A DNA stretch of 64,000 nt from Ralstonia sp. A12. Lineage in GTDB: Bacteria > Pseudomonadota > Gammaproteobacteria > Burkholderiales > Burkholderiaceae. Position numbers and translations under genes: made by a program. Below are positions 1-64,000 of this stretch, in pieces. Numbering within the stretch: the stretch's first letter is position 1; the number at the start of each line of letters is the position of its first letter. The stretch covers positions 1-64,000 of the forward strand of contig NZ_JSZO01000024.1 in NCBI RefSeq assembly GCF_000801955.1. The letters are read 5' to 3'. A model generated the notes under the pieces. The model did not search any database. It was given only the letters and a program-made list of their open reading frames with translations, and was not told where the DNA came from.

Positions 1-1500
1 GTCACCGTACTGTTGGTCGTGCTCAGGCCGGTCGACAGCGACGCGACATTGCTGTTCGTCGTGCTCAGACCAGTGGACAACGAGTTCACCCCACTCTGTG
101 CCGTGCTGATCCCGGTCGACGCCGAGGTCGACAGCGACGTCACCGTACTATTGGTGGTGCTCAGTCCGGTCGACAGCGAGTTCACCCCACTTTGCGCGGT
201 GCTGATCCCCGTCGATGCTGACGTCGACAGCGATGTCACCGTGCTGTTGGTCGTGCTCAGGCCCGTGCTCAACGACGCGACGTTGCTGTTCGTCGTGCTC
301 AGGCCCGTCGACAGCGAGTTCACGCCGCTTTGCGCCGTGCTGATCCCGGTCGATGCGGAGGTCGACAACGACGTCAACGTGCTGTTGGTGGTGCTCAGGC
401 CCGTGCTCAGCGACGCGACATTGCTGCTCGTCGTACTCAGACCCGTCGACAGCGACGCAACGTTGCTATTGGTCGTGCTCAGGCCGGTAGACAGCGAGTT
501 CACCCCACTTTGCGCGGTGCTGATCCCCGTCGACGCCGACGTCGACAGTGACGTCAGCGCGCTGTTGGTCGTGCTCAGGTCCGTGGACAGCGAGGCAACA
601 TTGCTATTGGTCGTACTCAGACCAGTGCTCAGCGAATTCACCCCGCTCTGTGCTGTACTGATCCCCGTCGAAGCCGAGGTCGACAGCGAGGCCACCGTGC
701 TGTTGGTTGTGCTCAAGCCCGTAGACAATGAGCTCACACCGCTCTGTGCCGTGCTGATCCCGGTCGATGCCGAAGTCGACAGCGACGTCACCGTGCTATT
801 GGTGGTGCTCAGGCCAGTCGACAACGACGCGACATTGCTGTTCGTCGTGCTCAGACCAGTGGACAGCGAGTTCACACCGCTCTGCGCCGTACTGATCCCC
901 GTCGACGCCGACGTCGACAGCGACGTCACCGTGCTATTGGTGGTGCTGAGGCCGGTCGACAACGACGCAACGTTGCTGTTCGTCGTGCTCAGACCAGTGG
1001 ACAGCGAGTTCACACCGCTTTGCGCCGTACTGATCCCCGTCGAGGCCGACGTGGACAGTGACGTCACCGTGCTGTTAGTCGTGCTCAAACCAGTCGACAA
1101 CGACGCGACGTTGCTGTTCGTCGTGCTCAGCGCGGTGGACAGCGAGGTCACCCCACTCTGCGCCGTACTGATCCCCGTCGACGCCGAGGTCGACAGCGAC
1201 GTCACCGTGCTATTGGTGGTGCTCAGGCCGGTGGAAAGTGACGCGACGTTGCTATTCGTCGTACTCAGGCCCGTGGACAGCGAATTCACGCCGCTTTGCG
1301 CGGTGCTGATCCCCGTCGATGCTGACGTCGACAGCGATGTCACCGTGCTGTTGGTCGTGCTCAGGCCCGTGCTCAACGACGCGACGTTGCTATTCGTTGT
1401 GCTCAGCGCAGTGGACAGCGAGGTCACACCACTTTGCGCCGTGCTGATCCCAGTCGACGCCGACGTCGACAACGAAGTGATCGAGCTGTTCGTCGTGCTC
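1..1500 (-). repeat. Tandem stalk repeats of the adhesin, 138-bp higher-order period
   Basis: The stalk-coding DNA is a degenerate tandem array. The element (A/G)CTGATCCC recurs at 891, 1029, 1167, 1305 and 1443, which is exactly every 138 bp (46 residues). Further left the spacing becomes irregular (about 95-185 bp), so units have been gained or lost. Because the length is a multiple of three, unit changes alter stalk length without breaking the frame. The bias also keeps the opposite strand open over about 1.5 kb, which is not evidence of a gene there. Confidence 0.85.
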
Positions 1501-2417
1501 AGACCAATGTAGAGCTGACTGCCGTTGATGGCGTCCGTACTGGTCGCGGAAACTCGACCCGCGGCAACATTGCTGATCTGGCGCTCGCTGTTTACAGCCC
1601 CAACGCTGACCACACCGGTTGGGGTAGCACCGGCAAATCCGCTATACGTTTGCCCTCCCACCGTCGCACTGGCTGTGGCCACTGCCGCCGCCGTTACTGC
1701 GTTGCTTCCCAGTGCAACGCTGTTCGCGACCGTTGCCGAGGCACTCAACCCAATTGCAATGCTACTCGAACCCGCCGCCGATACCGATGCAGCTTCCCCG
1801 AGTGCAACGCTATCCGAGCCTAACGCCTTGGAGGTCCATCCCAGCGCCGTGCCGTTGATGCCGGTTGCCGTCGCACCCACCCCAACTGCAGTGGAATTTT
1901 GAGTGCTGTTCGCGTTCGCACCAGAGCCAATTGCAACGCCTCCTATGCCCGATGCCGACGCGTTGATACCAACCGCAACACTGTTGTTACCAGTTGCCAC
2001 TGCGTTCATGCCAAAAGCAGAAGCCCCAGTTCCAGCCTTTGCCACATACCCAGATGCAGTGGCCCCGGCCCCAGTCGCCGTCGCATTGAAACCATAGACG
2101 GTGACACCGTTATAGCCGCCGCCGTTTGCCCCGCAGCCGAGAACCGTGGAGTACCCGTTACTGCCATCGGTATAGTTGACGAAGCTGTAGGTGTTGCCGT
2201 CCGGTCCTGCACCGGTACCGCTGCATCCAGAACCTCCAGAACCACTACCGCCAAATAGGTTCGCATGCGCTGCGCCTGACGCCAAGCCAATCAGCACCGC
2301 CGCAGCGCCTTTGGCTAGCCCGCCCTTGCTGCGCTTCCCCCGGGCAGACTGCACTTCCGAAACAGCCACCCAAGCGCCCAGCGCCTCATTCCAGATGCTC
2401 TTGTAAATCTTGTTCAT
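1..2417 (-). CDS. Trimeric autotransporter adhesin (YadA-like), 3' end cut by window edge
   Basis: The first 805 residues are visible; the C-terminal membrane anchor lies outside the window. The protein starts MNKIYKSIWNEALGAWVAVS, a typical ESPR extended signal (residues 1-24), followed by a hydrophobic stretch and probable cleavage after AHA at about residue 52. Residues about 100-240 are YadA head-type repeats (SVAVG, AIGSGA, SVALG). A neck/HIM-like motif (SVGAVNSERQISNVAAG) lies near residue 279 and TDAINGSQLY near 295. From about residue 305 on there is a Ser/Thr-rich coiled-coil stalk built of LSTT-N-S and STSASTGISTAQSG units. The family forms surface trimers that bind host matrix or other cells. 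The start has a good ribosome site (AGAGGGATC). Family confidence is high; the ligand is unknown. Confidence 0.93.
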   Translation of the reverse strand, partial: MNKIYKSIWNEALGAWVAVSEVQSARGKRSKGGLAKGAAAVLIGLASGAAHANLFGGSGSGGSGCSGTGAGPDGNTYSFVNYTDGSNGYSTVLGCGANGGGYNGVTVYGFNATATGAGATASGYVAKAGTGASAFGMNAVATGNNSVAVGINASASGIGGVAIGSGANANSTQNSTAVGVGATATGINGTALGWTSKALGSDSVALGEAASVSAAGSSSIAIGLSASATVANSVALGSNAVTAAAVATASATVGGQTYSGFAGATPTGVVSVGAVNSERQISNVAAGRVSATSTDAINGSQLYIGLSTTNSSITSLSTSASTGISTAQSGVTSLSTALSTTNSNVASLSTGLSTTNSTVTSLSTSASTGISTAQSGVNSLSTGLSTTNSNVASLSTGLSTTNSTVTSLSTSASTGISTAQSGVTSLSTALSTTNSNVASLSTGLSTTNSTVTSLSTSASTGISTAQSGVNSLSTGLSTTNSNVASLSTGLSTTNSTVTSLSTSASTGISTAQSGVNSLSTGLSTTNSNVASLSTGLSTTNSTVTSLSTSASTGISTAQSGVSSLSTGLSTTNSTVASLSTSASTGISTAQSGVNSLSTGLSTTNSNVASLSTDLSTTNSALTSLSTSASTGISTAQSGVNSLSTGLSTTNSNVASLSTGLSTTSSNVASLSTGLSTTNSTLTSLSTSASTGISTAQSGVNSLSTGLSTTNSNVASLSTGLSTTNSTVTSLSTSASTGISTAQSGVNSLSTGLSTTNSTVTSLSTSASTGISTAQSGVNSLSTGLSTTNSNVASLSTGLSTTNSTV

Positions 2418-3152
2418 GTTGATCCCTCTTTTTCTTGGCGCGAGCAGGTTGATCAGAAAAGCAAGGCATGCAATGCGTGCAGCACACGTGTCCAGGTGAT
2501 GAGGTTCACCAGGGCGAGTACTGCAATCAAAGGCATGCGATGGTTGCGGGGGCGAGAACGCCACCCGCCCGCGTTTTGCACGTCGGACACGATGTCTAAG
2601 GAGAGTTGTCGAGCCCTATCTGTCGACCATCGTGCCCCGGCGTGGCCGGGGGAATAAAAACTCGTGTGTCGGAATCTCACTGCCTCTGAGCAAGAGCAGG
2701 AGCCCGGTTGCAACTGGAGGTATGTCAGGCTGGTTGCGTCCTCCCATATCTGGCGCAGGCACGCCATAAAACATTGATTGATCCAACGGCTGCCCACCGC
2801 GGAACTACGCAAAACAACTGTGTCTGCCTTTTTTTGTAAGGCAACGCTCAGCGTGCGCAGAGGGCAACAGCTCAACCAAAACTTGCTCTGCAGTCCAACC
2901 AACCGCCACTACTGCACGGCATCGTTTTGACAAAACAACCGGTGCCGGCCTTCACTGCCCTCCAAAAGACCTGTACTCCGAACGGATCCAGTTCTTTAGG
3001 AGCAACACCCTCCCCCCCCCCCGCGAAGGCGCACACCATTTCCACCTGCTTGATCACCCAATCAGGTGGGTCGCGCCGTCACAGTCATTTTTTTCCGGGC
3101 CTGTTTGCCAACCTACTATCCGCCACGACTTCGTGAAACACGGACCAGCGCC
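2418..3152. other. Adhesin upstream region with an 11-C homopolymer
   Basis: This 735-bp stretch has no convincing gene. It holds an uninterrupted run of 11 C at 3012-3022, about 595 bp upstream of the adhesin start. It also contains a short minus-strand open frame ending at 2453 whose last 35 residues look like one membrane segment (LIAVLALVNLITWTRVL), directly before the adhesin ribosome site. No clear sigma70 promoter or terminator could be assigned by eye. Confidence 0.5.
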
Positions 3153-3341
3153 TTGGGAAAAATCCCGCTCTCTCTCGTACTGATGCTCGGCGGCCTTTTA
3201 GCCATTACCGCTTCTGTGCTGATCAACCGGCATTACCCGGGCGTCGTTTCCAAAGAGGTTCTACGGTTCATGCTGATCTTTGGAGCCGCCATCTCGCTGG
3301 CCGGCCTTGGTGCACGAATCGGCATCTGGCTTGGCGAATGA
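3153..3341 (+). CDS. Small two-segment membrane protein, unknown function
   Basis: About 62 residues from a TTG start, beginning LGKIPLSLVLMLGGLLAIT. Two hydrophobic helices are visible (residues about 5-22 and 38-58), separated by a short basic loop (INRHYPGVVSKE). The frame can be extended upstream to a GTG at 3066, but that part (FFRACLPTYYPPRLRETR) is not protein-like, and none of the possible starts has a strong ribosome site. I do not recognise the family. The gene lies just before another small gene on the same strand. Confidence 0.4.
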   Translation: MGKIPLSLVLMLGGLLAITASVLINRHYPGVVSKEVLRFMLIFGAAISLAGLGARIGIWLGE

Positions 3342-3380
3342 CGTTCCTGTTTAAAGATCTTCAATCGAGAGGTTTCTGTC

Positions 3381-3632
3381 ATGGTTTCGCGTGTGGACAT
3401 TCAGCTCGCTCTCAACCGTCTCCTGGTTGAGCGCAAAGCTGCCTGCTCCGTGCACCGCGGTAGTTGGCTGCGCCTGTGCGAAGCCGCGCATGTCGCAGGC
3501 CTGCAGGATGGCGATCGCGCGAGGTACCTGGTGCGTGTCGTCAATCAGCGCGGCGCCGACATTGCGTTGGACCTCCGGCTCGGGGCGGAACAGCTGATTG
3601 CCCAGGTCACGCGCCAACTGGCCGACGAATGA
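3381..3632 (+). CDS. Hypothetical 83-residue protein
   Basis: The start has a clear GAGAGG ribosome site seven bases upstream. The product is soluble, with no signal or membrane segment, and rich in Arg, Leu and Ala. It begins MVSRVDIQLALNRLLVERKA and ends in LGAEQLIAQVTRQLADE. The second half (residues 45-83) looks like alternating beta and helix. I do not recognise the family. Its 3' end faces the orphan response regulator gene ending at 3696. Confidence 0.6.
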   Translation: MVSRVDIQLALNRLLVERKAACSVHRGSWLRLCEAAHVAGLQDGDRARYLVRVVNQRGADIALDLRLGAEQLIAQVTRQLADE

Positions 3633-3695
3633 GCATGACCACCCGCCCTCACGGCATGTCCAAGCGCCCCCCCTCACTTAAAGACCGCCGCTCAC

Positions 3696-4415
3696 CTACT
3701 CATCCTCCGCACTCACCTCATCCTCCGCACTCACCTGCGTAAGACGGAACCCGTGCGAATACACGTTCATCAACCTGAACCCGTGTTCCGGCTTGATGGC
3801 CATCTTGGTCCGCACGCGCGAGACATGCGTGTCCAGCGTCCTTGAGTCGGGGCCAATGACGCGCCCCCAGACCGCCTTCTCGATAACGTCCCTCGGCACC
3901 AGCCGCCCAACGTTTCCGAAGAGGTACAACGCGACATCGAATTCCTTCGGCGCCAGGCCGACGTCAACACCGCGCAACCTCGCCGTCTTGGTCACGGAAT
4001 CCAGGCTGTACAGCCCCAGCTGAATCGCGGTATCACCCACGTGGCCGGACGGGTAGGAACGCCGGAGCAGCGCCCCAACCCTGGCTGCCAGCTCGGCAGG
4101 TCGAATCGGCTTCGAGACGTAGTCGTCCGCACCCGCATTCAGTGCACCCACCAGGCTTTCCTCGAACTGGCACGAGGTGAGAAACATCACCGGCGTATTC
4201 AGCCCGACGGTCCGCCGGATCCACACCACGAGCTCATCGCCGCTCAGATCCGGCAAGTTCTTGTCCAGGATGAACATATCGAAGGACCGATCCCTCAGCG
4301 CGCGAATGAGCGACACGCCGTTGGGGAAACACTCGCACTCATTTGAAGTGGATTGGATAATCTGGCGCACCAACTCGGCTTGGTCCCCGTCATCCTCCAC
4401 CAAAGCGATCTTCAT
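3696..4415 (-). CDS. OmpR-family response regulator, orphan
   Basis: A 239-residue two-component regulator with an N-terminal receiver (residues 1-120) and a C-terminal winged helix DNA-binding domain (about 135-230). The receiver is intact: the acidic pair is in LVEDD, the phosphoacceptor Asp is in FILDKNLP, a conserved Thr is in MFLTS, and Lys is in YVSKP. The DNA-binding part shows LAPKEFDVALYLF and SRTLDTHVSRVRTKM. I chose the ATG giving MKIALVEDD, preceded by GAAGTGGG. A longer frame of 22 extra residues exists. No histidine kinase is nearby, so the partner is unknown. The C-terminus carries a duplicated VSAEDE. Confidence 0.9.
   Translation of the reverse strand: MKIALVEDDGDQAELVRQIIQSTSNECECFPNGVSLIRALRDRSFDMFILDKNLPDLSGDELVVWIRRTVGLNTPVMFLTSCQFEESLVGALNAGADDYVSKPIRPAELAARVGALLRRSYPSGHVGDTAIQLGLYSLDSVTKTARLRGVDVGLAPKEFDVALYLFGNVGRLVPRDVIEKAVWGRVIGPDSRTLDTHVSRVRTKMAIKPEHGFRLMNVYSHGFRLTQVSAEDEVSAEDE
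3699..3734. repeat. Perfect 18-bp tandem duplication at the end of the response regulator gene
   Basis: The unit CTCATCCTCCGCACTCAC occurs twice in a row (3699-3716 and 3717-3734). It encodes the repeated VSAEDE at the C-terminus of the response regulator, directly before its stop codon. It is probably a neutral slippage product. Confidence 0.85.
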
Positions 4416-4974
4416 ACCCACTTCAACCCCCGCATCAATTAAAAACTGCACACCCTCAGAACCATCTTTGCGCCTCATCACGGGCGCTCTTCAACGCCAA
4501 ACCAGGCACCAACCGCATTTCTTACCGTATCTTTGAAATGCTATTCACATTTCAAAAAAGAATGACATTGTCATCGATAACTTCCACTTTCGATTAGCCA
4601 CCCCCAATCAATCAGCGGAAACTACAACTATCGATGTAGACACGATCATTTAATTTTGAAACTCGAATCATTGGCTACAATTGCAAGGGATCCTGATGGA
4701 AAAAATCTACCAATACAGCCCCGCCGCCACAAGATAAGATATTTTTATCCATATAGATAAATATTATTATTGACATAATCACCTCGGCTAACCAACGCTT
4801 TGCCAGCGGTTTATCTTGCAGAGCCGCTCGCACTAACACGTGCCTCCGTACCCACTCGGTGGCAAAACCGTGCCCATGTGCGTGAAAGCTCCGGCGCTAG
4901 CGCATCTCAAAATACTTGTTGGTCAACCGTGCCCGGGTCCACTATCCCGCCTCCGTCTAGCGCTTGAGACGAGG
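4416..4974. other. AT-rich regulatory interval with two inverted repeats
   Basis: The 559 bp between the response regulator and the LysR gene are far richer in A and T than the surroundings, above all at 4540-4800. Two inverted repeats lie close together: TTTGAAATG/CATTTCAAA at 4532-4556 (7-bp spacer) and ATGAC/GTCAT at 4562-4574. They sit about 120-160 bp upstream of the response regulator start. No protein-like frame is visible. Confidence 0.5.
4532..4574. promoter_or_regulatory. Paired inverted repeats upstream of orphan response regulator
   Basis: A perfect 9-bp inverted repeat (4532-4540 with 4548-4556) is followed six bases later by a 5-bp one (4562-4566 with 4570-4574). Position and AT-rich setting suit operator sites for the gene starting at 4415. 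The bound protein is unknown; self-binding by the response regulator is possible. Confidence 0.4.
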
Positions 4975-5901
4975 TCAGGAAGTCAGAGCGTCGCGCTCAA
5001 CGAATGGAACTTCTCTGGCAGCCTCTTCGAACATTTCCAGAAGCGCCTCGGCGTCATCCGACAAATGGTGATCACGCCGCGTTAGCAGATAGGCAGACAT
5101 GGTGATGCCTTCTATCTGCATCGGCATCGCCTCAAGACCGTGGCTCTCCATCTTCATTTTGAAGGTCGGGTACTGAACAGGAGCAATCAAGTCCGCCTCC
5201 TGCAGCAAGAGAATCGCCGCTGAGATCGTCTGGCAACGAGAGACCTTAGGTACCTGCAATCCAGTGGACTCGAAGTATTGCGTGAACGCTCGGTCGACGT
5301 CGTCGCCCACCTCGCATGGCAGCAACCATTCTTGGTCGGTCACCGCATCGATACGCTGCGCGTGAATCTTGGGGTGTGATGGCCTGGCAACCGCAACCAC
5401 CGGCATCGAGAACAACCGCCTTGGCACCACGAAATCCGGGAACTTCATATCCCGGAGCCCATTGACAATCGCGAAGTCAATCGCGTTTTCGAACAGTCGG
5501 CCCAACGCAGAGGAAAAGCTACTTTGATAGAAGGACAGCAACGTATCGCGCCCTTCTCTCCGAAACTCACTGAACACCTTCGGCAACAAGCAACACTCTG
5601 CCAGTTCGGACAGGCCCACTACGACACTTCCCGCCTGCTCACCGCGCATTTCCAGCAGCTCGTCCTCGGCTCGCTTCATGTCAGCCGCGATGGATTTTGC
5701 GCGACGGTAGAACACCGCCCCATAAGACGTCAGCTTCACGCCTTTGACCGATCGCAGCAGTAGCGGCACGCCTACTGTCTTTTCCAGCTCGCGCATGCTT
5801 GCGGTGATCGCGGGCTGTGTCACACCAAGCGCGCGCGCTGCGCCATGAATACTTCCTTGTGTCACCACGTTCAAGAAAACATGCAGTTGTTGCAAGGTCA
5901 T
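4975..5901 (-). CDS. LysR-family transcriptional regulator
   Basis: About 308 residues. The N-terminal helix-turn-helix (residues 1-62) reads MTLQQLHVFLNVVTQGSIHG, then TQPAITASMRELEKTVG. The rest is a LysR substrate-binding domain (about 90-295) ending with an acidic tail. I chose the ATG giving MTLQQLHVF because LysR proteins normally start there; an in-frame ATG at 5937 adds 12 residues. Inducer and target are not evident, since no metabolic gene adjoins it. Its upstream flank at 5939-6094 is the remnant of a transporter gene, so it may be a newcomer at a decayed locus. Confidence 0.88.
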   Translation of the reverse strand: MTLQQLHVFLNVVTQGSIHGAARALGVTQPAITASMRELEKTVGVPLLLRSVKGVKLTSYGAVFYRRAKSIAADMKRAEDELLEMRGEQAGSVVVGLSELAECCLLPKVFSEFRREGRDTLLSFYQSSFSSALGRLFENAIDFAIVNGLRDMKFPDFVVPRRLFSMPVVAVARPSHPKIHAQRIDAVTDQEWLLPCEVGDDVDRAFTQYFESTGLQVPKVSRCQTISAAILLLQEADLIAPVQYPTFKMKMESHGLEAMPMQIEGITMSAYLLTRRDHHLSDDAEALLEMFEEAAREVPFVERDALTS

Positions 5902-5938
5902 GGCGCGCCCCGAGTGAATCGCATTTGCCGTTTCCATA

Positions 5939-6094
5939 CTAGTCGCGACACTGAGTCGTGCCACGAGAGCTTTCCTGCGCAAATCTTTGTCGCCGCCGAC
6001 CACGCGCAACCGTCACCCGATCCCAATACTGGATGCTGCCGGCGACGAACTGCGCTGTCGCGGGGATACGGCGGTAGCTGTACTTCCTATGCAT
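5939..6094 (-). pseudogene. 5' remnant of an MFS transporter gene
   Basis: A 51-codon frame starts at an ATG with ribosome site TGAGGGG. Its first 27 residues match the start of the MFS transporter at 15702-17045: KYSYRRIPATAQFVAGSIQ here against KVSYRWIVATTLFVAYSIQ there, 17 of 27 identical from the start codon on. After the shared DRV the sequence no longer matches and reaches a stop at 5939-5941. As at 17 kb, a near-identical GntR gene lies upstream on the opposite strand. This is a decayed duplicate whose body was lost where the LysR gene now lies. Confidence 0.75.
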
Positions 6095-6431
6095 GGCACA
6101 CCCCTCACATCTTTTCACTCTTACAAGTATCTTTCTGGAACAGTTGTAACATGTCAGTACACTATCAGAAAAATTCCAATGCCGCCAAGTTTTGTTTAGC
6201 CCTTGGCACAGATTGCATTGACAGGTGCTCCCGACAGCTCGTGAGAAGCTTGCGACGCCGAATGGCGCGGCATTTAGTGCGCCATGAAGCGCTCAGATAG
6301 GCCTTCTGGATCGTCAGATCGCTTTGACGGCCAGGCACGACCTTGTCGACCGTGTCAGATAGAAACGGCGCGGATTGGACAGATCAGTGGCCCAACACTA
6401 ATATGGCAGCAATATTTCTCTAATTTTGCGT
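6095..6431. other. Divergent intergenic region of the decayed GntR locus
   Basis: This 337-bp interval holds no gene. It matches in layout the 288-bp interval between the intact MFS gene and the second GntR gene, and contains one copy of the shared palindrome at 6147-6156. Nothing else stands out. Confidence 0.5.
6147..6156. promoter_or_regulatory. Candidate GntR operator, copy 1 (TAACATGTCA)
   Basis: TAACATGTCA is one base from the perfect palindrome TGACATGTCA seen at 17103. It lies 53 bp upstream of the MFS remnant start, the same relative position as in the intact copy. Binding by the adjacent GntR protein is inferred from position and repetition. Confidence 0.5.
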
Positions 6432-7115
6432 ATGTCAAAACTTGGCCACATGCCAGACACGCTTGCCGAGCAAGCACACCAGCAGTTGGAAGAACTGATC
6501 GTCACGCTGGAGCTCGCACCTGGCAGCGTCTGGTCCGAAGTGTCACTGGCGGAAAAATTGAACACGGGCCGGACCCCTGTGCGGGAGGCGGCTCAGAGAT
6601 TGGAAGCCGCCCATTTGGTGACCATCGTCCCGCGGCACGGGATCATGATCACCAAGCCGGATATCCAGGAACAATTGCTTGTTCTGGAAACACGCCGCGA
6701 GTTGGAGCGGCTGATAGCGCAACGCGCTGCCCGGCGCGCACTGCCCAGCGAACGCGAGCAGATGCGGGAAGCCGCCAAGAAGTTGATCGCCGCGGGCAAG
6801 TCCAAAAATGTGCTCGCCTATCTGCGTACCGTGTACACGGCAAACCAGTTGATGGCGCGATTGGCGCGCAACACATTTGCCGCTGAAGCCATTGCGCCGC
6901 TGCACGCGCTATCCCGACGTTTCTATTACACGCAGCATGAGCGCTTGAATGACTTGCAGACGGCGAGCCAACTCCATGCACGCATCATCAGTGCAATTGC
7001 TGGTGGCGATGAAATGGAGGCGGGTCAGGCGGCCGACGCAATGATGGATTACATCGACAAGTTCACGCGCGAATCCCTGACACGGGACTTTGAGCCGAAC
7101 TATGTAGCGGCCTAG
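6432..7115 (+). CDS. GntR-family regulator (FadR/FCD type), paralogue 1
   Basis: A 227-residue regulator. The winged helix-turn-helix (residues about 10-70) contains LAPGSVWSEVSLAEKLNTG and RTPVREAAQRLE, and is followed by an all-helical FCD effector domain (about 80-215). It differs from the protein at 17334-18011 at only about 32 of 225 positions by eye. I chose the ATG at 6432 because it aligns with the paralogue start; a TTG lies two codons upstream. Its former target, a divergent MFS gene, survives only as a 5' remnant, so it is an orphan that might cross-regulate the 17-kb operon. The effector is probably an organic acid. Confidence 0.9.
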   Translation: MSKLGHMPDTLAEQAHQQLEELIVTLELAPGSVWSEVSLAEKLNTGRTPVREAAQRLEAAHLVTIVPRHGIMITKPDIQEQLLVLETRRELERLIAQRAARRALPSEREQMREAAKKLIAAGKSKNVLAYLRTVYTANQLMARLARNTFAAEAIAPLHALSRRFYYTQHERLNDLQTASQLHARIISAIAGGDEMEAGQAADAMMDYIDKFTRESLTRDFEPNYVAA

Positions 7116-7120
7116 TGAGA

Positions 7121-7147
7121 ACCTGATCACTTCACCGTCGATCAGGT
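7121..7147. terminator. Hairpin between convergent GntR and FkbM genes
   Basis: ACCTGATC (7121-7128) pairs perfectly with GATCAGGT (7140-7147) across an 11-base loop, immediately after the GntR stop and before the convergent FkbM stop. There is no long U tract, so efficiency is uncertain. Confidence 0.5.
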
Positions 7148-7193
7148 CTTGATTCTTCTGCGTTGTCTTCGAGCAGAACAGATCGATCTTCCG

Positions 7194-8024
7194 TCATGCC
7201 TTGACGAAGAGAACGTTCCGCTCATCCACCCAGAAGCGCTTGAGCAGTTCAGGGTCGCTGCCCGGAACCGCAAGCATGTTCTGCCCCACTTCGAAAAAGC
7301 GGTAATCCCACTGTCCCAAGAAATTCTTGATGCGCTGTTTGTCGGTCTTGAGAATTTCCACCCAGATCAGCGGCTCGCAGGCCTCGATGATCGAACGCGC
7401 GCCCATCAGCACATCGAGTTCCATCGACTCCACATCGATCTTCAGCAGATCGACGCGTTGCAGGTGCAGCGCATCAAGTGCGATCTGACGGACTTGACGC
7501 CCATTTTCCGGCGTGTAGTCGAGCCGTTGTCCAACCGATAGCACCGGGGTGTCGGGCTTCCTGATCTCAAGGCTGCCGTAAGAGCCAGGCTTGCCGTAGT
7601 TCACGTGCGGTATGGTGATGATCTCGTTGACCGCACCTAGCGCAACATGATGCGCGTGCACATTGAACAGATTGTTGAGGGCAACGTTGCCGGCCAGCGC
7701 ATAGAAAATGAAGTCCTGCGGCTCGAACGCGTGCACGGTGCCCCATTGCGTCATCAGGCGGCCGGCCTCCACCGAGAACACGCCGATATTGGCACCGCAG
7801 TCCAGAAACACGACGCCGTCCCCCAGCCGTTGTCGTTGCACACGCAAGAGCGACAGCAGGAACTCGACCTCCGAGCCATCAAACGAGGCCGTTTCCAGTA
7901 GGTTCAAGCCCACACCATAAGCGGGCCGCCCATCAACCATCGCATAGTCATTGCGATTGACGATCAACGTGCCGTGATTGGTTGCCGCAAGAATGAACGA
8001 GATTGCGCGCTGTTCTGAAAACAT
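7194..8024 (-). CDS. FkbM-family methyltransferase
   Basis: A 276-residue SAM-dependent methyltransferase. Motif I is FLDCGANIGVFSVEAG (about residues 73-88). The FkbM hallmark LLKIDVESMELDVLMGA lies near residues 193-209 and supports O-methylation of a sugar or polyketide hydroxyl. No signal peptide is visible, so it is cytoplasmic. It is the last gene of a minus-strand run after the EAL protein and the TPR/glycosyltransferase-like protein (82-bp gap), which suggests methylation of a glycan made or transferred by its neighbour. The acceptor is unknown. The start has an AAGGGTG site. Confidence 0.88.
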   Translation of the reverse strand: MFSEQRAISFILAATNHGTLIVNRNDYAMVDGRPAYGVGLNLLETASFDGSEVEFLLSLLRVQRQRLGDGVVFLDCGANIGVFSVEAGRLMTQWGTVHAFEPQDFIFYALAGNVALNNLFNVHAHHVALGAVNEIITIPHVNYGKPGSYGSLEIRKPDTPVLSVGQRLDYTPENGRQVRQIALDALHLQRVDLLKIDVESMELDVLMGARSIIEACEPLIWVEILKTDKQRIKNFLGQWDYRFFEVGQNMLAVPGSDPELLKRFWVDERNVLFVKA

Positions 8025-8106
8025 AAGACACCCTTCTTCAAATCCAATTGCGATCGCCTACCAACGTAAGCGCATCTTCATGCCGCATACATCGAACAGC
8101 GTCCGC

Positions 8107-9501
8107 TTATGGGGCACTCAGGCTGCTGATGCCCGCGACCAACTTGGGTATCAGCGTGTCCCAGTCGCCCATGGCGTCGGGCCTGAGTACGTTCAGCGAT
8201 GGATACCAAGGCGTCGTATCCGCACCTTGTTCGTAGCGCCAATCAGCGCATCGTGCATTGAGCAGCAAGCAGCCAGGCTTGTTCAGCGCACCGGCTGCAT
8301 GGGTGAGTACCCCATCGTTGCCGACGAAGCCATCCAACTGATCGATGACCCCAATGACTTGCGCAAGGCTGGTTTGCAGCGGCAGGACTGTGCAGTGCCG
8401 AGGGTCATTCGAGTACAGGCCTTCGGCCCAGCGCACCCGCTCGTAGCCGCGCTGCATGACAACCCAATGGATGTCGTCTGAAGCGGTCCATAGCGGGTCA
8501 AGATGTTCATGGACCAGGCTCTTGCGCGCATACAGATCGTTGGATTCGCAGGACGACCAGAAAATACCAACGCACCTTCTTCCTTGTGCTCGCTTGCGTA
8601 TTTCACTCAGTACCTGCGCAACTTGCGGGTCGCCATACGGCTCGATGTAGCGGTCGGTAGATCCGTAGCCAAGCACGGGAAAAAGCGACGCAAACAGCGC
8701 GAATGGCGTCGTCCACATATGCGCATCATTGCGCCCGCCCACAAAGTCGGCGGACCTCAGCTGCTGTGCTAGCTGGTGGTCGTGTTCATTGATCCAGTAG
8801 CCGCCCAACAGTCCATCGAATTGAACGTCCCAGTCGATCTCCACGCCAAGTGCTTGCAAGGCGCGCGCATACCGAATCCACTGGATGAAATCACCAAATC
8901 CGCAGGAGAACGCCTTGATGGTCAAGCGCTTTGGCAGCGCTCGCTGCCCGGACCAGTAGTGCTCCACATCCTGCGTTGGCCATAGCTCGGCAACGGCTTG
9001 CGGGCTGCAATAGCTCTTGTGGAAGGCGTGGATGCCAGCGGCAATACCGTGGCTACGCATGATGCTGCGCGCGCGAATCTGTTCGCTCATGCACGATGCC
9101 GAAACGGTGGCGTCACGCTGCACGCTCAGCCCACGATCATCCTCGCCAAGATAGTGGTAGCCGCACAATCGCACGTAGTGGGACGATTCGCCGGGAAGCT
9201 CCGTCTTGGATGCCAGCGCGTCGATTGCCGCAAGGCCAACTTCTTTTGCACCGAGGTGCGCACAGATATCCGCGAGGCAATGAAAGTGCATGCCAAAGGT
9301 GCCTGCTTCGCGTGTCAGCATGAAGCAGATATCCAGCGCTTTCAGAAGCCGGTTTGACCGGTAGTACATCTGTGCCAGCCAGTACCAATACTCCGCACTA
9401 CCTTTGTCCGCATCGTGGCGCGACGCAAGGAATGCGCTGCAGGCATCGATGTGACCGCCGAGCAGCGCTGGCTGCAGCTTGTCATAGCCGTCGACATGCA
9501 T
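8107..9501 (-). CDS. TPR protein with glycosyltransferase family 9-like C-terminus
   Basis: A 464-residue protein. Residues about 20-150 form TPR-like helical repeats (AEYWYWLAQMYYRSNRLLKA). The C-terminal 280 residues resemble heptosyltransferase-like GT-B folds often fused to TPRs in bacteria: GFGDFIQWIRYARAL near residue 200, GIFWSS near 320, and GNDGVLTHAAGALNKP near 400 for the nucleotide-sugar pocket. Such proteins often sit beside FkbM methyltransferases and are thought to glycosylate proteins or surface glycans. The start has a strong GGGAGG site and follows the EAL gene by 22 bp. The sugar donor and acceptor cannot be read from sequence. Confidence 0.78.
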   Translation of the reverse strand: MHVDGYDKLQPALLGGHIDACSAFLASRHDADKGSAEYWYWLAQMYYRSNRLLKALDICFMLTREAGTFGMHFHCLADICAHLGAKEVGLAAIDALASKTELPGESSHYVRLCGYHYLGEDDRGLSVQRDATVSASCMSEQIRARSIMRSHGIAAGIHAFHKSYCSPQAVAELWPTQDVEHYWSGQRALPKRLTIKAFSCGFGDFIQWIRYARALQALGVEIDWDVQFDGLLGGYWINEHDHQLAQQLRSADFVGGRNDAHMWTTPFALFASLFPVLGYGSTDRYIEPYGDPQVAQVLSEIRKRAQGRRCVGIFWSSCESNDLYARKSLVHEHLDPLWTASDDIHWVVMQRGYERVRWAEGLYSNDPRHCTVLPLQTSLAQVIGVIDQLDGFVGNDGVLTHAAGALNKPGCLLLNARCADWRYEQGADTTPWYPSLNVLRPDAMGDWDTLIPKLVAGISSLSAP

Positions 9502-9523
9502 GCGTGCCTCCCATTTTCGTCAG

Positions 9524-10447
9524 TCAACGCGACAAGGCTGAAGGCACGGCCCTCACTTGATGCAATGCATTTGCCGCCCACCATGCGCAAACGTCATCAG
9601 CGCGCATGGGGCGACCAATGAAGTAGCCCTGTGCCATGTCGCATCCCATTTTCTGCAACACGTCCACCACCGCTTTGGTTTCCACACCTTCCGCCACCAC
9701 CTGCATGCCGAAGTCGTGTGCAAGCCGGATGGTCCACGCCACGATGCGTTGATCCGCCTTGCTGCTATCCAATGCCGCGATGAATGATCGGTCGATCTTG
9801 AGCACGTCGACCGGCAGCATCTTCAGATAGGCGAGCGAGGCATAGCCCGCCCCAAAGTCATCGATAGACAGCTTGACCCCAATCTCCCGAAGCAGAAGCA
9901 ATCGCTTGAGCACGACTGCCGAGTCTTGTATGAGCGCGCTCTCCGTGATCTCCAACTCAATGGAATCTGGAGGGATTTCGAACGCATCCAGAAGCGCCTT
10001 GACGTCATTTACGAAATTCGGCGCGGCGAAATTGCGGACGCTGACATTGATGGACAACGACGTGCAGAACCCATTTTCATGCCATACCCGCAGTTGGGAG
10101 AGCGCCGCCTTGATGACCCACATCGTGAATGGGTGGATCAGCTCCGTTGCCTCCGCAACCTGAACAAAGACTGTTGGCGAGATGTCTCCACGCTCCGGAT
10201 GATTCCATCGCGTCAGCACCTCAAAGCCCTCGACCGTTCCGTCGACGAGCCTCAGCTTGGGCTGGAACATCAGCGATAGTTGGTCCTCGTGAATCGCCTG
10301 CTCAAGATCCTGCTTGATCAGCATCATTTCAGGTGTCAACACCATGCCTGCCCCCGCCTTTGCGACACCGACTTGATCCACCACAAGATTCTCCCGACTG
10401 ATCGGGCTGATATCGCCCCCGGCAGCAATGTGAGAAACGATCCGCAT
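9524..10447 (-). CDS. EAL-domain cyclic-di-GMP phosphodiesterase
   Basis: A 307-residue cytoplasmic protein consisting of a short N-terminus (about 45 residues) and one EAL domain, with no membrane segment or GGDEF. The catalytic set appears intact: the signature is EVL in FEVLTRW, Asn in SINVS, Glu in LEITESAL, the Asp pair in SIDDFGAGYASL, Lys in VLKIDRSF, Glu in AEGVET and Gln in AQGYFIGRP. It should hydrolyse c-di-GMP to pGpG and lower biofilm signalling. It heads the run with the TPR/glycosyltransferase and FkbM genes. The first 35 residues match nothing I know. Confidence 0.88.
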   Translation of the reverse strand: MRIVSHIAAGGDISPISRENLVVDQVGVAKAGAGMVLTPEMMLIKQDLEQAIHEDQLSLMFQPKLRLVDGTVEGFEVLTRWNHPERGDISPTVFVQVAEATELIHPFTMWVIKAALSQLRVWHENGFCTSLSINVSVRNFAAPNFVNDVKALLDAFEIPPDSIELEITESALIQDSAVVLKRLLLLREIGVKLSIDDFGAGYASLAYLKMLPVDVLKIDRSFIAALDSSKADQRIVAWTIRLAHDFGMQVVAEGVETKAVVDVLQKMGCDMAQGYFIGRPMRADDVCAWWAANALHQVRAVPSALSR

Positions 10448-11009
10448 GCTCCACCCCTAGTTCGCTTTTTTTGTATTCATCGGAAACAACAGGATGCCCC
10501 TGCCCCAGATCATCTGGTGGATAGCGACCCATGGCAGGTTATCGGACAGTAGATTGGTGTTTCAAAAAACAATCGTTACGCGAGACAGTGCCGGCATCGT
10601 GATGAGGACGACACGCAGCCTGTATCGCCATGACGCGGCCGTGCGATGTGCGACATGAACCAAGTCCGCGCAGAAGCGAGCCAAGCAAGCGCTTCGATGC
10701 ATCAACGAGAGCAAAGGCAAGGGCGAATGATCCGGCTCGAAGATCGCCAGACTCCAGCCTCGGACGTCAAAGCAACCCTTCAGGCCGGCGCCGCTGGAGC
10801 GGGTCTTCGCCAACATCGTCAATCGGACTGCTGCAAAAAAAAGCGCCAGACGGACGGGTGACCGCCTGGCGCAACAGGGGGTGTCAAGGTTCCGGGGAAG
10901 AGCGGAGCGTGTGGAACCTCGACGGCAGAAAGATAAGGCAATCTGCAGGGAACACTGTTTCTAACTGTATCTATTGATCTCGCAAACGAATCTGCGCGCG
11001 CCACACCTT
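10448..11009. other. Intergenic region, 562 bp
   Basis: The left end holds the EAL gene leader. A minus-strand intrinsic terminator for the response regulator lies at 10835-10872. Nothing protein-like is visible between about 10560 and 10830. Confidence 0.5.
10835..10872 (-). terminator. Intrinsic terminator of the pseudo-receiver regulator
   Basis: Read on the minus strand, GCGCCAG (complement of 10866-10872) pairs with CTGGCGC (complement of 10843-10849) and is followed by eight U residues (10842-10835). It lies about 140 bp downstream of the stop codon at 11010. Confidence 0.75.
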
Positions 11010-11723
11010 CTACATGCCGCCTGCGCCAACCACCAAGCAGTAGCCGCGACCGCGCACGGTCTGGAGTTTTCCGTCGCACGGCGTACCGGTTAGCGCCAAG
11101 CGTAATTTGTGTACACACACGTCCACCGTCCGCACGCCAACGTAGGCGTGCCTGTTACCCCACACGTGGTCAAGCAGTTGCATGCGTGAATGGGTCTGCT
11201 GGGGGTGCACTACAAAGAAATGCAGCAGGCGGAATTCCAGCGGACTGAGGGGGACCGCACGCGGTCCGCTATCGGTTTGCGCCGTCACACCCAGCACGAG
11301 GGGATCGAGAAGCAGGCCATTGAGCCGCACCACCTCGCCGTCCTGCGGCGGTGAGCGGCGACGCAGCACGGCGCGAATGCGCGCGTGCAGTTCACCAGCG
11401 TGGCACGGTATCACCATGCAATCGTCAGCACCGGCGTCAAGCGCTGCGATCTTGGCGTACGCATCGTCATCAAGCGACAACGCGATGATCGGCAGACCAT
11501 GCATGTTCCTGCTGGCGCGCAGGGCCAACACCATCTCGGTCGCCGCACTGTTCGGTAACGTCCACTCCATCAGCAGCAAGTCCGGCGAGAGCACACTCAT
11601 GATCGCCTGTACCTGAGCCAGGTTCGTGACCCAATGGACGGTGTGCCCTGCCTCCCGCAGCAACCGCAGACACCATTCCCCCTCGACGCGGTCTTTGCCG
11701 ATCATCAGTATTTGCAAGTTCAC
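11010..11723 (-). CDS. OmpR-family regulator with degenerate receiver domain
   Basis: A 237-residue protein with receiver fold (1-118) and winged helix DNA-binding domain (about 135-232; LSPLEFRLLHFFVVHP, VRTVDVCVHKLRLAL, GRGYCLV). The receiver lacks the phosphorylation chemistry. The usual Asp after beta-3 is Glu in LLLMEWTLP, the N-terminal acidic pair is replaced by IGKD, and the conserved Lys-Pro is Ile-Pro in CMVIPCH. It is therefore probably independent of phosphorylation, either constitutively active or tuned by ligand or partner. No kinase is nearby. A 15-bp perfect hairpin lies 22 bp upstream of the start. Confidence 0.88.
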   Translation of the reverse strand: MNLQILMIGKDRVEGEWCLRLLREAGHTVHWVTNLAQVQAIMSVLSPDLLLMEWTLPNSAATEMVLALRASRNMHGLPIIALSLDDDAYAKIAALDAGADDCMVIPCHAGELHARIRAVLRRRSPPQDGEVVRLNGLLLDPLVLGVTAQTDSGPRAVPLSPLEFRLLHFFVVHPQQTHSRMQLLDHVWGNRHAYVGVRTVDVCVHKLRLALTGTPCDGKLQTVRGRGYCLVVGAGGM

Positions 11724-11744
11724 TTGAAAGCCCTGTCCAAGGAT

Positions 11745-11783
11745 GCTGCTCGCGTAGCCAATGATTCAGGCTACGCGAGCAGC
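11745..11783. promoter_or_regulatory. Perfect 15-bp hairpin in the regulator leader
   Basis: GCTGCTCGCGTAGCC (11745-11759) pairs perfectly with 11769-11783 across a 9-base loop. It lies 22 bp upstream of the response regulator start and downstream of an A/T-rich stretch at 11792-11800. On the minus strand it would lie in the 5' leader. It could be an operator, an mRNA structure masking translation, or a terminator for transcripts entering from the right. Confidence 0.55.
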
Positions 11784-11936
11784 GCGCTTTCAAAAAAATA
11801 ACTGTGAACTGCAGGCCGCCCTTGCTATGGGCGTGATGGTCGAGCACCTGCTGTCGGCACGGAGCGACGCAGGCTCACCTCGTGAAAACCGCGCCGGATT
11901 CTCTACTTCTCAGTAGTACCGTCTGTTGGTGAGGGG

Positions 11937-13280
11937 TCAAAGTCTCGCGCCGTCGCGATTCAGGAGTTGCCGCACATCCTGCCCCGCAATCGCACGGACA
12001 CTGATGCGCTCGTTCGCGGCAAGTGCGGCGGCGTGCCCGATTGCGTGTCCGTAGGAAAAGCACTGCGCTGTCACGCGCGCAGAGGCAACCGCTTCATGCT
12101 CCGCCGACAGGCACCGCCCCGCCACCAGCAACGACTCGCCCTGACTCGGCACGAAGCAGCCAAAGGGCACCTCGTAGTAATCGTTGAGCAGCCATTCAAC
12201 GCGCGGACGATCGCCCGTATGCAGTTCAATGGGCCAAGGCGATCGCGCAATGCCGTCGGCAAACTTTGCGCCCGCCAGAATGTCGGCGTTGCGCAGGGTC
12301 TTTGCACCGCGCGCCTGTCGCGTCTGCCGCACCCCAACCTGCACCGCCGTGTCATTCACCCAGCTTGCCTCGCAGCCCGCCAGATACTCGCGGAAGAATC
12401 GCGCGTACTCGCGTGCCTGCAAGCGCCCTTCGAATTCCGCTTCTGAAAAGTCCCGGTACAGCACTGCGTTGAGTTCCCGCCCGTCCGCCCCTGTCACACG
12501 CGTGCAGTTGCAAAGCAGTTCACCAGGCCGCGTGGTGGGAAACAACCAGATCTTGGCGCGCGGAAGCCGGTAGCCCCGGATGTTGGCCTGCGCAATCTTT
12601 GCCGAGACTTCTAGCGGCATGATGGTGTCTCGACCGTAAGCGGCAATGAATCGCTCCATATCGACGCCCATCAGCCGGAAGATCATGGTTGGGTTCTGCA
12701 CGCGCCCGCCGTCTCCCATGAATGTTGGCAACCCGGCCATGGAAACCAGATCGGCATCGCCCGTGGCATCAATCGTGACAGCGGCCCGGATTTGCAGCTT
12801 GCCCTCCTTCGTGTATACCTGAGCGCCCGCCACGCGGTCACCATCGAGCAGCACTTCCGTCGCCACCGCGTGGTAGATGGTGGTCACGCCGGCACCGGAC
12901 AGCAGCGCGTCGGCAGTCTCCCGCCATGCGAGCGGCTCATGCACACGCGTGTAGGTTTTTCCGTATTTGAGCGGTTCACTCAACCCGTCGCGCTGTTCCA
13001 TCTGCGCGATGAATTCATCGACGAATCCGTGCACGAGCTGGCGTGGCGCCGCGTTGCCTTCGCTGGCTTCGTACAAGCCGCAGATGGTGCCGGACAGCCC
13101 TGCCACCGCGCCGCCCCCGCAAAAGCCGTAACGTTCGATCAACACGACGCGGCAGCCCTGTCGCGCGGCCGTGACTGCCGCCGCCAAACCCGAGGCACCG
13201 CCACCTGCGACGAGAACATCTGTATCCAGGACGTGGGCCGGCCGCCGATCCAGGGCGGCCAGAACATGTGTGCTTGCCAT
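11937..13280 (-). CDS. FAD-dependent oxidoreductase (FAD_oxidored family)
   Basis: A 447-residue flavoprotein. The dinucleotide-binding motif DVLVAGGGASGLAAAVTAAR is at residues about 20-40, followed by IERYGFCGGGAVAG; TIDATGDADLVSMAG near 175 is the second FAD-binding motif; LLVAGRCLSAEHEAVASAR near the end closes the fold. This resembles the PF12831 family, whose members oxidise small acids or amines. It is the last gene of the operon MFS, enoyl-CoA hydratase, CoA-transferase, FAD oxidoreductase (86-bp gap to the CoA-transferase). A role oxidising the imported acid before or after CoA activation is inferred. The chosen ATG has an AAGGGA site; 26 upstream codons are open but not protein-like. 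Confidence 0.85.
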   Translation of the reverse strand: MASTHVLAALDRRPAHVLDTDVLVAGGGASGLAAAVTAARQGCRVVLIERYGFCGGGAVAGLSGTICGLYEASEGNAAPRQLVHGFVDEFIAQMEQRDGLSEPLKYGKTYTRVHEPLAWRETADALLSGAGVTTIYHAVATEVLLDGDRVAGAQVYTKEGKLQIRAAVTIDATGDADLVSMAGLPTFMGDGGRVQNPTMIFRLMGVDMERFIAAYGRDTIMPLEVSAKIAQANIRGYRLPRAKIWLFPTTRPGELLCNCTRVTGADGRELNAVLYRDFSEAEFEGRLQAREYARFFREYLAGCEASWVNDTAVQVGVRQTRQARGAKTLRNADILAGAKFADGIARSPWPIELHTGDRPRVEWLLNDYYEVPFGCFVPSQGESLLVAGRCLSAEHEAVASARVTAQCFSYGHAIGHAAALAANERISVRAIAGQDVRQLLNRDGARL

Positions 13281-13366
13281 GAGCAGATCCCTTGAAATGC
13301 ACGGACTGGGCCACCGGCCGCCGCAAGGGCTAGCCCGCCCAAGCCCGGTGGCTCCCATCCATGCTG

Positions 13367-14935
13367 TTACGCGGCAAACAGGTCCGCATCCATGGTTTTC
13401 AACACGTCGGCGATCCGCTTGGGCTGGAACTCCATTTGCTCGAGCACGTCTTTGCGCACATCGATGCCCTTTGCGACTTCCGTCAGAACCAGCCCATGCG
13501 CGTGGACTTCGAACACGGCGCGTTCGGTGATGATCTTCGCGGTCTGCCCGCGCTCCCGCACGTTCTTCATCACGGGATACGTGATCTGCTCGGCCTGGGG
13601 CACGAACTTGCGCACACGCCCTTCCTTCACGATACGCAGTCCCTCGGACGAGATATCGGTCACCAGCCCACCCGTGGTGAACGTACCGGTAAAGATCAGA
13701 TCCTGTGCGTTGTAGGCAATGTCGATGAAGCCGCCAGCTCCGGGGTTGAAGCTGCCGAACCGGCTGACGTTCACATTGCCCTGCGCGTCGAACTGCGCGA
13801 ACGCGAGCGCGGCAAATTTGCAGTTGCCCCCGTTAATGAAGTCGAACTGGGCCAAGCCGTCCAGCAGCGCTTCCGGATGCAGGTTGGCCGAGAACTGCCA
13901 GCCGCTCATGACCAGGCCACCGAAGGTCCCGTGCTCGGTCGTCATCCAGTAGTCGTCAATCCGGCCATCGTCAAACAAGCCGTCCTCCCACATGGTGAGC
14001 GGAGCATCCGATGACGCGCCAAAGCCGAAGATGCTGACGGTTTTTCGCGGCACCTCGCGCGCCGCGCGCCGTGCCACGACCTTGTCAGGTGCCATCGGCA
14101 GCGGTTGGAGCCGGCCGTAATCGGGCACCTGGCCGCCGAGATAGGCGACGTCAAACGACGTATCCGTCACCATCATCTGCTGGGGGTCGACCACCACGTG
14201 GTCAACCAGGACCCCCGGAATCTTGACCTCCTGCACGGCGCGCGTCCGACGCTCTGTCGTGCGCTGCACCTGTGCAATCACCCTTCCGCCGCATGCCTTG
14301 ACCGCCAACGCGATCGCCAGCGAGGAAGACATCAGCGCCTCGCCTTCGAACGAGAGGTTGCCGAACTCATCCGCACTGGTGGCGCGGATGATGCCCACGT
14401 CGAGCTTGCGCGTCGGATAGAACAGATATTCCTCGCCCTCGAACTCGACCAGCTTGATAAGGTCTTCCGAGCAGCGATTGGTCAGCTTGCCGCCATGCTG
14501 ACGCGGATCGGCATACGTACCCAGACCAATGCGTGTCAGGTAGCCAGGCCCTTTGCGGGCCACTTCCCGCAGCCAGTGCATGCTGGCGCCGATCGGCCAG
14601 CTATAGGCTTCGATCGCGTTTTCCTGGATCAGCCGCATCAACTCCGGCCGGCGGCCGGTCTTGGGGTCGACCGGGTTGACGTAGGAGCCAGAAACGATGC
14701 GTTTCATCAACCCCGGCGCCGCCACCCAATCCATCCCGCGGATCCCCATCGCATCCCCCGTGCCGCACGGGAAATAGAACGACAGATTGGAAGGCGAGCC
14801 GCTCGTGTCAAAGCGATTGCGCAGCGCCTTCAGTACGCTGTCCGGGGTGATCCAGCCAATGACACCCACACTTGCGACGCTGCTGCCATCACGGATCAGC
14901 GAGACGGCCTCTTCAGCCGAACAGATCTTGCTCAT
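13367..14935 (-). CDS. Acyl-CoA:carboxylate CoA-transferase (family I)
   Basis: A 522-residue single-chain enzyme with fused alpha and beta halves, like propionate/acetate CoA-transferases. It starts MSKICSAEEAVSLIRDGSSV, has a glycine-rich GLGTYADPRQHGG near residue 145, and EHGTFGG near 350, where the catalytic Glu forming the glutamyl-CoA thioester is expected. It moves CoA between carboxylates and so activates the substrate. Its ATG overlaps the stop of the enoyl-CoA hydratase gene by four bases (ATGA), so the two are translationally coupled. The actual acid is unknown. Confidence 0.87.
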   Translation of the reverse strand: MSKICSAEEAVSLIRDGSSVASVGVIGWITPDSVLKALRNRFDTSGSPSNLSFYFPCGTGDAMGIRGMDWVAAPGLMKRIVSGSYVNPVDPKTGRRPELMRLIQENAIEAYSWPIGASMHWLREVARKGPGYLTRIGLGTYADPRQHGGKLTNRCSEDLIKLVEFEGEEYLFYPTRKLDVGIIRATSADEFGNLSFEGEALMSSSLAIALAVKACGGRVIAQVQRTTERRTRAVQEVKIPGVLVDHVVVDPQQMMVTDTSFDVAYLGGQVPDYGRLQPLPMAPDKVVARRAAREVPRKTVSIFGFGASSDAPLTMWEDGLFDDGRIDDYWMTTEHGTFGGLVMSGWQFSANLHPEALLDGLAQFDFINGGNCKFAALAFAQFDAQGNVNVSRFGSFNPGAGGFIDIAYNAQDLIFTGTFTTGGLVTDISSEGLRIVKEGRVRKFVPQAEQITYPVMKNVRERGQTAKIITERAVFEVHAHGLVLTEVAKGIDVRKDVLEQMEFQPKRIADVLKTMDADLFAA

Positions 14936-15675
14936 GCTTTGACTCCAAATTTTGCGAGGGTTGCCTTGGCCACCGGGTGACTGCAGTTCTCTGCAAACAG
15001 CAGATTGGCCTCGGCATCGCGCAGCTCTCCGTCCACGGCAAAGCTGTCTCGGAAGTAGCGCTTGGTTGCGGCAACAGCAGGCACCGGATACTGCGCCAAG
15101 GTGTGCGCGACGTTCACCGCCTTGGCCAGCGCCTCGCCATCGGCCACCACGTAATCTGCGAGCCCAAGGCGCATGGCTTCGATGCCGTTGATCTCCTCTG
15201 CGCCCCAGGCAAGACGTCGCGCGGTTGCCGGTGTGCACCGACCCAGCAGGAACTGCAGACCCCAGGGGGGAATCCAGCCGATCTTCACTTCCGGCATGTG
15301 CCAGCGGCACGTCGTCGTCGTGACCACCAGATCGCATGCCGCCGCCAGGGCGAACCCGCCCCCTAAGCTGAAACCGGAGACCGCGCACACCACCGGCGTG
15401 CTCAACATGGAGATGGCACGGGCGAGCGCTGCCGTCATCGACTCATGCCCCCGCATCTCTGCGAGCGACATGTTCCCCAGCTCCTTCAGATCGCTTCCCG
15501 CACAGAATCCCGGGTCCGTGCCGGTCAGCACGATGGCGTGCACGCCGGGATCGTTGTCCAGTTCATAAAAAGCTTGTCCCATCTGCGCAATCAGTTCGGA
15601 ACCCAGAGCGTTCCGGCGTTGCGGGCGATCGATGGTGAGGATGGCGACATTCCCATCCCGTTGCGTCAGCAGCAT
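14932..15675 (-). CDS. Enoyl-CoA hydratase/isomerase family (crotonase) protein
   Basis: A 247-residue crotonase-fold enzyme. The first oxyanion-hole segment is GFCAGSDLKEL near residue 58, and the second is SGFSLGGGFALAAACDL near residue 102. The position usually holding a catalytic Glu reads PEVKIGW, so an acidic residue is present. A GGAGAG site precedes the ATG. It follows the MFS gene by 26 bp and overlaps the CoA-transferase start. It may hydrate, isomerise or cleave the CoA ester made by the next enzyme. Confidence 0.88.
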   Translation of the reverse strand: MLLTQRDGNVAILTIDRPQRRNALGSELIAQMGQAFYELDNDPGVHAIVLTGTDPGFCAGSDLKELGNMSLAEMRGHESMTAALARAISMLSTPVVCAVSGFSLGGGFALAAACDLVVTTTTCRWHMPEVKIGWIPPWGLQFLLGRCTPATARRLAWGAEEINGIEAMRLGLADYVVADGEALAKAVNVAHTLAQYPVPAVAATKRYFRDSFAVDGELRDAEANLLFAENCSHPVAKATLAKFGVKA

Positions 15676-15701
15676 GTATCTCTCCTGCACGAATGACTGA
15701 A

Positions 15702-17045
15702 TTACTGGATTGCGACCGGATCGCCAGAGTTGGCGGCATCGGCGGGCGCTCCCCGAGATGGCTCGACACGAATGAACCACGACGCCGCAATGCCGACCAG
15801 AATGCATGCCGTCAGGAAGATCCAACCTTGCGAGTAGTCCTTGCCGGCGCTGGTGACGACAATGAGCCCCGCGAAGATCTTTGCGCTGAACGCGGCCACG
15901 ACGTAGCCCACGCCGTTCACAAAGCCCATCGCCTTGCCGTAGACCTCGGGCGTGAAGATCTCTGCCGGTACGGTGAGGAACGGCCCCCAAGCCATGTTGG
16001 CGAAGAAACCCATGCCGCACAGCACGATGGCGAGCGCGGTCGGGTTGTCGGTCTGCAGTGTTGCCATGGCCAGCACGAAGGGCGCCAAGCCGGCAAAGCA
16101 CGCGCCGATCATGATGCGGCGATTGCCACGAAACACCTTGTCGGACAGATAGGACGACACGAAGCTGCCAATGGCGCCCGCAGCAAAGTACAGCGCGCTC
16201 CAGTAGCCCATCGATAGCAGCTTGAAACCGAACTTGTCTGCCAGGTATAGGGGAATCCAGATCGATGCCCCCCAGTACGTCACCTGCATCACCACGTCGA
16301 CGACAACGACGGCGATATAGGCGCGGCTCTTGAAGAGATCCAGGAACGAGAAGTTTCTGACCTTCAGAATCTGGCGCTGCACGTCGTGAAAATTGTCGCC
16401 CTTCAGGATGCCGGCTTCGATCTCATCCTTGTAGCTGTACTGCAGCTCTTCGGGGGTGATGCGCGAATACTGTTCAGGGCGATCAAAGACCAAAGCGGCA
16501 ATCAGGAGCAGAGGCACCACGCCCAGCGCGCCGGTAATGAAGAACACCAGACGCCAACTACCGGTGTGCACGGCCAACTGCGTGGCAAAAATGGCAGCCC
16601 AGGCTGGCGTCAGGATCCACGCCCACGACAGCAGTGCCTGCGCCCTGGCCCGGCCATCCTTGTTGAACCAACGCATCAGAATGCGGGCAGACGGCACATA
16701 CTCCGTGCCGACCAGCACGCCGAAGATCGCCATCCGCAAGAAGTACTCATTCCGGTCATGGATCAGCCCCATCCATGCCGTCATCACCGACCACGAGATG
16801 ACCGAAAAGATCAGGATCTTCTTCGCGCCGAACCGGTCCGTCAGCACCCCAGAGATGTACTGCGCCGGCCCATAGAAGATGAGCATCAAGAACGTGCCGG
16901 TACCGATATCGGCCGCGCTCAATCCAATGTCTGCGGCAATGAAGGGGTTCAGCAGGTTGGTTTTGACCCGATCCAGAAATTGGATGCTGTAGGCGACGAA
17001 CAAAGTCGTCGCAACGATCCAGCGGTAACTGACTTTCATGTTCAC
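15702..17045 (-). CDS. MFS transporter, organic-acid type
   Basis: A 447-residue inner-membrane transporter with about 12 hydrophobic helices and MFS motif A near residue 66 (GVLTDRFGAKKI). It resembles the anion:cation symporter group that takes up carboxylates. The start is a GTG at 17045 with AGGAGA six bases upstream; the ATG two codons later is less well spaced, and the duplicated remnant at 6094 aligns with the GTG. It heads the operon and is divergent from GntR paralogue 2. A perfect TGACATGTCA lies 57 bp upstream, the likely operator. Confidence 0.88.
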   Translation of the reverse strand: MNMKVSYRWIVATTLFVAYSIQFLDRVKTNLLNPFIAADIGLSAADIGTGTFLMLIFYGPAQYISGVLTDRFGAKKILIFSVISWSVMTAWMGLIHDRNEYFLRMAIFGVLVGTEYVPSARILMRWFNKDGRARAQALLSWAWILTPAWAAIFATQLAVHTGSWRLVFFITGALGVVPLLLIAALVFDRPEQYSRITPEELQYSYKDEIEAGILKGDNFHDVQRQILKVRNFSFLDLFKSRAYIAVVVVDVVMQVTYWGASIWIPLYLADKFGFKLLSMGYWSALYFAAGAIGSFVSSYLSDKVFRGNRRIMIGACFAGLAPFVLAMATLQTDNPTALAIVLCGMGFFANMAWGPFLTVPAEIFTPEVYGKAMGFVNGVGYVVAAFSAKIFAGLIVVTSAGKDYSQGWIFLTACILVGIAASWFIRVEPSRGAPADAANSGDPVAIQ

Positions 17046-17102
17046 TGCATGTCTCCTGCGTGCGCGTTGGCGATCCCTTTTGGGATTTTTTTAGAATATC
17101 TG

Positions 17103-17112
17103 TGACATGTCA
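17103..17112. promoter_or_regulatory. Candidate GntR operator, copy 2 (TGACATGTCA)
   Basis: A perfect 10-bp palindrome 57 bp upstream of the MFS start, in the divergent MFS/GntR promoter region. Related copies lie at 17301 and 6147. Binding by the GntR paralogues is inferred. Confidence 0.55.
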
Positions 17113-17300
17113 GCACTATAGCAACGCGCATCCGACGATGCCACGGTGGGTTTACCCGAGGCAGGCGAGCAGCCTGATGCGCGTTAGAAGGGACCGCATA
17201 TGAAGGAGGCCAAAGATGGTGGCGCATGCGAAATCGCCCGCCAGGCAAGCATCAGCGCCTTGTGGAGCAACATCGATGGACAGAGCCAACGCGGCACAGC

Positions 17301-17310
17301 TAACATGTCA
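17301..17310. promoter_or_regulatory. Candidate GntR operator, copy 3 (TAACATGTCA)
   Basis: This copy ends 23 bp before the ATG of GntR paralogue 2, where bound protein would block its own expression. It equals the copy at 6147. Confidence 0.5.
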
Positions 17311-17333
17311 CTAATGTACTTTTGAGCTTTCTT

Positions 17334-18011
17334 ATGCCCAAGACCGGTCGCACGCCCGGGACGCTTGCTGAGCAAGCGCACCAACAACTGGAAGAACTGA
17401 TCGTGACACTGGAGCTTGCTCCAGGCAGTGTCTGGTCGGAAGTCTCGCTGGCAGAAATGTTGAACACCGGCCGGACGCCCGTGCGAGAGGCCGCGCAACG
17501 GCTTGAAGCTGCACATCTGGTGGAGATCGTGCCGCGGCACGGCATCATGATCGCGAAGCCTGATATCCATGAGCAGCTCATGGTTCTGGAAACGCGCCGG
17601 GAGCTGGAGCGATTGATCGTGCAGCGTGCCGCCAGGCGCGCGCTACCTGCAGAGCGCAAGCAGATGCGTGAAGCTGCGACCAAGCTCACCGCCGCCGGCA
17701 AATCGAAGGACGTGCTCGCCTATCTCAGGAGCTTGTATTTGGCAAACCAGCTCATGGCAAAGCTGGCGCGCAATACATTTGCGGCTGAAGCCATTGCGCC
17801 CCTGCATGCGCTATCGCGGCGCTTCTACTACCTCCAACACGAGCGCCTGAATGACCTGCAGATGGTCAGCCAACTTCACGCGCGCGTTGCCAATGCAATC
17901 GCGGATGGCAATGAAGTGGAAGCGGGTGCGGCCGCCGATGCGATGATGGATTACATCGACCAGTTCACGCGTGAATCCCTCACGCGGGATTTTGAACCCA
18001 ATCATGCATAA
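17334..18011 (+). CDS. GntR-family regulator (FadR/FCD type), paralogue 2
   Basis: A 225-residue regulator with winged helix-turn-helix (about 10-70; APGSVWSEVSLAEMLNTGRT) and helical FCD effector domain (80-215), about 85 % identical to paralogue 1. The ATG at 17334 is preferred over the upstream TTG because both paralogues then start with 14 aligned residues before the shared AEQ. It is divergent from the MFS-led catabolic operon, with palindromes at both ends of the 288-bp interval, so it most likely represses the operon and itself until an acid or CoA ester binds. Confidence 0.92.
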   Translation: MPKTGRTPGTLAEQAHQQLEELIVTLELAPGSVWSEVSLAEMLNTGRTPVREAAQRLEAAHLVEIVPRHGIMIAKPDIHEQLMVLETRRELERLIVQRAARRALPAERKQMREAATKLTAAGKSKDVLAYLRSLYLANQLMAKLARNTFAAEAIAPLHALSRRFYYLQHERLNDLQMVSQLHARVANAIADGNEVEAGAAADAMMDYIDQFTRESLTRDFEPNHA

Positions 18012-18223
18012 GTAGGCTTCAGCCACCTTGCAACAGCACTCACCGACAAGCCGCCCAGGCAGCCGATCACTCATGCGGCGCCGGTGAAGCGCACGCCATC
18101 GATCAATTGAGGCATCGAACGCTCATCGGGCGAGATGACGTGACTCATGAACCATTGGGCGAAGCCTTCAGCGGCTCCCCGAGATGCGCGACCGATGGAT
18201 GGCTTCCCCACATGACACGCGGA

Positions 18224-19117
18224 CTACTCCCTCTGAATATGCGCGGCGAGATAGTCGATCAGCAGACGCACCTTCGGCACCAAGCCTCTGCGAGACGGAA
18301 AGACCGCGTGAATGATGCCCCCTTTCGGGGCCCAGCCGGGCAGGACGTCAACGAGCGTTCCGTTGCGCAGATCCGCTTCGACGACCATGCATGGCAATTG
18401 AACGATACCCACCCCCTGCTGCGCGGCACGCCGCAACGCGGTCATGTCATCCGTGACGTACCGCGGTTGATGCCGCACCTGCGCTTCCATCCCCTGCGGC
18501 CCGACCAAGTGCCAAACGTGGTCGCGAGGCGGCCCCCAATCCAAGGTCGGCATACCAGCGAGATCCTCTGGATGCTTCGGCAACTCGCGCCCCTCCAGAA
18601 ACGCGGGGCAAGCAACCAGCCTCTGCAGGCTGTCAGACAGCACCCGCATCACCAAATCGCTGTCGTCCAGAGGAGGGAAACGCACGCGTAGCGCGAGGTC
18701 CAGGCGTTCTCCCAGGACGTCGACACGACGATTGGTCGCCTCAAGATGCACCTGCACCCTCGGGTACTCAACCATGAACTGCGCCACCAATCCGGCGATG
18801 CGGTACTCCAGCAATGCCGTCGGGCAACTCATGCGCACGATGCCTTGCGGCTCGGAGCGCTCGCGTTCCATGATCTCGCGCGCCGCATCCGCTTCCACCA
18901 GAACCCCCAGGCAGCGCTCATAGAACTCGCGCCCGGTTTCGGTGACCGAGAAGTGCCTCGTTGAGCGCTGCAGCAGCCGCACCCCGTACTGCGCTTCCAG
19001 TGCCGCAATGCGCCGGCTGAGCTTGGACTTCGGCATGCCAAGCGCGAGGCCTGCTCGCGTAAACCCGCCGTGCTCCACCACTTTGACGAAGTAATAGAGG
19101 TCATTCAGGTCGTCCAC
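18224..19117 (-). CDS. LysR-family transcriptional regulator
   Basis: A 297-residue regulator with helix-turn-helix at 1-60 (DLNDLYYFVKVVEHGGF, PKSKLSRRIAALEAQYG) and a substrate-binding domain to the end. I chose the GTG at 19117, giving DDLNDLYYF, because AAAGGA sits six bases before it and relatives commonly start there; an ATG five codons upstream lacks a ribosome site. It is divergent from the isochorismatase-family hydrolase at 19294 and probably controls it. This subgroup often governs quinone- or redox-responsive enzymes, but the inducer is not visible. Confidence 0.88.
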   Translation of the reverse strand: MDDLNDLYYFVKVVEHGGFTRAGLALGMPKSKLSRRIAALEAQYGVRLLQRSTRHFSVTETGREFYERCLGVLVEADAAREIMERERSEPQGIVRMSCPTALLEYRIAGLVAQFMVEYPRVQVHLEATNRRVDVLGERLDLALRVRFPPLDDSDLVMRVLSDSLQRLVACPAFLEGRELPKHPEDLAGMPTLDWGPPRDHVWHLVGPQGMEAQVRHQPRYVTDDMTALRRAAQQGVGIVQLPCMVVEADLRNGTLVDVLPGWAPKGGIIHAVFPSRRGLVPKVRLLIDYLAAHIQRE

Positions 19118-19293
19118 GATTGTTCCTTTCATAGAACACAGACGGCATGTTACGGCACTACTGGGGTCGTTTTTTCAGACCTATGATGCCTTCAAGCTTC
19201 TGCGGCGAGCGTGAAATCCTTCCTCGGCATGACGGTGGGCCGTCAGTCCTGAAACGCTGAGCAGTAGCATCCCCCCTTGCTCCGGAGATGATC

Positions 19294-19932
19294 ATGGCTA
19301 GCGAACCCATTCGCGATCCCGCAAACGACCACTTGTTGACTCCGCAGAACGCGGCCTTCGTGATCATCGACTACCAACCGGTCCAGGTGAACTCTATCGC
19401 CTCCATGGATCGTCAGTTGCTGATCAATAACATCGTAGGCACGTCGCGTGCCGCGGTTGCCTACAAGCTCCCGATCGTGCACTCCACGGTCAATGTGAAG
19501 ACCGGTTTGAACAAACCGCCAATTCCGCAACTACGGAAAGTGTTGGGCGATTTCCCCACCTACGACCGCACCTCGATCAACTCGTGGGAAGACGTGGAGT
19601 TCCGCGAGGCAGTCAAGGCAACGGGGCGCAGGAAACTGATCATGACGGCCCTGTGGACGGAAGCCTGTCTGACGTTCCCGGCACTGGACGCCCTCAAGGA
19701 AGGCTATGAAGTCTACGTTGTGGTTGACGCCGTAGGCGGCACTTCGGTGGCAGCGCACGAGGCTGCGCTGCGCCGTATCGAGCAGGCGGGCGGCAAGATG
19801 ATCAGCGTGGCGCAGTTGTTCTGCGAGTTGCAGCGTGACTGGTCCCGCAGTGAAACCGTCCCGGCTTTCATCGACCTCTTTATCCAGACCGGCGGCACCG
19901 CAGGCATCCAGTTCTCGTACGATCGCAGCTAA
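19294..19932 (+). CDS. Isochorismatase-family hydrolase (YcaC-like)
   Basis: A 212-residue cytoplasmic cysteine hydrolase. The catalytic Asp is in AAFVIIDYQP (about residue 25) and the nucleophile Cys in MTALWTEACLTFPAL (about 120), with the loop VDAVGGTSVAAHEAALRRI after it, as in YcaC-type enzymes. These hydrolyse amide or related C-N bonds, often of unknown natural substrates. The start is the ATG at 19294 because GGAG lies six bases upstream; an earlier ATG at 19288 touches the ribosome site. A strong hairpin follows the stop. Confidence 0.88.
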   Translation: MASEPIRDPANDHLLTPQNAAFVIIDYQPVQVNSIASMDRQLLINNIVGTSRAAVAYKLPIVHSTVNVKTGLNKPPIPQLRKVLGDFPTYDRTSINSWEDVEFREAVKATGRRKLIMTALWTEACLTFPALDALKEGYEVYVVVDAVGGTSVAAHEAALRRIEQAGGKMISVAQLFCELQRDWSRSETVPAFIDLFIQTGGTAGIQFSYDRS

Positions 19933-19939
19933 TCTACAG

Positions 19940-19960
19940 GCGGGCCGGTAGCCGGCCCGC
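19940..19960. terminator. GC-rich hairpin between convergent genes
   Basis: GCGGGCCGG (19940-19948) pairs perfectly with CCGGCCCGC (19952-19960), with a 3-base loop. It lies between the stops of the isochorismatase gene and the convergent LysR gene and probably serves both. It has no U tract. Confidence 0.6.
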
Positions 19961-19964
19961 ACTG

Positions 19965-20870
19965 CTACGCGCCCCCCGCAAATGCGGGAGACACGGAAAA
20001 ATCCACCTGCGCCTGCGCCAACGGCTGCATGGCCGCGATCAGCGCCCGCGCATCACCACGCCGCCACTGGAAAGCGTAGTGCAGCGGCGCCAGCGGCGTC
20101 CGAGCACCCACGTTGCGCAGGTTCAGCGCTCCCACCCAATACGCGGGCAGAAAACCCACGCCCACACCCTGCCGCAGCATGCCCGCCACTGCACCCCAGC
20201 TATTGCATACGATGCGCTCTTGCACCATGGCACGGTTGGCCAGCAGCCAATCGTCCAGCAACCGCGTGGTCCCCGCCCCGGCAGGCAGCGTGACAAGCGG
20301 GTGGCGTTGCAGAAGCGTTGCCGCGCTCTGGCGGCCCACGCCCGGCAGATTGGGGGCTGCGGCCCAGGCAAAGTGCGCGGCCCCCACGGGCTGCGACAGC
20401 AGTTCACTGCGCGAGGATCGGCCCGCAATCACGGCAAAGTCCAGCTCGCCATCGGCCAGACGGCGCTCCAGCACGCCGCCCACATCCACGTAGGGCTCCA
20501 GCCCCAGTTGCGGGTGTGCCTGCCGTGCCGCCGCCACGAAGGCGGGCAACCAGGTCAACGCGGAAAGATCGCCCACCCCAAAGCGACAGTGCCCCGTGAG
20601 CTCGGCCCGCGCGTCCAGCGTCTGGCCCAGCGCCGCCATGGCGTTGAGCACGCCGAGTGCAGCAGGCAGCAGGCGCTCGCCCGCCTCGGTGAGCGCAGCA
20701 CGGTGCCCACTGCGGTCGAACAGCGACTGGCCCAGCGCGGCTTCCAGTTCAGCAATCCGCTTGGACAGCGATGACACCGACAGGTGCACACGCTCGGCCG
20801 CGGTGGCGAAATTGGCGCAAGTCGCGGCCCACCAAAAGGCTTCGAGTTGCTTGATCGATGGCTGGGGCAT
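19965..20870 (-). CDS. LysR-family transcriptional regulator
   Basis: A 301-residue regulator. The helix-turn-helix region (1-62) has IKQLEAFWWAATCANFATAA and VSSLSKRIAELEAALGQ. The effector domain follows to about 295. It is divergent from the hydroxyacid oxidase gene. The shared promoter region holds an inverted repeat, AAAGCGAA (20888-20895) with TTCGCTTT (20914-20921), a likely LysR-type site. It probably activates the oxidase and the MHS transporter in response to their substrate. Confidence 0.88.
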   Translation of the reverse strand: MPQPSIKQLEAFWWAATCANFATAAERVHLSVSSLSKRIAELEAALGQSLFDRSGHRAALTEAGERLLPAALGVLNAMAALGQTLDARAELTGHCRFGVGDLSALTWLPAFVAAARQAHPQLGLEPYVDVGGVLERRLADGELDFAVIAGRSSRSELLSQPVGAAHFAWAAAPNLPGVGRQSAATLLQRHPLVTLPAGAGTTRLLDDWLLANRAMVQERIVCNSWGAVAGMLRQGVGVGFLPAYWVGALNLRNVGARTPLAPLHYAFQWRRGDARALIAAMQPLAQAQVDFSVSPAFAGGA

Positions 20871-20887
20871 GGTGATCTTGTTTCATA

Positions 20888-20921
20888 AAAGCGAACATAT
20901 CCATTCTAAATATTTCGCTTT
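20888..20921. promoter_or_regulatory. Inverted repeat in LysR/hydroxyacid-oxidase divergent promoter
   Basis: AAAGCGAA at 20888-20895 is the exact reverse complement of TTCGCTTT at 20914-20921, with an 18-bp spacer; a further TTCGC follows at 20924. Size and location suit a LysR regulator site. Confidence 0.5.
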
Positions 20922-20981
20922 AATTCGCAAAACCCAGGCTCTACAGTGTCGCAGCTTTTTGGAGCAATCCGCACCACCGCC

Positions 20982-22178
20982 ATGGCTTCCTACGCTGAAC
21001 CCTCATCCGTGACCCTGCCTGCCGCGCTGCGCAACATGCTGTCGCTGCACGACTTCGAGGCCGCCGCACGCCGGCGCCTGCCCCGGCCCATCTTTGGCTA
21101 CATCGCGGGCGCCGCGGAGGACAACGCTTCGCTGCGCGATAACCGAACGGTGTTTGACGAATACGCGTTCTCCACCCGGGTGCTGCGCGATGTCTCGAAG
21201 CGTTCACAGGCGGTGGAGCTGTTCGGCCAGCGCTACAGCAGCCCGTTCGGCATTGCGCCGATGGGCATCAACGCGCTGACCACCTATCGCGGCGATCTGG
21301 TCCTGGCGCGCGCGGCGCAGCAGGCGGGCATCGTGTCGATCATGAGCGGGACGTCGCTGATCCCCATGGAAGAGGTGGCGCGTGCAAGCCCGGCTACCTG
21401 GTTCCAGGCCTACATTCCAGGCGACCAGGCGCGCATCGATGCGCTGATCGACCGCGTGGAGCGTGCCGGCTTCGGCACGCTGATGGTGACCGTGGACATC
21501 CCCATCTCGGCCAACCGTGAGAACAACATCCGCACCGGCTTCTCCACCCCACTTCGCCCCAGCCTGCGCCTGGCCTGGGACGGCATGGTCCGGCCCGACT
21601 GGGTGATGGGCACCTTCCTGCGGACGTTGCTGCGCCACGGCATGCCGCACTTCGAGAACTCGTTCGCCACGCGCGGGGCCCCGATCATGTCGTCCTCCGT
21701 GCTGCGCGATTTTTCGGCGCGCGACCATCTGACCTGGCGCCACATCGAAGCCATTCGCCGCCGCTGGAAGGGGCCGCTGGTGGTCAAAGGGCTGCTCAGC
21801 GTGGAGGACGCACTGGAGGCCCGACGTGTGGGTGCCGATGGCATCGTGCTGTCCAACCACGGTGGTCGCCAGCTTGACGGTGCAGCCTCGCCCATGCGCG
21901 TGCTCGAAGCCGTGGTCGCCACCTTGGGGCCCCATTACCCCGTGCTCATCGACAGCGGCTTCCGGCGTGGCTCCGACGTGCTCAAAGCCCTGGCGCTGGG
22001 GGCGCGCATGGTGCTGGTGGGCCGCCCCTTCAACTACGCCGCCGCCGTAGCGGGCGAGGCAGGTGTGGCCCACGCCATCAGCCTGTTGCGCGACGAGGTC
22101 GACCGCAACCTGGCCATGTTGGGCGTGACAGGCTGCACCGAGCTTGGGCCACAACACATCGTGCGCCGCCGCCCTTGA
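20982..22178 (+). CDS. FMN-dependent alpha-hydroxyacid oxidase/dehydrogenase
   Basis: A TIM-barrel flavoenzyme of about 398 residues in the L-lactate dehydrogenase/glycolate oxidase family. Signatures are FGIAPMGINAL near 85, VVKGLLSVEDA with the FMN-contacting Lys near 270, SNHGGRQLDG with the catalytic His near 292, and DSGFRRGSDV for phosphate binding. It oxidises a 2-hydroxy acid (lactate, mandelate or similar) to the 2-oxo acid. The ATG at 20982 is preferred; a GTG at 20946 is also open and neither has a strong ribosome site. It is followed by an MHS transporter likely to import the substrate. Confidence 0.9.
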   Translation: MASYAEPSSVTLPAALRNMLSLHDFEAAARRRLPRPIFGYIAGAAEDNASLRDNRTVFDEYAFSTRVLRDVSKRSQAVELFGQRYSSPFGIAPMGINALTTYRGDLVLARAAQQAGIVSIMSGTSLIPMEEVARASPATWFQAYIPGDQARIDALIDRVERAGFGTLMVTVDIPISANRENNIRTGFSTPLRPSLRLAWDGMVRPDWVMGTFLRTLLRHGMPHFENSFATRGAPIMSSSVLRDFSARDHLTWRHIEAIRRRWKGPLVVKGLLSVEDALEARRVGADGIVLSNHGGRQLDGAASPMRVLEAVVATLGPHYPVLIDSGFRRGSDVLKALALGARMVLVGRPFNYAAAVAGEAGVAHAISLLRDEVDRNLAMLGVTGCTELGPQHIVRRRP

Positions 22179-22267
22179 GCGGTTGCCCCAAGGTTGCCAG
22201 CAGACACGATAACGACGGATGCACGCCGTCCGGATCGATAAAAAAGACACATTACAAAAGAGACACC

Positions 22268-23575
22268 ATGAAAGACCTTCACCTTGAAACACCGGATGAC
22301 AGCAAGAAACGACTGAGGAAAGTTGCGGCCGCCACGATCGTTGGCTCAATGCTGGAGTGGTATGACTTTTATCTGTACGCCACCATGGCCTCGATCGTCT
22401 TCAGCAAGATCTTCTTTGATACCTCCAATCCGACCAACGCCACGCTGCAGGCGTTTGCCACGTTTGCGATCGGCTTTGTCGCCCGGCCGGTTGGTGGCAT
22501 TTTCTTTGGCTACTTCGGTGACAAGTACGGTCGCAAGAAGATGCTGTTCGTCACGTTCTGCCTGATGGGACTGTGCACAACGGCAATCGGCCTGATTCCA
22601 ACCTATGCGTCCATCGGCTTCTGGGCGCCGCTGCTGCTTGTGCTGATTCGCATTGTTCAGGGCTTGGGGGCCGGTGCCGAGCTGGCCGGCGCCGCCGTGA
22701 CTTCATACGAACACGCCGCAGAAAACCGCAAGGGCCGCCAAGGATCGTGGCCAGCGCTGGGCTTGAATCTGGGGCTGCTGCTGTCGTCGCTGACCGTCTA
22801 TCTGCTCACGATGGCGGGGGATCGATTCCTGCTCGCCGGTGGATGGCGCATTCCCTTCCTCCTGAGCTTCGTCCTGGTGTTGGTCGGGATGTGGGTACGC
22901 AAGAGCCTGCCCGAAACCCCCGAATACGCCTCTTTTGAAGAGAGCCACCGTCAGGAAAAGCCCATTCGAGATCTGCTCGCCTCGCATCTCAAAGGCCTTG
23001 GTGTGGTCTTCTTTATCGCGGTTGGGTACAACGCCATCAGCTACATCTTCAAGACGTTCTCTCTGGCTTACCTCACCCAGTTCAAGGGCGTCTCTGCCAA
23101 CGTCACATCGCTCTCGGTGACCTTGGCAAGCCTGGTCGCGATTGTGACGGTGCCGCTCTTCGGCTGGATGTGCGACAAGTTCAGCAGCAAGAAGGTACTG
23201 ATGGTAGGCGGCATCCTGTCTGCGCTCTTTGCCTATCCATTCCTGTCGCTGCTGGGAACGGGTAACAGCCAACTGATCTACTGGGCAATGGTCATCGGCA
23301 CCGGCGTTCTGGCCCCGATGATGTTCGCGCCACAGGGGTCGTTTCTCAGTCGCCAGTTTCCCGTGCAGAGCCGTTCCACAGGCGTCGGTTCGGGCCGCGA
23401 AATCGGCACCGCCCTGGCGGGAGGATTGGCACCGCTGTGGGCGTTGTCGATGGTTGCGCAATCGGCAACCCATGCCACAGGTGGCGTTGTCGTGATCCTG
23501 GTCTGCTCCGGGTTGATGGTCGCCATCGCGACGTTGTTCGATCAGGGGCGTCGATTCGGCAGTCACAAGAACTGA
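22268..23575 (+). CDS. MFS transporter, metabolite:H+ symporter (MHS) type
   Basis: A 435-residue inner-membrane transporter with about 12 helices. Early residues GSMLEWYDFYLYATMAS and motif A in ARPVGGIFFGYFGDKYGRKK identify the MHS subfamily, which imports organic acids such as 2-oxoglutarate, shikimate or citrate with protons. It lies 89 bp downstream of the hydroxyacid oxidase on the same strand and probably brings in that enzyme's substrate. A 14-bp hairpin follows the stop. Confidence 0.9.
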   Translation: MKDLHLETPDDSKKRLRKVAAATIVGSMLEWYDFYLYATMASIVFSKIFFDTSNPTNATLQAFATFAIGFVARPVGGIFFGYFGDKYGRKKMLFVTFCLMGLCTTAIGLIPTYASIGFWAPLLLVLIRIVQGLGAGAELAGAAVTSYEHAAENRKGRQGSWPALGLNLGLLLSSLTVYLLTMAGDRFLLAGGWRIPFLLSFVLVLVGMWVRKSLPETPEYASFEESHRQEKPIRDLLASHLKGLGVVFFIAVGYNAISYIFKTFSLAYLTQFKGVSANVTSLSVTLASLVAIVTVPLFGWMCDKFSSKKVLMVGGILSALFAYPFLSLLGTGNSQLIYWAMVIGTGVLAPMMFAPQGSFLSRQFPVQSRSTGVGSGREIGTALAGGLAPLWALSMVAQSATHATGGVVVILVCSGLMVAIATLFDQGRRFGSHKN

Positions 23576-23583
23576 TCGCAGAT

Positions 23584-23630
23584 GCGCCGGCAGAGGTGCG
23601 TTCCGAGCGTGAATCGACCTCTGCCGGCGC
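23584..23630. terminator. Long hairpin between convergent genes
   Basis: GCGCCGGCAGAGGT (23584-23597) pairs perfectly with ACCTCTGCCGGCGC (23617-23630) around a 19-base loop, between the MHS transporter stop and the convergent ankyrin gene stop. It is a probable bidirectional terminator without a clear U tract. Confidence 0.55.
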
Positions 23631-23651
23631 AAGTGGGTTGCACGCCGGCGC

Positions 23652-25721
23652 TCAACCCTTCTTGCGTTGTGCGGCAAGGCCTTCGCGACAGGCGGCGTAG
23701 CCCTGATCCGGCTGGCCCGCACCATGCCGGCTTAGCCAGTCCGCTGCCTTGTTGGCGTCGTAGCAGCGCGCCAGCGCCAACAAGCTGAACCCATTGGGAT
23801 CGGTCAGTTTCAGATTGAGTGCCTTGGGGCCCTGCATCATGGCATCGAGCATGTCGACACGGTCATCCATGATCGCGTAGGTGAAAGCAGGAAACCCTTT
23901 GGTATCGGGCGCATTGGGGTCGACGCCATAGCGCAGCAGCACCTTGAGCACAGCAACGCTGTTGGGCCCTTGATTACCGAGTGCAATGCCAAGGGGATCG
24001 TAGGCACAGTCGGTACATGGCTTGCCGGTTGCTGCATTGTTGTAGTGCTTGAGCATCGCCTCGACCAGATCGGGTCTCGGCCCATCTGGGATCCAGGAGA
24101 TGTTCAGACGCAGATACCGGGTCAGCAGCGCATTGCCGCCAACCGGATACGGCAAGTCAACGCGCAAGCCGTGGTTGAGCATGTCCAGGAATTTATCTGG
24201 CGCACTGCGGGCGAAGAAGGCAAGCGACGCATTGTCACGCTCCACACCGGTGATAAAGCTGCGAGACACGTCCCCGCCATGACTGAGCAGCAGCTCGACG
24301 GCGCTCCAGTCGATCGTCTTGCCATTGCGCAGTTCGGCTTGAACCAGCGGATCAACCACGTCGGGCGGCAGTTTGCCGCCGGCAGATTTGGCACGCTGAA
24401 ATGCGGCGTCCAGCAAGGTCGCATAGAGCGCCGGCTGCGCACGCGCGCGCAACAGCACCCTCGCATCGCGTGGGTCAAGACCGTGCTTGAGCAGACGATC
24501 CACACCCACCGTGTTTTTCGTGTCGATGACCGGAATGAACAGCGCGCTGGCATCGCGCGGCTGCACCTTGGCGGCCTTGAAGATCGTCTCGAATACGGCA
24601 TCGGCAACCTGCGGCTCGAGTGCCCACGGCAACACGGCATGGGCAACCGTGCTACTGGATCCCTGGGCATCCAACGCGCCCAGCGCTTGCAACCCGGCGA
24701 GCGCATGGGTCGCCTGCGCCTGCGGCATGGCGAGTGTGTACCGGACCACGTCCTTCACGCTCTGAGTATCGTCAGCCGGAGCCTTTGGCAGACGCGGCAG
24801 GATATCTTCGTTGAATGCGGCGAAATACTCGGCCTGAAGCGGGACTGGCGGGTCGGTATCGAACAGCGGGGTGTTGCGCATCAACCAGTGGCGTGCGGCC
24901 GGCCACCACGTGTCTTTGCCCGCTTCGTCGCGGGGCACTTCCTCCGCCTTGAGTAGGATCCTCGCCTCGGCAAGCGTCGCTGCGCGATCCGCGCGCAAGC
25001 TAACGCTGGTGAACGTGTCAAGGCTGAGCAGATCATTGAGACGCTGACCGCAGATCACCTCCGCCTGCCGATCGGGCTTCAGCCCGTCGAAGCGTTTGCG
25101 ATAGTCGGCAGGCAAGGCATCGAAGGCAGCCTGGGTGATGGCCGGCGACCGCAGGCCAGGACAAGCAAAACTCGACGCCTCTTTGCCGGCAATCGCCTTG
25201 GGCAGCGGCGGCAGCGGTGCCGGCGATGCGCCTTCGGCCGCCACGCGGTAAAGATCGCGCCCGTCAACCTGAAAACCCTGCATGACCAGCATCAGCGCAT
25301 CCGTACCCATGTGATACGTGCTGAAGTTGCGCCCGGTGATCGACGTGGCCTGGTAGGCCGTGCCCTTCGGGGCTTCGATCAGCAGCGCTCCAGCGCCAGC
25401 CAGCACGCAACCGTGAGCGAAGGAGATCTCCAACTCCGGCTTGTTGGTCACCTCTACCAGCTCGACGGTCTCCGCACTCCAACGGCCATCGGCCTGTTTG
25501 GTGCGCACAACGAAGCCGTTGCTGTTGTGCTCGATCCGGAAGAAGGCGGGGGTACCTTGCTTGGTGGCGAAATCGCCCACCCAGGTCTCGCAGGTGGCGC
25601 CCTGGCCTGTCGAGGCAGTGGCCAGTCCGGCCGCCTGCAACAACCCCAGCGCCAGCGCAACCGAAGTCAGTAGATTGCGTGGCGAGCATCGCTTGCGTTG
25701 GATGGCGCCGTTGCCCCGCAT
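23652..25721 (-). CDS. Secreted ankyrin-repeat protein, unknown function
   Basis: About 689 residues from the chosen ATG, which gives a basic start (IQRKRCSPRN) and hydrophobic core (LLTSVALALGLLQAAGLATA), a standard Sec signal. A frame starting at 25781 adds 20 residues. Residues about 37-160 form a Cys-containing N-terminal domain, a long helical middle follows, and ankyrin-like repeats lie near the C-terminus (DPLGIALGNQGPNSVAVLKV, YGVDPNAPDTKGFPAFTYA). It is probably periplasmic. Ankyrin repeats bind proteins, and the partner is unknown. Many Cys (CETW, CPGL, CTDC, CYDA, CREG) suggest disulfides. Confidence 0.72.
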   Translation of the reverse strand: MRGNGAIQRKRCSPRNLLTSVALALGLLQAAGLATASTGQGATCETWVGDFATKQGTPAFFRIEHNSNGFVVRTKQADGRWSAETVELVEVTNKPELEISFAHGCVLAGAGALLIEAPKGTAYQATSITGRNFSTYHMGTDALMLVMQGFQVDGRDLYRVAAEGASPAPLPPLPKAIAGKEASSFACPGLRSPAITQAAFDALPADYRKRFDGLKPDRQAEVICGQRLNDLLSLDTFTSVSLRADRAATLAEARILLKAEEVPRDEAGKDTWWPAARHWLMRNTPLFDTDPPVPLQAEYFAAFNEDILPRLPKAPADDTQSVKDVVRYTLAMPQAQATHALAGLQALGALDAQGSSSTVAHAVLPWALEPQVADAVFETIFKAAKVQPRDASALFIPVIDTKNTVGVDRLLKHGLDPRDARVLLRARAQPALYATLLDAAFQRAKSAGGKLPPDVVDPLVQAELRNGKTIDWSAVELLLSHGGDVSRSFITGVERDNASLAFFARSAPDKFLDMLNHGLRVDLPYPVGGNALLTRYLRLNISWIPDGPRPDLVEAMLKHYNNAATGKPCTDCAYDPLGIALGNQGPNSVAVLKVLLRYGVDPNAPDTKGFPAFTYAIMDDRVDMLDAMMQGPKALNLKLTDPNGFSLLALARCYDANKAADWLSRHGAGQPDQGYAACREGLAAQRKKG

Positions 25722-26047
25722 GCCAGGCAACACGCCAGCTGTGCTGCCAGGGCGGGCGGATACATCAAGGAGAACAGTCATCTGTTTGTATATTGTTAGG
25801 GTGCTCTACGACAGAAGGCGCGCGTGAGTGTATGACAGGATGCCTGCCAGGCGAACAGCTGCGAAAGCCCAACACGCCCATGGCGGGTGATCGCCAAGGG
25901 TACGAAACAGGTGGTCAATGAGCCGTCCTACCCTGAGCGGCATGTGACGCGCTCAGGCAATCAAGTTCTCGGAGACTGCGGCTCTCGACGGTGCGCCGCA
26001 GCGGGGCCGAGCAGTTGGCCAACCGCAAAGAAACAGGCACCGCCAGC
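25722..26047. other. Intergenic region, no gene seen
   Basis: About 326 bp between the ankyrin gene start and the end of the third response regulator gene. It should contain the ankyrin gene promoter on its left side. I see no conserved motif or protein-like frame. Confidence 0.45.
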
Positions 26048-26737
26048 CTAACCCTCGTGGCACTCCAGCCGATAGCCGTGGGAATACACCACCCTGAGCG
26101 ACACCCCGCTCTGCGGCCCCAGATGCAACTTCTGCCGCAACCGGTAGATGTGGGTGTCCAGCGACCGAGAGTGCGCAAGATCGTGAACCTTGCCCCAGAT
26201 CTGATTCAGCACCGCTTCACGCGGCATGAGGCGCCCAACGTTGCGCACCAGCAGTTCCAGAATCTCGTACTCCTTGGGGGTGAGCGAGACAGCCTGGCCG
26301 TTCATCAGGACGCGCCGTTCCTCGTAGTTGAAGGTGTAGGCCCCCAGCGATTGCGCTTCCTTCCTGGCTGCCTGGCGACGGGTGCGGCGTACCAGCGCGT
26401 TGATCCTCGCCACCAGTTCGGCATCCTTCACCGGCTTGATCAGATGGTCGTCGGCGCCGGCCTCCAACGCCGCGACGATGTCGCACTCGAGCATCGCGCT
26501 CGTGAGCATGATCACCGGGGTATCTGCATAGTTGCGGCGGATCCAGGCGAGCACCTCGATCCCATCAATATCGGGCAACTTCCGATCCAGTACGACGAGG
26601 TCCGGAGCGACGCGTCGCATGGCGCGCAGTGCATCCGCCCCGTCGGCATAACGCTCCACGATGTAACCAGCGCGGGATAGCACCGCACCGAGATGCGCCG
26701 ATTGAAGGCGATCGTCCTCGATCAAATAGACCAGCAT
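26048..26737 (-). CDS. OmpR-family response regulator, orphan
   Basis: A 229-residue regulator with intact receiver (acidic pair in YLIEDD, phosphoacceptor Asp in LVVLDRKLPD, Thr in VIMLTSA, Lys in LIKPVKD) and winged helix DNA-binding domain (about 130-225; LTPKEYEILELL, SRSLDTHIYRLRQKL, SHGYRLE). The ATG giving MLVYLIEDD has GGAGG seven bases upstream; a start five codons earlier is less likely. No histidine kinase adjoins it. It is the third OmpR-type regulator in the window without a partner and is closer in layout to the one at 3696 than to the degenerate one at 11010. Confidence 0.9.
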   Translation of the reverse strand: MLVYLIEDDRLQSAHLGAVLSRAGYIVERYADGADALRAMRRVAPDLVVLDRKLPDIDGIEVLAWIRRNYADTPVIMLTSAMLECDIVAALEAGADDHLIKPVKDAELVARINALVRRTRRQAARKEAQSLGAYTFNYEERRVLMNGQAVSLTPKEYEILELLVRNVGRLMPREAVLNQIWGKVHDLAHSRSLDTHIYRLRQKLHLGPQSGVSLRVVYSHGYRLECHEG

Positions 26738-26844
26738 TTCCGGCCTCCACAATCCGCTGTCCGGCGGAAATCGCCCTGAACTCCCTCGATCCCGCCGTCA
26801 TCGTGCGTTGTGGAATCCATAGGGCAAGCGCCAATCCCGCGTGA

Positions 26845-27849
26845 CTAAATTTCCAGCTTCCGCCCCCGCGTGGACTTGCGCAGGATCAGCTTGGGTTCTG
26901 GCAGCGACGCCTTCGACTCCCTGCCATTGAGAATGTCGATCAGGTGCTGCGTTGCCAGCGCACCCATGCGCTCGCCGCCCATGTCGACCGAGGTCAGGGT
27001 GGGCGTGACGTAATCGCAGAACGGGATGTTGTCGAAGCCGACCACCGAGCAGTCCTCCGGCACCGAGAAGCCCAACTCCGACGCCTGCTTCAGGAAGCCG
27101 ATCGCGATCATGTCGTTGAAGCAGATCACGGCATCCACGCGTTCCGAGCCCAGCATGATCTTGGAGCAGATCCGGGCGCCCTCTTGCGGAGACGACGCGT
27201 CCGTCTCATAGCGAGGCAACTCAAGCCGGTGGGCCTCCAGGCAAGCCAAGGCGCCTGCGTAGCGCTCCTGGTCAGCGCGTGATTTGTCGAAGCCGATATA
27301 GGCGATCCGCTGGTGACCGCTCTTGACCAGATAGTTGGCCACCATGTATGCGGCATCGCGGTTGTGCGAATCGATCTCCTGTTTGCCGTTGTCCTCACGC
27401 CGGTCAAAGAAGACGAAGGGCTTGGGCAGCTCGTGAATCCACTCCATCTCTTCCTGGCGCAGCTTGGAGTTGATCATCAGGCCATCGACGCGCATGCACA
27501 GGTCTTCCAACAGCTGGCGCTCGCGGCTTGCGCTTTCTTCGCTGTCGACCAGCAGCAGGCTGTAGCCGTGCTTCATTGCCACGCGGTTCGCACCCTGCAC
27601 CAGACCCGCGAAGTACTGGTTGTGCATGTCCGTGATGGACAGCCCCAGCGTCTTGGAACGCCCAGTCACCATTGACCGCGCCATCGGGTTGGAGTGGTAA
27701 CCCAGTTCCTTGATGGCGGCAGCAACCCGCGCCTCCACCTCCGGCGAGAAACGCTGGATGCGGTTGATGTACTTCGAGACAGTCGCCGTGGAAACATTGG
27801 CCGCGGTGGCGACGTCGCTCAGGGTCGGGGCACTCTTCTTTTCAGTCAT
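26845..27849 (-). CDS. LacI-family repressor of the sugar-acid operon
   Basis: A 334-residue regulator. Residues 1-60 carry the LacI helix-turn-helix (TLSDVATAANVSTATVSKYI) and hinge (NPMARSMVTGRSKTLG); residues 65-330 form a periplasmic-binding-protein-like sugar-binding domain (VDAVICFNDMIAIGFLKQA, CSVVGFDNIPF). It is the last gene of the dgo-type operon, 85 bp after the aldolase. I infer that it binds GTTAAGCGYTTAAC palindromes before the operon, the porin gene and the beta-helix gene, since LacI operators typically have this central CG and symmetry. The ATG is preferred over a TTG three codons upstream. Confidence 0.9.
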   Translation of the reverse strand: MTEKKSAPTLSDVATAANVSTATVSKYINRIQRFSPEVEARVAAAIKELGYHSNPMARSMVTGRSKTLGLSITDMHNQYFAGLVQGANRVAMKHGYSLLLVDSEESASRERQLLEDLCMRVDGLMINSKLRQEEMEWIHELPKPFVFFDRREDNGKQEIDSHNRDAAYMVANYLVKSGHQRIAYIGFDKSRADQERYAGALACLEAHRLELPRYETDASSPQEGARICSKIMLGSERVDAVICFNDMIAIGFLKQASELGFSVPEDCSVVGFDNIPFCDYVTPTLTSVDMGGERMGALATQHLIDILNGRESKASLPEPKLILRKSTRGRKLEI

Positions 27850-27934
27850 GACATTCAATGCAAAGCTGACGTGTTCATGAACGGCGATAGGACTCGATTC
27901 ACAGCAGATACGCCTGACATCGACTCGCTTGCGC

Positions 27935-28576
27935 TCAGTTCAGGCAGGCATTGTGCAGCCTTTTTGCGATCTGGCCGACCTGTTCCGGCAGCATGCCCGG
28001 CTTGTACAGCGACCCGCCCACCCCAAAACCCGTGATCCCGGCTGCGCGGAAGCGCGGCAACGTCGCCTCGTCCACCCCGCCAACCGCCAGCAGTCTTGCG
28101 CCCTGCGGCAGGATGGTGTTCCACGCCTGCAAGGCCGCGCACCCGATCTGATCCGCCGGAAACGCCTTCACTGCATGCGCGCCGGCTTCCAGGGCAATAT
28201 AGGCTTCGCTTGGCGTTGCAACGCCGGGCAGCGACACCAGCCCGGTCTCCACCGTACGCCGCACCACCGCCGGATTGATATTGGGCGACACGATCAGCGC
28301 ACCGCCGGCATCCCGCACCTGATCCACCTGGTCGGCAGACACCACGGTGCCAGCACCAATGAGCGCGGTCTCGCCAAAGCGCGCCTGCAGGCGCCGGATG
28401 CTCTCCAAGGGCTCGGGCGAGTTGAGCGGTACCTCAATGATCTCGATCCCGTTGGAGATGAGCGCCTCACCAATCGCCAATACCTCGTCCGGGCGGACCC
28501 CGCGCAGGATCGCGACAATCGGGCACCGCGCCATCAACTGCGCGAACCGCTCTACATTCTTCGACTGCTTCACCAT
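27935..28576 (-). CDS. dgoA: 2-dehydro-3-deoxy-6-phosphogalactonate aldolase
   Basis: A 213-residue class I aldolase of the KDPG/KDPGal family. The active-site Glu is in EIIEVPLNSPEP (about residue 46), PNINPAVV near 95 is the substrate loop, and the Schiff-base Lys is in HAVKAFPAD (about 135). NSPEP and SPN are typical of DgoA rather than Eda. It splits KDPGal to pyruvate and glyceraldehyde-3-phosphate, ending the De Ley-Doudoroff route. Its ATG overlaps the kinase gene end by seven bases, so the two are translationally coupled. Confidence 0.9.
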   Translation of the reverse strand: MVKQSKNVERFAQLMARCPIVAILRGVRPDEVLAIGEALISNGIEIIEVPLNSPEPLESIRRLQARFGETALIGAGTVVSADQVDQVRDAGGALIVSPNINPAVVRRTVETGLVSLPGVATPSEAYIALEAGAHAVKAFPADQIGCAALQAWNTILPQGARLLAVGGVDEATLPRFRAAGITGFGVGGSLYKPGMLPEQVGQIAKRLHNACLN

Positions 28577-29565
28577 GCTTCTCCGTTGAATCGTGCGAGC
28601 TGGTAGCAGCCCTGCACGCTGGCCTCGCCATCCACGACCTGGGCATCGATCCCTAGGCACTGCGCCGCACGCACATAGAACGGCATCAACGCCGCAGACC
28701 CAATCACTGTGATTCCGGCCTGCGCGGCGGCCGGATACGCGGCCACGCCCGCAGCAAACTCGCTGCCGATCAACAAGCCCGACAGATAGCTCGCAGCGTG
28801 GAAACCGGGCTCCGAAAACAGGCTGCGCGTGCGAACCGCAAACAGCTCGCCCATCAGCGCGTTGGTACGAAAACCTTGCCGGACGCCCTGCTCAAAACTG
28901 ACCTCCCCCGGCGAGGCGAGCGCACTGCCTTCGTCCATCGAATGCGCGAGGATGGTGTGGCCGCGCATGGCCGCAAAGATGTCGCCCGTCATGAAGGTAC
29001 GGAAGTGCCGAACGGATTGGCCGTGGGTCAGAATCCATTTGGAATGCGTGCCCGGCGTCACCACGACGCGCTCATGGCCTTGAGCCATCGCCCCGATTAC
29101 CTGTGTCTCTTCACCACGCATGACATCGTGTCCTGTGACCTCGTCATACCGATGCAGGCCGGGGATGAAGCGCAGATCCATGCCGTCGATCCTGCGGCGC
29201 GTCGTACCGCGTGCGATTGCCTCAAAACCGGCGGGGCACTCCTGGTAGGTGGTTTCCACCCAGCCTTGACGGCTGCCGACCATGCCGCACAGGTAGATCG
29301 GCAACGAGGCGAGTTCGCTCTCCCAACTGGACAGCAACTGCCTGAACGCCTGGCTGAAATCCCGCCCCGGGATCTTGGTGATGCCCTTGCCGGCAGCGAT
29401 CGAGCGGAGAATGCCGCCGTCTGCCCGCACGATGGCCGCGCGAAACGATGAGGTTCCCCAATCGACCGCGACCAGTGCGGGGGCGGGGGCGGAGGCAGCC
29501 GCATCCACCGTGCCCACCGTGCCCACCGTGCTCTCTTGGGAGATTGAGGTTGTCTGCGCTGTCAT
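28570..29565 (-). CDS. dgoK: 2-dehydro-3-deoxygalactonokinase
   Basis: A 331-residue sugar kinase of the DgoK family. The N-terminal phosphate loop is VAVDWGTSSFRAAIV (about residues 32-46), followed by SRQGWVE, TPGTHSKWI and FMTGDIFAAMRGHTIL, all typical of DgoK. It phosphorylates KDGal to KDPGal with ATP. The start is the ATG at 29565, which overlaps the lactonase stop (ATGA). The first 30 residues are Ser/Thr/Ala-rich, with TVGTVGTV-type slippage repeats unlike other DgoK proteins. Confidence 0.9.
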   Translation of the reverse strand: MTAQTTSISQESTVGTVGTVDAAASAPAPALVAVDWGTSSFRAAIVRADGGILRSIAAGKGITKIPGRDFSQAFRQLLSSWESELASLPIYLCGMVGSRQGWVETTYQECPAGFEAIARGTTRRRIDGMDLRFIPGLHRYDEVTGHDVMRGEETQVIGAMAQGHERVVVTPGTHSKWILTHGQSVRHFRTFMTGDIFAAMRGHTILAHSMDEGSALASPGEVSFEQGVRQGFRTNALMGELFAVRTRSLFSEPGFHAASYLSGLLIGSEFAAGVAAYPAAAQAGITVIGSAALMPFYVRAAQCLGIDAQVVDGEASVQGCYQLARFNGEAW

Positions 29566-30467
29566 GCTGACACCTCCGTGCCCATCGCTTGCGGGAATGC
29601 GCCTTCCCCGAGACGCGCAGGCGGGTTCAGCAGGCCACGCACCGGCATCTCGATCGCAAACAAGCCACCAGCCAGTGGCCCAGCGTTCAACCCGGCCGTG
29701 TCCACGTTGATGGTTGCCGACGTGACATACAGCGTCTGGAGCGCCTTGCCACCAAAGGCCACACTGGTGGGCCGTTGCACCGGCATCTGCAGCGTGGTCA
29801 CGCGCTCGCCTTCGGGACTCAGCCGGACGACGCTCCAGCCATCCCACAGGGCAGACCACACGCAGCCCTCGGCGTCCACCGTCAGGCCATCGGGCGTGCC
29901 GGTCTCGAAGGTGGCAAACACCTGCTTATCGGTGACCGTGCCGTCCGCCACAGAATAGGCATAGCGCCAGATGGTCTGCTTGGCGGAATCCGTGACGTAC
30001 ATCACTGTGCCGTCGGGGCTCCAGCCGATGCCGTTCGGGCACGCCCATTGGTCATCGAGTTCGAGCGGTGCAGACCCGCCGCCAAAGCGATACAGCTTGC
30101 CGAAACTCGGCCCACCCTCGCGCATGGAGCCCACCCACAGGCGCCCTGCGGGGTCGACCGCGCTGTCGTTGAGCCGCTGCTGCACGCTGGCGTGCTCGAT
30201 GGCGGCCAGGCGGGTCAGCGAGCCATCAACCGTCGACAGCACAAACAGGCCGCTGCGCATGGCAACCAGAAGCCGCCCGACTTCCAGGCGGGCGATGGAC
30301 CCCACGCTCTCCGGCAGCGCCCATACGCCGGTCTGCCCCACACCCGGCGTATGGCGATACACCGCGGGACGAATGATGTCGATCCAGTAGAGCACCTGCT
30401 CGTTGGGGCACCACAGTGGGCCCTCGCCCAGAATTGCGTTGGCGGCCTGCACCAATTGAACTTGCAT
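29562..30467 (-). CDS. SMP-30/gluconolactonase-family sugar lactonase
   Basis: A 301-residue six-bladed beta-propeller lactonase. Metal ligands of the family are present: Glu in AILGEGPLW (about residue 15), Asn in CPNGIGWSPD (about 148) and Asp in TPDGLTVDAEG (about 198). It should hydrolyse the aldonolactone produced by the SDR dehydrogenase to the free aldonate, probably galactonolactone to galactonate. It lies between the ABC ATPase gene (55-bp gap) and dgoK (four-base overlap). Confidence 0.9.
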   Translation of the reverse strand: MQVQLVQAANAILGEGPLWCPNEQVLYWIDIIRPAVYRHTPGVGQTGVWALPESVGSIARLEVGRLLVAMRSGLFVLSTVDGSLTRLAAIEHASVQQRLNDSAVDPAGRLWVGSMREGGPSFGKLYRFGGGSAPLELDDQWACPNGIGWSPDGTVMYVTDSAKQTIWRYAYSVADGTVTDKQVFATFETGTPDGLTVDAEGCVWSALWDGWSVVRLSPEGERVTTLQMPVQRPTSVAFGGKALQTLYVTSATINVDTAGLNAGPLAGGLFAIEMPVRGLLNPPARLGEGAFPQAMGTEVSA

Positions 30468-30522
30468 CGTTTGCGTTCCGTGACTGACTTTTTTGTTATG
30501 GACGACTGGTCTGCGTCACTGC

Positions 30523-31614
30523 TCAGTAGATTGCTGTGCCCTCGGCATCAAACACGTAGATGTGCTGCGGCGGGAAACCAATGCTCACCTCTTGCCCGAT
30601 CTCGTATTCGACCTTCTCCGAGCGCAGCTTCACGGCCACGGATTCGGCATGGCCCGAAATCTCGACATAGGCGATGGCCATCTCCCCGAGGTGCTCGATC
30701 AGGGTCACGCGCGCCGGGATGTCGAGCACACCGGCCGAGCCGATATCGATATGCTCGGCGCGAATGCCGATGGAGCCCTCGTTGGAGGCAGCGGCCTGAC
30801 GGTGTTCACCCAGCCCGATGACCGTGCGATTGCCAACCAGCGCGCGGCGCGCACCGCCAGCGCTATCGACCATGAAGCTGCACGGCAGAATGTTCATGCT
30901 GGGCGAGCCCAGGAACGTCGCCACAAACTTGTTGGCGGGCCGGTTGTACAGCTCCAGCGGGCGCCCGACCTGTTCAATGCGCCCGGCGTTGAACACCGCA
31001 ATGCGATCGCCCAGCGTCATGGCTTCTACCTGGTCGTGCGTCACGTAGACCATGGTGGAGGCAAGCTGGCTGTGCAGGCGGGCCAGCTCAATGCGCATCT
31101 GCACGCGCAGTGCGGCATCCAGGTTCGACAGCGGCTCGTCAAACAGGAACACCTTGGGCTTGCGGACGATGGCGCGACCAATCGCCACGCGCTGCCGCTG
31201 GCCACCAGACAGCGCCTTCGGGCGCCGCTCCAGCAAGGGCGTCAGCTTCAGGATCTCGGCGGCATTGCGCACCGCACGGTCAAGCTCCTCGCCCTTGACG
31301 CCAGAGAGCTTCAGGCCGAATGCCATGTTGTCGTACACCGACATGTGCGGATACAGCGCATAGCTCTGGAACACCATGGAGATGCCGCGCTTGGACGGCG
31401 CGATCTCGTTCACGCGCTGCTCGCCGATCAGCAGATCGCCGCGCGTGATGTCTTCCAGGCCCGCCAGCATCCGCAGCATCGTCGACTTGCCGCAACCGGA
31501 CGGCCCGACGAACACCATGAATTCCCCATCCTCGATTTCGAGGCTGACATCGCGAATGACTTCGGTGCCGTCGTCATACCGCTTGCCGATGTGATGCAGT
31601 GCCACTTTTGCCAT
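30523..31614 (-). CDS. ABC sugar transporter ATP-binding protein (UgpC/MalK family)
   Basis: A 363-residue ATPase. Walker A is GPSGCGKST (about 37-45), the signature LSGGQRQRVAIGRA (about 134-147), Walker B VFLFDEPLSNLDA, and the H-loop His is in VTHDQ. The C-terminal 120 residues form the MalK-type OB regulatory domain. It powers import by the two permeases at 33581-35328. It is encoded inside the operon, separated from the permease genes by the SDR and dehydratase genes. Confidence 0.93.
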   Translation of the reverse strand: MAKVALHHIGKRYDDGTEVIRDVSLEIEDGEFMVFVGPSGCGKSTMLRMLAGLEDITRGDLLIGEQRVNEIAPSKRGISMVFQSYALYPHMSVYDNMAFGLKLSGVKGEELDRAVRNAAEILKLTPLLERRPKALSGGQRQRVAIGRAIVRKPKVFLFDEPLSNLDAALRVQMRIELARLHSQLASTMVYVTHDQVEAMTLGDRIAVFNAGRIEQVGRPLELYNRPANKFVATFLGSPSMNILPCSFMVDSAGGARRALVGNRTVIGLGEHRQAAASNEGSIGIRAEHIDIGSAGVLDIPARVTLIEHLGEMAIAYVEISGHAESVAVKLRSEKVEYEIGQEVSIGFPPQHIYVFDAEGTAIY

Positions 31615-31641
31615 GATCGTTTTTCCTGCGTGTTGACGCGC

Positions 31642-32790
31642 TTACCACTCGGCGACGGAGCCGTCTTCAAGACGGAAAACCGGGTTGCGCCAGCGGTGCC
31701 CCGTGATGGCGGCTTCACGGACCGCGTCTTCATTGACCTCGATGCCCAGGCCCGGCGCTTCCAGCCGGCTGACAAAGCCCGCGTTGAAATTGAACGGATC
31801 GCCCTTGAGGTACCGGAACATGGCGTTGTCATCGGTGTGATACGCCACGTTGGTGGATTGCTCCTGGATGAACGCATTGGGCGTACACAGATCGATCTGC
31901 AGCGACGACGCGAGCGTGATCGGGCCCAGCGGGCAATGCGGGGCGACGGCCACGTCGTAGGCCTCTGCCATCGCGGCAATCTTGCGCAGCTCCCAGATGC
32001 CGCCGGTGTGGCTCACATCGGGCTGGATGATGTCGACCACGCCGTCTTCCAACACGGCCTTGAAATCCCACCGCGTGAACATGCGCTCGCCCGTTGCCAG
32101 TGGGACGGCGCAGTTGCGGGCCACCTCGCGCAACGCATCGGAGTTGCCAGGCAGCAGCAGTTCTTCGTAGAACATCGGGTCAAACGGCTCAATCGCCTTG
32201 GCCAGCACCTTGGCAACCGAACGGCGCACGCGCCCGTGGAAGTCGATACCCAAACCCACATCGCGCCCTACCGCTTCTCGCACGGCGGCAAACCGGTTGA
32301 CCGCCGCGTCGATGCTGGAGGGGCGCTCCACCCAATCGGTCTCCGACACCACGCCCATCTTCAAGGCGGTGTAGCCCGATGCCACCAGCTTCTTGGCGGC
32401 AGCGGCGCACTCCTCCGGCGTGGTGCCGGGCACATGGGCGTACAGCCGCACCTTGTCGCGCACCGCACCGCCCAGCAGCTCGTACACCGGCACGCCGAGC
32501 GCCTTGCCCTTGATGTCCCACAGCGCCTGCTCGATGCCGGAGATGGCACTGCTGAGCACCGGGCCGCCGCGATAGAAGCCGCCGCGGTACATGACCTGGA
32601 ACAGGTCTTCAATCCGGCGCGGGTCCTTGCCAATCAGGTAGTCGGACAGCTCATGCACGGCCTCGGCCGTGGTGGCTGCACGCCCTTCAACGATGGGCTC
32701 GCCCCAGCCGGAGATTCCCTCATCCGTTTCCACCTTGAGGAACTGCCAGCGAGGCGCCACCGGAAACACTTCAAGCTTCGTGATCTTCAT
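31642..32790 (-). CDS. dgoD: Galactonate dehydratase (enolase superfamily)
   Basis: A 382-residue enzyme of the mandelate-racemase group. Metal ligands and catalytic residues match galactonate dehydratases: GIDFHGRV (Asp ligand and His acid), FYEELLLP (Glu), LATGERMF (Glu) and VAPHCPLGPI (catalytic His). The capping domain is MKITKLEVFPVAPRW. It dehydrates D-galactonate to 2-keto-3-deoxygalactonate. The ATG at 32790 starts two bases after the SDR stop. Related dehydratases act on other aldonates, so galactonate is the best guess rather than proven. Confidence 0.9.
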   Translation of the reverse strand: MKITKLEVFPVAPRWQFLKVETDEGISGWGEPIVEGRAATTAEAVHELSDYLIGKDPRRIEDLFQVMYRGGFYRGGPVLSSAISGIEQALWDIKGKALGVPVYELLGGAVRDKVRLYAHVPGTTPEECAAAAKKLVASGYTALKMGVVSETDWVERPSSIDAAVNRFAAVREAVGRDVGLGIDFHGRVRRSVAKVLAKAIEPFDPMFYEELLLPGNSDALREVARNCAVPLATGERMFTRWDFKAVLEDGVVDIIQPDVSHTGGIWELRKIAAMAEAYDVAVAPHCPLGPITLASSLQIDLCTPNAFIQEQSTNVAYHTDDNAMFRYLKGDPFNFNAGFVSRLEAPGLGIEVNEDAVREAAITGHRWRNPVFRLEDGSVAEW

Positions 32791-32792
32791 CT

Positions 32793-33578
32793 TCAAATTC
32801 CGCTGCGATTGAACAGATGGGCAGACAAACCGTTGTCCGCCATCAGGTCCGCACCCGTCAGGCTTTGGGAAGCATCCGACAACAGGAAGGCGGCCAGCTG
32901 GCCGACATCCTCGGGTTGGTTGATCCGTTGCGTGGCGTGCAGTGCGTGATAGAAGCGGCCCAGCTCGGGCTTGTCCGACATGAGCTGGCCGATGTGGTTT
33001 GTGAGGGTCAGCCCGGGGCTGAGCGAGTTCACCCGGATGTGGTGCTTACCCAGGCTCCAGGCCATCGCGCGGGTCATGGCGGTGATGCCGCCCTTGGTGG
33101 CCGCATAGCCCTCAAAGCCCTCCGTGCTGGCACCCGCGTGGTTCGACGAGATGTTGACGATGGCGCCACCGCCGGAGGCGGTCATCATCCGCGCCGCGTG
33201 CTGCGCGCACAGAAACACCGAGCGCAGATTCACGTTGATCATGCGCTCCCACGATTCCAGCGATGCTTCCAGAAAATCGCCATGGATCGTGAGCCCTGCG
33301 TTGTTCACCAGGCCGTCGAGCTTGGGGTAGTGGCCGCGCACCTCGGCGAACAGCGCATCGATGCTTGACGGGTCGCCCACATCGCACTGGATGTATCGAA
33401 CATCCAGGCCCTGATCGCACAGGGCGGCGCTGGTACGGCTGCCCTCTGGGTTGCACTCCGCCATGACCACGCGCGCACCCTGCTGCGCCAGCACCTTGAC
33501 GATGCCGAGGCCGATGCCTGCGCCACCACCCGTGACCACGACCACGCGCCCGTCGATTCCGAACTGTTGTTCACTCAT
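32793..33578 (-). CDS. SDR-family sugar dehydrogenase, probably D-galactose 1-dehydrogenase type
   Basis: A 261-residue classical short-chain dehydrogenase. The cofactor motif TGGGAGIGLGIV is at about 16-27, NNAG at about 92, the catalytic Ser is in NISSNHAG and the Tyr/Lys pair in GYAATKGG. It begins the oxidative pathway by oxidising the aldose at C1 to its lactone, the substrate of the SMP-30 protein. The ATG at 33578 (AAGGGG five bases upstream) is better placed than the GTG at 33584 that overlaps the permease stop. The sugar specificity is inferred from the operon. Confidence 0.88.
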   Translation of the reverse strand: MSEQQFGIDGRVVVVTGGGAGIGLGIVKVLAQQGARVVMAECNPEGSRTSAALCDQGLDVRYIQCDVGDPSSIDALFAEVRGHYPKLDGLVNNAGLTIHGDFLEASLESWERMINVNLRSVFLCAQHAARMMTASGGGAIVNISSNHAGASTEGFEGYAATKGGITAMTRAMAWSLGKHHIRVNSLSPGLTLTNHIGQLMSDKPELGRFYHALHATQRINQPEDVGQLAAFLLSDASQSLTGADLMADNGLSAHLFNRSGI

Positions 33579-33580
33579 GC

Positions 33581-34462
33581 TCACCCCTTCACCGCGCCTG
33601 CGGTAATGCCGGCCACGATCTGACGTTGCAGCGCCAGGAACATCACCAGCAGCGGCAACGTGCCCAGCACCGCCGCCGGGAACAGCTTGGTCGGGTCAAC
33701 GTCCATCGTGCCGATGAAGCGAAACACCGATACCGTGATCGGGAACTTGTGCTCGTCCTGCAGGAACAGCAGCGGATAGACCAGGTCGTTCCAGACATGC
33801 AGGGTGACGAACATGGCCAGCGTGCCGGTAATCGGGCGCAGCAACGGCAGGATCACATGGCGATACACCTGCCACGGCGTGCATCCATCCAGGATGGCTG
33901 CCTCTTCCAGTTCCATCGGAATGCTCTTCAGGAAGCTGCAGTAGAAGAACACGCCAAGCGGCAGGTTCAGCACCGTATAGGCGAGGATGATCCCGGCGTA
34001 GCTGTTGAGCAAACCGAAGTTGCGCAACAGCAGATAGGTGGGTGTAAGGCTGACGAACATCGGGATCGTCAACCCGAGCGTGAGCAGCACGTACAGCGTG
34101 TGCGACAGCCGGGAGCGCAGCCGCGCCAGCGGATACGCCGCCATGGAGGCGATCACCGACACCAGCACCGTGACCGCCACCGTGATGCCGATCGTGTTGG
34201 CCACGCTGCGCCAGTAGTTCATCTCAGCAAACGTGCGCACGTAGTTGTCCCACTGCAGGCTGCGCGGAAAGCCCAGCGGGTTCGCGGCGATATCCATGCC
34301 CGAACGCACCGACATCATCAGCATGTAGAAGATCGGCAGCAGGATCACACCGGCAATGCCGATGGCCAGCGCGCCGCGCAGCATGTCCGGCACGCGGCGG
34401 ATTTGGAACATGGGACTACGTTGGGACGCGCCCGGCGAGGCTGTCATGGAGAGGGCTTTCAT
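33581..34462 (-). CDS. ABC sugar transporter permease (MalG/CarB type)
   Basis: A 293-residue inner-membrane permease with six helices. The EAA loop that contacts the ATPase is ELEEAAILDGCTPWQVYRHV near residue 190. Its ATG overlaps the stop of the preceding permease gene by four bases. With the partner at 34459 and the ATPase it forms a CUT1-type sugar importer, which usually takes oligosaccharides or glycosides rather than free monosaccharides. Confidence 0.93.
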   Translation of the reverse strand: MKALSMTASPGASQRSPMFQIRRVPDMLRGALAIGIAGVILLPIFYMLMMSVRSGMDIAANPLGFPRSLQWDNYVRTFAEMNYWRSVANTIGITVAVTVLVSVIASMAAYPLARLRSRLSHTLYVLLTLGLTIPMFVSLTPTYLLLRNFGLLNSYAGIILAYTVLNLPLGVFFYCSFLKSIPMELEEAAILDGCTPWQVYRHVILPLLRPITGTLAMFVTLHVWNDLVYPLLFLQDEHKFPITVSVFRFIGTMDVDPTKLFPAAVLGTLPLLVMFLALQRQIVAGITAGAVKG

Positions 34463-35328
34463 AGGGCTTGCTCCCGTTTGCGAAGCATCCAGTTCTGCAC
34501 GTAGGCAATCGTCGCGATCATGACCAGCATGACGATCGACAAGGCGCTGGAAAAACCGAAGCGGTATTCACCGAACAGGCTGTTGAAGATCTGCAGGCCG
34601 AGCGTGGTGGTCGCACCGTCCGGGCCGCCCTGCGTGAGCACCAGCGGCAACTCGAAACTCTTGAGCGTGCCGATCGTGCTCAGCGTGATGCTCACGGTGA
34701 ATGACGGCGCCAGCAGCGGGATGTCGATCTTGGTGAAGCGATGCCAGGCGTTGGCACCATCAATGCGGGCCGCGTCGTACAACTCGGCCGGAATGCTCAT
34801 GTAACCGGCCAGGAAGATCGCGGTGGAATAGCCCACGTACATCCAGATCTGCACGGCCGCCACGGCAAACAACGCAATGCCCGGGTCGCCCAGCCAGATC
34901 TGCTGCAGGTTCTCGAGGCCAAACGCCTTCAGCGATTCATTCAGCCCACCGCCCAGCGGTGAGTAGATGTACTGCCAGACGAATGCGGCAATCACTGCCG
35001 AATACATGCTGGGCACCAGCAGCGCAACACGCGCGCCGCTGCGGATCTTCGGCAGCGAGAACAGCAGCGCCGCAAACAGCAGGCCCAGCGCGTTCTGGAT
35101 CACCACCACGATCACGCAATAGGCCAGCGTGACCTTGAGCACGTTGAAGTACGCCGGATTGCCCAGGATCTCTGCGTAGTTCTTCAGGCCGATCCAGGTC
35201 TCTGCGCCCACGCCGCCGAAGTTCGTGAAGCTCAGCCGGACCGCGCTGAACAGCGGATAGATGCCGAAGATCGCGTAGAGGATCAGCGCCGGCAGCGCGA
35301 ACCATAGGAGGTGATTTCTCTTGCTCAT
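34459..35328 (-). CDS. ABC sugar transporter permease (MalF/UgpA type)
   Basis: A 289-residue inner-membrane permease with about six helices, starting MSKRNHLLWFALPALILYAI. The EAA loop is PAELYDAARIDGANAWHRFT near residue 195. The chosen ATG follows AAGAAGAACA; 16 upstream codons are open but not protein-like. It is the second gene of the operon, 62 bp after the binding-protein gene. Confidence 0.93.
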   Translation of the reverse strand: MSKRNHLLWFALPALILYAIFGIYPLFSAVRLSFTNFGGVGAETWIGLKNYAEILGNPAYFNVLKVTLAYCVIVVVIQNALGLLFAALLFSLPKIRSGARVALLVPSMYSAVIAAFVWQYIYSPLGGGLNESLKAFGLENLQQIWLGDPGIALFAVAAVQIWMYVGYSTAIFLAGYMSIPAELYDAARIDGANAWHRFTKIDIPLLAPSFTVSITLSTIGTLKSFELPLVLTQGGPDGATTTLGLQIFNSLFGEYRFGFSSALSIVMLVMIATIAYVQNWMLRKREQAL

Positions 35329-35390
35329 GTTCTTCTTCCATCGGCCGGGGCTGCGATGGCATCGCAACCCCAGCACAGGTCAGACGACCC

Positions 35391-36635
35391 TTACTGCTGC
35401 TGCGGTGCGTTGTCCCAACGCGCCAGCACGGCACCCTGGTCCTGATTGATGTTCAGGAGATAGGCCGCCATGCTCTTCTGCATTTCCTGGATAAAGGCGG
35501 CGGAAAAATCGCCCTTGGGGTGCGCCACCGTGTTGCCTGCCTTGCGTGCCTCGGCATACAGCCGCTCCGACGCGGGGATTGCGCTCTGGCCGCCCGCGAA
35601 CGGGCTGAACGCGGCCTCTGCCTGCAGGAACTTGCCCAGGTTCTCTTCCTTCGACCAGAACTGCAGCCAGCGCTTGGCAGCCGCAGGTTGCTTGGCCGCC
35701 GCGTTGATCGCCCAGGCCGTGCCCAGCATGTCCAGGCCTGCCGGCTTGCCGCCATCCAGCGACGGCAGCGGCGCAAACACAAAGTCCACCGCCGGCTTGC
35801 CGTTGACCGTGAACTTCTGAATGCTCCACGCCCCCTGCGGCATCATCGCCACGCGGCCAGCGGTGAACTCTGTCAGGCCGAGGCCCCACGGGTCGATGCC
35901 GACGTTCAGCTTCGGGTCATAGCAATGGGCGTCCGCCAGTTCCTTCAGCGCACCAACGGCCTGCTTGAAGTTCGGATTGGACGAGAACTTCTGCTTGCCG
36001 GCCACCACGTCGCTGACGAACGACGGGTTCGCCTTCACGCTGGGGGCAAGGCCCATGGTCAGCGCCAGCATGGCGGGCGCCCAACCGTCCTTGGCCGGCA
36101 AGAGCAACGGGGTGATGTTCGCGGCGCGCAGCTTCGTGCAGGCGGCCTTCATCTCGCTGACGTTGGTCGGCACATGGTCGACGCCCGCTTTCTTCAGCAA
36201 GGTCTCGTTGGCAAACAGGCCGATGCCAACCACCTCCATCGGCACCATGTAGTACTTGCCGCCAATCTGCGCGAGCGGCTTCACGTCAGGCGCCAGCTTC
36301 TGGATGGTCGGGTCGGCGCTCAGGTCCATGAGCTGCCCCGCCGCTGCCCACTGACGCATCAGCGGGCGGTCCACCATCATCACGTCCGGCGCAGCACCGC
36401 CCTGCAGGCGCGACGACATGATGGTCGTCGTGTCATTGCGGGCGATGTAGTCGAACTTGATCTTGATATCCGGGTTTTCTTTCTCGAACTTGGCGATCAA
36501 CTCCGGCATGGCTGCCGGCTCCGCCGCGCCGCCTTTCCAGGCGCTCACGTTCAGTTCAACGACGGCCGCTTGCGCTGCGACTGCCGTCGCAGCCAGCAAA
36601 CTGCTGGCGAGAAATTTCGCATAACCACGCTGCAT
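35391..36635 (-). CDS. ABC sugar-binding periplasmic protein (family 1)
   Basis: A 414-residue extracellular solute-binding protein with Sec signal MQRGYAKFLASSLLAATAVA and cleavage near AQA. The mature part has the family 1 features WKGGAAEPAAMPELIAKFE, PDVMMVDRP and FTAGRVAMMPQGAW. It captures the sugar in the periplasm. It is the first gene of the ten-gene operon, has a GGAGGAAG ribosome site, and a GTTAAGC/GTTTAAC-type operator lies about 90 bp upstream. Confidence 0.92.
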   Translation of the reverse strand: MQRGYAKFLASSLLAATAVAAQAAVVELNVSAWKGGAAEPAAMPELIAKFEKENPDIKIKFDYIARNDTTTIMSSRLQGGAAPDVMMVDRPLMRQWAAAGQLMDLSADPTIQKLAPDVKPLAQIGGKYYMVPMEVVGIGLFANETLLKKAGVDHVPTNVSEMKAACTKLRAANITPLLLPAKDGWAPAMLALTMGLAPSVKANPSFVSDVVAGKQKFSSNPNFKQAVGALKELADAHCYDPKLNVGIDPWGLGLTEFTAGRVAMMPQGAWSIQKFTVNGKPAVDFVFAPLPSLDGGKPAGLDMLGTAWAINAAAKQPAAAKRWLQFWSKEENLGKFLQAEAAFSPFAGGQSAIPASERLYAEARKAGNTVAHPKGDFSAAFIQEMQKSMAAYLLNINQDQGAVLARWDNAPQQQ

Positions 36636-36722
36636 GTCTTCCTCCACGATGGGATTTGGAGTCTGCGCCACCGAAGACGGTTTGATCGCTTGATCGGTGG
36701 CGCAGACACTTTGTTTTTATCT

Positions 36723-36741
36723 TGGTAAGCGTTTAACTAAT
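36723..36741. promoter_or_regulatory. Candidate LacI operator 1, before the sugar operon
   Basis: GGTAAGCGTTTAACTAA at 36724-36740 matches GTTAAGCGTTTAAC before the porin gene except for one base in the left half. It lies about 90 bp upstream of the binding-protein start, where it would overlap the promoter. Confidence 0.6.
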
Positions 36742-36833
36742 TTTACCTAAGATGGCGTTTGGAACAAGGTCAATCGATAGGGAGATGCTAGGTATTTACC
36801 CCAGGCAGATTGCCCTGAACGGCAAGCGCTGGC

Positions 36834-37964
36834 TTAGAAGTTGTGCATGATGCCGGCGTAAGCACCGAGCTGGGAGCCGCCCGCTGCGGGCGAATTGCCA
36901 TTGCCGGTCACAGGGTCACCGTAGCCCGGGGCCGTGGGGCGCACCGAGAAGTTGGCATTGGCGCTGTTCTTCACGTACGACACCGTGGCATAGAGGAACG
37001 TGCGCTTGGACAGGTCATACATGCCGCCCAGGCTGAACATCGTGCCGCGGCCTTCGCCATCGTGGTCGCTGGTCCACTGCCCCTTGCCCACCTTCATCAT
37101 GTAGACCGCGCCGATGGCATGGAACCGGGGCGTGACGTCATACGTCAGGCCGGTCCAGACATGGTTGGCCACGCGCGACAGGCCTGGCGCCGTGTCCGGT
37201 GCCGTGTAGTGCGCCCAACCCACCTGCGCCAGCAACCTTGGCGTGATCTGCGCCTTGGCGCCCAGGAAGAGTTCACGCGATGCGATGAACAGGTTGTCGA
37301 GCCGGCCATTGTTGCTGTTGACCTCGTCATACAGGGCGCGCACTTCCCACGTCGGCTGCACATAGGCGACGGTGACGCCGTAAGACATGCCGATATTGGA
37401 CAGCACCGAATCTTCCGGGCCCCTGCGGAAGCCGTCTGGGCTCTCGCCCAGGTTCAGCTGTGCGCCGAACTCGAAGCCGCCAAAGCTGGGCGACTCGTAG
37501 CGGATACCGTTGGCCAGCTTGTTGCCGTTGCGGTAGTTGGTGAACGTCGATGCCGAATAGTCTTCGAGCAGGAACGGATCGAAACGCCAGATGTAGTTGT
37601 TGATGGTGTTGCCCTGCCCCAGCCGCAACATGCCGTAGTCGGCGTTCTTCAACGCCACCCAGGCCCCGCGCTGAAACAGCTTGCCACCGCCTTGGTTGCC
37701 GGTATCCGAAGCAAAGGCACCCTCCAGCCAGAACTGCGCCTGCGTGCCGCCGCCCAGATCTTCGGTGCCCTTCATGCCCCAGATGCTGGTGCCCCACTGG
37801 CTGCCTTCCGCCAGCTTCGAGCCGCTGGTGTTGGCGCCCGTCTTGATGTTGCTCATGTACTCGACGCCCCCGCCCACACGCCCCCACAGGGTCACGCTGG
37901 ACTGCGCATACGCGCCACCAGCCAGGCCCATGGCCAACAGGGCGGCGAAATATTTACGTTTCAT
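36834..37964 (-). CDS. Outer-membrane porin (Gram-negative general porin family)
   Basis: A 376-residue protein with signal MKRKYFAALLAMGLAGGAYA, start QSSVTLWGRVGGGVEYMSN and a final Phe, as needed for outer-membrane beta-barrel assembly. The RLGQGNTINN and YESPSFGGFEFGAQ segments are typical of betaproteobacterial trimeric porins. It has its own copy of the LacI-type palindrome 84 bp upstream, so it is probably induced with the sugar operon to let the sugar through the outer membrane. Confidence 0.92.
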   Translation of the reverse strand: MKRKYFAALLAMGLAGGAYAQSSVTLWGRVGGGVEYMSNIKTGANTSGSKLAEGSQWGTSIWGMKGTEDLGGGTQAQFWLEGAFASDTGNQGGGKLFQRGAWVALKNADYGMLRLGQGNTINNYIWRFDPFLLEDYSASTFTNYRNGNKLANGIRYESPSFGGFEFGAQLNLGESPDGFRRGPEDSVLSNIGMSYGVTVAYVQPTWEVRALYDEVNSNNGRLDNLFIASRELFLGAKAQITPRLLAQVGWAHYTAPDTAPGLSRVANHVWTGLTYDVTPRFHAIGAVYMMKVGKGQWTSDHDGEGRGTMFSLGGMYDLSKRTFLYATVSYVKNSANANFSVRPTAPGYGDPVTGNGNSPAAGGSQLGAYAGIMHNF

Positions 37965-38047
37965 TGGTCTCTTCCTCCAAATACACCTTGATTGGTGTTC
38001 CGACGGCTCTCACGCGCGTTCTTGGCTTCGTTCCGCCATGCGGCGTT

Positions 38048-38061
38048 GTTAAGCGTTTAAC
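38048..38061. promoter_or_regulatory. Candidate LacI operator 2, before the porin
   Basis: GTTAAGCGTTTAAC is a 14-bp near-perfect palindrome with central CG, 84 bp upstream of the porin start. It shares the core with the sites at 36724 and 40674. Confidence 0.65.
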
Positions 38062-38353
38062 TAGAGTAACAAACCCGCCGCAAGTGAAGAGTTGGTGCTT
38101 TCCCTGATCAGCCCGCTCAACGCGGCTGCGTGCCAGCCTGCTACGAACGGCAAACGGCGTGGGAGCGCGCTCTGGCGGCAGCAGAAGCCTTGCCCCACCC
38201 AAGACGTGAAGCGGAAAAATGATCGGCCGACGCAATCCAGCGCTGTAGCGCCCTTGTCACGGCGTCAGATTCGTTCAGATTTCGACAGGCCGATCGCCAC
38301 TACGCTGTCATTGCCCTGGGCTGGCTTGCCCATGGCTTCATCGTTTCCTTACG

Positions 38354-38387
38354 CCCGGCTACGACAACGTTGCCGGGTATTTTTTTG
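38354..38387 (+). terminator. Plus-strand intrinsic terminator of an unassigned transcript
   Basis: CCCGGC (38354-38359) pairs with GCCGGG (38372-38377) and is followed by TATTTTTTT (38378-38386). No plus-strand protein gene precedes it, so it may end a small RNA transcribed from about 38100-38350. Confidence 0.5.
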
Positions 38388-38403
38388 GGCAGACGTCGCC
38401 CAA

Positions 38404-38430
38404 GAAAAAAGCCCGGCCACCCTTGCGGGC
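38404..38430 (-). terminator. Minus-strand intrinsic terminator after the beta-helix gene
   Basis: On the minus strand GCCCG (complement of 38426-38430) pairs with CGGGC (complement of 38411-38415), followed by six U (38410-38405). It lies about 120 bp beyond the stop at 38547. A second hairpin with flanking A and T runs adjoins it at 38381-38410. Confidence 0.55.
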
Positions 38431-38546
38431 GCCAGGCCAATGGAAAGAACGTCAATGGATGCTGCCTACAGCAAGCGCAGGTTAGTCGCCGTGCACACCT
38501 TCGAATCTGAACGATTCTGACGCGGGCGCACTGCACCCGCCAACCT

Positions 38547-40559
38547 TCAGTTTGCCGGTACGACCACCAGCACGGGCCGGTAGCCCGCCGTCGTGTGTTC
38601 CTTGGATGCGTAGGTCACCAGGCCACCGCTGCCCACGTTGACAGGCGAGGTCACGGCCAGCGCCAGCCGCTTGTCGCCGCCCTGCGCGCTAATCGCCTGC
38701 GAGGTGACGTCGACTGCCACGGCGTTGCCGACGGCAGGTGCCGTCCAGCTCGCCAGCGGTGATGTTCCCATCGTGGGCATGGTGTTCCAGGTGATGCCGC
38801 TTTCCGTCCAGGTGTGATCGGCTACGGCATAGCCATTGTTGATGATGCCTGCCTGCCCCACGCTGGTGGAGGTCAGGTACACCGTGGCCTGCTTGATTGG
38901 CGTGCTCACGCTCGACAGGTCGAACATCAGGTACGCATCACGGGCGTAGCTGGTGGCATCATTCTTCACAGCCAGGTCGACCGACGTGCCGAAGTTCGTG
39001 GTGGCGTAAGTGCCGTCACGCACGTAGGCGTCTGCCGTGTCGCTCAAGATCGTTGGCGTGACGCCCGGGCCGTTGTAGGCGCCGCGGTTCGGATTGGCTG
39101 TTGCAGAGACCGGGTTGCCCCAGTAGTCCCGTCCGCCGTTGTTCGGCACGATCACGCCGTTGCTCAACGCCGGAGAGCTGGTCCCCAGCCAATAGCCCGC
39201 CGTCGATGCCAGCGAGTTGCCGCCCGCGCCCGGCTTGATGAAGCCAGGGGCACCGATCACGCCGTCAGACGTGGGCGCAGGCACGCCCTGGTAGACGTTC
39301 CCTTGATAGTCGATGCCGCTGCCGGTGGGCAGCGTGGACGTGGTGGTCGCCACCCAGATGTTGTTCCACACCTTGGATGTGGTGGGCAACACGATGTTGA
39401 GTTTGGTGTTGGGGCAATAGAACGTGTTGTTGTACATCCAGAGCGTGACGGCATTGCCCACGCTGTTCGTACGGCAGTCGTTCTGGGCGACGTTGTAGCG
39501 CACGATCTGCGTGGCACCACCGGAGGTGCCGCAACCATCGCAGTTCAGGTAGAAGCCACCGTAGTTGTCGCGACTGTAGTTGTATTGCACCAGGCACGTG
39601 CCGGTGTTGCCCCAGTCGCAATCCCAGGCCTGGCTGTCCGCCACCGACGCATGGTTGCCAGTGACAACGTTGAACTGGATGGTCGGGTTGTGATCGCCCA
39701 GCACCCACATGCCGGCAAAGTTGCCGCCCGTGAACGGATACACGCCACCGCCCAGGTCATTCGCAACGTTGTACTCGATCAGCGGCGACTCGCTGTACGA
39801 GACCACGATGCCATCACCACCCGCCGACGTGATCGTGTTGTGGTCGACGTGGATGTTCTGGCCGCGCTTGGTCATCGACCCGGTGCGCACCTTGATGCCG
39901 CCACCCCCAGTGTTGCTGACCTGCGTGTTGTACACGTGCACGTTGTTCAGCGTCGAGCCATTGGTGGTGTCGGCGTCAAACTCGATGCCCGCGGAGTGGA
40001 TGTAGTCGTTCGAGTTGGTCGCCTTGTTGGTCTGGCCGGCAACGCGATCCACGATCAGCCCGTTGATGTCGAAGCCAGTGTGCGCCGTGCCATCCGTCGA
40101 CTGAACCAGCAGCCCGTTGCGCAGCCCCACCGATGCCGCCGGGTTGGTCAGCTTGATCGCGCCGATCGACCAGTTGTCGATGTTGTCCAGCTCGATCGCG
40201 GCCCGTGCGCCGTTGGCGTTGATGACCGGTGGCGCCCCGCTGCCGTAGGCACCCACGGTGATGGGCGCAGTGGCCGTGCCCGAACCCTTCCCAAGGAAGG
40301 CCCCGGTGCAGGTGGTACCGCTGTTGAAGAGGAGCGTGTCGCCGGGTGCGAACGTCCACGCATTGAGCTGGCTGATCGAATTCCACGGGCTGTTGCTGGC
40401 GCCGGTGCCGGCTGCGCTTGCTGAGCAATCGACGTAGTACGTCGACGCCGCGCTGGCGATGCCGGAGGACAGAACGGCGAACAGCGTCGACGCGACAAGC
40501 GCCGCAAATCGGTGCGGGCGCTTCCTGTCTGGCTTGTTGTCGGAAAGAAGACTGCGCAT
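38547..40559 (-). CDS. Secreted right-handed beta-helix protein with C-terminal CBM96-like domain
   Basis: A 670-residue exported protein. The signal (residues 1-38) has basic KPDRKRPHR and a hydrophobic core ending ASA. Residues about 40-470 look like a parallel beta-helix: repeated short strands with Asn ladders (VDHNTITSAGGDGIVVSYS, IQFNVVTGNHA, VQYNYSRDN), as in polysaccharide lyases and pectate-lyase-like hydrolases. From about 500 on (DTADAYVRDGTYATTNFG, RDAYLMFDLSS) it matches the DNRLRE/CBM96 carbohydrate-binding fold. A perfect 26-bp palindrome with the LacI-type core lies 108 bp upstream. It probably binds and cuts an extracellular polysaccharide feeding the sugar operon; catalytic residues are not assignable by eye. 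Confidence 0.78.
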   Translation of the reverse strand: MRSLLSDNKPDRKRPHRFAALVASTLFAVLSSGIASAASTYYVDCSASAAGTGASNSPWNSISQLNAWTFAPGDTLLFNSGTTCTGAFLGKGSGTATAPITVGAYGSGAPPVINANGARAAIELDNIDNWSIGAIKLTNPAASVGLRNGLLVQSTDGTAHTGFDINGLIVDRVAGQTNKATNSNDYIHSAGIEFDADTTNGSTLNNVHVYNTQVSNTGGGGIKVRTGSMTKRGQNIHVDHNTITSAGGDGIVVSYSESPLIEYNVANDLGGGVYPFTGGNFAGMWVLGDHNPTIQFNVVTGNHASVADSQAWDCDWGNTGTCLVQYNYSRDNYGGFYLNCDGCGTSGGATQIVRYNVAQNDCRTNSVGNAVTLWMYNNTFYCPNTKLNIVLPTTSKVWNNIWVATTTSTLPTGSGIDYQGNVYQGVPAPTSDGVIGAPGFIKPGAGGNSLASTAGYWLGTSSPALSNGVIVPNNGGRDYWGNPVSATANPNRGAYNGPGVTPTILSDTADAYVRDGTYATTNFGTSVDLAVKNDATSYARDAYLMFDLSSVSTPIKQATVYLTSTSVGQAGIINNGYAVADHTWTESGITWNTMPTMGTSPLASWTAPAVGNAVAVDVTSQAISAQGGDKRLALAVTSPVNVGSGGLVTYASKEHTTAGYRPVLVVVPAN

Positions 40560-40667
40560 GACCACCTCGCTATCAAGAATGGGACGGGCGCGCGGGTGGA
40601 ATCCCGCAACGCAGGACGCGACGACGGAACGGCCCTCTTGCGCGCACAGGGAGGCGATGTCGCGGAG

Positions 40668-40693
40668 CACAAAGTTAAGCGCTTAACTTTGTG
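40668..40693. promoter_or_regulatory. Candidate LacI operator 3, perfect 26-bp palindrome
   Basis: The 26 bases are perfectly self-complementary about the centre 40680/40681, with core GTTAAGCGCTTAAC (40674-40687) and flanks CACAAA/TTTGTG. It lies 108 bp upstream of the beta-helix gene and is the best copy of the motif seen before the operon and the porin. Confidence 0.7.
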
Positions 40694-40858
40694 AGCGCAT
40701 CTTGGGAGGCGGCACTCGTTTTGTGTACTAGTGGGAACCCGTAAATGGGATGGCGCCCGTCCCTGTCGATATGGCGAATCCTGGGACGCGTCTGGGGCGG
40801 CGCTCCGAACATGCGTTCAGAGCAGCATCGGTATCGATCAAGAAGACGCCGGCACCGA

Positions 40859-41272
40859 CTACTCAAACCAAACGGTGTCGACGTCCTTCATCAAATGACC
40901 GCCGAGCACGTAGTCGCCGAGTTTGGCGGCCTTGGCTTCGAGTTGCTCCAGCTCGTCCGCCGCCAGCCGATCCAGGTCGAACTGGCAGTAGAGATTCCGC
41001 TGCCGGAACGTCGTTTTCAGCCGCGCCAAGCCGGCAGCCAGCGCGGCCGGTGACCTGACGGCGATGTTCTCCTGCCCGCGAAACGCAACACGAATGCCAA
41101 CCGCGCGCCCCAGCCGGCCGAGTGCAACCGCATCCTGCCAACCGGACTCGTAGTCCAGTTCAACGGCGACGATGCCGCCCGACTTCAACAGCCGGACCGC
41201 TTCCTCCCGAGTGCCGGCGCGTGCCGTTGTAGCTGCTGCCTTGATTGGCCCCACTGCAATTCGCGAGGGCAT
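40859..41272 (-). CDS. Hypothetical 137-residue protein behind a LexA-type box
   Basis: A soluble protein with no signal, beginning MPSRIAVGPIKAAATTARAG and ending KLGDYVLGGHLMKDVDTVWFE. The middle alternates strands and helices (GGIVAVELDYESGWQDAVAL, LGRAVGIRVAFRGQENIAV), suggesting a compact alpha/beta fold. I do not recognise the family. The ATG has AGGTGGG upstream; an extension of nine residues is open. A near-consensus LexA box lies 139 bp upstream, so DNA damage may induce it, although the box is equally placed for an unseen small gene. Confidence 0.55.
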   Translation of the reverse strand: MPSRIAVGPIKAAATTARAGTREEAVRLLKSGGIVAVELDYESGWQDAVALGRLGRAVGIRVAFRGQENIAVRSPAALAAGLARLKTTFRQRNLYCQFDLDRLAADELEQLEAKAAKLGDYVLGGHLMKDVDTVWFE

Positions 41273-41408
41273 GTGTCCCACCTGTCCTGTTTGCATCATC
41301 GTCGTCAGTGCGGGCCCTGGCGGAGCCGCCTCCTTGATAAACGTCGTTGCCTTGCCCCAAAGTCGACCACCCTGCTCGCCAGGTCAGACTGACGTGCGAT
41401 GGCTCGGG

Positions 41409-41428
41409 CACTGTATATATATACAGCA
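41409..41428. promoter_or_regulatory. Near-consensus LexA (SOS) box
   Basis: CTGTATATATATACAG at 41411-41426 is a perfect palindrome of the CTGT-N8-ACAG type; with flanks it matches 18 of 20 positions of the E. coli LexA consensus. It lies between the hypothetical gene starting at 41272 and the marR gene at 41558. Confidence 0.6.
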
Positions 41429-41511
41429 TTAAACCATGGAGACATGTGACTTTCCAGCCAGGGAAGACCGCTGCATCACCCAGTGCCCGTTACAATTTCC
41501 TTTTGACAGAA

Positions 41512-41525
41512 TCTGATTTGTCAAA
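41512..41525. promoter_or_regulatory. Candidate MarR operator 1 (TCTGATTTGTCAAA)
   Basis: This is the reverse complement of TCTGACAAATCAGA apart from two end bases, and lies 32 bp upstream of the marR start. Matching copies occur at 42022 and 44832, so autoregulation by the MarR protein is likely. Confidence 0.6.
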
Positions 41526-41557
41526 TAATGTTCCGTCACTAATGCAGCGAGCAGGCA

Positions 41558-41992
41558 ATGAACCACTACAACCGTGACAACTTCCAGGTGATGCAGAGCG
41601 TGGGCTTCTACATCAACCGCGCCCGCAACTTCACGGCGATGGAGTTGGATGACGCCCTCAAGCCGCTGGACATCACAAGCCAGCAGATGGGCATCCTGCT
41701 GTCGGTGGCGCGCGACATTGCCAATACGCCGTACGAACTCTCCAAGCTGCTCGGCATGGATACCGGCTTGATGACGCGCACACTCGACAAGCTGGAGCAG
41801 AAGGGCTTGCTGGTGCGCAGCCGCAACGTTGAAGACCGCCGCGTGGTCAACCTCGAACTGACCGTTGCGGGCGCTGACATTGCTGGCCAGGTCCCCGATA
41901 TCGCATCGGCGGTGCTGAACAACCGGCTCCAGAAATTCAGTGCGGCCGAGTTTCAGGAATTCCTTCGCCTGCTGAAAAAATTTGCGGAGTGA
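41558..41992 (+). CDS. MarR-family repressor of the efflux operon
   Basis: A 144-residue winged helix regulator. The DNA-recognition region is TPYELSKLLGMDTGLMTRTL (about 65-84) and the wing KGLLVRSRNVEDRRVVNLEL (about 89-108, with the DRR typical of MarR). It is a dimer that releases DNA when a phenolic or similar drug binds. It precedes the OMF, EmrA-like and EmrB-like genes. Three copies of one palindrome lie before marR, the OMF gene and the EmrB gene. Its stop codon is inside a terminator hairpin. Confidence 0.92.
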   Translation: MNHYNRDNFQVMQSVGFYINRARNFTAMELDDALKPLDITSQQMGILLSVARDIANTPYELSKLLGMDTGLMTRTLDKLEQKGLLVRSRNVEDRRVVNLELTVAGADIAGQVPDIASAVLNNRLQKFSAAEFQEFLRLLKKFAE

Positions 41993-42012
41993 GCCTGTGG
42001 CTCACTTTTTTT
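41989..42012 (+). terminator. Intrinsic terminator overlapping the marR stop codon
   Basis: GTGAGCC (41989-41995) pairs with GGCTCAC (41999-42005) around a 3-base loop and is followed by seven T. It contains the marR TGA stop. It should separate marR transcription from the efflux genes or limit read-through. Confidence 0.75.
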
Positions 42013-42021
42013 ATCCATTTA

Positions 42022-42035
42022 TCTGACAAATCAGA
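42022..42035. promoter_or_regulatory. Candidate MarR operator 2, immediately before the OMF start
   Basis: TCTGACAAATCAGA is a palindrome that ends two bases before the OMF ATG, occupying the place where a ribosome site is expected. The preceding TTTTTTTATCCA is also found before operator 3. Confidence 0.65.
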
Positions 42036-42037
42036 AA

Positions 42038-43501
42038 ATGAAAAATCAAACGAATCCCGCTTCCCTGCTCCGCCGCTCGGCGTTCGCGCTCTCGGCGGTG
42101 TGCCTTGCCGTGCTGGCAGGCTGCGCCAACTATGCCGGCATCCACAGCGACAAACAGATGGCTGTGCCCACCAGCTTCGCCACCACGCAAAGCCTGCCGC
42201 CTGAGCAAGGCCACTGGCCCGCCGCCGGCTGGGCCGAACAGTTTGGCGACGCGCAGCTCAAGACATTGATTGACGAAGCGCTGCAAGGCAGCCCATCGCT
42301 GGAAGCCGCCCGTGCCCGCGTAGCCGCCGCAGCGGCTGCCAGCGAAGGTGCCAACGCCAGCACGCTGCCGCAGGTCTCGGGCAGCTACAGCTGGACCCGG
42401 CAGCGCTTCTCGGAAAACGCCCTCGTTCCCCCGCCGTTCGGTGGCTCCTGGCAGACCGAGAACAAGGCCGTGGTAAGCGCCTCGTACGACCTGGACCTGT
42501 GGGGCAAGAACCGCGAGGCGCTCAAATCGTCGGTCTCGGCGTTGCGCGCAAGCGAAGCGGATGCCGAACAGGTCAAGCTGACCCTCACCAGCGCCATCGC
42601 CCGTGCCTACAACGAACTGGCCCGCCTATATGCCCTGCGCGACATCGCTGTGGATCAGCTCGCGCAACGCCAGCAAGTGCTGCGCCTCACACAAGGCCGC
42701 ATCACGATGGGGCTCGATACCGATGTCGAAAAGAAAGGCGCTGAAGCCGACGTAGCCACCGCCGAAGCCAGCATTGCTTCGCTGGACGGCAGCATGCAGC
42801 GCGTGCGTTACCAACTCGGAGCACTGCTTGGCAAAGGCCCGGACCGCGGCCTGGCCATTACTCGCCCGACGCTTGGCGTGGGCGATGTGGTGGCCCTGCC
42901 CGACAACCTGCCCGCCGATCTCGTCTCGCGCCGCCCCGACCTGGTTGCCGCGCGATGGAGCGTGGATGCCACCACGCACGACATCGCTGTGGCCAAGGCG
43001 GATTTCTACCCGGACATCAACCTCGCGGCCTCGATCGGGCTGGACGCCCTTGGCTTCGGCCGCTTCCTCTCGGCAGCCAGCCGCACGGTGGGCGTGGGCC
43101 CGGCGATCCATCTGCCGATCTTCGATGGCGGCGCACTGCGCGCCCAGCTCAAGGGCCGCTATGCCGATTTCGACTACGCCGTCGCGCACTACAACGACAC
43201 GCTGGTCAATGCGCTGTCTGACGTGGCAACGCAGCTCTCCGACATCCGCTCGACCGACAACGAACTGGCTGCCAGCGTGCGCGCACAGGATGCCGCCCGC
43301 CGTGCCTTGCAACTGGCCCTTGCGCAATACAAGGGCGGCCTGACCACGCAACTCACGGTGCTGCGCGCGCAAGCCAACGCGCTCAACGCAGACCAGCAGG
43401 TCGCCAACCTGCGCATGGCGCGCCGCGATCGGCAGATCGCCCTGGCCGCTGCGCTGGGTGGCGGCTACCAGGAAGCCCCGCAGAACACGCAAACCCACTG
43501 A
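42038..43501 (+). CDS. Outer-membrane efflux lipoprotein (NodT family)
   Basis: A 487-residue TolC-like channel. It has a lipoprotein signal: RRSAFALSAVCLAVLAGC with lipobox LAGC (lipidated Cys near residue 28). Two OEP repeats follow (GSPSLEAARARVAAAAAAS near 85, DFYPDINLAASIGLDALGF near 325). It forms the outer-membrane exit of the tripartite pump with the EmrA- and EmrB-like proteins. No Shine-Dalgarno is visible; the MarR operator sits in that place, so translation may be leaderless or coupled. Confidence 0.92.
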   Translation: MKNQTNPASLLRRSAFALSAVCLAVLAGCANYAGIHSDKQMAVPTSFATTQSLPPEQGHWPAAGWAEQFGDAQLKTLIDEALQGSPSLEAARARVAAAAAASEGANASTLPQVSGSYSWTRQRFSENALVPPPFGGSWQTENKAVVSASYDLDLWGKNREALKSSVSALRASEADAEQVKLTLTSAIARAYNELARLYALRDIAVDQLAQRQQVLRLTQGRITMGLDTDVEKKGAEADVATAEASIASLDGSMQRVRYQLGALLGKGPDRGLAITRPTLGVGDVVALPDNLPADLVSRRPDLVAARWSVDATTHDIAVAKADFYPDINLAASIGLDALGFGRFLSAASRTVGVGPAIHLPIFDGGALRAQLKGRYADFDYAVAHYNDTLVNALSDVATQLSDIRSTDNELAASVRAQDAARRALQLALAQYKGGLTTQLTVLRAQANALNADQQVANLRMARRDRQIALAAALGGGYQEAPQNTQTH

Positions 43502-43545
43502 ATCCGCTTTTCATCTTCACATCGCCAGACCGAACAGGTGCCCAA

Positions 43546-44808
43546 ATGAATGCCCCGATCCAGAACGAAACACAGGCCGTTGCAGAAGCCAGCGCAGCCC
43601 CCGCCACCAACCTCAAGACCCGCCGCAAGACCCTGCTGATTGCCATGGGCCTAGCCACCGCCGTGGCTGCCGCCAGTTATGGCGCGTACTACCTGACCGT
43701 TGCCCAGTACCATGAAGACACCGATGACGCCTACGTCAACGGCAACCTCGTACAACTCACACCGCAGGTGTCGGGCACCGTGGTGGCCGTCAATGCGGAC
43801 GACACGCAGATCGTCAAGGCCGGCGAGCCGATTGTCTCGCTGGACCCGGCGGATGCGGAAGTCGCGCTCGACAATGCGCGCGCCCAACTCGCGCAGACGG
43901 TGCGCCAGGTCAGCGCGCTGTACGTCAACAACAACGTCTACACGGCCACCATCGCCCAGCGTGAAGCGGATCTGTCCCGCGCGCGTGACGACCTGCGCCG
44001 CCGCACCACCGTTGCTGAAGCAGGCGCCGTCTCTGCCGAAGACATTGCACACGCCCGCGATGCCGTACGCGCTGCGGAAACTGCGCTTGAGACCGTGCGC
44101 CAGCAACTGGCCAGCAACCGCACCCAGACCGCGCAAACCACAGTAGCCGCACACCCCAGCGTGGAAGCCGCCGCCGCCAAAGTGCGCGACGCCTACCTCG
44201 CCAACGCGCGCAACACCTTGCCCGCACCGGTGACCGGCTACGTGGCGCGTCGCTCGGTGCAGGTCGGCCAGCGCGTCTCCCCAGGGACGCCGATGCTGGC
44301 CATCGTGCCGCTGGATGGTGTGTGGATCGACGCCAACTTCAAAGAGGTGCAGATGAAGCACATCCGCATCGGCCAGCCGGTCGAACTGCGTGCGGACATG
44401 TACGGCAACGCCGTCACGTATCACGGCAAAGTTGCGGGCTTCTCTGCCGGCACGGGCAGCGCCTTTGCCACGCTGCCCGCGCAGAACGCAACCGGCAACT
44501 GGATCAAGGTCGTGCAGCGTCTGCCGGTGCGCATTCAACTGGACCCGGCGGAGTTGCGCGAGCACCCGCTGCAGCTCGGCTTGTCGATGCAGGTGGACGT
44601 GAATACCCGCGGCGCCACCAGCATCCCGCGCGCGCAACCTGCCGTGCCGCTCAACACTGCCACGCGCACCGATGTTTTCCGCCGCTACGGTGAAGAGGCC
44701 AACACCGAGATCGCCCGGATCATCGCGCAGAACAGCACTGGGGAGACACGCACCCCCACGCAACTCGCCCGTGCGAACACCCCGCACAACGCCGCCCCGC
44801 AGATGTAA
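43546..44808 (+). CDS. EmrA-like membrane fusion protein
   Basis: A 420-residue periplasmic adaptor. One N-terminal membrane helix (TLLIAMGLATAVAAASYGAY, about 28-47) is followed by the lipoyl-like half motif DTDDAYVNGNLVQLTPQVSG, an alpha-hairpin (about 100-215) and a beta-barrel (GYVARRSVQVGQRVSPGTPM). It links the EmrB-like pump to the outer-membrane lipoprotein. It starts 44 bp after the OMF stop with AGGTG upstream. The last 60 residues are Thr/Ala/Asn-rich and probably disordered. Confidence 0.92.
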   Translation: MNAPIQNETQAVAEASAAPATNLKTRRKTLLIAMGLATAVAAASYGAYYLTVAQYHEDTDDAYVNGNLVQLTPQVSGTVVAVNADDTQIVKAGEPIVSLDPADAEVALDNARAQLAQTVRQVSALYVNNNVYTATIAQREADLSRARDDLRRRTTVAEAGAVSAEDIAHARDAVRAAETALETVRQQLASNRTQTAQTTVAAHPSVEAAAAKVRDAYLANARNTLPAPVTGYVARRSVQVGQRVSPGTPMLAIVPLDGVWIDANFKEVQMKHIRIGQPVELRADMYGNAVTYHGKVAGFSAGTGSAFATLPAQNATGNWIKVVQRLPVRIQLDPAELREHPLQLGLSMQVDVNTRGATSIPRAQPAVPLNTATRTDVFRRYGEEANTEIARIIAQNSTGETRTPTQLARANTPHNAAPQM

Positions 44809-44831
44809 GTCGCCCCTTTTTTATCCACATA

Positions 44832-44845
44832 TCTGACAAGTCAGA
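44832..44845. promoter_or_regulatory. Candidate MarR operator 3, before the EmrB-like gene
   Basis: TCTGACAAGTCAGA is a perfect 6-bp inverted repeat with a 2-base centre. It and the preceding TTTTTTTATCCA repeat the layout at 42006-42035, which suggests an internal MarR-controlled promoter for the pump gene. Confidence 0.6.
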
Positions 44846-44875
44846 CAAACCGACGTTCTTCCCTGCGGGGTCATC

Positions 44876-46429
44876 ATGGATGCTCAAACTACGACTCAGC
44901 CCGCGCCATTCACGGGCGCCAAGCTGGCACTCGCCACCGTCGCCGTCGCCCTGGCGACGTTCATGAATGTGCTGGATTCCTCGATTGCCAACGTGGCGAT
45001 TCCCACCATCGCGGGCAACCTGGGCGTGTCGGGCGATGAAGGCACGTGGGTCATCACGCTGTTTGCGGCGGCCAATGCGGTATCGATTCCGCTCACGGGA
45101 TGGCTCACGCAGCGCGTCGGGCAGATACGCCTGTTCGTAGCGGCCATCCTGCTGTTCGTGCTGTCGTCGTGGCTGTGCGGCATTGCGCCCAACCTACCTG
45201 TGCTGCTCGGCGCCCGGATTCTGCAAGGCGCCGTGGCAGGGCCGATGACGCCGTTGTCGCAAGCGATTCTGCTGGGCTCGTACCCGAAGGAGAAGAGCGG
45301 CACCGCACTGGCGTTGTGGGCCATGACCGCCACCGTGGGCCCGATTGCCGGCCCGCTGCTGGGCGGCTGGATTACCGACCGCTACTCGTGGTCGTGGATC
45401 TTCTACATCAACATCCCGGTTGGCATTTTTGCGGCGGGCGTGACGTGGTTCCTCTACCGCGATCGTGAAACCGTCACGCGCAAGCTGCCCATCGATACGA
45501 TCGGGCTGGCGTCGCTCATCACGTGGGTGGCGGCATTGCAGATCATGCTCGACAAGGGCAAGGATCTGGACTGGTTCAACTCGCCGTTCATTGTTGGACT
45601 GGCGGTGGTGGCGTTCCTGGGCTTCGTCTTCTTTCTGATCTGGGAACTGACGGAAGAACACCCCATCGTTGACCTGCGCCTGTTCGCCGGCCGCAACTTC
45701 TTTGCGGGCACCGTGGCCATCTCAGTTGCGTACGGAGTCTTCTTCGCCAATCTGGTGATCCTGCCGCAATGGATGCAGCAATGGCTTGGCTACCCGGCCG
45801 TCAACGCGGGGCTGGCCACCGCGCCGCTGGGCATCTTTGCCGTGCTGCTGACACCGGTGCTGGGCCGCATCCTGCCGAAGTCCGACATGCGCGTGCTGGC
45901 CACGCTCGCCTTTGCGGGTTTTTCGGGGGTGTTCTTCCTGCGCTCGGGTTACACGACGAACGTGGATACGTGGTCATTGGTGCTGCCAACGCTGTTGCAG
46001 GGCATTCCCGCCGCGATGTTCTTTGTGCCGCTCACGGCCATCATCCTGTCCGGTTTGCCCGAAGACAAGATTCCCGCGGCGGCAGGCTTGTCGAACTTTG
46101 CACGTGTGTTCTGCGGCGCAGTCGGCACGTCGCTGGCCGCCACCGCCTGGAGCAACCGCACCATCCTGCATCACGCCCAGTTGGCAGAACAAACCGGTGC
46201 GAACAACCCGACGTACGCCGCCGCCCTGGATGGCATTCGTGCCGCATTCGGTTTCAGCCCGGCACAAGCGTTGGACTACTTTGAGCGTGGTCTCAATGCG
46301 CAAGCCTCCATGCTGGGCCTGAACGACATCTTCTGGATCTCGGGCGTGATCTTCGTGGTGATTGTGCCGCTGATCTGGTTGACGAAGCCAGCCAAGGGCG
46401 CCGCCGGTGGCGCTGTCGCCGCACACTAG
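44876..46429 (+). CDS. EmrB/QacA-type MFS drug exporter (DHA2)
   Basis: A 517-residue proton-driven exporter with about 14 helices. Motifs: LDSSIANVAIPTIAG at about 24-38, GDEGTWVITLFAAANAVSIP (motif D1), LTQRVGQIRLF (motif A), LQGAVAGPMTPLSQAIL, and WAMTATVGPIAGPLLGGWI (motif C, antiporter). It expels hydrophobic or phenolic compounds through the EmrA-like adaptor and the OMF lipoprotein. Ribosome site GCGGGG precedes the ATG. Confidence 0.93.
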   Translation: MDAQTTTQPAPFTGAKLALATVAVALATFMNVLDSSIANVAIPTIAGNLGVSGDEGTWVITLFAAANAVSIPLTGWLTQRVGQIRLFVAAILLFVLSSWLCGIAPNLPVLLGARILQGAVAGPMTPLSQAILLGSYPKEKSGTALALWAMTATVGPIAGPLLGGWITDRYSWSWIFYINIPVGIFAAGVTWFLYRDRETVTRKLPIDTIGLASLITWVAALQIMLDKGKDLDWFNSPFIVGLAVVAFLGFVFFLIWELTEEHPIVDLRLFAGRNFFAGTVAISVAYGVFFANLVILPQWMQQWLGYPAVNAGLATAPLGIFAVLLTPVLGRILPKSDMRVLATLAFAGFSGVFFLRSGYTTNVDTWSLVLPTLLQGIPAAMFFVPLTAIILSGLPEDKIPAAAGLSNFARVFCGAVGTSLAATAWSNRTILHHAQLAEQTGANNPTYAAALDGIRAAFGFSPAQALDYFERGLNAQASMLGLNDIFWISGVIFVVIVPLIWLTKPAKGAAGGAVAAH

Positions 46430-46442
46430 GAGCGCACGCACC

Positions 46443-46628
46443 ATGAAAGCCTGCCGCACATCACGCCAGCTAGCAGACACCAGTTGGCAAGCGTCTTCGG
46501 CCCTGCTGGATATGGCGATCCGGATGATGGCAGCGTCGTTGGTCGTCGCCATGTTGCTGATGGGGGTCGCGTGCGCAATGCGCGTCGTCACGCTCACGCT
46601 GAACCGCATCGACGCGACGCAGCGTTGA
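46443..46628 (+). CDS. Small single-span membrane protein after the efflux genes
   Basis: A 61-residue protein with one hydrophobic helix (MAASLVVAMLLMGVACAMRVV, about 28-48) after a polar N-terminus. A weak GGAG site lies 12 bases upstream, and the ATG is 13 bp beyond the pump stop. It may be an accessory subunit of the pump or a chance frame; I do not recognise the family. Confidence 0.45.
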   Translation: MKACRTSRQLADTSWQASSALLDMAIRMMAASLVVAMLLMGVACAMRVVTLTLNRIDATQR

Positions 46629-46683
46629 TGTCAGGCGCTACGCGCTCTCACGCTCAGTCGCTTTGCTCACGAGAATCACCGCC

Positions 46684-47151
46684 ATGACAGAACTCACCGT
46701 TTCACGCACCTCGATACGAGGCAGCGCCACACTCCTCGACATGCTCCTGGCCGCGAACCGTTTGAATGGCGCGCTTCAGCGCTATGTTGCGGAGGCGCTG
46801 GACAGCGCAGAGCTCACCCTGCCGCAATGGTTGGTGCTCTGTCATCTACGCACCGCAAGTGCCGGCACGCTGACCGAAGTTGCGGCTGCGCTCAATCGAG
46901 ACACCGGTGGTCTATCGCGCGCCGCACATCTGCTGCATGCACGGCAGTTGATCGATGTCGCCCGGGAAGCGCGGGACCGGCGCAGCGTCCAGTTGTCCAT
47001 TACGCCTGCCGGCATCGCCTTGTGTGGGCTGGTGGATCGTCGTATGAGCGAGCGCCCAGCAGAGGCGCTGGGCGTTGCCGTGGATCAGCAATCGTTACGA
47101 ACCCTATGGCAACTGATCGAAGATCGGTTGCCCTGCATCCAACCGGATTAG
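46684..47151 (+). CDS. MarR-family transcriptional regulator (second)
   Basis: A 155-residue winged helix protein: LTLPQWLVLCHLRTASAGTL at about 43-62, the recognition helix in LNRDTGGLSRAAHLLHARQ, and the wing DVAREARDRRSVQLSITPAG. It has the DRRS of MarR proteins but shares little else with the protein at 41558. It may sense a different ligand for the same pump or act elsewhere. Its last codons overlap the convergent AraC-type gene by four bases. Confidence 0.85.
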   Translation: MTELTVSRTSIRGSATLLDMLLAANRLNGALQRYVAEALDSAELTLPQWLVLCHLRTASAGTLTEVAAALNRDTGGLSRAAHLLHARQLIDVAREARDRRSVQLSITPAGIALCGLVDRRMSERPAEALGVAVDQQSLRTLWQLIEDRLPCIQPD

Positions 47152-47828
47152 CGGCTTCCATGCGCGCCAACCGCGCGCGCACTCTTCCCAAGCACCCCAT
47201 CGTGCCAACGCGGCATCTGGCGGTGCAAGGCGGGTAGCGCTTCTATCTCGCCCAACGCTTTCGTTCCAGACAAACGCTCGGCGGTCAGCAGGGAAAGACC
47301 GAACCGATCGTGGAATGCAGATTCAAGATCGCCATGCACGGGCCAACCGATGCATCGCTTCAAGTCGCTCGCGCGGTTGCCTCGCTGCACAACCTCAAAC
47401 AAGGCGCGCATGAGCCGCTGGGTACGGCGAATATCTGTGAGAGCGTATCCCTGCGTGAACAGCTTGCGGCGGATTTCCAGCGCGGGCATGTCAAGCAGCC
47501 TGGAGAGATAGCTGGCATCCCATGCCTGCTGCGGCTGAAGAAACACGCGCTGGGAAATGGCGCGATAGAGCGCACTCTCCCCCAGGTCACGGGGCATGTC
47601 ACTTTGCACTTCGACTGCGCACGCCGCTGGCTGCTTGTACTTGCCGTCGAGCAGCAGTTCGATGGGCTCAAACGGCGCAACGACCAGTTGCTGACCGGGC
47701 GCAAGCACACGGTCGAAGCCGCGCCGCCGAATGACGGACCTGCCGCTGGTCGGCACGATCACCCACGGGAAAGCGGGCAGCAGGCGATGCAGCCGGACTT
47801 GAAAGTCGCATTGCAGGTGCACGTGCAT
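47148..47828 (-). CDS. AraC-family-like transcriptional regulator
   Basis: A 226-residue protein. The first 90 residues form a cupin-like sensor (MHVHLQCDFQVRLHRLLPAF, GFDRVLAPGQQLVVAPFEPI). Residues about 100-200 match the two helix-turn-helices of AraC proteins: WDASYLSRLLDMPALEIRRKL, then RTQRLMRALFEV, and the second helix ending SAFHDRFGLSLLTAERL. It is shorter than typical AraC regulators (about 280) and lacks strong conservation at the second recognition helix. It may control the NTF2-like/EthD genes to its right. Confidence 0.72.
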   Translation of the reverse strand: MHVHLQCDFQVRLHRLLPAFPWVIVPTSGRSVIRRRGFDRVLAPGQQLVVAPFEPIELLLDGKYKQPAACAVEVQSDMPRDLGESALYRAISQRVFLQPQQAWDASYLSRLLDMPALEIRRKLFTQGYALTDIRRTQRLMRALFEVVQRGNRASDLKRCIGWPVHGDLESAFHDRFGLSLLTAERLSGTKALGEIEALPALHRQMPRWHDGVLGKSARAVGAHGSR

Positions 47829-47833
47829 GGCAT

Positions 47834-48331
47834 CTACGCAGCGGGCACGTTACGTCCGGCAAACATCACCACGGGCGCCGCGTCGGTAAATCGCATCACC
47901 TGGCTTGACGTGATCACGCAGCGCGTCTTGACGATCTTCCAGCCATTCTCGGTGCGCACGTACTCGTCGTCATAGGTGGCACCGAGTTGCGTGAGCGTTT
48001 TCTCCAGCGTGTTGATCTGGTGGTAGTACAAGCCCCAGGTGCCGTGCGCCCGGTCGTTGTCCAGTACGGCGATTTCTGGATTCATGCCGTGGTGCATCTC
48101 GACGATGTGCTCATGGCAGCCGAGCCGCTGGAAGACGTCGATCAGCTTGCTGCGATCGTCGAACACACCGATCGCGCCGTAGTCGATCAAGACCTTGCCG
48201 GCGACAAAGCAATCACGCATGCCGTCGGTGTCTTTCCGATCGCAACAGGCGAAGTAGCGGGCCTTGAGCTGCCGGATCGCTTCGAGGTCTTCCAGCCTGC
48301 GCAGGCGTTTCACCAGATCGGTGTCTTGCAT
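47834..48331 (-). CDS. NTF2/SnoaL-like protein
   Basis: A 165-residue NTF2-fold protein. The start LVKRLRRLEDLEAIRQLKARY and the early YFACCDRKDTDGMRDCF are typical of SnoaL_4 proteins related to ring-hydroxylating dioxygenase beta subunits, scytalone dehydratase and polyketide cyclases. HHGMNPEIAV gives the pocket His pair. It may be a dehydratase, isomerase or binding protein for a cyclic metabolite. GGGAGA precedes the ATG. It is divergent from a second NTF2-like gene. Confidence 0.82.
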   Translation of the reverse strand: MQDTDLVKRLRRLEDLEAIRQLKARYFACCDRKDTDGMRDCFVAGKVLIDYGAIGVFDDRSKLIDVFQRLGCHEHIVEMHHGMNPEIAVLDNDRAHGTWGLYYHQINTLEKTLTQLGATYDDEYVRTENGWKIVKTRCVITSSQVMRFTDAAPVVMFAGRNVPAA

Positions 48332-48556
48332 GTTGTTCGTCTCCCAGGGGCTGCAGCACGATCGCGCCGATCGCGTGGACAGTCCTTGCAGGCTAGCCAA
48401 AGCGGCTTGCCCATCCATCGTCTGATCAGACTATCGGCATGCCCGCATCACACTAGCCGGTCTTCTCTCTGGCCGGCGCGTAGTCTGTGTGGACGATGAA
48501 CAGGCGCGCAGCTGCCAGCAAGATGCCTCTCCAGGCCACATTTGCCAGGAGACCCG

Positions 48557-49060
48557 ATGAACGACGCCATACAAGCGCTGCTTGAGACCGAAGCGATCCG
48601 GCAGTTGAAGTACCGGTACTTTCGCGCGGTGGATTGCCACGATTGGCCGTTGCTGGCCAGTTGCCTTGCAGAGGACTGCACCACCTGGCTCGACAGCGGC
48701 AAATACCGCTTCAACGGCCGCGACGCATTTGTCAGCGAGCTGCGCAAACTCCTGGACGACCCGCCACTGCTCACCCTGCACCAGGGCCACCACCCCGAGA
48801 TCGAGCTGCTGAGCGCAGACCGGGCCAAGGGCCTCTGGTACCTGGAGGACTATGTGATCTCGCAAGCGCAGAACTGGCTGCTGCGCGGCACGGCCTACTA
48901 CCAGGACGAGTACGTCAAGCGCGATGGCCGGTGGCAGATCCTCTCCACCGGATACGACCGCGTGTTCGAGGCCGTCACCTCACCGATCCCCGAGGATTTT
49001 CGCGTCACCGCCAACCGCTTCAGCGCGGCCCGACAGCACACGCCTTCTCTCACCTCCTGA
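48557..49060 (+). CDS. NTF2/SnoaL-like protein (second)
   Basis: A 167-residue NTF2-fold protein with the same layout as the one at 47834: LLETEAIRQLKYRYFRAVD, then TLHQGHHPEIELLSADRAKG with the His pair, and YYQDEYVKRDGRWQILSTGY at the end of the sheet. AGGAGA precedes the ATG. It leads the tight plus-strand run with the EthD protein (12-bp gap) and the SDR (25-bp gap). The two divergent NTF2-like genes may form a heteromer or act on successive intermediates. Confidence 0.85.
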   Translation: MNDAIQALLETEAIRQLKYRYFRAVDCHDWPLLASCLAEDCTTWLDSGKYRFNGRDAFVSELRKLLDDPPLLTLHQGHHPEIELLSADRAKGLWYLEDYVISQAQNWLLRGTAYYQDEYVKRDGRWQILSTGYDRVFEAVTSPIPEDFRVTANRFSAARQHTPSLTS

Positions 49061-49072
49061 TTCGCACACACC

Positions 49073-49798
49073 ATGGAAAAAGTCCTGTACGTCATCTGGC
49101 GCGGCAAGACCGGCAACAATGGCGACGCCAAAGCGCTCGACCAACGCTTGCGCGGCGAGATTGCAGACAAGCTGCTGGCGCTTGGCGCGCACGGTGTTCA
49201 GGTCAATCTGGCCGATGCCGCTGTACAGCCCGCCGATGGCCTGCGCCAGGTCAACACGCGCCCGCAGATGGACGGCGTGATCAGCGTCTGGATGGACAGC
49301 GCCATCAAGCAATTCCGGCAGCCGTTCGATGATCTGATCGAATCGGCAGTCGAACGCATGGCGGCCTACTTGGTGACCGAGTCACAGCCGATTCGCAATA
49401 CGCGCTTTCCGGCCAAGCCGGGCGAACGCACGGCCGGGTTCTCTCAACTGGCCTTTCTCCGCCGCCCGCCCCGGCTCACACCGGAAGCCTGGCTCGACAT
49501 CTGGCACCACCATCACACCCAGGTGGCTGTTGAGACGCAGGACAACTTCCTCTACGTGCAGAACGTGGTGGTCCGCCCGCTGACGCTGGGCGCCCCGCTC
49601 GTCGACGCCATTGTCGAAGAATGCTTCCCGGCCGCGGCCATGACTGATCCGTACGCCTTCTTTGACGCCGTGGGCGATGAGGCGAAGTTCCAGCAGAACG
49701 TGGCACGCATGATGGACAGCTGCAACCGCTTCATCGACTTCGACAAACTCGATGTCGTGCCCACCAGCCAGTACGTGATCAAGGCGCCGGGCGCCTGA
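49073..49798 (+). CDS. EthD-domain protein
   Basis: A 241-residue protein with two ferredoxin-like halves. EthD features are seen in the second half: FSQLAFLRRPPRLTPEAWLD, then IWHHHHTQVAVETQDNFLYV with a His cluster. EthD-type proteins assist or catalyse steps in ether or polyketide and steroid-like metabolism. The function here is unknown. It is between the NTF2-like and SDR genes and likely acts with them. Confidence 0.8.
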   Translation: MEKVLYVIWRGKTGNNGDAKALDQRLRGEIADKLLALGAHGVQVNLADAAVQPADGLRQVNTRPQMDGVISVWMDSAIKQFRQPFDDLIESAVERMAAYLVTESQPIRNTRFPAKPGERTAGFSQLAFLRRPPRLTPEAWLDIWHHHHTQVAVETQDNFLYVQNVVVRPLTLGAPLVDAIVEECFPAAAMTDPYAFFDAVGDEAKFQQNVARMMDSCNRFIDFDKLDVVPTSQYVIKAPGA

Positions 49799-49823
49799 AC
49801 ACAGGGATGATCCGGGCGAAGCC

Positions 49824-50663
49824 ATGGCCGCCAAGCTTCCGCTCAAGGGACAAACAGCGTTCGTTACCGCTGGCGCAGACGGCATCGGCACCGCAAGTGC
49901 GGCTGCGCTGCTGCGCGACGGCGCAACCGTCCTGCTGATGGGCCGCCGGCGCGATGCGCTGGAGCACAGTCGCCAGCAGTTGCGCGCGCAGATTCCCGAC
50001 GCCAACGTACACATCTGCGCGGGCGATGCTGGCCGGGCCGGCGACATGCAGGCAGCGCTCAAACAGGCCTGGTGGCTGCAAAGCCGCCTGGACATCGTTG
50101 TACCTACCCTGAGCAGCGCCGGCACCCGCCCGCTCCTGACGCACGATGAAGCAAGCTTGCGCAACGCGCTTGAACTGCATGTCGTCAGCGCGTTCACTGC
50201 CATTCGACTTGCCGCGCCATGGATGGCCCGACAAGGCGGCGGATCGATCGTCTGTATCGCATCCGATACTGCGCGCGCAGACTTCAAACGGCTCTCGGCC
50301 CATTGCGCGGCCAGCGCCTGCCTCGATGGGCTGGTGCGTGCGGCCGCAGAAGAGTTGTCATCCGCAGGCATCCGCGTCAATGCTGTGCGTGCAGACCTGA
50401 CACAGGCGAATACCACCGTGCCCACGTTCGGTGCGTCCGCAATACGTATGCCGCTCGGCCGCCCCGACACCCCCGAAGACATCGCCACAGCGGTGCGCTA
50501 TCTGGCCGGCCCGGAATCGGCACGGGTGACCGGGCAAAGCCTGGCCGTCGATGGTGTCCGTGCATTGCGCCAGCGCCCCGAACCCGGTGGTGCTGCCCGT
50601 CGCCTTCACGGCGAGACAGCCCGCTCTGGCCTCGACAACGCGCAGCTAATCAGCTCGCGCTGA
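49824..50663 (+). CDS. SDR-family protein lacking catalytic Tyr and Lys
   Basis: A 279-residue Rossmann-fold protein. The cofactor motif is partly kept (FVTAGADGIGTASAAALLRD, with Ala for the first Gly), as is SIVCIASDTARADF for the Ser region. The place of the usual YxxxK reads HCAAS in LSAHCAASACLDGLVRAA, so both catalytic residues are missing. It may be a binding or regulatory protein rather than an oxidoreductase. A 30-residue Arg/Gly-rich C-terminal tail is unusual for the family. Confidence 0.8.
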   Translation: MAAKLPLKGQTAFVTAGADGIGTASAAALLRDGATVLLMGRRRDALEHSRQQLRAQIPDANVHICAGDAGRAGDMQAALKQAWWLQSRLDIVVPTLSSAGTRPLLTHDEASLRNALELHVVSAFTAIRLAAPWMARQGGGSIVCIASDTARADFKRLSAHCAASACLDGLVRAAAEELSSAGIRVNAVRADLTQANTTVPTFGASAIRMPLGRPDTPEDIATAVRYLAGPESARVTGQSLAVDGVRALRQRPEPGGAARRLHGETARSGLDNAQLISSR

Positions 50664-50669
50664 ACCGGC

Positions 50670-51890
50670 CTACGGTGTGTAGCCGTCGTTCAGCGTTCTG
50701 AGGAACGCGACCACATCCCGGAGATCTGCTTGCGACCACACGGGCTTGTCGCCTTTGCGGTGCGTGAACGGCGCGTTGATGTGGTCGACGTTGTCCTGCA
50801 GGGCTTCGGGCAAATCGTCGAACTGCTGTTTGCCACCGGGATGGGGATACCACTTCTGCGGTGCGGTATCGCGCTCCACGTAGAAGCGCAGCGCCTCTTC
50901 CAGCGTGTGGAAGCGCCCGTTATGGAAGAACGCGCCACGCGTGGCCACGTTGCGCAGCGTGGGTGTCTTGAACTGGCCGCAGTAGCTTTGCTCGGCCTTC
51001 TGATCGGACCGCGCCGGACCACAGAGGCCTAAGTCGTAATAGTTCGGATCGGCGTTGGCCGGAATGCTCGGGTTGCGCGGCACACCGATGGCCGCGAAGC
51101 TGAAATCAGTCAGCTGCGGGTGTGCGCCGTTGGCACCCGGCTCAACGGTATGGCACGCCGCGCAGTTGCCGCCGTCCCGGTCTTTGAACAGCCTGAGGCC
51201 ACGCTGCTCCTGCGCGGTCAACTGCACCTTGCCGTCCAGGTAGAGGTCGAACTTGCTGTCGTAGGGCTGAAAGCTCGGGTCATCGAGCTGGAAGCGCTGC
51301 AATGCCTGCCCCAAGGCGGCAAAGGCCGCATCCGGGTGCGCAAAGACGTCCTGTCCGAAGACGTCTTGGAAGCGCGCGGCGTAGGCGCTTTTGGAAAGCC
51401 GCTCCACCACGGCGGCGGCACTGGGGTTGGCCATTTCATTTGCGGCCAGCAGCGGCGCAGCAGCCTGATCGGCCAGGGTGTTGAAGCGGCCGTCCCAGGT
51501 GAAGCCGCCAACCGGCACGTTGTCGGTCTCGGTCAGGCGCTCGCGGGCATTCGACGTAAAGGTCTTGAACCAGATCGGGGTACGCCGCAGATAGCGCAGC
51601 GACGGTACCGCGCGTGTGCCGTAGTCCTTGAGCTCGGGCCCTCCCAGTTGCACCGCCAGCCCATTCGGCGGGCCGTAAGCGTGGTCCGGGCTATGGCAGG
51701 TCGCACACGACACGCGGCCGGACGCAGACAATGACGCGTCGAAAAACGCCAGCCGGCCGATCTCGGCCTGCGCCTGATTGGATGGCTTGACGGCCACCAC
51801 ATCCGGCTGGCGCGTACAACCTGCCAGGCACAAAAGCACCGCCGCGATAGCGGCAGCCCTTCGTGCCTGGCGCCGCCCCTGGGTCACCAC
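50670..51890 (-). CDS. Dihaem cytochrome c peroxidase/MauG-family lipoprotein
   Basis: A 406-residue exported protein with lipobox CLAGC (Cys near 25) and two haem c sites, CATCH (about 62-66) and CAACH (about 244-248). ATRGAFFHNGRFHTLEEAL near 320 is typical of the CcpA/MauG family. It would act in the periplasm, either reducing peroxide or oxidising a partner. Its start overlaps the end of the phosphoesterase gene by seven bases, so the pair is translationally coupled. Confidence 0.9.
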   Translation of the reverse strand: MVTQGRRQARRAAAIAAVLLCLAGCTRQPDVVAVKPSNQAQAEIGRLAFFDASLSASGRVSCATCHSPDHAYGPPNGLAVQLGGPELKDYGTRAVPSLRYLRRTPIWFKTFTSNARERLTETDNVPVGGFTWDGRFNTLADQAAAPLLAANEMANPSAAAVVERLSKSAYAARFQDVFGQDVFAHPDAAFAALGQALQRFQLDDPSFQPYDSKFDLYLDGKVQLTAQEQRGLRLFKDRDGGNCAACHTVEPGANGAHPQLTDFSFAAIGVPRNPSIPANADPNYYDLGLCGPARSDQKAEQSYCGQFKTPTLRNVATRGAFFHNGRFHTLEEALRFYVERDTAPQKWYPHPGGKQQFDDLPEALQDNVDHINAPFTHRKGDKPVWSQADLRDVVAFLRTLNDGYTP

Positions 51891-53194
51891 TGCAGATTGG
51901 TGAAGATGTCGTTGCCAAACGGCACCAGGTTCTGGTCGTCGGCGTAACCCAGGTAGCCGTTGGTCTGGAAGATGTTCTCCAGGCTCTTGAGCATCGAGTA
52001 GTGGTTGTACGCCGTATTGCTGACCGTACCGGGCTTGATGAAGCGCGACAGCATCACCGCACCGGTGCGGTCACCACCCACGCCCACGTAATGCAGCTTG
52101 TATTGCAGCGTTGCAGAGACCGGCAGGATCACATCGTCCGGGCGTACCACATTCGGGCCGGGCTGCTGGCCACAACACGCATCGCCCGGCAGGTTCACGG
52201 TGACTGTGGTCACGCCATTCACGGTGGTTTTACCTGCCGGCACCATGTCGGCCGACTCATCGAAGTTGATGATGATCAGACCGTCCTTCTGGTAGGCCGG
52301 AGACGCCTGGATGATCGGAATCCACTTCTTGAGGAAGGCGTTGATCGAGGTCAGGCCGCCCTTGTCGCCGTTGACGCAGGGCTTGGCGCCCGTGCCGTCG
52401 CCGTCGTGGCCGTCATCGCACAGGTTGGGCGTGATGAACACGAAGTTGGGCGTGGTCTCGATCTTCTGCAGGTCGTTCTGCAGATTCGCATCCAGGTTGA
52501 CGACGTGGCTGTCGCAATAGGCCTGGTCGTCGATGATCGCGTGGAAATACATGAACGGGTTGTGGCGGGTCGCGTACTGGTCGCCCTTGGGCACATCGGC
52601 CGTGGGCGCCTGTGCCGACTGCGTGTTGTCCATCGCGCCGATCTTCGGATGCCCGCAGGTGGCAGATTCACGGGTCGGGTCGTTGCCCATGTCGCCCATG
52701 TAGCCCTTCCAGGTCAGCTTGAGATCATCGAGCTGGTTGACGAAGGTCTTCACCGTGTTCGGATACACGCAGCCCATGCCGCCCTTGGCCTTGAGGACCT
52801 TGGGGTTGGCGGCATCCCAGCCATCGGCCACCACGTCGTTGAAGCCCATGTTGCAATCGCTCTGGGTTTCCTTGGTGGACGGCTGACCGCTCATCATCGC
52901 GAGGTAGTTATCCAGGCTCACGTGGCCTGTGCCGTAGTACTGGGTCAGCAGCGCGCCCTGCTTTGCCATGGCTTGCAGATCGGGATCCTGCGTGCTGGTG
53001 CCAAAGGTGTCGTTGTAGTTCTTGTTCTCCATGGTCAGCACGAATACGTGCTTGATCGACTGCTGGGTGGGCGGATCGTCCTCCATATTGCAACCGCCCA
53101 GCATGCCGCTCAGCACGGCACCCGCAACCAGCGCACCAGTAACACGGCACAGCGCATGCAACGCACGCAGTGAACCTTGACGCATAGCCTGCAT
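51884..53194 (-). CDS. Phosphoesterase lipoprotein (PF04185, acid phosphatase/phospholipase C type)
   Basis: A 436-residue exported enzyme with a lipoprotein signal (LVAGAVLSGMLGGC). The metal-site motif is VFVLTMENKNYNDTFG near residue 50, with HVSLDNYLAMMSG at about 92-104 and IIINFDESADMV at about 315. These fit the alkaline-phosphatase-superfamily phosphoesterases such as AcpA. Substrate could be a phospholipid or a phosphomonoester. The ATG has GGGGAGGGG upstream. Many Cys residues suggest disulfides in the periplasm. Confidence 0.88.
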   Translation of the reverse strand: MQAMRQGSLRALHALCRVTGALVAGAVLSGMLGGCNMEDDPPTQQSIKHVFVLTMENKNYNDTFGTSTQDPDLQAMAKQGALLTQYYGTGHVSLDNYLAMMSGQPSTKETQSDCNMGFNDVVADGWDAANPKVLKAKGGMGCVYPNTVKTFVNQLDDLKLTWKGYMGDMGNDPTRESATCGHPKIGAMDNTQSAQAPTADVPKGDQYATRHNPFMYFHAIIDDQAYCDSHVVNLDANLQNDLQKIETTPNFVFITPNLCDDGHDGDGTGAKPCVNGDKGGLTSINAFLKKWIPIIQASPAYQKDGLIIINFDESADMVPAGKTTVNGVTTVTVNLPGDACCGQQPGPNVVRPDDVILPVSATLQYKLHYVGVGGDRTGAVMLSRFIKPGTVSNTAYNHYSMLKSLENIFQTNGYLGYADDQNLVPFGNDIFTNLQW

Positions 53195-53429
53195 AGACCC
53201 CTCCCCTTTTTTGATGTGAGATATCGGTCGGGCGCAATGGATGTCAGCCCGTACCTCGGCTTGTCGCCTCCAGCAACGTCGGACGAAAAAAGAACGCGGG
53301 ACACGCATCGCCCCGCGCTCCAATGGCTGGAGATCACGTTGCCAAGCCGGCTCTTACGTTAGGAGGGCGACGATGTCTCGGCATCGTCCAAGCAGACTAC
53401 GTTTGCATGAGGCAGAAGTGTCGACGTGA

Positions 53430-54392
53430 CTAGGGCTTGCCGAAGCATGCAGAGAAGCTGCCGATGAAATGTTCGATGTCGGCATCCGGCAAGTGGTTGA
53501 TGCCGGCGGCCAGGCGACGCCCGCCACCGGTGTCGAAGCCGCGGCAAAAATCTGCAGCCCCAGTGGGGCATGCTGCCGGCACTCGCACACTGACGGCATA
53601 GCCGCCGGTGCTCTTTGGCGATAGCAGGCCAATGGCATCGCCCGGGCGGGTGCGTGCCAGTTCGTTGCCCAGCACGCCGATCGCGCGGCGCGCCCACGGC
53701 GCATCCGGCAGCACCAGCAGCGCTGCGCCGGGAACCTCGTGCACGGGTGCGATGGACCGCGCGCGAGTCATGTCGTCCTCATAGCCGGCACGCAAGACGC
53801 GATACGCAACGCTTTGCGCAGCAAACGCCAACGGGTTCTCGAAGGGCAGTATGTACTGCGCCAGCGCAGCGGGATCGAAATGCAGATCGGCCAGGCACTC
53901 GCCGTAGGCGTTGTAGTTGAGGCAGGTGCCGAGTTGTTCCAGTGCGGCGGTGTCCTGCGCGCTCAAGCCCGCCTGCGCCGCCATGGCATGCGCCACACCG
54001 GTCAGGTTGTCGCCAAATGCCGCCGTGATCGCCCAGCGGTGGTAACGGCCGCCCAGGTACCGGTCAACCAGGATGCTGGTGCAGACGGTGGCGCATTCGT
54101 CGATATGGGCGCGCAGCCCGGCATGAACCGGCAGCTCGCCGGCATGGTGGTGGTCGAAGTAGTCCACAACCGCGCCGGCCTGCAGCAGACGCAGCAACCC
54201 TTCGCGGTTCTGGTCGAGCGAAATGTCCAGCGCGGTCACAACATCACCGGGTTGCACATTGATGCGTTCCAGCAGATGGATGTCGCGCTTGATGCCGGTC
54301 ACGAGCGTGGCGTCGCAGGGTTGCGCCAGGCGCAGCTGCTGCAGCGCGCACAGGCCGTCGGCATCGCCGTTGAACGCAAAGTAGCGGGTCAT
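53430..54392 (-). CDS. DHH-family phosphoesterase-like protein
   Basis: A 320-residue protein. Metal-binding motifs of the DHH superfamily are visible: FNGDADGLCALQQL (about 7-20) and VVDYFDHHHAGELP (about 75-88), with a DHHA1-like end (GFDTGGGRRLAAGINHLPD). Family members hydrolyse phosphodiesters in small nucleotides or RNA. One usual Asp in a middle motif (ALDISLDQNR) also seems present. It follows the sulfotransferase-side SDR by 22 bp on the same strand. The link to that cluster is unclear. Confidence 0.82.
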   Translation of the reverse strand: MTRYFAFNGDADGLCALQQLRLAQPCDATLVTGIKRDIHLLERINVQPGDVVTALDISLDQNREGLLRLLQAGAVVDYFDHHHAGELPVHAGLRAHIDECATVCTSILVDRYLGGRYHRWAITAAFGDNLTGVAHAMAAQAGLSAQDTAALEQLGTCLNYNAYGECLADLHFDPAALAQYILPFENPLAFAAQSVAYRVLRAGYEDDMTRARSIAPVHEVPGAALLVLPDAPWARRAIGVLGNELARTRPGDAIGLLSPKSTGGYAVSVRVPAACPTGAADFCRGFDTGGGRRLAAGINHLPDADIEHFIGSFSACFGKP

Positions 54393-54414
54393 TGCTGGGC
54401 TCCCGATGGTTTGC

Positions 54415-55206
54415 TCAGGGCATGAAATCGCCACCGTTGGCATCGAGCGACGCCCCGGTGATGGCGCGTGCGTAGTCCGACACCAGGAACAGCGCCGCAC
54501 GGGCGCAGTCGTCATCGGTCGGCATGCGGCCCAGCGCGATCTGCGAGGCAATCGGTGCGACGATCTGGTCTTCGCCCACACCCTGCTCTGCGGCGGCGTG
54601 CTGCACATAGCCCTGCACCGGCGCGCCCCACATCCAGCCCATGAAGATGCTGTTGGCGCGAATACCGTGGTGGCCCAGCTCGCGCGCCAGATACTTGACC
54701 GCCACCGCCAGCGCGCCCTTGGATGCGGCATAGCCCGATTCGCCCGGCATCGGCTTGCGCGTGGCCTGGGTGTTGATCATCACGATGGCGCCGTGGCCCT
54801 GCGGTTTCATCAGGGCGGCCACTTCCTGCGTCAACGTCATGGTGCCGAATACGTTGGTCTCGAACACCTGGCGCCAGACGTCCAGATCGGCCGCTTCCAC
54901 AGGCTCAGGAAAATTGCCGTGCTGGTAGGCGCTGTTGACGAGGGCGTCGATACGGCCGCATTTGCGCATGACCTCGGTGGCCAGGGCCCGGCATTGATCG
55001 CGATCGGTGATGTCGGTGGGCACCTTCAGAACTTCGCAGTCCGCACCCAATGCGTCGATGCGGGCTTGCGCGTCGTCCAGCTTGGCCTGCGTGCGGGCGG
55101 CAATGGCAACGGCGCGCGCGCCCTCGCGAGCCGCCTCCACCGCCAGCTTCACGCCCAGGCCGGGGCCGATGCCCGACACGATGACCACCTTGTCTTTCAA
55201 CAGCAT
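54415..55206 (-). CDS. SDR-family oxidoreductase
   Basis: A 263-residue classical SDR. Cofactor motif VSGIGPGLGVKLAVEAAREG (about 10-29), NSAYQHG at 90, catalytic Ser region MINTQATRK, and Tyr/Lys in SGYAASKGALAV (about 157-168). MVINT has Asn-Thr where Ser is usual, so activity is plausible but less certain than for canonical members. It lies 34 bp after the sulfotransferase on the same strand, suggesting oxidation or reduction of the same metabolite. Confidence 0.87.
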   Translation of the reverse strand: MLLKDKVVIVSGIGPGLGVKLAVEAAREGARAVAIAARTQAKLDDAQARIDALGADCEVLKVPTDITDRDQCRALATEVMRKCGRIDALVNSAYQHGNFPEPVEAADLDVWRQVFETNVFGTMTLTQEVAALMKPQGHGAIVMINTQATRKPMPGESGYAASKGALAVAVKYLARELGHHGIRANSIFMGWMWGAPVQGYVQHAAAEQGVGEDQIVAPIASQIALGRMPTDDDCARAALFLVSDYARAITGASLDANGGDFMP

Positions 55207-55240
55207 AGTGTTGTCTCCTTGGGTAGCGCAGTGCGCTGTT

Positions 55241-56428
55241 TCAGGCTGCGTTCACATGCCGGGCGCGATAGGCTGCAAAGTCGCGCTCAATCTGTTCCTG
55301 GCTGAGCCCGAACTGCGCCGGGGCATAGGCATGCGCCGCACGCTGGTTGCGAGGGTTGCTGTCCATCCATGCCTGCATGCCCGCGCGGGCGGCGTCCGTC
55401 AGCGGCATGCCGGCAAAGCGGTACACCGCCTGCACCACGCCAAACGGGTCGCGCACCGTGTCTTCAAACCGGACATCCAGGAACCGCTCGGCAGGCATGC
55501 CGTCGCGCACGGCCATGGCATGCGCCGTCGCACGCTGCAACTGGGCACTCCACTGCCGGCCGACCGCCGCGGCGTCCGGTGCGTCTGCGTACAGCTTCCA
55601 CAAGGTATGCGCCATGCTTGCCATCGATGGAATGGTCTGGGTGGGGTCGCGATGGGTCAGCACCACCTGTGCACCAGGAAAGACCCGGAACAGGATCTCG
55701 ACCGAATGCAGGTGTTGCGGCGTTTTCAGCACCCAACGCTGCGCCACCGGTTCACCACGCTGGCGCTTCTGCCACTGTAGGAACTGCAGCATGGTCTTGA
55801 GATAGGTATAGACCGGGGTATGGTCCTGGCGCTCCAGCCAGGCGGTGTAGGCCGGCACATTCACGTAGGAATCCATCGCGCACATGAAGGAGTGCTCCAT
55901 CAGCATGAATTCCTCGTCGGCCTGCATGGCGTCGAGCGGGTGGATGGCCAGGATGTCGGGAATGAAGTGAATCATCTGCGCGACGTCTTCCTTCGCACGG
56001 GCGATACGCGGGCCGGCATCGCGCACGCCTTCTCCCGGCAACGGGGCCGGATAGCGCGTTTCCCACCATGCGGCGGAATGGAAACGGGCGTCCGTGGCCA
56101 GCATGCGTTGCAGCAGCGTGGTGCCGGTGCGCGGCAAGCCGATGATCACGAGTGGGTCTTCAACGCGCTCCTGCAGGATCTCCGGGTGGCACCGGCAGTA
56201 TTCCTGGATGACGAGCCTGTTCACCAGTTGCGCCAGCAGCTTGCCGTGCAGCAGATGCACGCCCTGCAGTGACAGGTTGGCCTCGCGCGCCAGGGAATCA
56301 AACAGCACGCCCAGCGCCTCGCGATAGTTGCCGGGCCCGAAATCCGTCAGCCCGCCTGTCTGGTCGCTGGCTTGCGCCAGCAGGCTGTCCACGTCGAGCA
56401 TCGTGGTGTGATCCGTGACAGCGGTCAT
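55241..56428 (-). CDS. Sulfotransferase (PAPS-dependent, Sulfotransfer_3 type)
   Basis: A 395-residue cytoplasmic enzyme. The 5'-phosphosulfate loop is VIIGLPRTGTTLLQRML (about 93-109) and the 3'-phosphate site VVLTHRDPTQTIPS (about 250-263). It transfers sulfate from PAPS to an acceptor hydroxyl or amine. Its ATG overlaps the DUF1214 stop (ATGA). On the other side of DUF1214, divergently, lie cysD and cysNC, which make PAPS. The acceptor is unknown; similar sulfotransferase/DUF1214 pairs often occur with steroid- or lipid-like metabolism genes. Confidence 0.87.
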   Translation of the reverse strand: MTAVTDHTTMLDVDSLLAQASDQTGGLTDFGPGNYREALGVLFDSLAREANLSLQGVHLLHGKLLAQLVNRLVIQEYCRCHPEILQERVEDPLVIIGLPRTGTTLLQRMLATDARFHSAAWWETRYPAPLPGEGVRDAGPRIARAKEDVAQMIHFIPDILAIHPLDAMQADEEFMLMEHSFMCAMDSYVNVPAYTAWLERQDHTPVYTYLKTMLQFLQWQKRQRGEPVAQRWVLKTPQHLHSVEILFRVFPGAQVVLTHRDPTQTIPSMASMAHTLWKLYADAPDAAAVGRQWSAQLQRATAHAMAVRDGMPAERFLDVRFEDTVRDPFGVVQAVYRFAGMPLTDAARAGMQAWMDSNPRNQRAAHAYAPAQFGLSQEQIERDFAAYRARHVNAA

Positions 56429-57549
56429 ACGACCTCCTTCAGCGTCTTCAACATCTCAAGCTTGACCACACGCGTGCGCGGATGCGCCGATTGCGCCAAT
56501 GGCCCCGCCCCCACCCAGCGCCAGCACATGGTGCCGTTGCGGTGTCCGCCGGTCTCCAGCCAGTTCGGCAGGCCAGGGTCGCGCGCGCTAAGGATGACAG
56601 TGATGCCGCCGTTGGCATCCAGCTGCCCGCTGTGCTTGTTCAAGCAGATGTCGTGGTAGCGGTAGTCGAGCGATTCCATCCAGTAGTTGTTGATCTGGAA
56701 GTTCCAGAATTCACACGCGGGCACGCGGTCCACCTCCACCACCAGCGCTTCGTCATCCTCCAATGCCCATTGCGAGTGGTAGTAGAAGATATTCGGGTCG
56801 CCGCCTGCGGCTTGGCACACCGCCTGGTCTGCAGGTGGTAGGTCATTGACGTGCGTGCCATAGCCCTGTGCCCAGTCGGCAAAGATGCGTGCAGTGTTCT
56901 CCACAAACCCGGCCGCGCGCAGCAGGCCGCCGTGCAGGCGTTCCGCACTCAGGGGGGACGGCTTGTCCTCGGCGCCAATCCGTTCGATGTGCAACTCGGC
57001 CGGCGTTTCCGCCTTGCGATCGAGAAAGGTCTGGCGCACCACCAGCGCATTGGTAGCCGCTTCCATACGCACCCAGTTGCCGTCGTGCGGCTGCACGCTG
57101 AGGATGAGTTCGAAGCTGCCGTCCGGCGCCACCGTCAGCTTGTTGCTGTCGATAAAGCCGGTCTGGATCATGCGGCCATCGGTTTCATAGCCGCCCTTCT
57201 GCGTGCCGAAGCTCAGATAGGCCACGGTGCCGCGCCGGCCGCGAATGCGGTAGGTCGCGTTGCCGTCCAGGCGCGCATAGCGATAGAGGTTGTCCGGGTT
57301 GTCCGCGCCGATCTTCGCGGTCTCGTGCGACGGTGAGAAGAAGCCGGGGAACGCCGGGTCGGCAAACTCCACGTGCATCTCCAGCGCAATGCGCAGCAGC
57401 CGGCTCAGGTAGCGGTAGCCCTCGGCGCGCGTCAGTGCATCGGCCGGTGCCTCCGTGCGCAGGATCTGCTGCCCGCTGCGCTTGAGCACCTCGCAGAACT
57501 CGGCCCAGGTCTGGCCGCTCAACAACTGCTCTTCGGCAGAAATCGCCAT
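56425..57549 (-). CDS. DUF1214-domain protein
   Basis: A 374-residue soluble protein. The C-terminal DUF1214 domain (about 270-360) shows ACEFWNFQINNYWMESLDY and GTMCWRWV, with many aromatic residues. The N-terminal part (SGQTWAEFCEVLKRSGQQIL) is helical, and DGNATYRIRGRRGTVAYLS begins a beta sandwich. No catalytic set is recognised. It is cotranscribed with the sulfotransferase, and probably shapes or binds its acceptor. Confidence 0.82.
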   Translation of the reverse strand: MAISAEEQLLSGQTWAEFCEVLKRSGQQILRTEAPADALTRAEGYRYLSRLLRIALEMHVEFADPAFPGFFSPSHETAKIGADNPDNLYRYARLDGNATYRIRGRRGTVAYLSFGTQKGGYETDGRMIQTGFIDSNKLTVAPDGSFELILSVQPHDGNWVRMEAATNALVVRQTFLDRKAETPAELHIERIGAEDKPSPLSAERLHGGLLRAAGFVENTARIFADWAQGYGTHVNDLPPADQAVCQAAGGDPNIFYYHSQWALEDDEALVVEVDRVPACEFWNFQINNYWMESLDYRYHDICLNKHSGQLDANGGITVILSARDPGLPNWLETGGHRNGTMCWRWVGAGPLAQSAHPRTRVVKLEMLKTLKEVV

Positions 57550-57789
57550 GTGCTTGCTCCTGTTGTTCGTATGCGCAACAGGCAGGCCCTGTCAGCGCGT
57601 CGAAGCAACGGTACCAAGCGCATCCGTGCGGCTTCCTCCTCCACCTGGACTAGAAAACGCACCGCGCGGCACATCATTTTTTAGTCCGCCCGGACGAAGT
57701 GGTGCAGCACCCCGGCTCGCTACCTTTTCACCATGCCGAGTACCCCACGACATCCGTGATTGGGGCCGGCAAGCGAAGAGGAGACTTCG

Positions 57790-58686
57790 ATGTTGACCCA
57801 CCTGGAGCAACTGGAGGCGGAGAGCATCCACATCATGCGTGAGGTGGTGGCGGAGTGCGAAAACCCCGTCATGCTCTACTCCATCGGCAAGGACAGCGCG
57901 GTGATGCTGCACCTGGCCATGAAAGCCTTCTACCCGGCCAAGCCGCCGTTCCCGCTGCTGCACGTCGATACGACGTGGAAATTTCGCGAGATGATCGCCT
58001 TCCGCAACCAGACCGCAGAGCGCCTCGGGCTGGACCTGCGCGTGCACATCAACCCCGACGGCATCGCACGCAACATCAGCCCGCACGAGCACGGCTCGGC
58101 CGTGCATACCGACATCTGGAAGACGCAGGGGCTCAAGCAGGCGCTGGACCACTACGGCTTCGATGCGGCCTTTGGCGGCGCCCGGCGCGACGAAGAGAAA
58201 TCGCGCGCCAAGGAGCGCGTGTTCTCCGTGCGCACTGCGCAGCATCGCTGGGACCCGAAGATGCAGCGCCCCGAACTCTGGCGCCAGTACAACGCCCGCA
58301 AGCGCAAGGGCGAAAGCCTGCGCGTGTTCCCGCTGTCGAACTGGACCGAGCTCGACATCTGGCAATACATCTACCTCAACGACATCCCCATCGTCCCGCT
58401 CTACTTCGCCAAGGAACGCCCCGTGGTGGAACGCGACGGCGTGATGGTGATGGTCGATGACGACCGCCTGCCCCTGCGCCCCGGCGAAAAGCCCGTCATG
58501 CGCAAAGTGCGCTTCCGCACGCTCGGCTGCTATCCGCTGACCGGCGCCATCGAAAGCGAGGCCGACACGCTGGACGGGATCATCCGCGAAATGCTGCTGG
58601 CCACCACGTCCGAGCGCCAGGGCCGATTGATCGACAGCGATTCCGCCGGGTCGATGGAGAAGAAGAAGCAGGAGGGCTATTTCTGA
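57790..58686 (+). CDS. cysD: Sulfate adenylyltransferase subunit 2
   Basis: A 298-residue ATP sulfurylase small subunit of the PP-loop family: [18 protein letters not shown] (about 32-49), [31 protein letters not shown] and [16 protein letters not shown]. It makes APS from sulfate and ATP with CysN. The ATG has GAGGAG upstream. Its TGA overlaps the cysNC ATG by one base (TGATG). It is divergent from DUF1214 and the sulfotransferase, with a 240-bp shared promoter region. Confidence 0.95.
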
Positions 58687-60641
58687 TGGATACGCTACTG
58701 GAAGCCGCGCCGGGATTGACACACTCGATGGCGCAATCGGCGCACGACGACGTCGCGCAATACCTGCATGCCCAGAAGAACAAGGGCCTGCTGCGCTTCA
58801 TCACCTGCGGCAGCGTCGACGATGGCAAGAGCACCCTGATCGGCCGGCTGCTGTACGAGTCGAAGATGCTGTTTGAAGACCAGCTCGCGCAGCTCGAAGC
58901 CGACTCCAAGAAGATGGGCACGCAGGGCGACCAGCTCGACTTCGCGCTGCTGGTGGACGGCCTGGCCGCAGAGCGCGAACAGGGCATCACCATCGACGTG
59001 GCCTACCGATTCTTTGCCACCGACAAGCGCAAGTTCATCGTGGCGGACACCCCTGGACACGAGCAATACACCCGCAACATGGTGACCGGCGCCTCGACCG
59101 CCGACCTGGCCGTGCTGCTGGTGGATGCGCGCCGCGGCGTGCAGACACAAACGCGCCGCCACAGCTACCTGGTATCCACGCTCGGCATCCGCCGCGTGGT
59201 GGTGGCCGTCAACAAGCTGGACATGGTCGACTACTCGCAAGCGGTCTACGACGCCATCGAACGTGAATACCGCACGTTTGCGCAGCAGATCGGTCTGACG
59301 GACATCGTCTGCATTCCGATGTCGGCCCTGCGCGGTGACAACATCACCGCGCCAAGCAGCAACACGCCGTGGTACCAGGGCCCAACGCTGATGGCACACC
59401 TGGAGAACGTGCCGATCGACAGTGCCCCCACGCAGGACGAGCCGTTCCGCCTGCCGGTGCAGTGGGTCAACCGCCCCAACCTGGATTTCCGTGGTTTTGC
59501 GGGCACCATCAGCGCGGGTGAAGTGCGCGTGGGTGACCGGCTGCGCTCGCTGCCCTCCGGCCGCGAGAGCCGCGTGGCCAGCATCATCGGCACCAACGGT
59601 GCCGATGGTCACTGCGCGCAGGCGGTGCGCGGCCAGGCCGTCACGCTCACGCTGGAAGACGAGATCGATGTCAGCCGCGGGGACGTACTGGTGTGCGCTG
59701 AAGACCAGCCCGCCGTGGCGGACCAGTTTGAAGCCACGCTGGTGTGGATGAACGAAGAGGCCATGCTGCCCGGCCGCCCCTACCTGCTCAAGCTCGGCAC
59801 GCGCACGGTGGGCGCGACGGTGGCGCAGCCCAAGTACAAGGTCAACGTCAACACGCTGGAGCACCTGGCCGCGCGCACGCTGGAGTTGAACGAGATCGGC
59901 GTGTGCAACCTGCACCTGGATCAGCCGGTGGTGTTCGAAGCCTATGCGAAGAACCGCGACCTGGGCGGCTTCATCATGATCGACCGTCTCACCAACAACA
60001 CCGTGGGCACCGGCATGCTGCACTTTGCCCTGCGCCGCGCGCAGAACGTGCACTGGCAGGCCATCGACGTCGATCGCCGCGCACACGCCGCGCTCAAGCA
60101 TCAGACGCCGCGCATCGTGTGGTTCACGGGGCTGTCCGGCGCGGGAAAATCCACCGTGGCCAACCTGGTGGAAAAGCGTCTGCACGCACTCGGCCACCAC
60201 ACCTATCTGCTGGACGGCGATAACGTGCGGCACGGGCTGAACAAGGACCTGGGCTTCTCCGAGGCCGACCGGGTGGAAAACATCCGCCGCGTGGCCGAAG
60301 TGTCGCGCCTGATGCTGGATGCAGGGCTGATCGTGCTGGTGTCGTTCATCTCGCCGTTCCGTGCAGAGCGCGACATGGCGCGGGCGCTGGTGGGCGAAGG
60401 CGAGTTCATCGAAGTCTTTGTCGATACCCCGCTGGCGGTGGCTGAGGAACGCGACCCCAAGGGGCTGTACCGCAAGGCACGCCGCGGCGAGCTGAAGAAC
60501 TTCACTGGCATCGACTCACCTTACGAGCCGCCCGAGCAACCAGAGCTGCGCATCGACACCACAGCGGAGACGGCCGAGCAGGCAGCCGAGCGCATCGTCG
60601 CGTGGCTGCGGGAATCCGCGTCTACTGCAAACGGACGATGA
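58686..60641 (+). CDS. cysNC: Bifunctional sulfate adenylyltransferase GTPase/APS kinase
   Basis: A 651-residue fusion. The GTPase part (1-460) has the P-loop GSVDDGKST (about 38-46), DTPGHEQY, and NKLDMVDY. The APS kinase part (about 475-645) has [32 protein letters not shown] and [14 protein letters not shown]. Together with CysD it yields PAPS rather than only APS. Betaproteobacterial assimilation usually reduces APS directly, so a PAPS-forming fusion next to a sulfotransferase points to sulfation. A terminator follows at 60669. Confidence 0.95.
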
Positions 60642-60668
60642 AGCCACGGCCTCGATCCGTACGATGGG

Positions 60669-60692
60669 AAAGGCGGCCCGCGCCGCCTTTTT
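60669..60692 (+). terminator. Intrinsic terminator of the cysD-cysNC operon
   Basis: AAAGGCGGC (60669-60677) pairs with GCCGCCTTT (60682-60690), with a 4-base loop and five T (60688-60692). It lies 27 bp after the cysNC stop and before the LuxR-type gene. Confidence 0.85.
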
Positions 60693-60718
60693 CCGTTGTC
60701 GCGACGCGAGGATTCTTC

Positions 60719-61861
60719 ATGAAGCTGTCAGACCCGCTGCCGGCCAGCGAACTGAGCGCCCTGCTCGATCTGCTCTATCAGGGGCCGACCGAGACGGTGC
60801 CTTGGGCGGGCTTTCTCGAAAGCGTGCGCAAGCGGCTGGATGCGGCCTTCGTGACGCTGGTGCTGCGCCACCCCGCCACGTGCCGGCCCGGGCTGATCGT
60901 CAACGCCTCAAGCTACGGCCCGCTCCTACCGGGTGAGCCCTCCTACAGCGAGCAGTACTACGCCCTGTGCCCATTCCTGGATCTGCATCCGGACCGCCTC
61001 TTCAGCGCCGACGAACTGTTCGGCCAGACCGGCTGGCTGGCGCACCCGTTCTACGTTCAATATCTGCAGCCGCTGGATCTGCGCTACATCCTGGCGGGCA
61101 ACCTGGTCACACCCAACGGGGTGGAGTGTGCGCTGTTCGTCAGCCGCAAACACGGGGCGCACGACTATGACGATGCCGACAAGGCAATGCTGGGCGGGCT
61201 GCTGCCGCACTTAAAGCGTGCGGTCGATCTGCACGCGCGGCTCGACGTGCTCGAATCGGAACGCACCCTGTACGAGGGCGCGGTGGACCGCCTGCTGGTG
61301 GGCACCGTCATCCTGGACGAGCGCGGCAAGGTGATGAAGACCAACGACATGGCCAACCGCCTGCTGGCCACGCGCGACGGCCTGCAGTTGAGCAACGGCG
61401 CCCTGCAGGCGCACTGCCCGGTGGAGAACCAAAGGTTCCGCAAGATTATCGAAGGCGCGGTCCAAGCGCAGGCCACCGCCAACATGCGCAGTGAAGTCAC
61501 CACGCTGACGCGGCCCACGGTGCCCACACCACTGAGCGTGCTGGTGCGCCCCATCCCGCTCAGCTACCGCGCAGAAGACAAGGCACGCCGGCCTGCCGTG
61601 GCCGTGTTCATTCGCGACCCGGCGGGCTCACCGCGCAACACGCACGCCAACCTGCGCAAGCTGTTCCATCTCACCCCTACGGAAATCGAACTGGCTCTGC
61701 TGATGGTGGATGGGCTGACGCTGAACGAAGCCGCCACCCGGCTCGGCATCAAGAAGAACACGGCACGCGCCCACCTGCGCGGCATCTTCTCCAAGACGGG
61801 CGCCACGCGGCAAGCCGTGCTGGTGAAGATGCTGTTGTCGAGCGTGGTGGTGATGGGCTGA
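60719..61861 (+). CDS. LuxR-type helix-turn-helix regulator
   Basis: A 380-residue regulator. The C-terminal LuxR DNA-binding domain (about 315-378) reads FHLTPTEIELALLMVDGLTL, then EAATRLGIKKNTARAHLRGI and FSKTGATRQAVL. The N-terminal 300 residues are a PAS/GAF-like sensor (KVMKTNDMANRLLATRDG near 210) with no receiver phosphorylation site and no autoinducer-binding motif. The ATG at 60719 has GAGG; an upstream extension of 39 codons overlaps cysNC and is not likely. It may regulate the sulfation genes or the SRPBCC protein next to it. Confidence 0.85.
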   Translation: MKLSDPLPASELSALLDLLYQGPTETVPWAGFLESVRKRLDAAFVTLVLRHPATCRPGLIVNASSYGPLLPGEPSYSEQYYALCPFLDLHPDRLFSADELFGQTGWLAHPFYVQYLQPLDLRYILAGNLVTPNGVECALFVSRKHGAHDYDDADKAMLGGLLPHLKRAVDLHARLDVLESERTLYEGAVDRLLVGTVILDERGKVMKTNDMANRLLATRDGLQLSNGALQAHCPVENQRFRKIIEGAVQAQATANMRSEVTTLTRPTVPTPLSVLVRPIPLSYRAEDKARRPAVAVFIRDPAGSPRNTHANLRKLFHLTPTEIELALLMVDGLTLNEAATRLGIKKNTARAHLRGIFSKTGATRQAVLVKMLLSSVVVMG

Positions 61862-61929
61862 ACAAACCAAACGGGGCGTCATCGAACGCCCTTTCCTTTT
61901 TCCAACAACGCCTGTTCATGGAGGAGCCA

Positions 61930-62427
61930 ATGGCCAAGGCAGAGAATCTCGTCACGTCGGTCAAGGTTGACATCAACGCACCGGCATCGCTGGTGTGGGA
62001 GGTGCTCACCGATTTTGCACGCTACGCAGAATGGAACACCTTCTGCCCCGGCTTGAAGACCACCGGCCGCCTGGGCGACGTGGTGCACATGCAGGTGCGC
62101 ATTCCGGGCACGGACCAGATCATTCCCGTCAACGAATACCTGGTGGCCTATGAGCCGGAACGCCTGCTGTCTTGGGAGCAGCGCCCGACCGATGACAACA
62201 AGGACGCCGCACGGCGCGACCAGTACATTGAGGCCGCTGGTGAGGATCGCTCCCGATACTTCACTACGGACCTGTTCCTGGGGCTGAACGCAGACACCAT
62301 CATGCGCGAGCACGGTGCGTGGGTGAAACAGGGGTTCGATCAGGTGGCACGCGATGTGAAGCAGCGTGCGGAGGCGCTGTATGCCGCCCGGCGCAGCGGT
62401 GCGGAAACCGTATCGCAGGCAAGCTGA
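61930..62427 (+). CDS. SRPBCC-family (polyketide cyclase-like) protein
   Basis: A 165-residue START/SRPBCC protein: VDINAPASLVWEVLTDFARY at about 12-31, then FCPGLKTTGRLGDVVHM and YEPERLLSWEQRP, and a long C-terminal helix (GAWVKQGFDQVARDVKQRAE). It binds a hydrophobic ligand in a deep cavity. It is 68 bp downstream of the LuxR gene; GGAGG precedes the ATG. With EthD and NTF2-like proteins nearby it fits hydrophobic metabolite handling. Confidence 0.82.
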   Translation: MAKAENLVTSVKVDINAPASLVWEVLTDFARYAEWNTFCPGLKTTGRLGDVVHMQVRIPGTDQIIPVNEYLVAYEPERLLSWEQRPTDDNKDAARRDQYIEAAGEDRSRYFTTDLFLGLNADTIMREHGAWVKQGFDQVARDVKQRAEALYAARRSGAETVSQAS

Positions 62428-62706
62428 GAGGCCAGTGCTGGGCCGCCCCCTCACGGGGCGAGCCCGGCCGGAAGCTTCGTCATAGGCAACGTTGCGCTGA
62501 GACCCTATCAGGGAGTTTCCATAGAGCAAATGACGGATGGCCCGGGGTTGGACTTGATGCAAGCATGCGCTAACGGTTGATTGCCGAGCACGCGCGACGC
62601 AGTCCCGTCTGGGTTGTCATCCAGTCAGGCGCACGGCCTCGGGCCATCGCCGCCTTGCATTGCTTGGGATGGCGCCGCGTCCAGAAGCGCTACAGGAGTC
62701 AGACCC
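62428..62706. other. Intergenic region, 279 bp
   Basis: A short GC-rich hairpin (CGCCCC with GGGGCG, about 62445-62460) follows the SRPBCC stop; it has no U tract. The right part must hold the promoter of the secreted protein gene. Nothing else is recognised. Confidence 0.4.
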
Positions 62707-63618
62707 ATGCTCAAGAAGCTGATGATGGCCGCCGTTGTGGCCCAAGCGTTCTCTGGATTGGCGATCGCTCACGACCAGAGCACTGTCGAAGACCTGAACC
62801 TTCACGGTGAACCGCCCATGCTTGGCCCGCATTGGGAGCGCGGCCAGGCTGCCGCCCACCAGGCGCGCACCAGCTCCAGCCCGCTCATGACCTATCACGG
62901 CGGAAAGATCATGACGACGGCGGTCACACAAACGATCTTCTGGGGTTCGCAATGGGCCAACAGCAGTTTCGTCGGCGACAAGATCACCGGCCTGGACGAC
63001 TGGTACACCGGCTTCAGCAACGCAAACTACGCGAAGACCAGCGACGAGTACACCGGGACGAACGGGCGCGTTGCGCCAGCCACGTCATACCTGGGCCACA
63101 TCATCGATACGAGCACGGCCTCCGGGGGCGGCTCCACCTCAGCCATCCTGGCCGAGGTCTGCAAGGTGATCAAGAACCCCGACCCATCGGGCAACGGCTA
63201 CTACGCGGTCTACACCGACCAGCCACGCGGCAACGCCGGCTATTGCGCGTATCACAGCTATGGCCAGTGCGGCGGCACGCCGGTGCAGTTCGCCTTCTTC
63301 TGGCACCTCGACGGTGACCCCGGCTGCGACCCGCAGGACACCTCGGGCCTGCATTCTCAAGGGCTCGCGGCGCTGGCGAATGTGTCTGGCCACGAACTGT
63401 CCGAGGCGCGCACCGATCCAGCCTCGCCCGGCGCCTGGTATGACCGCGGTGGCCAGGAAAACGGCGACAAATGCGCCTGGACCTTCGGCGCCCCGCTGGT
63501 GACGTTCAGCAACGGCGTGAAGTGGAAAGCCCAGGGCGAGTGGTCGAACGCCGCGTACAGCGCGGGCACCGGATATCCGAACGCGTCCGGACAACAGGGC
63601 TGCCTGTCGGGTCTCTGA
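62707..63618 (+). CDS. Secreted Exordium/PHI-1-like protein with HExxE motif
   Basis: A 303-residue exported protein with signal MLKKLMMAAVVAQAFSGLAI ending AHA. Its core resembles bacterial Exordium-like proteins: TTAVTQTIFWGSQW near 72, the loop YCAYHSYGQCGGTPVQF near 178-194, SGHELSEARTDPASPGAWYD near 226-245, and ENGDKCAWTFG. The HELSE segment looks like a possible metal site (HExxE), but protease activity is not established for this family. AGGAG precedes the ATG. It is single, followed by a strong hairpin. Confidence 0.68.
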   Translation: MLKKLMMAAVVAQAFSGLAIAHDQSTVEDLNLHGEPPMLGPHWERGQAAAHQARTSSSPLMTYHGGKIMTTAVTQTIFWGSQWANSSFVGDKITGLDDWYTGFSNANYAKTSDEYTGTNGRVAPATSYLGHIIDTSTASGGGSTSAILAEVCKVIKNPDPSGNGYYAVYTDQPRGNAGYCAYHSYGQCGGTPVQFAFFWHLDGDPGCDPQDTSGLHSQGLAALANVSGHELSEARTDPASPGAWYDRGGQENGDKCAWTFGAPLVTFSNGVKWKAQGEWSNAAYSAGTGYPNASGQQGCLSGL

Positions 63619-63645
63619 GCAGCAACGCGTGCAAGCGTTGCTGCT
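63618..63645. terminator. Bidirectional hairpin terminator
   Basis: AGCAGCAACGC (63618-63628) pairs perfectly with GCGTTGCTGCT (63635-63645) around a 6-base loop. It overlaps the last base of the secreted protein's stop codon and lies before the convergent stop at 63665. Confidence 0.7.
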
Positions 63646-63664
63646 TCACTGAAGACCGTTGCCC

Positions 63665-63916
63665 TTATTGCCGGGGCAGTCGGTTCAGAACATCGACCAC
63701 GGCCACGCCGTAGCTCTGGCGGCAGTTGTCATCGCATTGCTGCCAGGCCGCCGCCACCGGGGCTGCAGAAGCATCGTCGATGCTCAAGAGGCGCTGCAGC
63801 GCGCCGCCAAGCTGGCTGATGGATGGCGGCGTTGATGCTGGCTCGACAAGCGCGCCCAGCCCAAGCGCCGACGTGGCACCCAATCCTACGAGAAAGCTTG
63901 CAAGTCCGGCTTTCAT
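63665..63916 (-). CDS. Small secreted protein with Cys pair, unknown function
   Basis: An 83-residue protein starting MKAGLASFLVGLGATSALGL, a Sec signal cleaved near residue 20-27. The mature part has LLSIDDASAAPVAAAWQQC and CDDNCRQSYG with two Cys, which could form a disulfide. AAGGAGAC precedes the ATG. I do not recognise the family. It is convergent with the Exordium-like gene. Confidence 0.55.
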   Translation of the reverse strand: MKAGLASFLVGLGATSALGLGALVEPASTPPSISQLGGALQRLLSIDDASAAPVAAAWQQCDDNCRQSYGVAVVDVLNRLPRQ

Positions 63917-64000
63917 GTTTGTCTCCTTCCACAAAACGCCAATCCGTTGGTTCGTTTGGCGATCGCCGGCTTTTGCCGGTCTGATGGGTTCACGTTAGAG

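Follow-up and report, generated by a model that had tools for sequence, protein, structure and literature searches.

In rhizobia and Xanthomonas, a second, dedicated copy of CysD/CysNC-type genes serves a sulfotransferase (NodPQ-NodH and RaxPQ-RaxST), the acceptor being a lipo-oligosaccharide signal for NodH and a peptide tyrosine for RaxST. The usual phosphatase for 3'-phosphoadenosine 5'-phosphate (PAP) is CysQ. Bacteroides is a gut bacterium and is not known as a ring degrader. Its genes BT_0411-BT_0416 combine PAPS synthesis with a cholesterol sulfotransferase, and BT_0412 and BT_0416 are cholesterol-induced, according to the sections of the report drawn on here (PMC9417993). PAP phosphatase activity has also been measured for MtPAPP (PDB 8A8K), a DHH enzyme of Methanothermococcus, whose metal ligands are given in the relevant part of that article as His6, Asp8, Asp10, Asp57 and Asp127 together with the DHH motif (PMC10322725).

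The locus analyzed here lies in a window of 64,000 nucleotides (the whole stretch of DNA examined) from Ralstonia sp. A12. Like the Bacteroides genes, for which a sterol acceptor was shown, it has putative dedicated PAPS genes beside a sulfotransferase; unlike it, BT_0411-BT_0416 come with no mention of DUF1214, SnoaL, EthD, DHH or steroid-catabolic neighbours in the sections drawn on (PMC9417993). A dedicated PAPS copy is also common to the Nod and Rax systems, whereas the present locus adds a link to steroid catabolism and a PAP phosphatase candidate. With the tes/TesR/TeiR system of Comamonas testosteroni it shares the genomes, the kind of LuxR regulator and an operator-like dyad, and sulfotransferase is absent from the main texts of papers on that system (PMC12502768, PMC6678751, PMC4810484 and PMC13101464). 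We consider it likely that the locus is a sulfonation module of a steroid-degradation regulon, which would act on a steroid-derived hydroxyl and recycle PAP.

The module spans positions 53430-62427 of the window and comprises the PAPS-synthesis genes, the sulfotransferase operon, a LuxR gene and an SRPBCC gene. On the plus strand, cysD (57790-58686; sulfate adenylyltransferase small subunit), with its start assigned to ATG 57790 and not TTG 57760, is followed by cysNC (58686-60641), encoding the GTPase subunit fused to APS kinase (NF004035, 1083 bits, cut-off 715; PF01583). The CysD, CysN and CysC parts all score above cut-off (NF009214, TIGR02039, TIGR02034, TIGR00455 and NF004035), so that CysD-CysNC is a predicted PAPS synthase by family. 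Divergent from them on the minus strand are the genes for a DUF1214 protein (56425-57549; PF06742, 30.9 bits, cut-off 25), a Sulfotransfer_3 protein (55241-56428; PF13469, 143.1 bits, cut-off 27), whose start overlaps the DUF1214 stop by 4 bp, an SDR of the PRK07890 subfamily (54415-55206; adh_short_C2, PRK07890 above cut-off) and, 22 bp after the SDR, a DHH/DHHA1-type phosphoesterase (53430-54392). Two sphingomonad plasmids encode SDRs close to sulfotransferases, and the SDR of the module shares 50% and 43% identity with them. Beyond cysNC, also on the plus strand, lie the LuxR gene (60719-61861) and the SRPBCC (Polyketide_cyc2) gene (61930-62427; PF10604). Elsewhere in the window there are two SnoaL_4 (NTF2-like; PF13577) genes, one on the minus strand with dyads in its promoter (47834-48331) and one on the plus strand (48557-49060), as well as an EthD-domain gene (49073-49798, plus strand; PF07110) and, 25 bp after it, a second SDR gene (49824-50663, plus strand; PF13561), which is probably co-transcribed with the EthD gene. 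The cysD-cysNC, DUF1214, sulfotransferase and SDR genes thus lie where the initial annotation had placed them, with family models above cut-off, and the LuxR, SRPBCC, EthD and NTF2-like genes that it had seen nearby are present as well, the last three with Pfam matches.

The PF13469 protein is predicted to be a PAPS-dependent sulfotransferase that performs sulfuryl transfer, as judged by its family and motifs. The GLPRTGTT motif, R260 and S268 are invariant in an alignment of 29 sequences, and the residues G97, R100, G102, T103, T104, R260 and S268 are matched in PDB entries 2zq5 and 2z6v, which we take to be mycobacterial sulfotransferases; the motifs presumably correspond to the 5'-phosphosulfate loop and the 3'-phosphate-binding Arg and Ser. 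The homology to these two entries is nearly full length (profile search, E 3e-68 and 1e-56, respectively), and tyrosylprotein sulfotransferases were matched weakly in the same PDB search. The DUF1214 profile matches 6ANS (E 4e-212), an entry labelled uncharacterized in the PDB, and the structure model of this protein has a pLDDT of 85.

The DHH-type protein is a candidate PAP phosphatase, as suggested by its modelled fold, its motifs and its alternation with CysQ across loci. The best fold match of its model, over 297 residues, is MtPAPP, with a DHH-DHHA1 fold. D10, D12, D56, D128, H81 and H82, taken from motif order as putative counterparts of the other metal ligands, are invariant, and the counterpart of MtPAPP His6, matched in the same way, is Asn8. 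The two proteins agree in fold, in the order of the metal motifs and in the placement of their genes beside ATP sulfurylase and APS kinase, but they are 12-13% identical, and the present one is bacterial and adjoins a sulfotransferase instead of a PAPS reductase (compared with MtPAPP as described in the consulted part of PMC10322725). The Pfam DHH and DHHA1 models match in that order along the protein, both below cut-off (16.0 bits against 28.1 and 15.6 bits against 25.9), and neither NCBIfam models nor a comparison of the DHH profile with PDB sequences gave a match. In the best 80 of 174 loci, the DHH gene was found in 49 and CysQ in 27, both together in none and neither in 4. The only Inositol_P protein of the Ralstonia genome resembles inositol monophosphatase and not CysQ. 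Neither the DHH gene nor the link to steroids was part of the initial annotation.

The module copy of cysD-cysNC had been read as dedicated to sulfating a metabolite, and the separate assimilatory set that this presupposes was found in the same genome. A second cysD with cysH is located at C23:118459-119916, in the order cysI-cysH-cysD-cysN (cysI named by eye); this cysH matches TIGR02055 APS_reductase (268 bits, cut-off 235), and this cysN is without an APS-kinase part. Because a separate cysH-cysD-cysN set of the APS-reductase type exists, the module copy is an extra one, and its being the sole assimilatory copy is ruled out. At least three PF01507 proteins are present in 17 of 20 sulfotransferase-bearing genomes. 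Another CysC-sulfotransferase pair is found in the Ralstonia genome, on C11.

Most of the module set recurs in beta- and gammaproteobacteria, and the synteny on which the initial annotation depended proved strongly conserved. In the best 80 of 174 loci, the sulfotransferase and DUF1214 occur together in 80/80 and a linked CysD in 75/80, a grouping above chance, and the gene order is maintained across families. The SRPBCC, SnoaL and EthD families were found in 66, 33 and 30 of these 80 loci, and EthD adjoins the sulfotransferase on the same strand in most Pseudomonas and Comamonas loci. Counts for sulfotransferase, DUF1214, CysD, CysNC, DHH and CysQ are based on tblastn, since gene calling had overlooked some genes or put them on the wrong strand; those for SRPBCC, LuxR, NTF2, EthD and SDR are based on single-linkage families (33% identity, 60% coverage), which pool paralogues in the case of SDR and NTF2.

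By co-occurrence, linkage and a shared operator-like dyad, the module is linked, as far as sequence can indicate, to 9,10-seco steroid degradation. Of 72 sulfotransferase-bearing genomes, 70 had the steroid marker IpdA, the scan covering the genomes of 72 of the 80 loci (all except L029, L064, L050, L051, L053, L055, L065 and L076). In a sample of 398 Pseudomonas genomes, scored for sulfotransferase and IpdA alone and not for the whole module, the sulfotransferase occurred in 19, IpdA in 67 and both in 19 (Fisher 1.8e-16, a value that takes no account of relatedness). Among 149 relatives, a close sulfotransferase and a close IpdA were found in the same 6. The two genes lie on one contig in 13 of 25 cases, within 61 kb in 12, and the module is repeatedly flanked by KshA-, KstD-, Hsa- and Ipd-like genes. 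In the Ralstonia genome, HsaD/E/G/F-like genes adjoin the module on C17, and HsaA-, KstD-, HsaC-, IpdAB- and KshA-like genes are on C30. Predicted homologues of KstD, KshA, HsaABCD and IpdABC of the 9,10-seco pathway are present in this genome: the best family matches (HsaA, HsaC, 3-oxosteroid dehydrogenase and HsaD) are all under their equivalog cut-offs, the IpdA-like protein shows 62% identity, and the KshA-, HsaB-, IpdB- and IpdC-like proteins were found by BLAST to loci labelled by eye. Burkholderia, Ralstonia and Cupriavidus steroid degraders are described, in the part of the study used here, as being without most cholate side-chain genes (Bergstrand et al., PMC4810484). Specialisation of the module by bile-acid side chain was considered for that reason but not adopted, as there was no clean split: the sulfotransferase-positive P. 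putida ASAD locus has a gene resembling a side-chain thiolase (Ltp2-like, by eye).

The LuxR-type regulator resembles TesR/TeiR, with 34% identity over 376/380 aa (E 3e-69) to the C. testosteroni LuxR that is the 18th gene from tesB and was taken as tesR by position. In the divergent cysD/DUF1214 promoter, an exact 18-bp dyad, WTCGTCYNNNNRGACTAA, is located at 57681-57698 in minus orientation, and a degenerate second copy with 3 mismatches, better preserved in relatives, at 57636-57653; two further copies, each with 1 mismatch, are at 48417-48434 and 48480-48497. The dyad is also present at the tesB, hsaA, hsaD and kshA promoters of the same genome (C17 and C30) and at tesB of C. testosteroni. 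This suggests a putative operator common to module and steroid promoters, at which binding and induction by steroids may be expected. Across 81 sequences there were 157 strand matches at 152 positions, 5 near-symmetric sites being counted on both strands, and none lay within called genes, which is how intergenic was defined. The pattern was drawn from module promoters, so counts at those promoters are not independent of it; its base 1 was widened to A or T after inspection of steroid promoters, and other module genes are represented among the 103 matches away from the cysD/DUF1214 pair. When all 81 sequences were shuffled once, the final pattern had no match. With 2 mismatches allowed, the Ralstonia genome pieces gave a match within a gene at L116:8965 and another at L099:4965, in a suhB region without called genes. 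Promoters of CysQ-type modules had the dyad in 0/27 at up to 1 mismatch, and the main text of a transcriptome paper (PMC10637631) contains no sulfotransferase, cysD or cysN.

In the reading that we favour, a sulfonation module within the steroid regulon, CysD-CysNC would convert sulfate, ATP and GTP into PAPS, and the PF13469 sulfotransferase would pass the sulfuryl group on to a hydroxyl on a steroidal or seco-steroidal intermediate. The inhibitory by-product PAP would be converted to AMP by the DHH protein, or by CysQ in other lineages. Because their linkage is conserved, the DUF1214, SDR, SRPBCC, SnoaL and EthD proteins may handle the substrate of the sulfotransferase too, either ahead of the sulfation step or following it. 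The TesR-like regulator beside cysNC would activate the module through the 18-bp dyad when steroids are present. The hydrophobic or cyclic acceptor suggested at first is consistent with these data and may be narrowed to steroid catabolism, given the co-occurrence, linkage and shared putative operator. Since many steroid degraders are without the module, it is probably accessory and serves a subset of steroids. Sulfation would most likely turn a hydroxyl that is intractable to the core pathway into a leaving group or removable mask; solubilisation or detoxification as its purpose is nearly as likely. A more specific version is possible, if somewhat unlikely as a whole: in some aerobic steroid degraders, sulfonation would be a true catabolic step, in which a steroid-induced module consumes PAPS so that a recalcitrant hydroxyl of the steroid becomes a sulfate leaving group, to be eliminated or rearranged by the DUF1214, SnoaL, EthD, SRPBCC and SDR proteins. 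A family of bacterial DHH phosphatases beyond the reach of curated models would remove PAP, and a dedicated TesR paralogue would read the T-variant operator.

Animal phase-II SULTs conjugate in a fashion comparable to what detoxification or export would require, namely that reactive or membrane-active steroid phenols and catechols (such as 3-HSA or 3,4-DHSA), or excess steroid, are conjugated, the sulfate then being excreted or, at a later stage, hydrolysed. In several loci the module adjoins KshA- and A-ring-type genes, with which it has the dyad in common, 21 loci hold an MFS family that in many of the Burkholderia loci directly adjoins the LuxR gene, and sterol sulfation by a bacterial PAPS and sulfotransferase cluster is known from the Bacteroides report, in the sections cited (PMC9417993). 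We nevertheless judge this explanation unlikely, as plain conjugation would leave the DUF1214, SDR, SnoaL, EthD and SRPBCC enzymes superfluous, most IpdA-bearing Pseudomonas genomes have no sulfotransferase match, and inspection of the module by eye revealed no sulfatase.

The same small proteins, which come from polyketide-tailoring-like families, are compatible with a non-steroid sulfated product (a surfactant, lipid or signal) used for uptake or communication during growth on steroids, as are the LuxR-type regulator and a phosphopantetheinyl-transferase-like family (c16, by eye) downstream in 18 Burkholderia loci. Yet the LuxR resembles TesR, steroid genes recur in the flanks, and inspection by eye of the neighbour families shared between loci turned up no backbone synthase, so such a product seems distinctly improbable; a secondary-metabolite cluster was rejected on the last point. 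Catabolic genes often cluster, and the steroid link could then reflect a shared genomic island, the second cysDNC serving sulfate assimilation or general phenolic sulfation; PAPS is usable by other sulfotransferases, such as that of the C11 pair. The common dyad, IpdA co-occurrence in two separate genome samples, the module's own PAP phosphatase candidate and a gene order kept across families argue against this account, which we regard as very improbable.

Research on aerobic steroid degradation goes back decades. The initial annotation had known of no described pathway with this exact set; among the papers listed by our literature search no title was on the cluster, and sulfotransferase is absent from the main texts on steroid degradation searched by term. 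The results suggest that steroid breakdown may include a sulfation step not described so far. A costly PAPS-making module placed in the regulon would mean a chemical step new to this pathway and would provide steroid chemistry with a set of sulfonating enzymes, and could explain how some bacteria deal with particular hydroxylated steroids; it also offers a testable setting for DUF1214 and for a DHH family outside the Pfam and NCBIfam models. The dyad may provide a route to further steroid genes. One more copy, with 1 mismatch, is located at 53383-53400, upstream of a phosphoesterase gene (51884-53194), and its counterpart is also present in R. soli (L026:13060).

All genes listed in the initial annotation were found in the window and are intact. 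On the minus strand, the DUF1214 gene (56425-57549) shares a 4-bp overlap with the sulfotransferase gene (ST; Sulfotransfer_3, 55241-56428), followed by a PRK07890-subfamily SDR gene (54415-55206) and, after a gap of 22 bp, a gene for a 320-aa DHH protein (53430-54392). The latter product matched Pfam DHH and DHHA1, both below the cut-off, and no NCBIfam model. Divergent from these four genes, cysD (ATG at 57790) overlaps cysNC (58686-60641) by one base, and beyond cysNC lie a gene for a LuxR-type regulator (60719-61861) and an SRPBCC gene (61930-62427). The DHH gene is followed by genes for a PF04185 phosphoesterase (51884-53194) and a MauG/CCP-type di-haem protein (50670-51800), two families also found there in R. 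soli; the stretch at 47.8-50.7 kb holds a pair of SnoaL_4 genes together with one EthD gene and another SDR gene.

The genome encodes three PF01507 proteins: CysD of the window, and CysH and another CysD from neighbouring genes on contig C23, where the order is cysI, DUF934-like, cysH, cysD, cysN and cobA-like (cysI, DUF934-like and cobA-like named by eye). The second, assimilatory cysDN is thus present beside cysH. Because this CysH scores 268 bits with the APS-reductase model (cut-off 235) and a model search found no kinase part in the C23 CysN, the window cysD-cysNC should be dispensable for sulfate assimilation, which agrees with the earlier proposal that this copy is not assimilatory. At least three PF01507 proteins were detected in 17 of 20 ST-bearing genomes, and two in the remaining three (Stagnimonas, Nevskia and Hydrocarboniphaga). 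A second sulfation locus was seen on contig C11 (L098:7374-9121), where a stand-alone APS kinase gene overlaps another PF13469 sulfotransferase gene, with no cysD seen near the pair.

NodPQ/NodH and RaxPQ/RaxST are known dedicated PAPS-sulfotransferase sets, and the module resembles them in this respect. It is also similar to a set in Bacteroides, which, according to PMC9417993, joins putative dedicated PAPS genes to a sterol-sulfating sulfotransferase. Literature searches of open-licence papers found no module of such make-up within a steroid-degradation regulon.

Scanning 84,980 species, each represented by a single genome, with the ST gave 174 relatives. In the best 80 of these 174 loci, tblastn detected ST and DUF1214 in all 80, CysD and CysNC in 75 each, DHH in 49 and CysQ in 27, so the synteny, whose conservation had been in question, is conserved; gene-family counts were 66 for SRPBCC, 54 for LuxR, 33 for NTF2-like and 30 for EthD. 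PAPS-synthesis, sulfotransferase and phosphatase-like genes are united in one conserved module. The usual order in Burkholderia, Cupriavidus and Ralstonia is LuxR-cysNC-cysD divergent from DUF1214-ST-SDR-DHH, and most Pseudomonas and Comamonas loci have cysD-cysNC-DUF1214-ST-EthD-SnoaL-SRPBCC-SDR(-SnoaL) on one strand with cysQ divergent. For ST, DUF1214 and CysNC, the correlations of pairwise distances are 0.92-0.96, as for genes travelling together. Stagnimonas, Nevskia and Hydrocarboniphaga carry DUF1214-ST-SDR-EthD together with IpdA, a steroid-degradation marker, and tblastn found no linked cysD or PAP phosphatase at these three loci, which may represent a more ancient version of the module; Nevskia, outside the 75 CysNC loci, has an APS kinase alone, encoded between the ST and SDR genes. 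Two sphingomonad plasmid records also combine DUF1214, ST and SDR, at 37-50% identity, in a stretch of about 9 kb. The CysD of the 27 CysQ-type loci (L088:4964-6877 and 26 others) is a single open frame extended at the N terminus by about 330 residues, which in the one protein scanned matched winged-helix domains and, weakly, DDE_3, suggesting a transposase-like domain fused to the ATP sulfurylase subunit.

The module keeps company with steroid genes and shares an operator-like dyad with them. Recurrent flanking genes resemble the 9,10-seco pathway (KshA-like Rieske oxygenase, KstD, HsaA/HsaB, HsaC/TesB, HsaD-G, IpdA/B/C, EchA20 and DUF1302/DUF1329); many names were assigned by eye, there is no dedicated model for IpdA, and the NCBIfam HsaA, HsaC, HsaD and KstD models were best or near-best matches, yet under their equivalog cut-offs. 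In this genome, a seco-pathway-like set lies on contig C30 and HsaD/E/G/F-like genes lie on contig C17, that of the window, about 2-10 kb past the module. A single R. soli contig holds the steroid set at 20-60 kb, the HsaD-G set at 64-72 kb and the module up to 82 kb.

Within the order of this strain the ST is patchy, matching at E 1e-30 in 7 of 149 relatives, one of them merely 35% identical. Close matches to the IpdA-like marker (59-66% identical) were found in six relatives, and these coincide with the six that have a close ST (Fisher 7e-11); when every match at 1e-30 is included, six relatives have both, one has ST alone and five have IpdA alone (Fisher 2e-7). Among 398 genomes from the same genus as P. 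fluorescens PS862 (E 1e-60), ST occurred in 19 and IpdA in 67, with both in 19 (Fisher 1.8e-16). IpdA was found at 1e-30 in 70 of 72 genomes tested among the best 80 of 174 ST loci (misses, G151 and G584). ST and IpdA share one contig in 13 of 25 genomes with both, within 61 kb in 12 and 1.2 Mb apart in one. The core block hardly differs in six ST-negative Pseudomonas steroid loci, with DUF1329 and KshA at its end in five of them, and the stretches compared contained no recognised module gene; in PS862, KshA and the module are 724 bp apart. On this comparative evidence, the module is therefore an accessory of steroid degraders rather than a core part.

Two copies of an imperfect 18-bp palindrome occur in cysD/DUF1214 promoters of distant lineages. 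Allowing at most one mismatch, the pattern WTCGTCYNNNNRGACTAA gave 157 strand matches (152 positions), spread over 63 of the 81 sequences analysed (1.70 Mb, 193 kb outside called genes); none fell inside a called gene, and a single Markov shuffle of the whole set yielded none. It was present in 32 of 33 divergent cysD/DUF1214 promoters, and 103 matches lay outside this pair, including HsaA-, HsaD- and DUF1329-type promoters. In this genome, such dyads lie in the module promoter at 57681, by the SnoaL pair at 48417 and 48480 and, at 53383, upstream of the PF04185 gene, with two around hsaD on C17 and others at tesB, hsaA and kshA on C30; even at two mismatches, the stretches examined around the assimilatory cys genes and on C11 had none. 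In C. testosteroni ATCC 11996, an earlier form of the pattern located dyads upstream of tes genes, tesB among them. The LuxR encoded next to cysNC shows 48% identity to a LuxR in this genome's steroid cluster and, along its length, 34% to the C. testosteroni LuxR whose gene is the 18th from tesB, a position that a reference title in PMC12502768 gives for tesR. The first base of the dyad is T in 88 of 92 matches adjoining cysD, cysNC or DUF1214, and A in 45 of 47 others and in 16 of 18 at SRPBCC alone, which would fit LuxR paralogues, as two related regulators, sharing out the sites. None of the 27 CysQ-type promoters carried the dyad at one mismatch or fewer, where a related one has 2-4 mismatches; this argues against a uniform regulon.

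We propose that steroids induce the module, that PAPS would be produced locally and its sulfuryl group passed to a steroid-derived hydroxyl, and that PAP would then be hydrolysed, with the remaining enzymes probably working on the same substrate as the ST. The main rival is conjugation for detoxification; a leaving-group or masking role of sulfonation best explains the accompanying enzymes. A non-steroid product of the module is less likely.

Two other features of the window were observed. Positions 1-1512 hold a long open frame built of near-repeats of a short unit. A 303-aa protein whose start is signal-like is encoded at positions 62707-63618, and a similar one at L118:18576-19487; in each of the two Ralstonia genomes the gene lies near the steroid genes.
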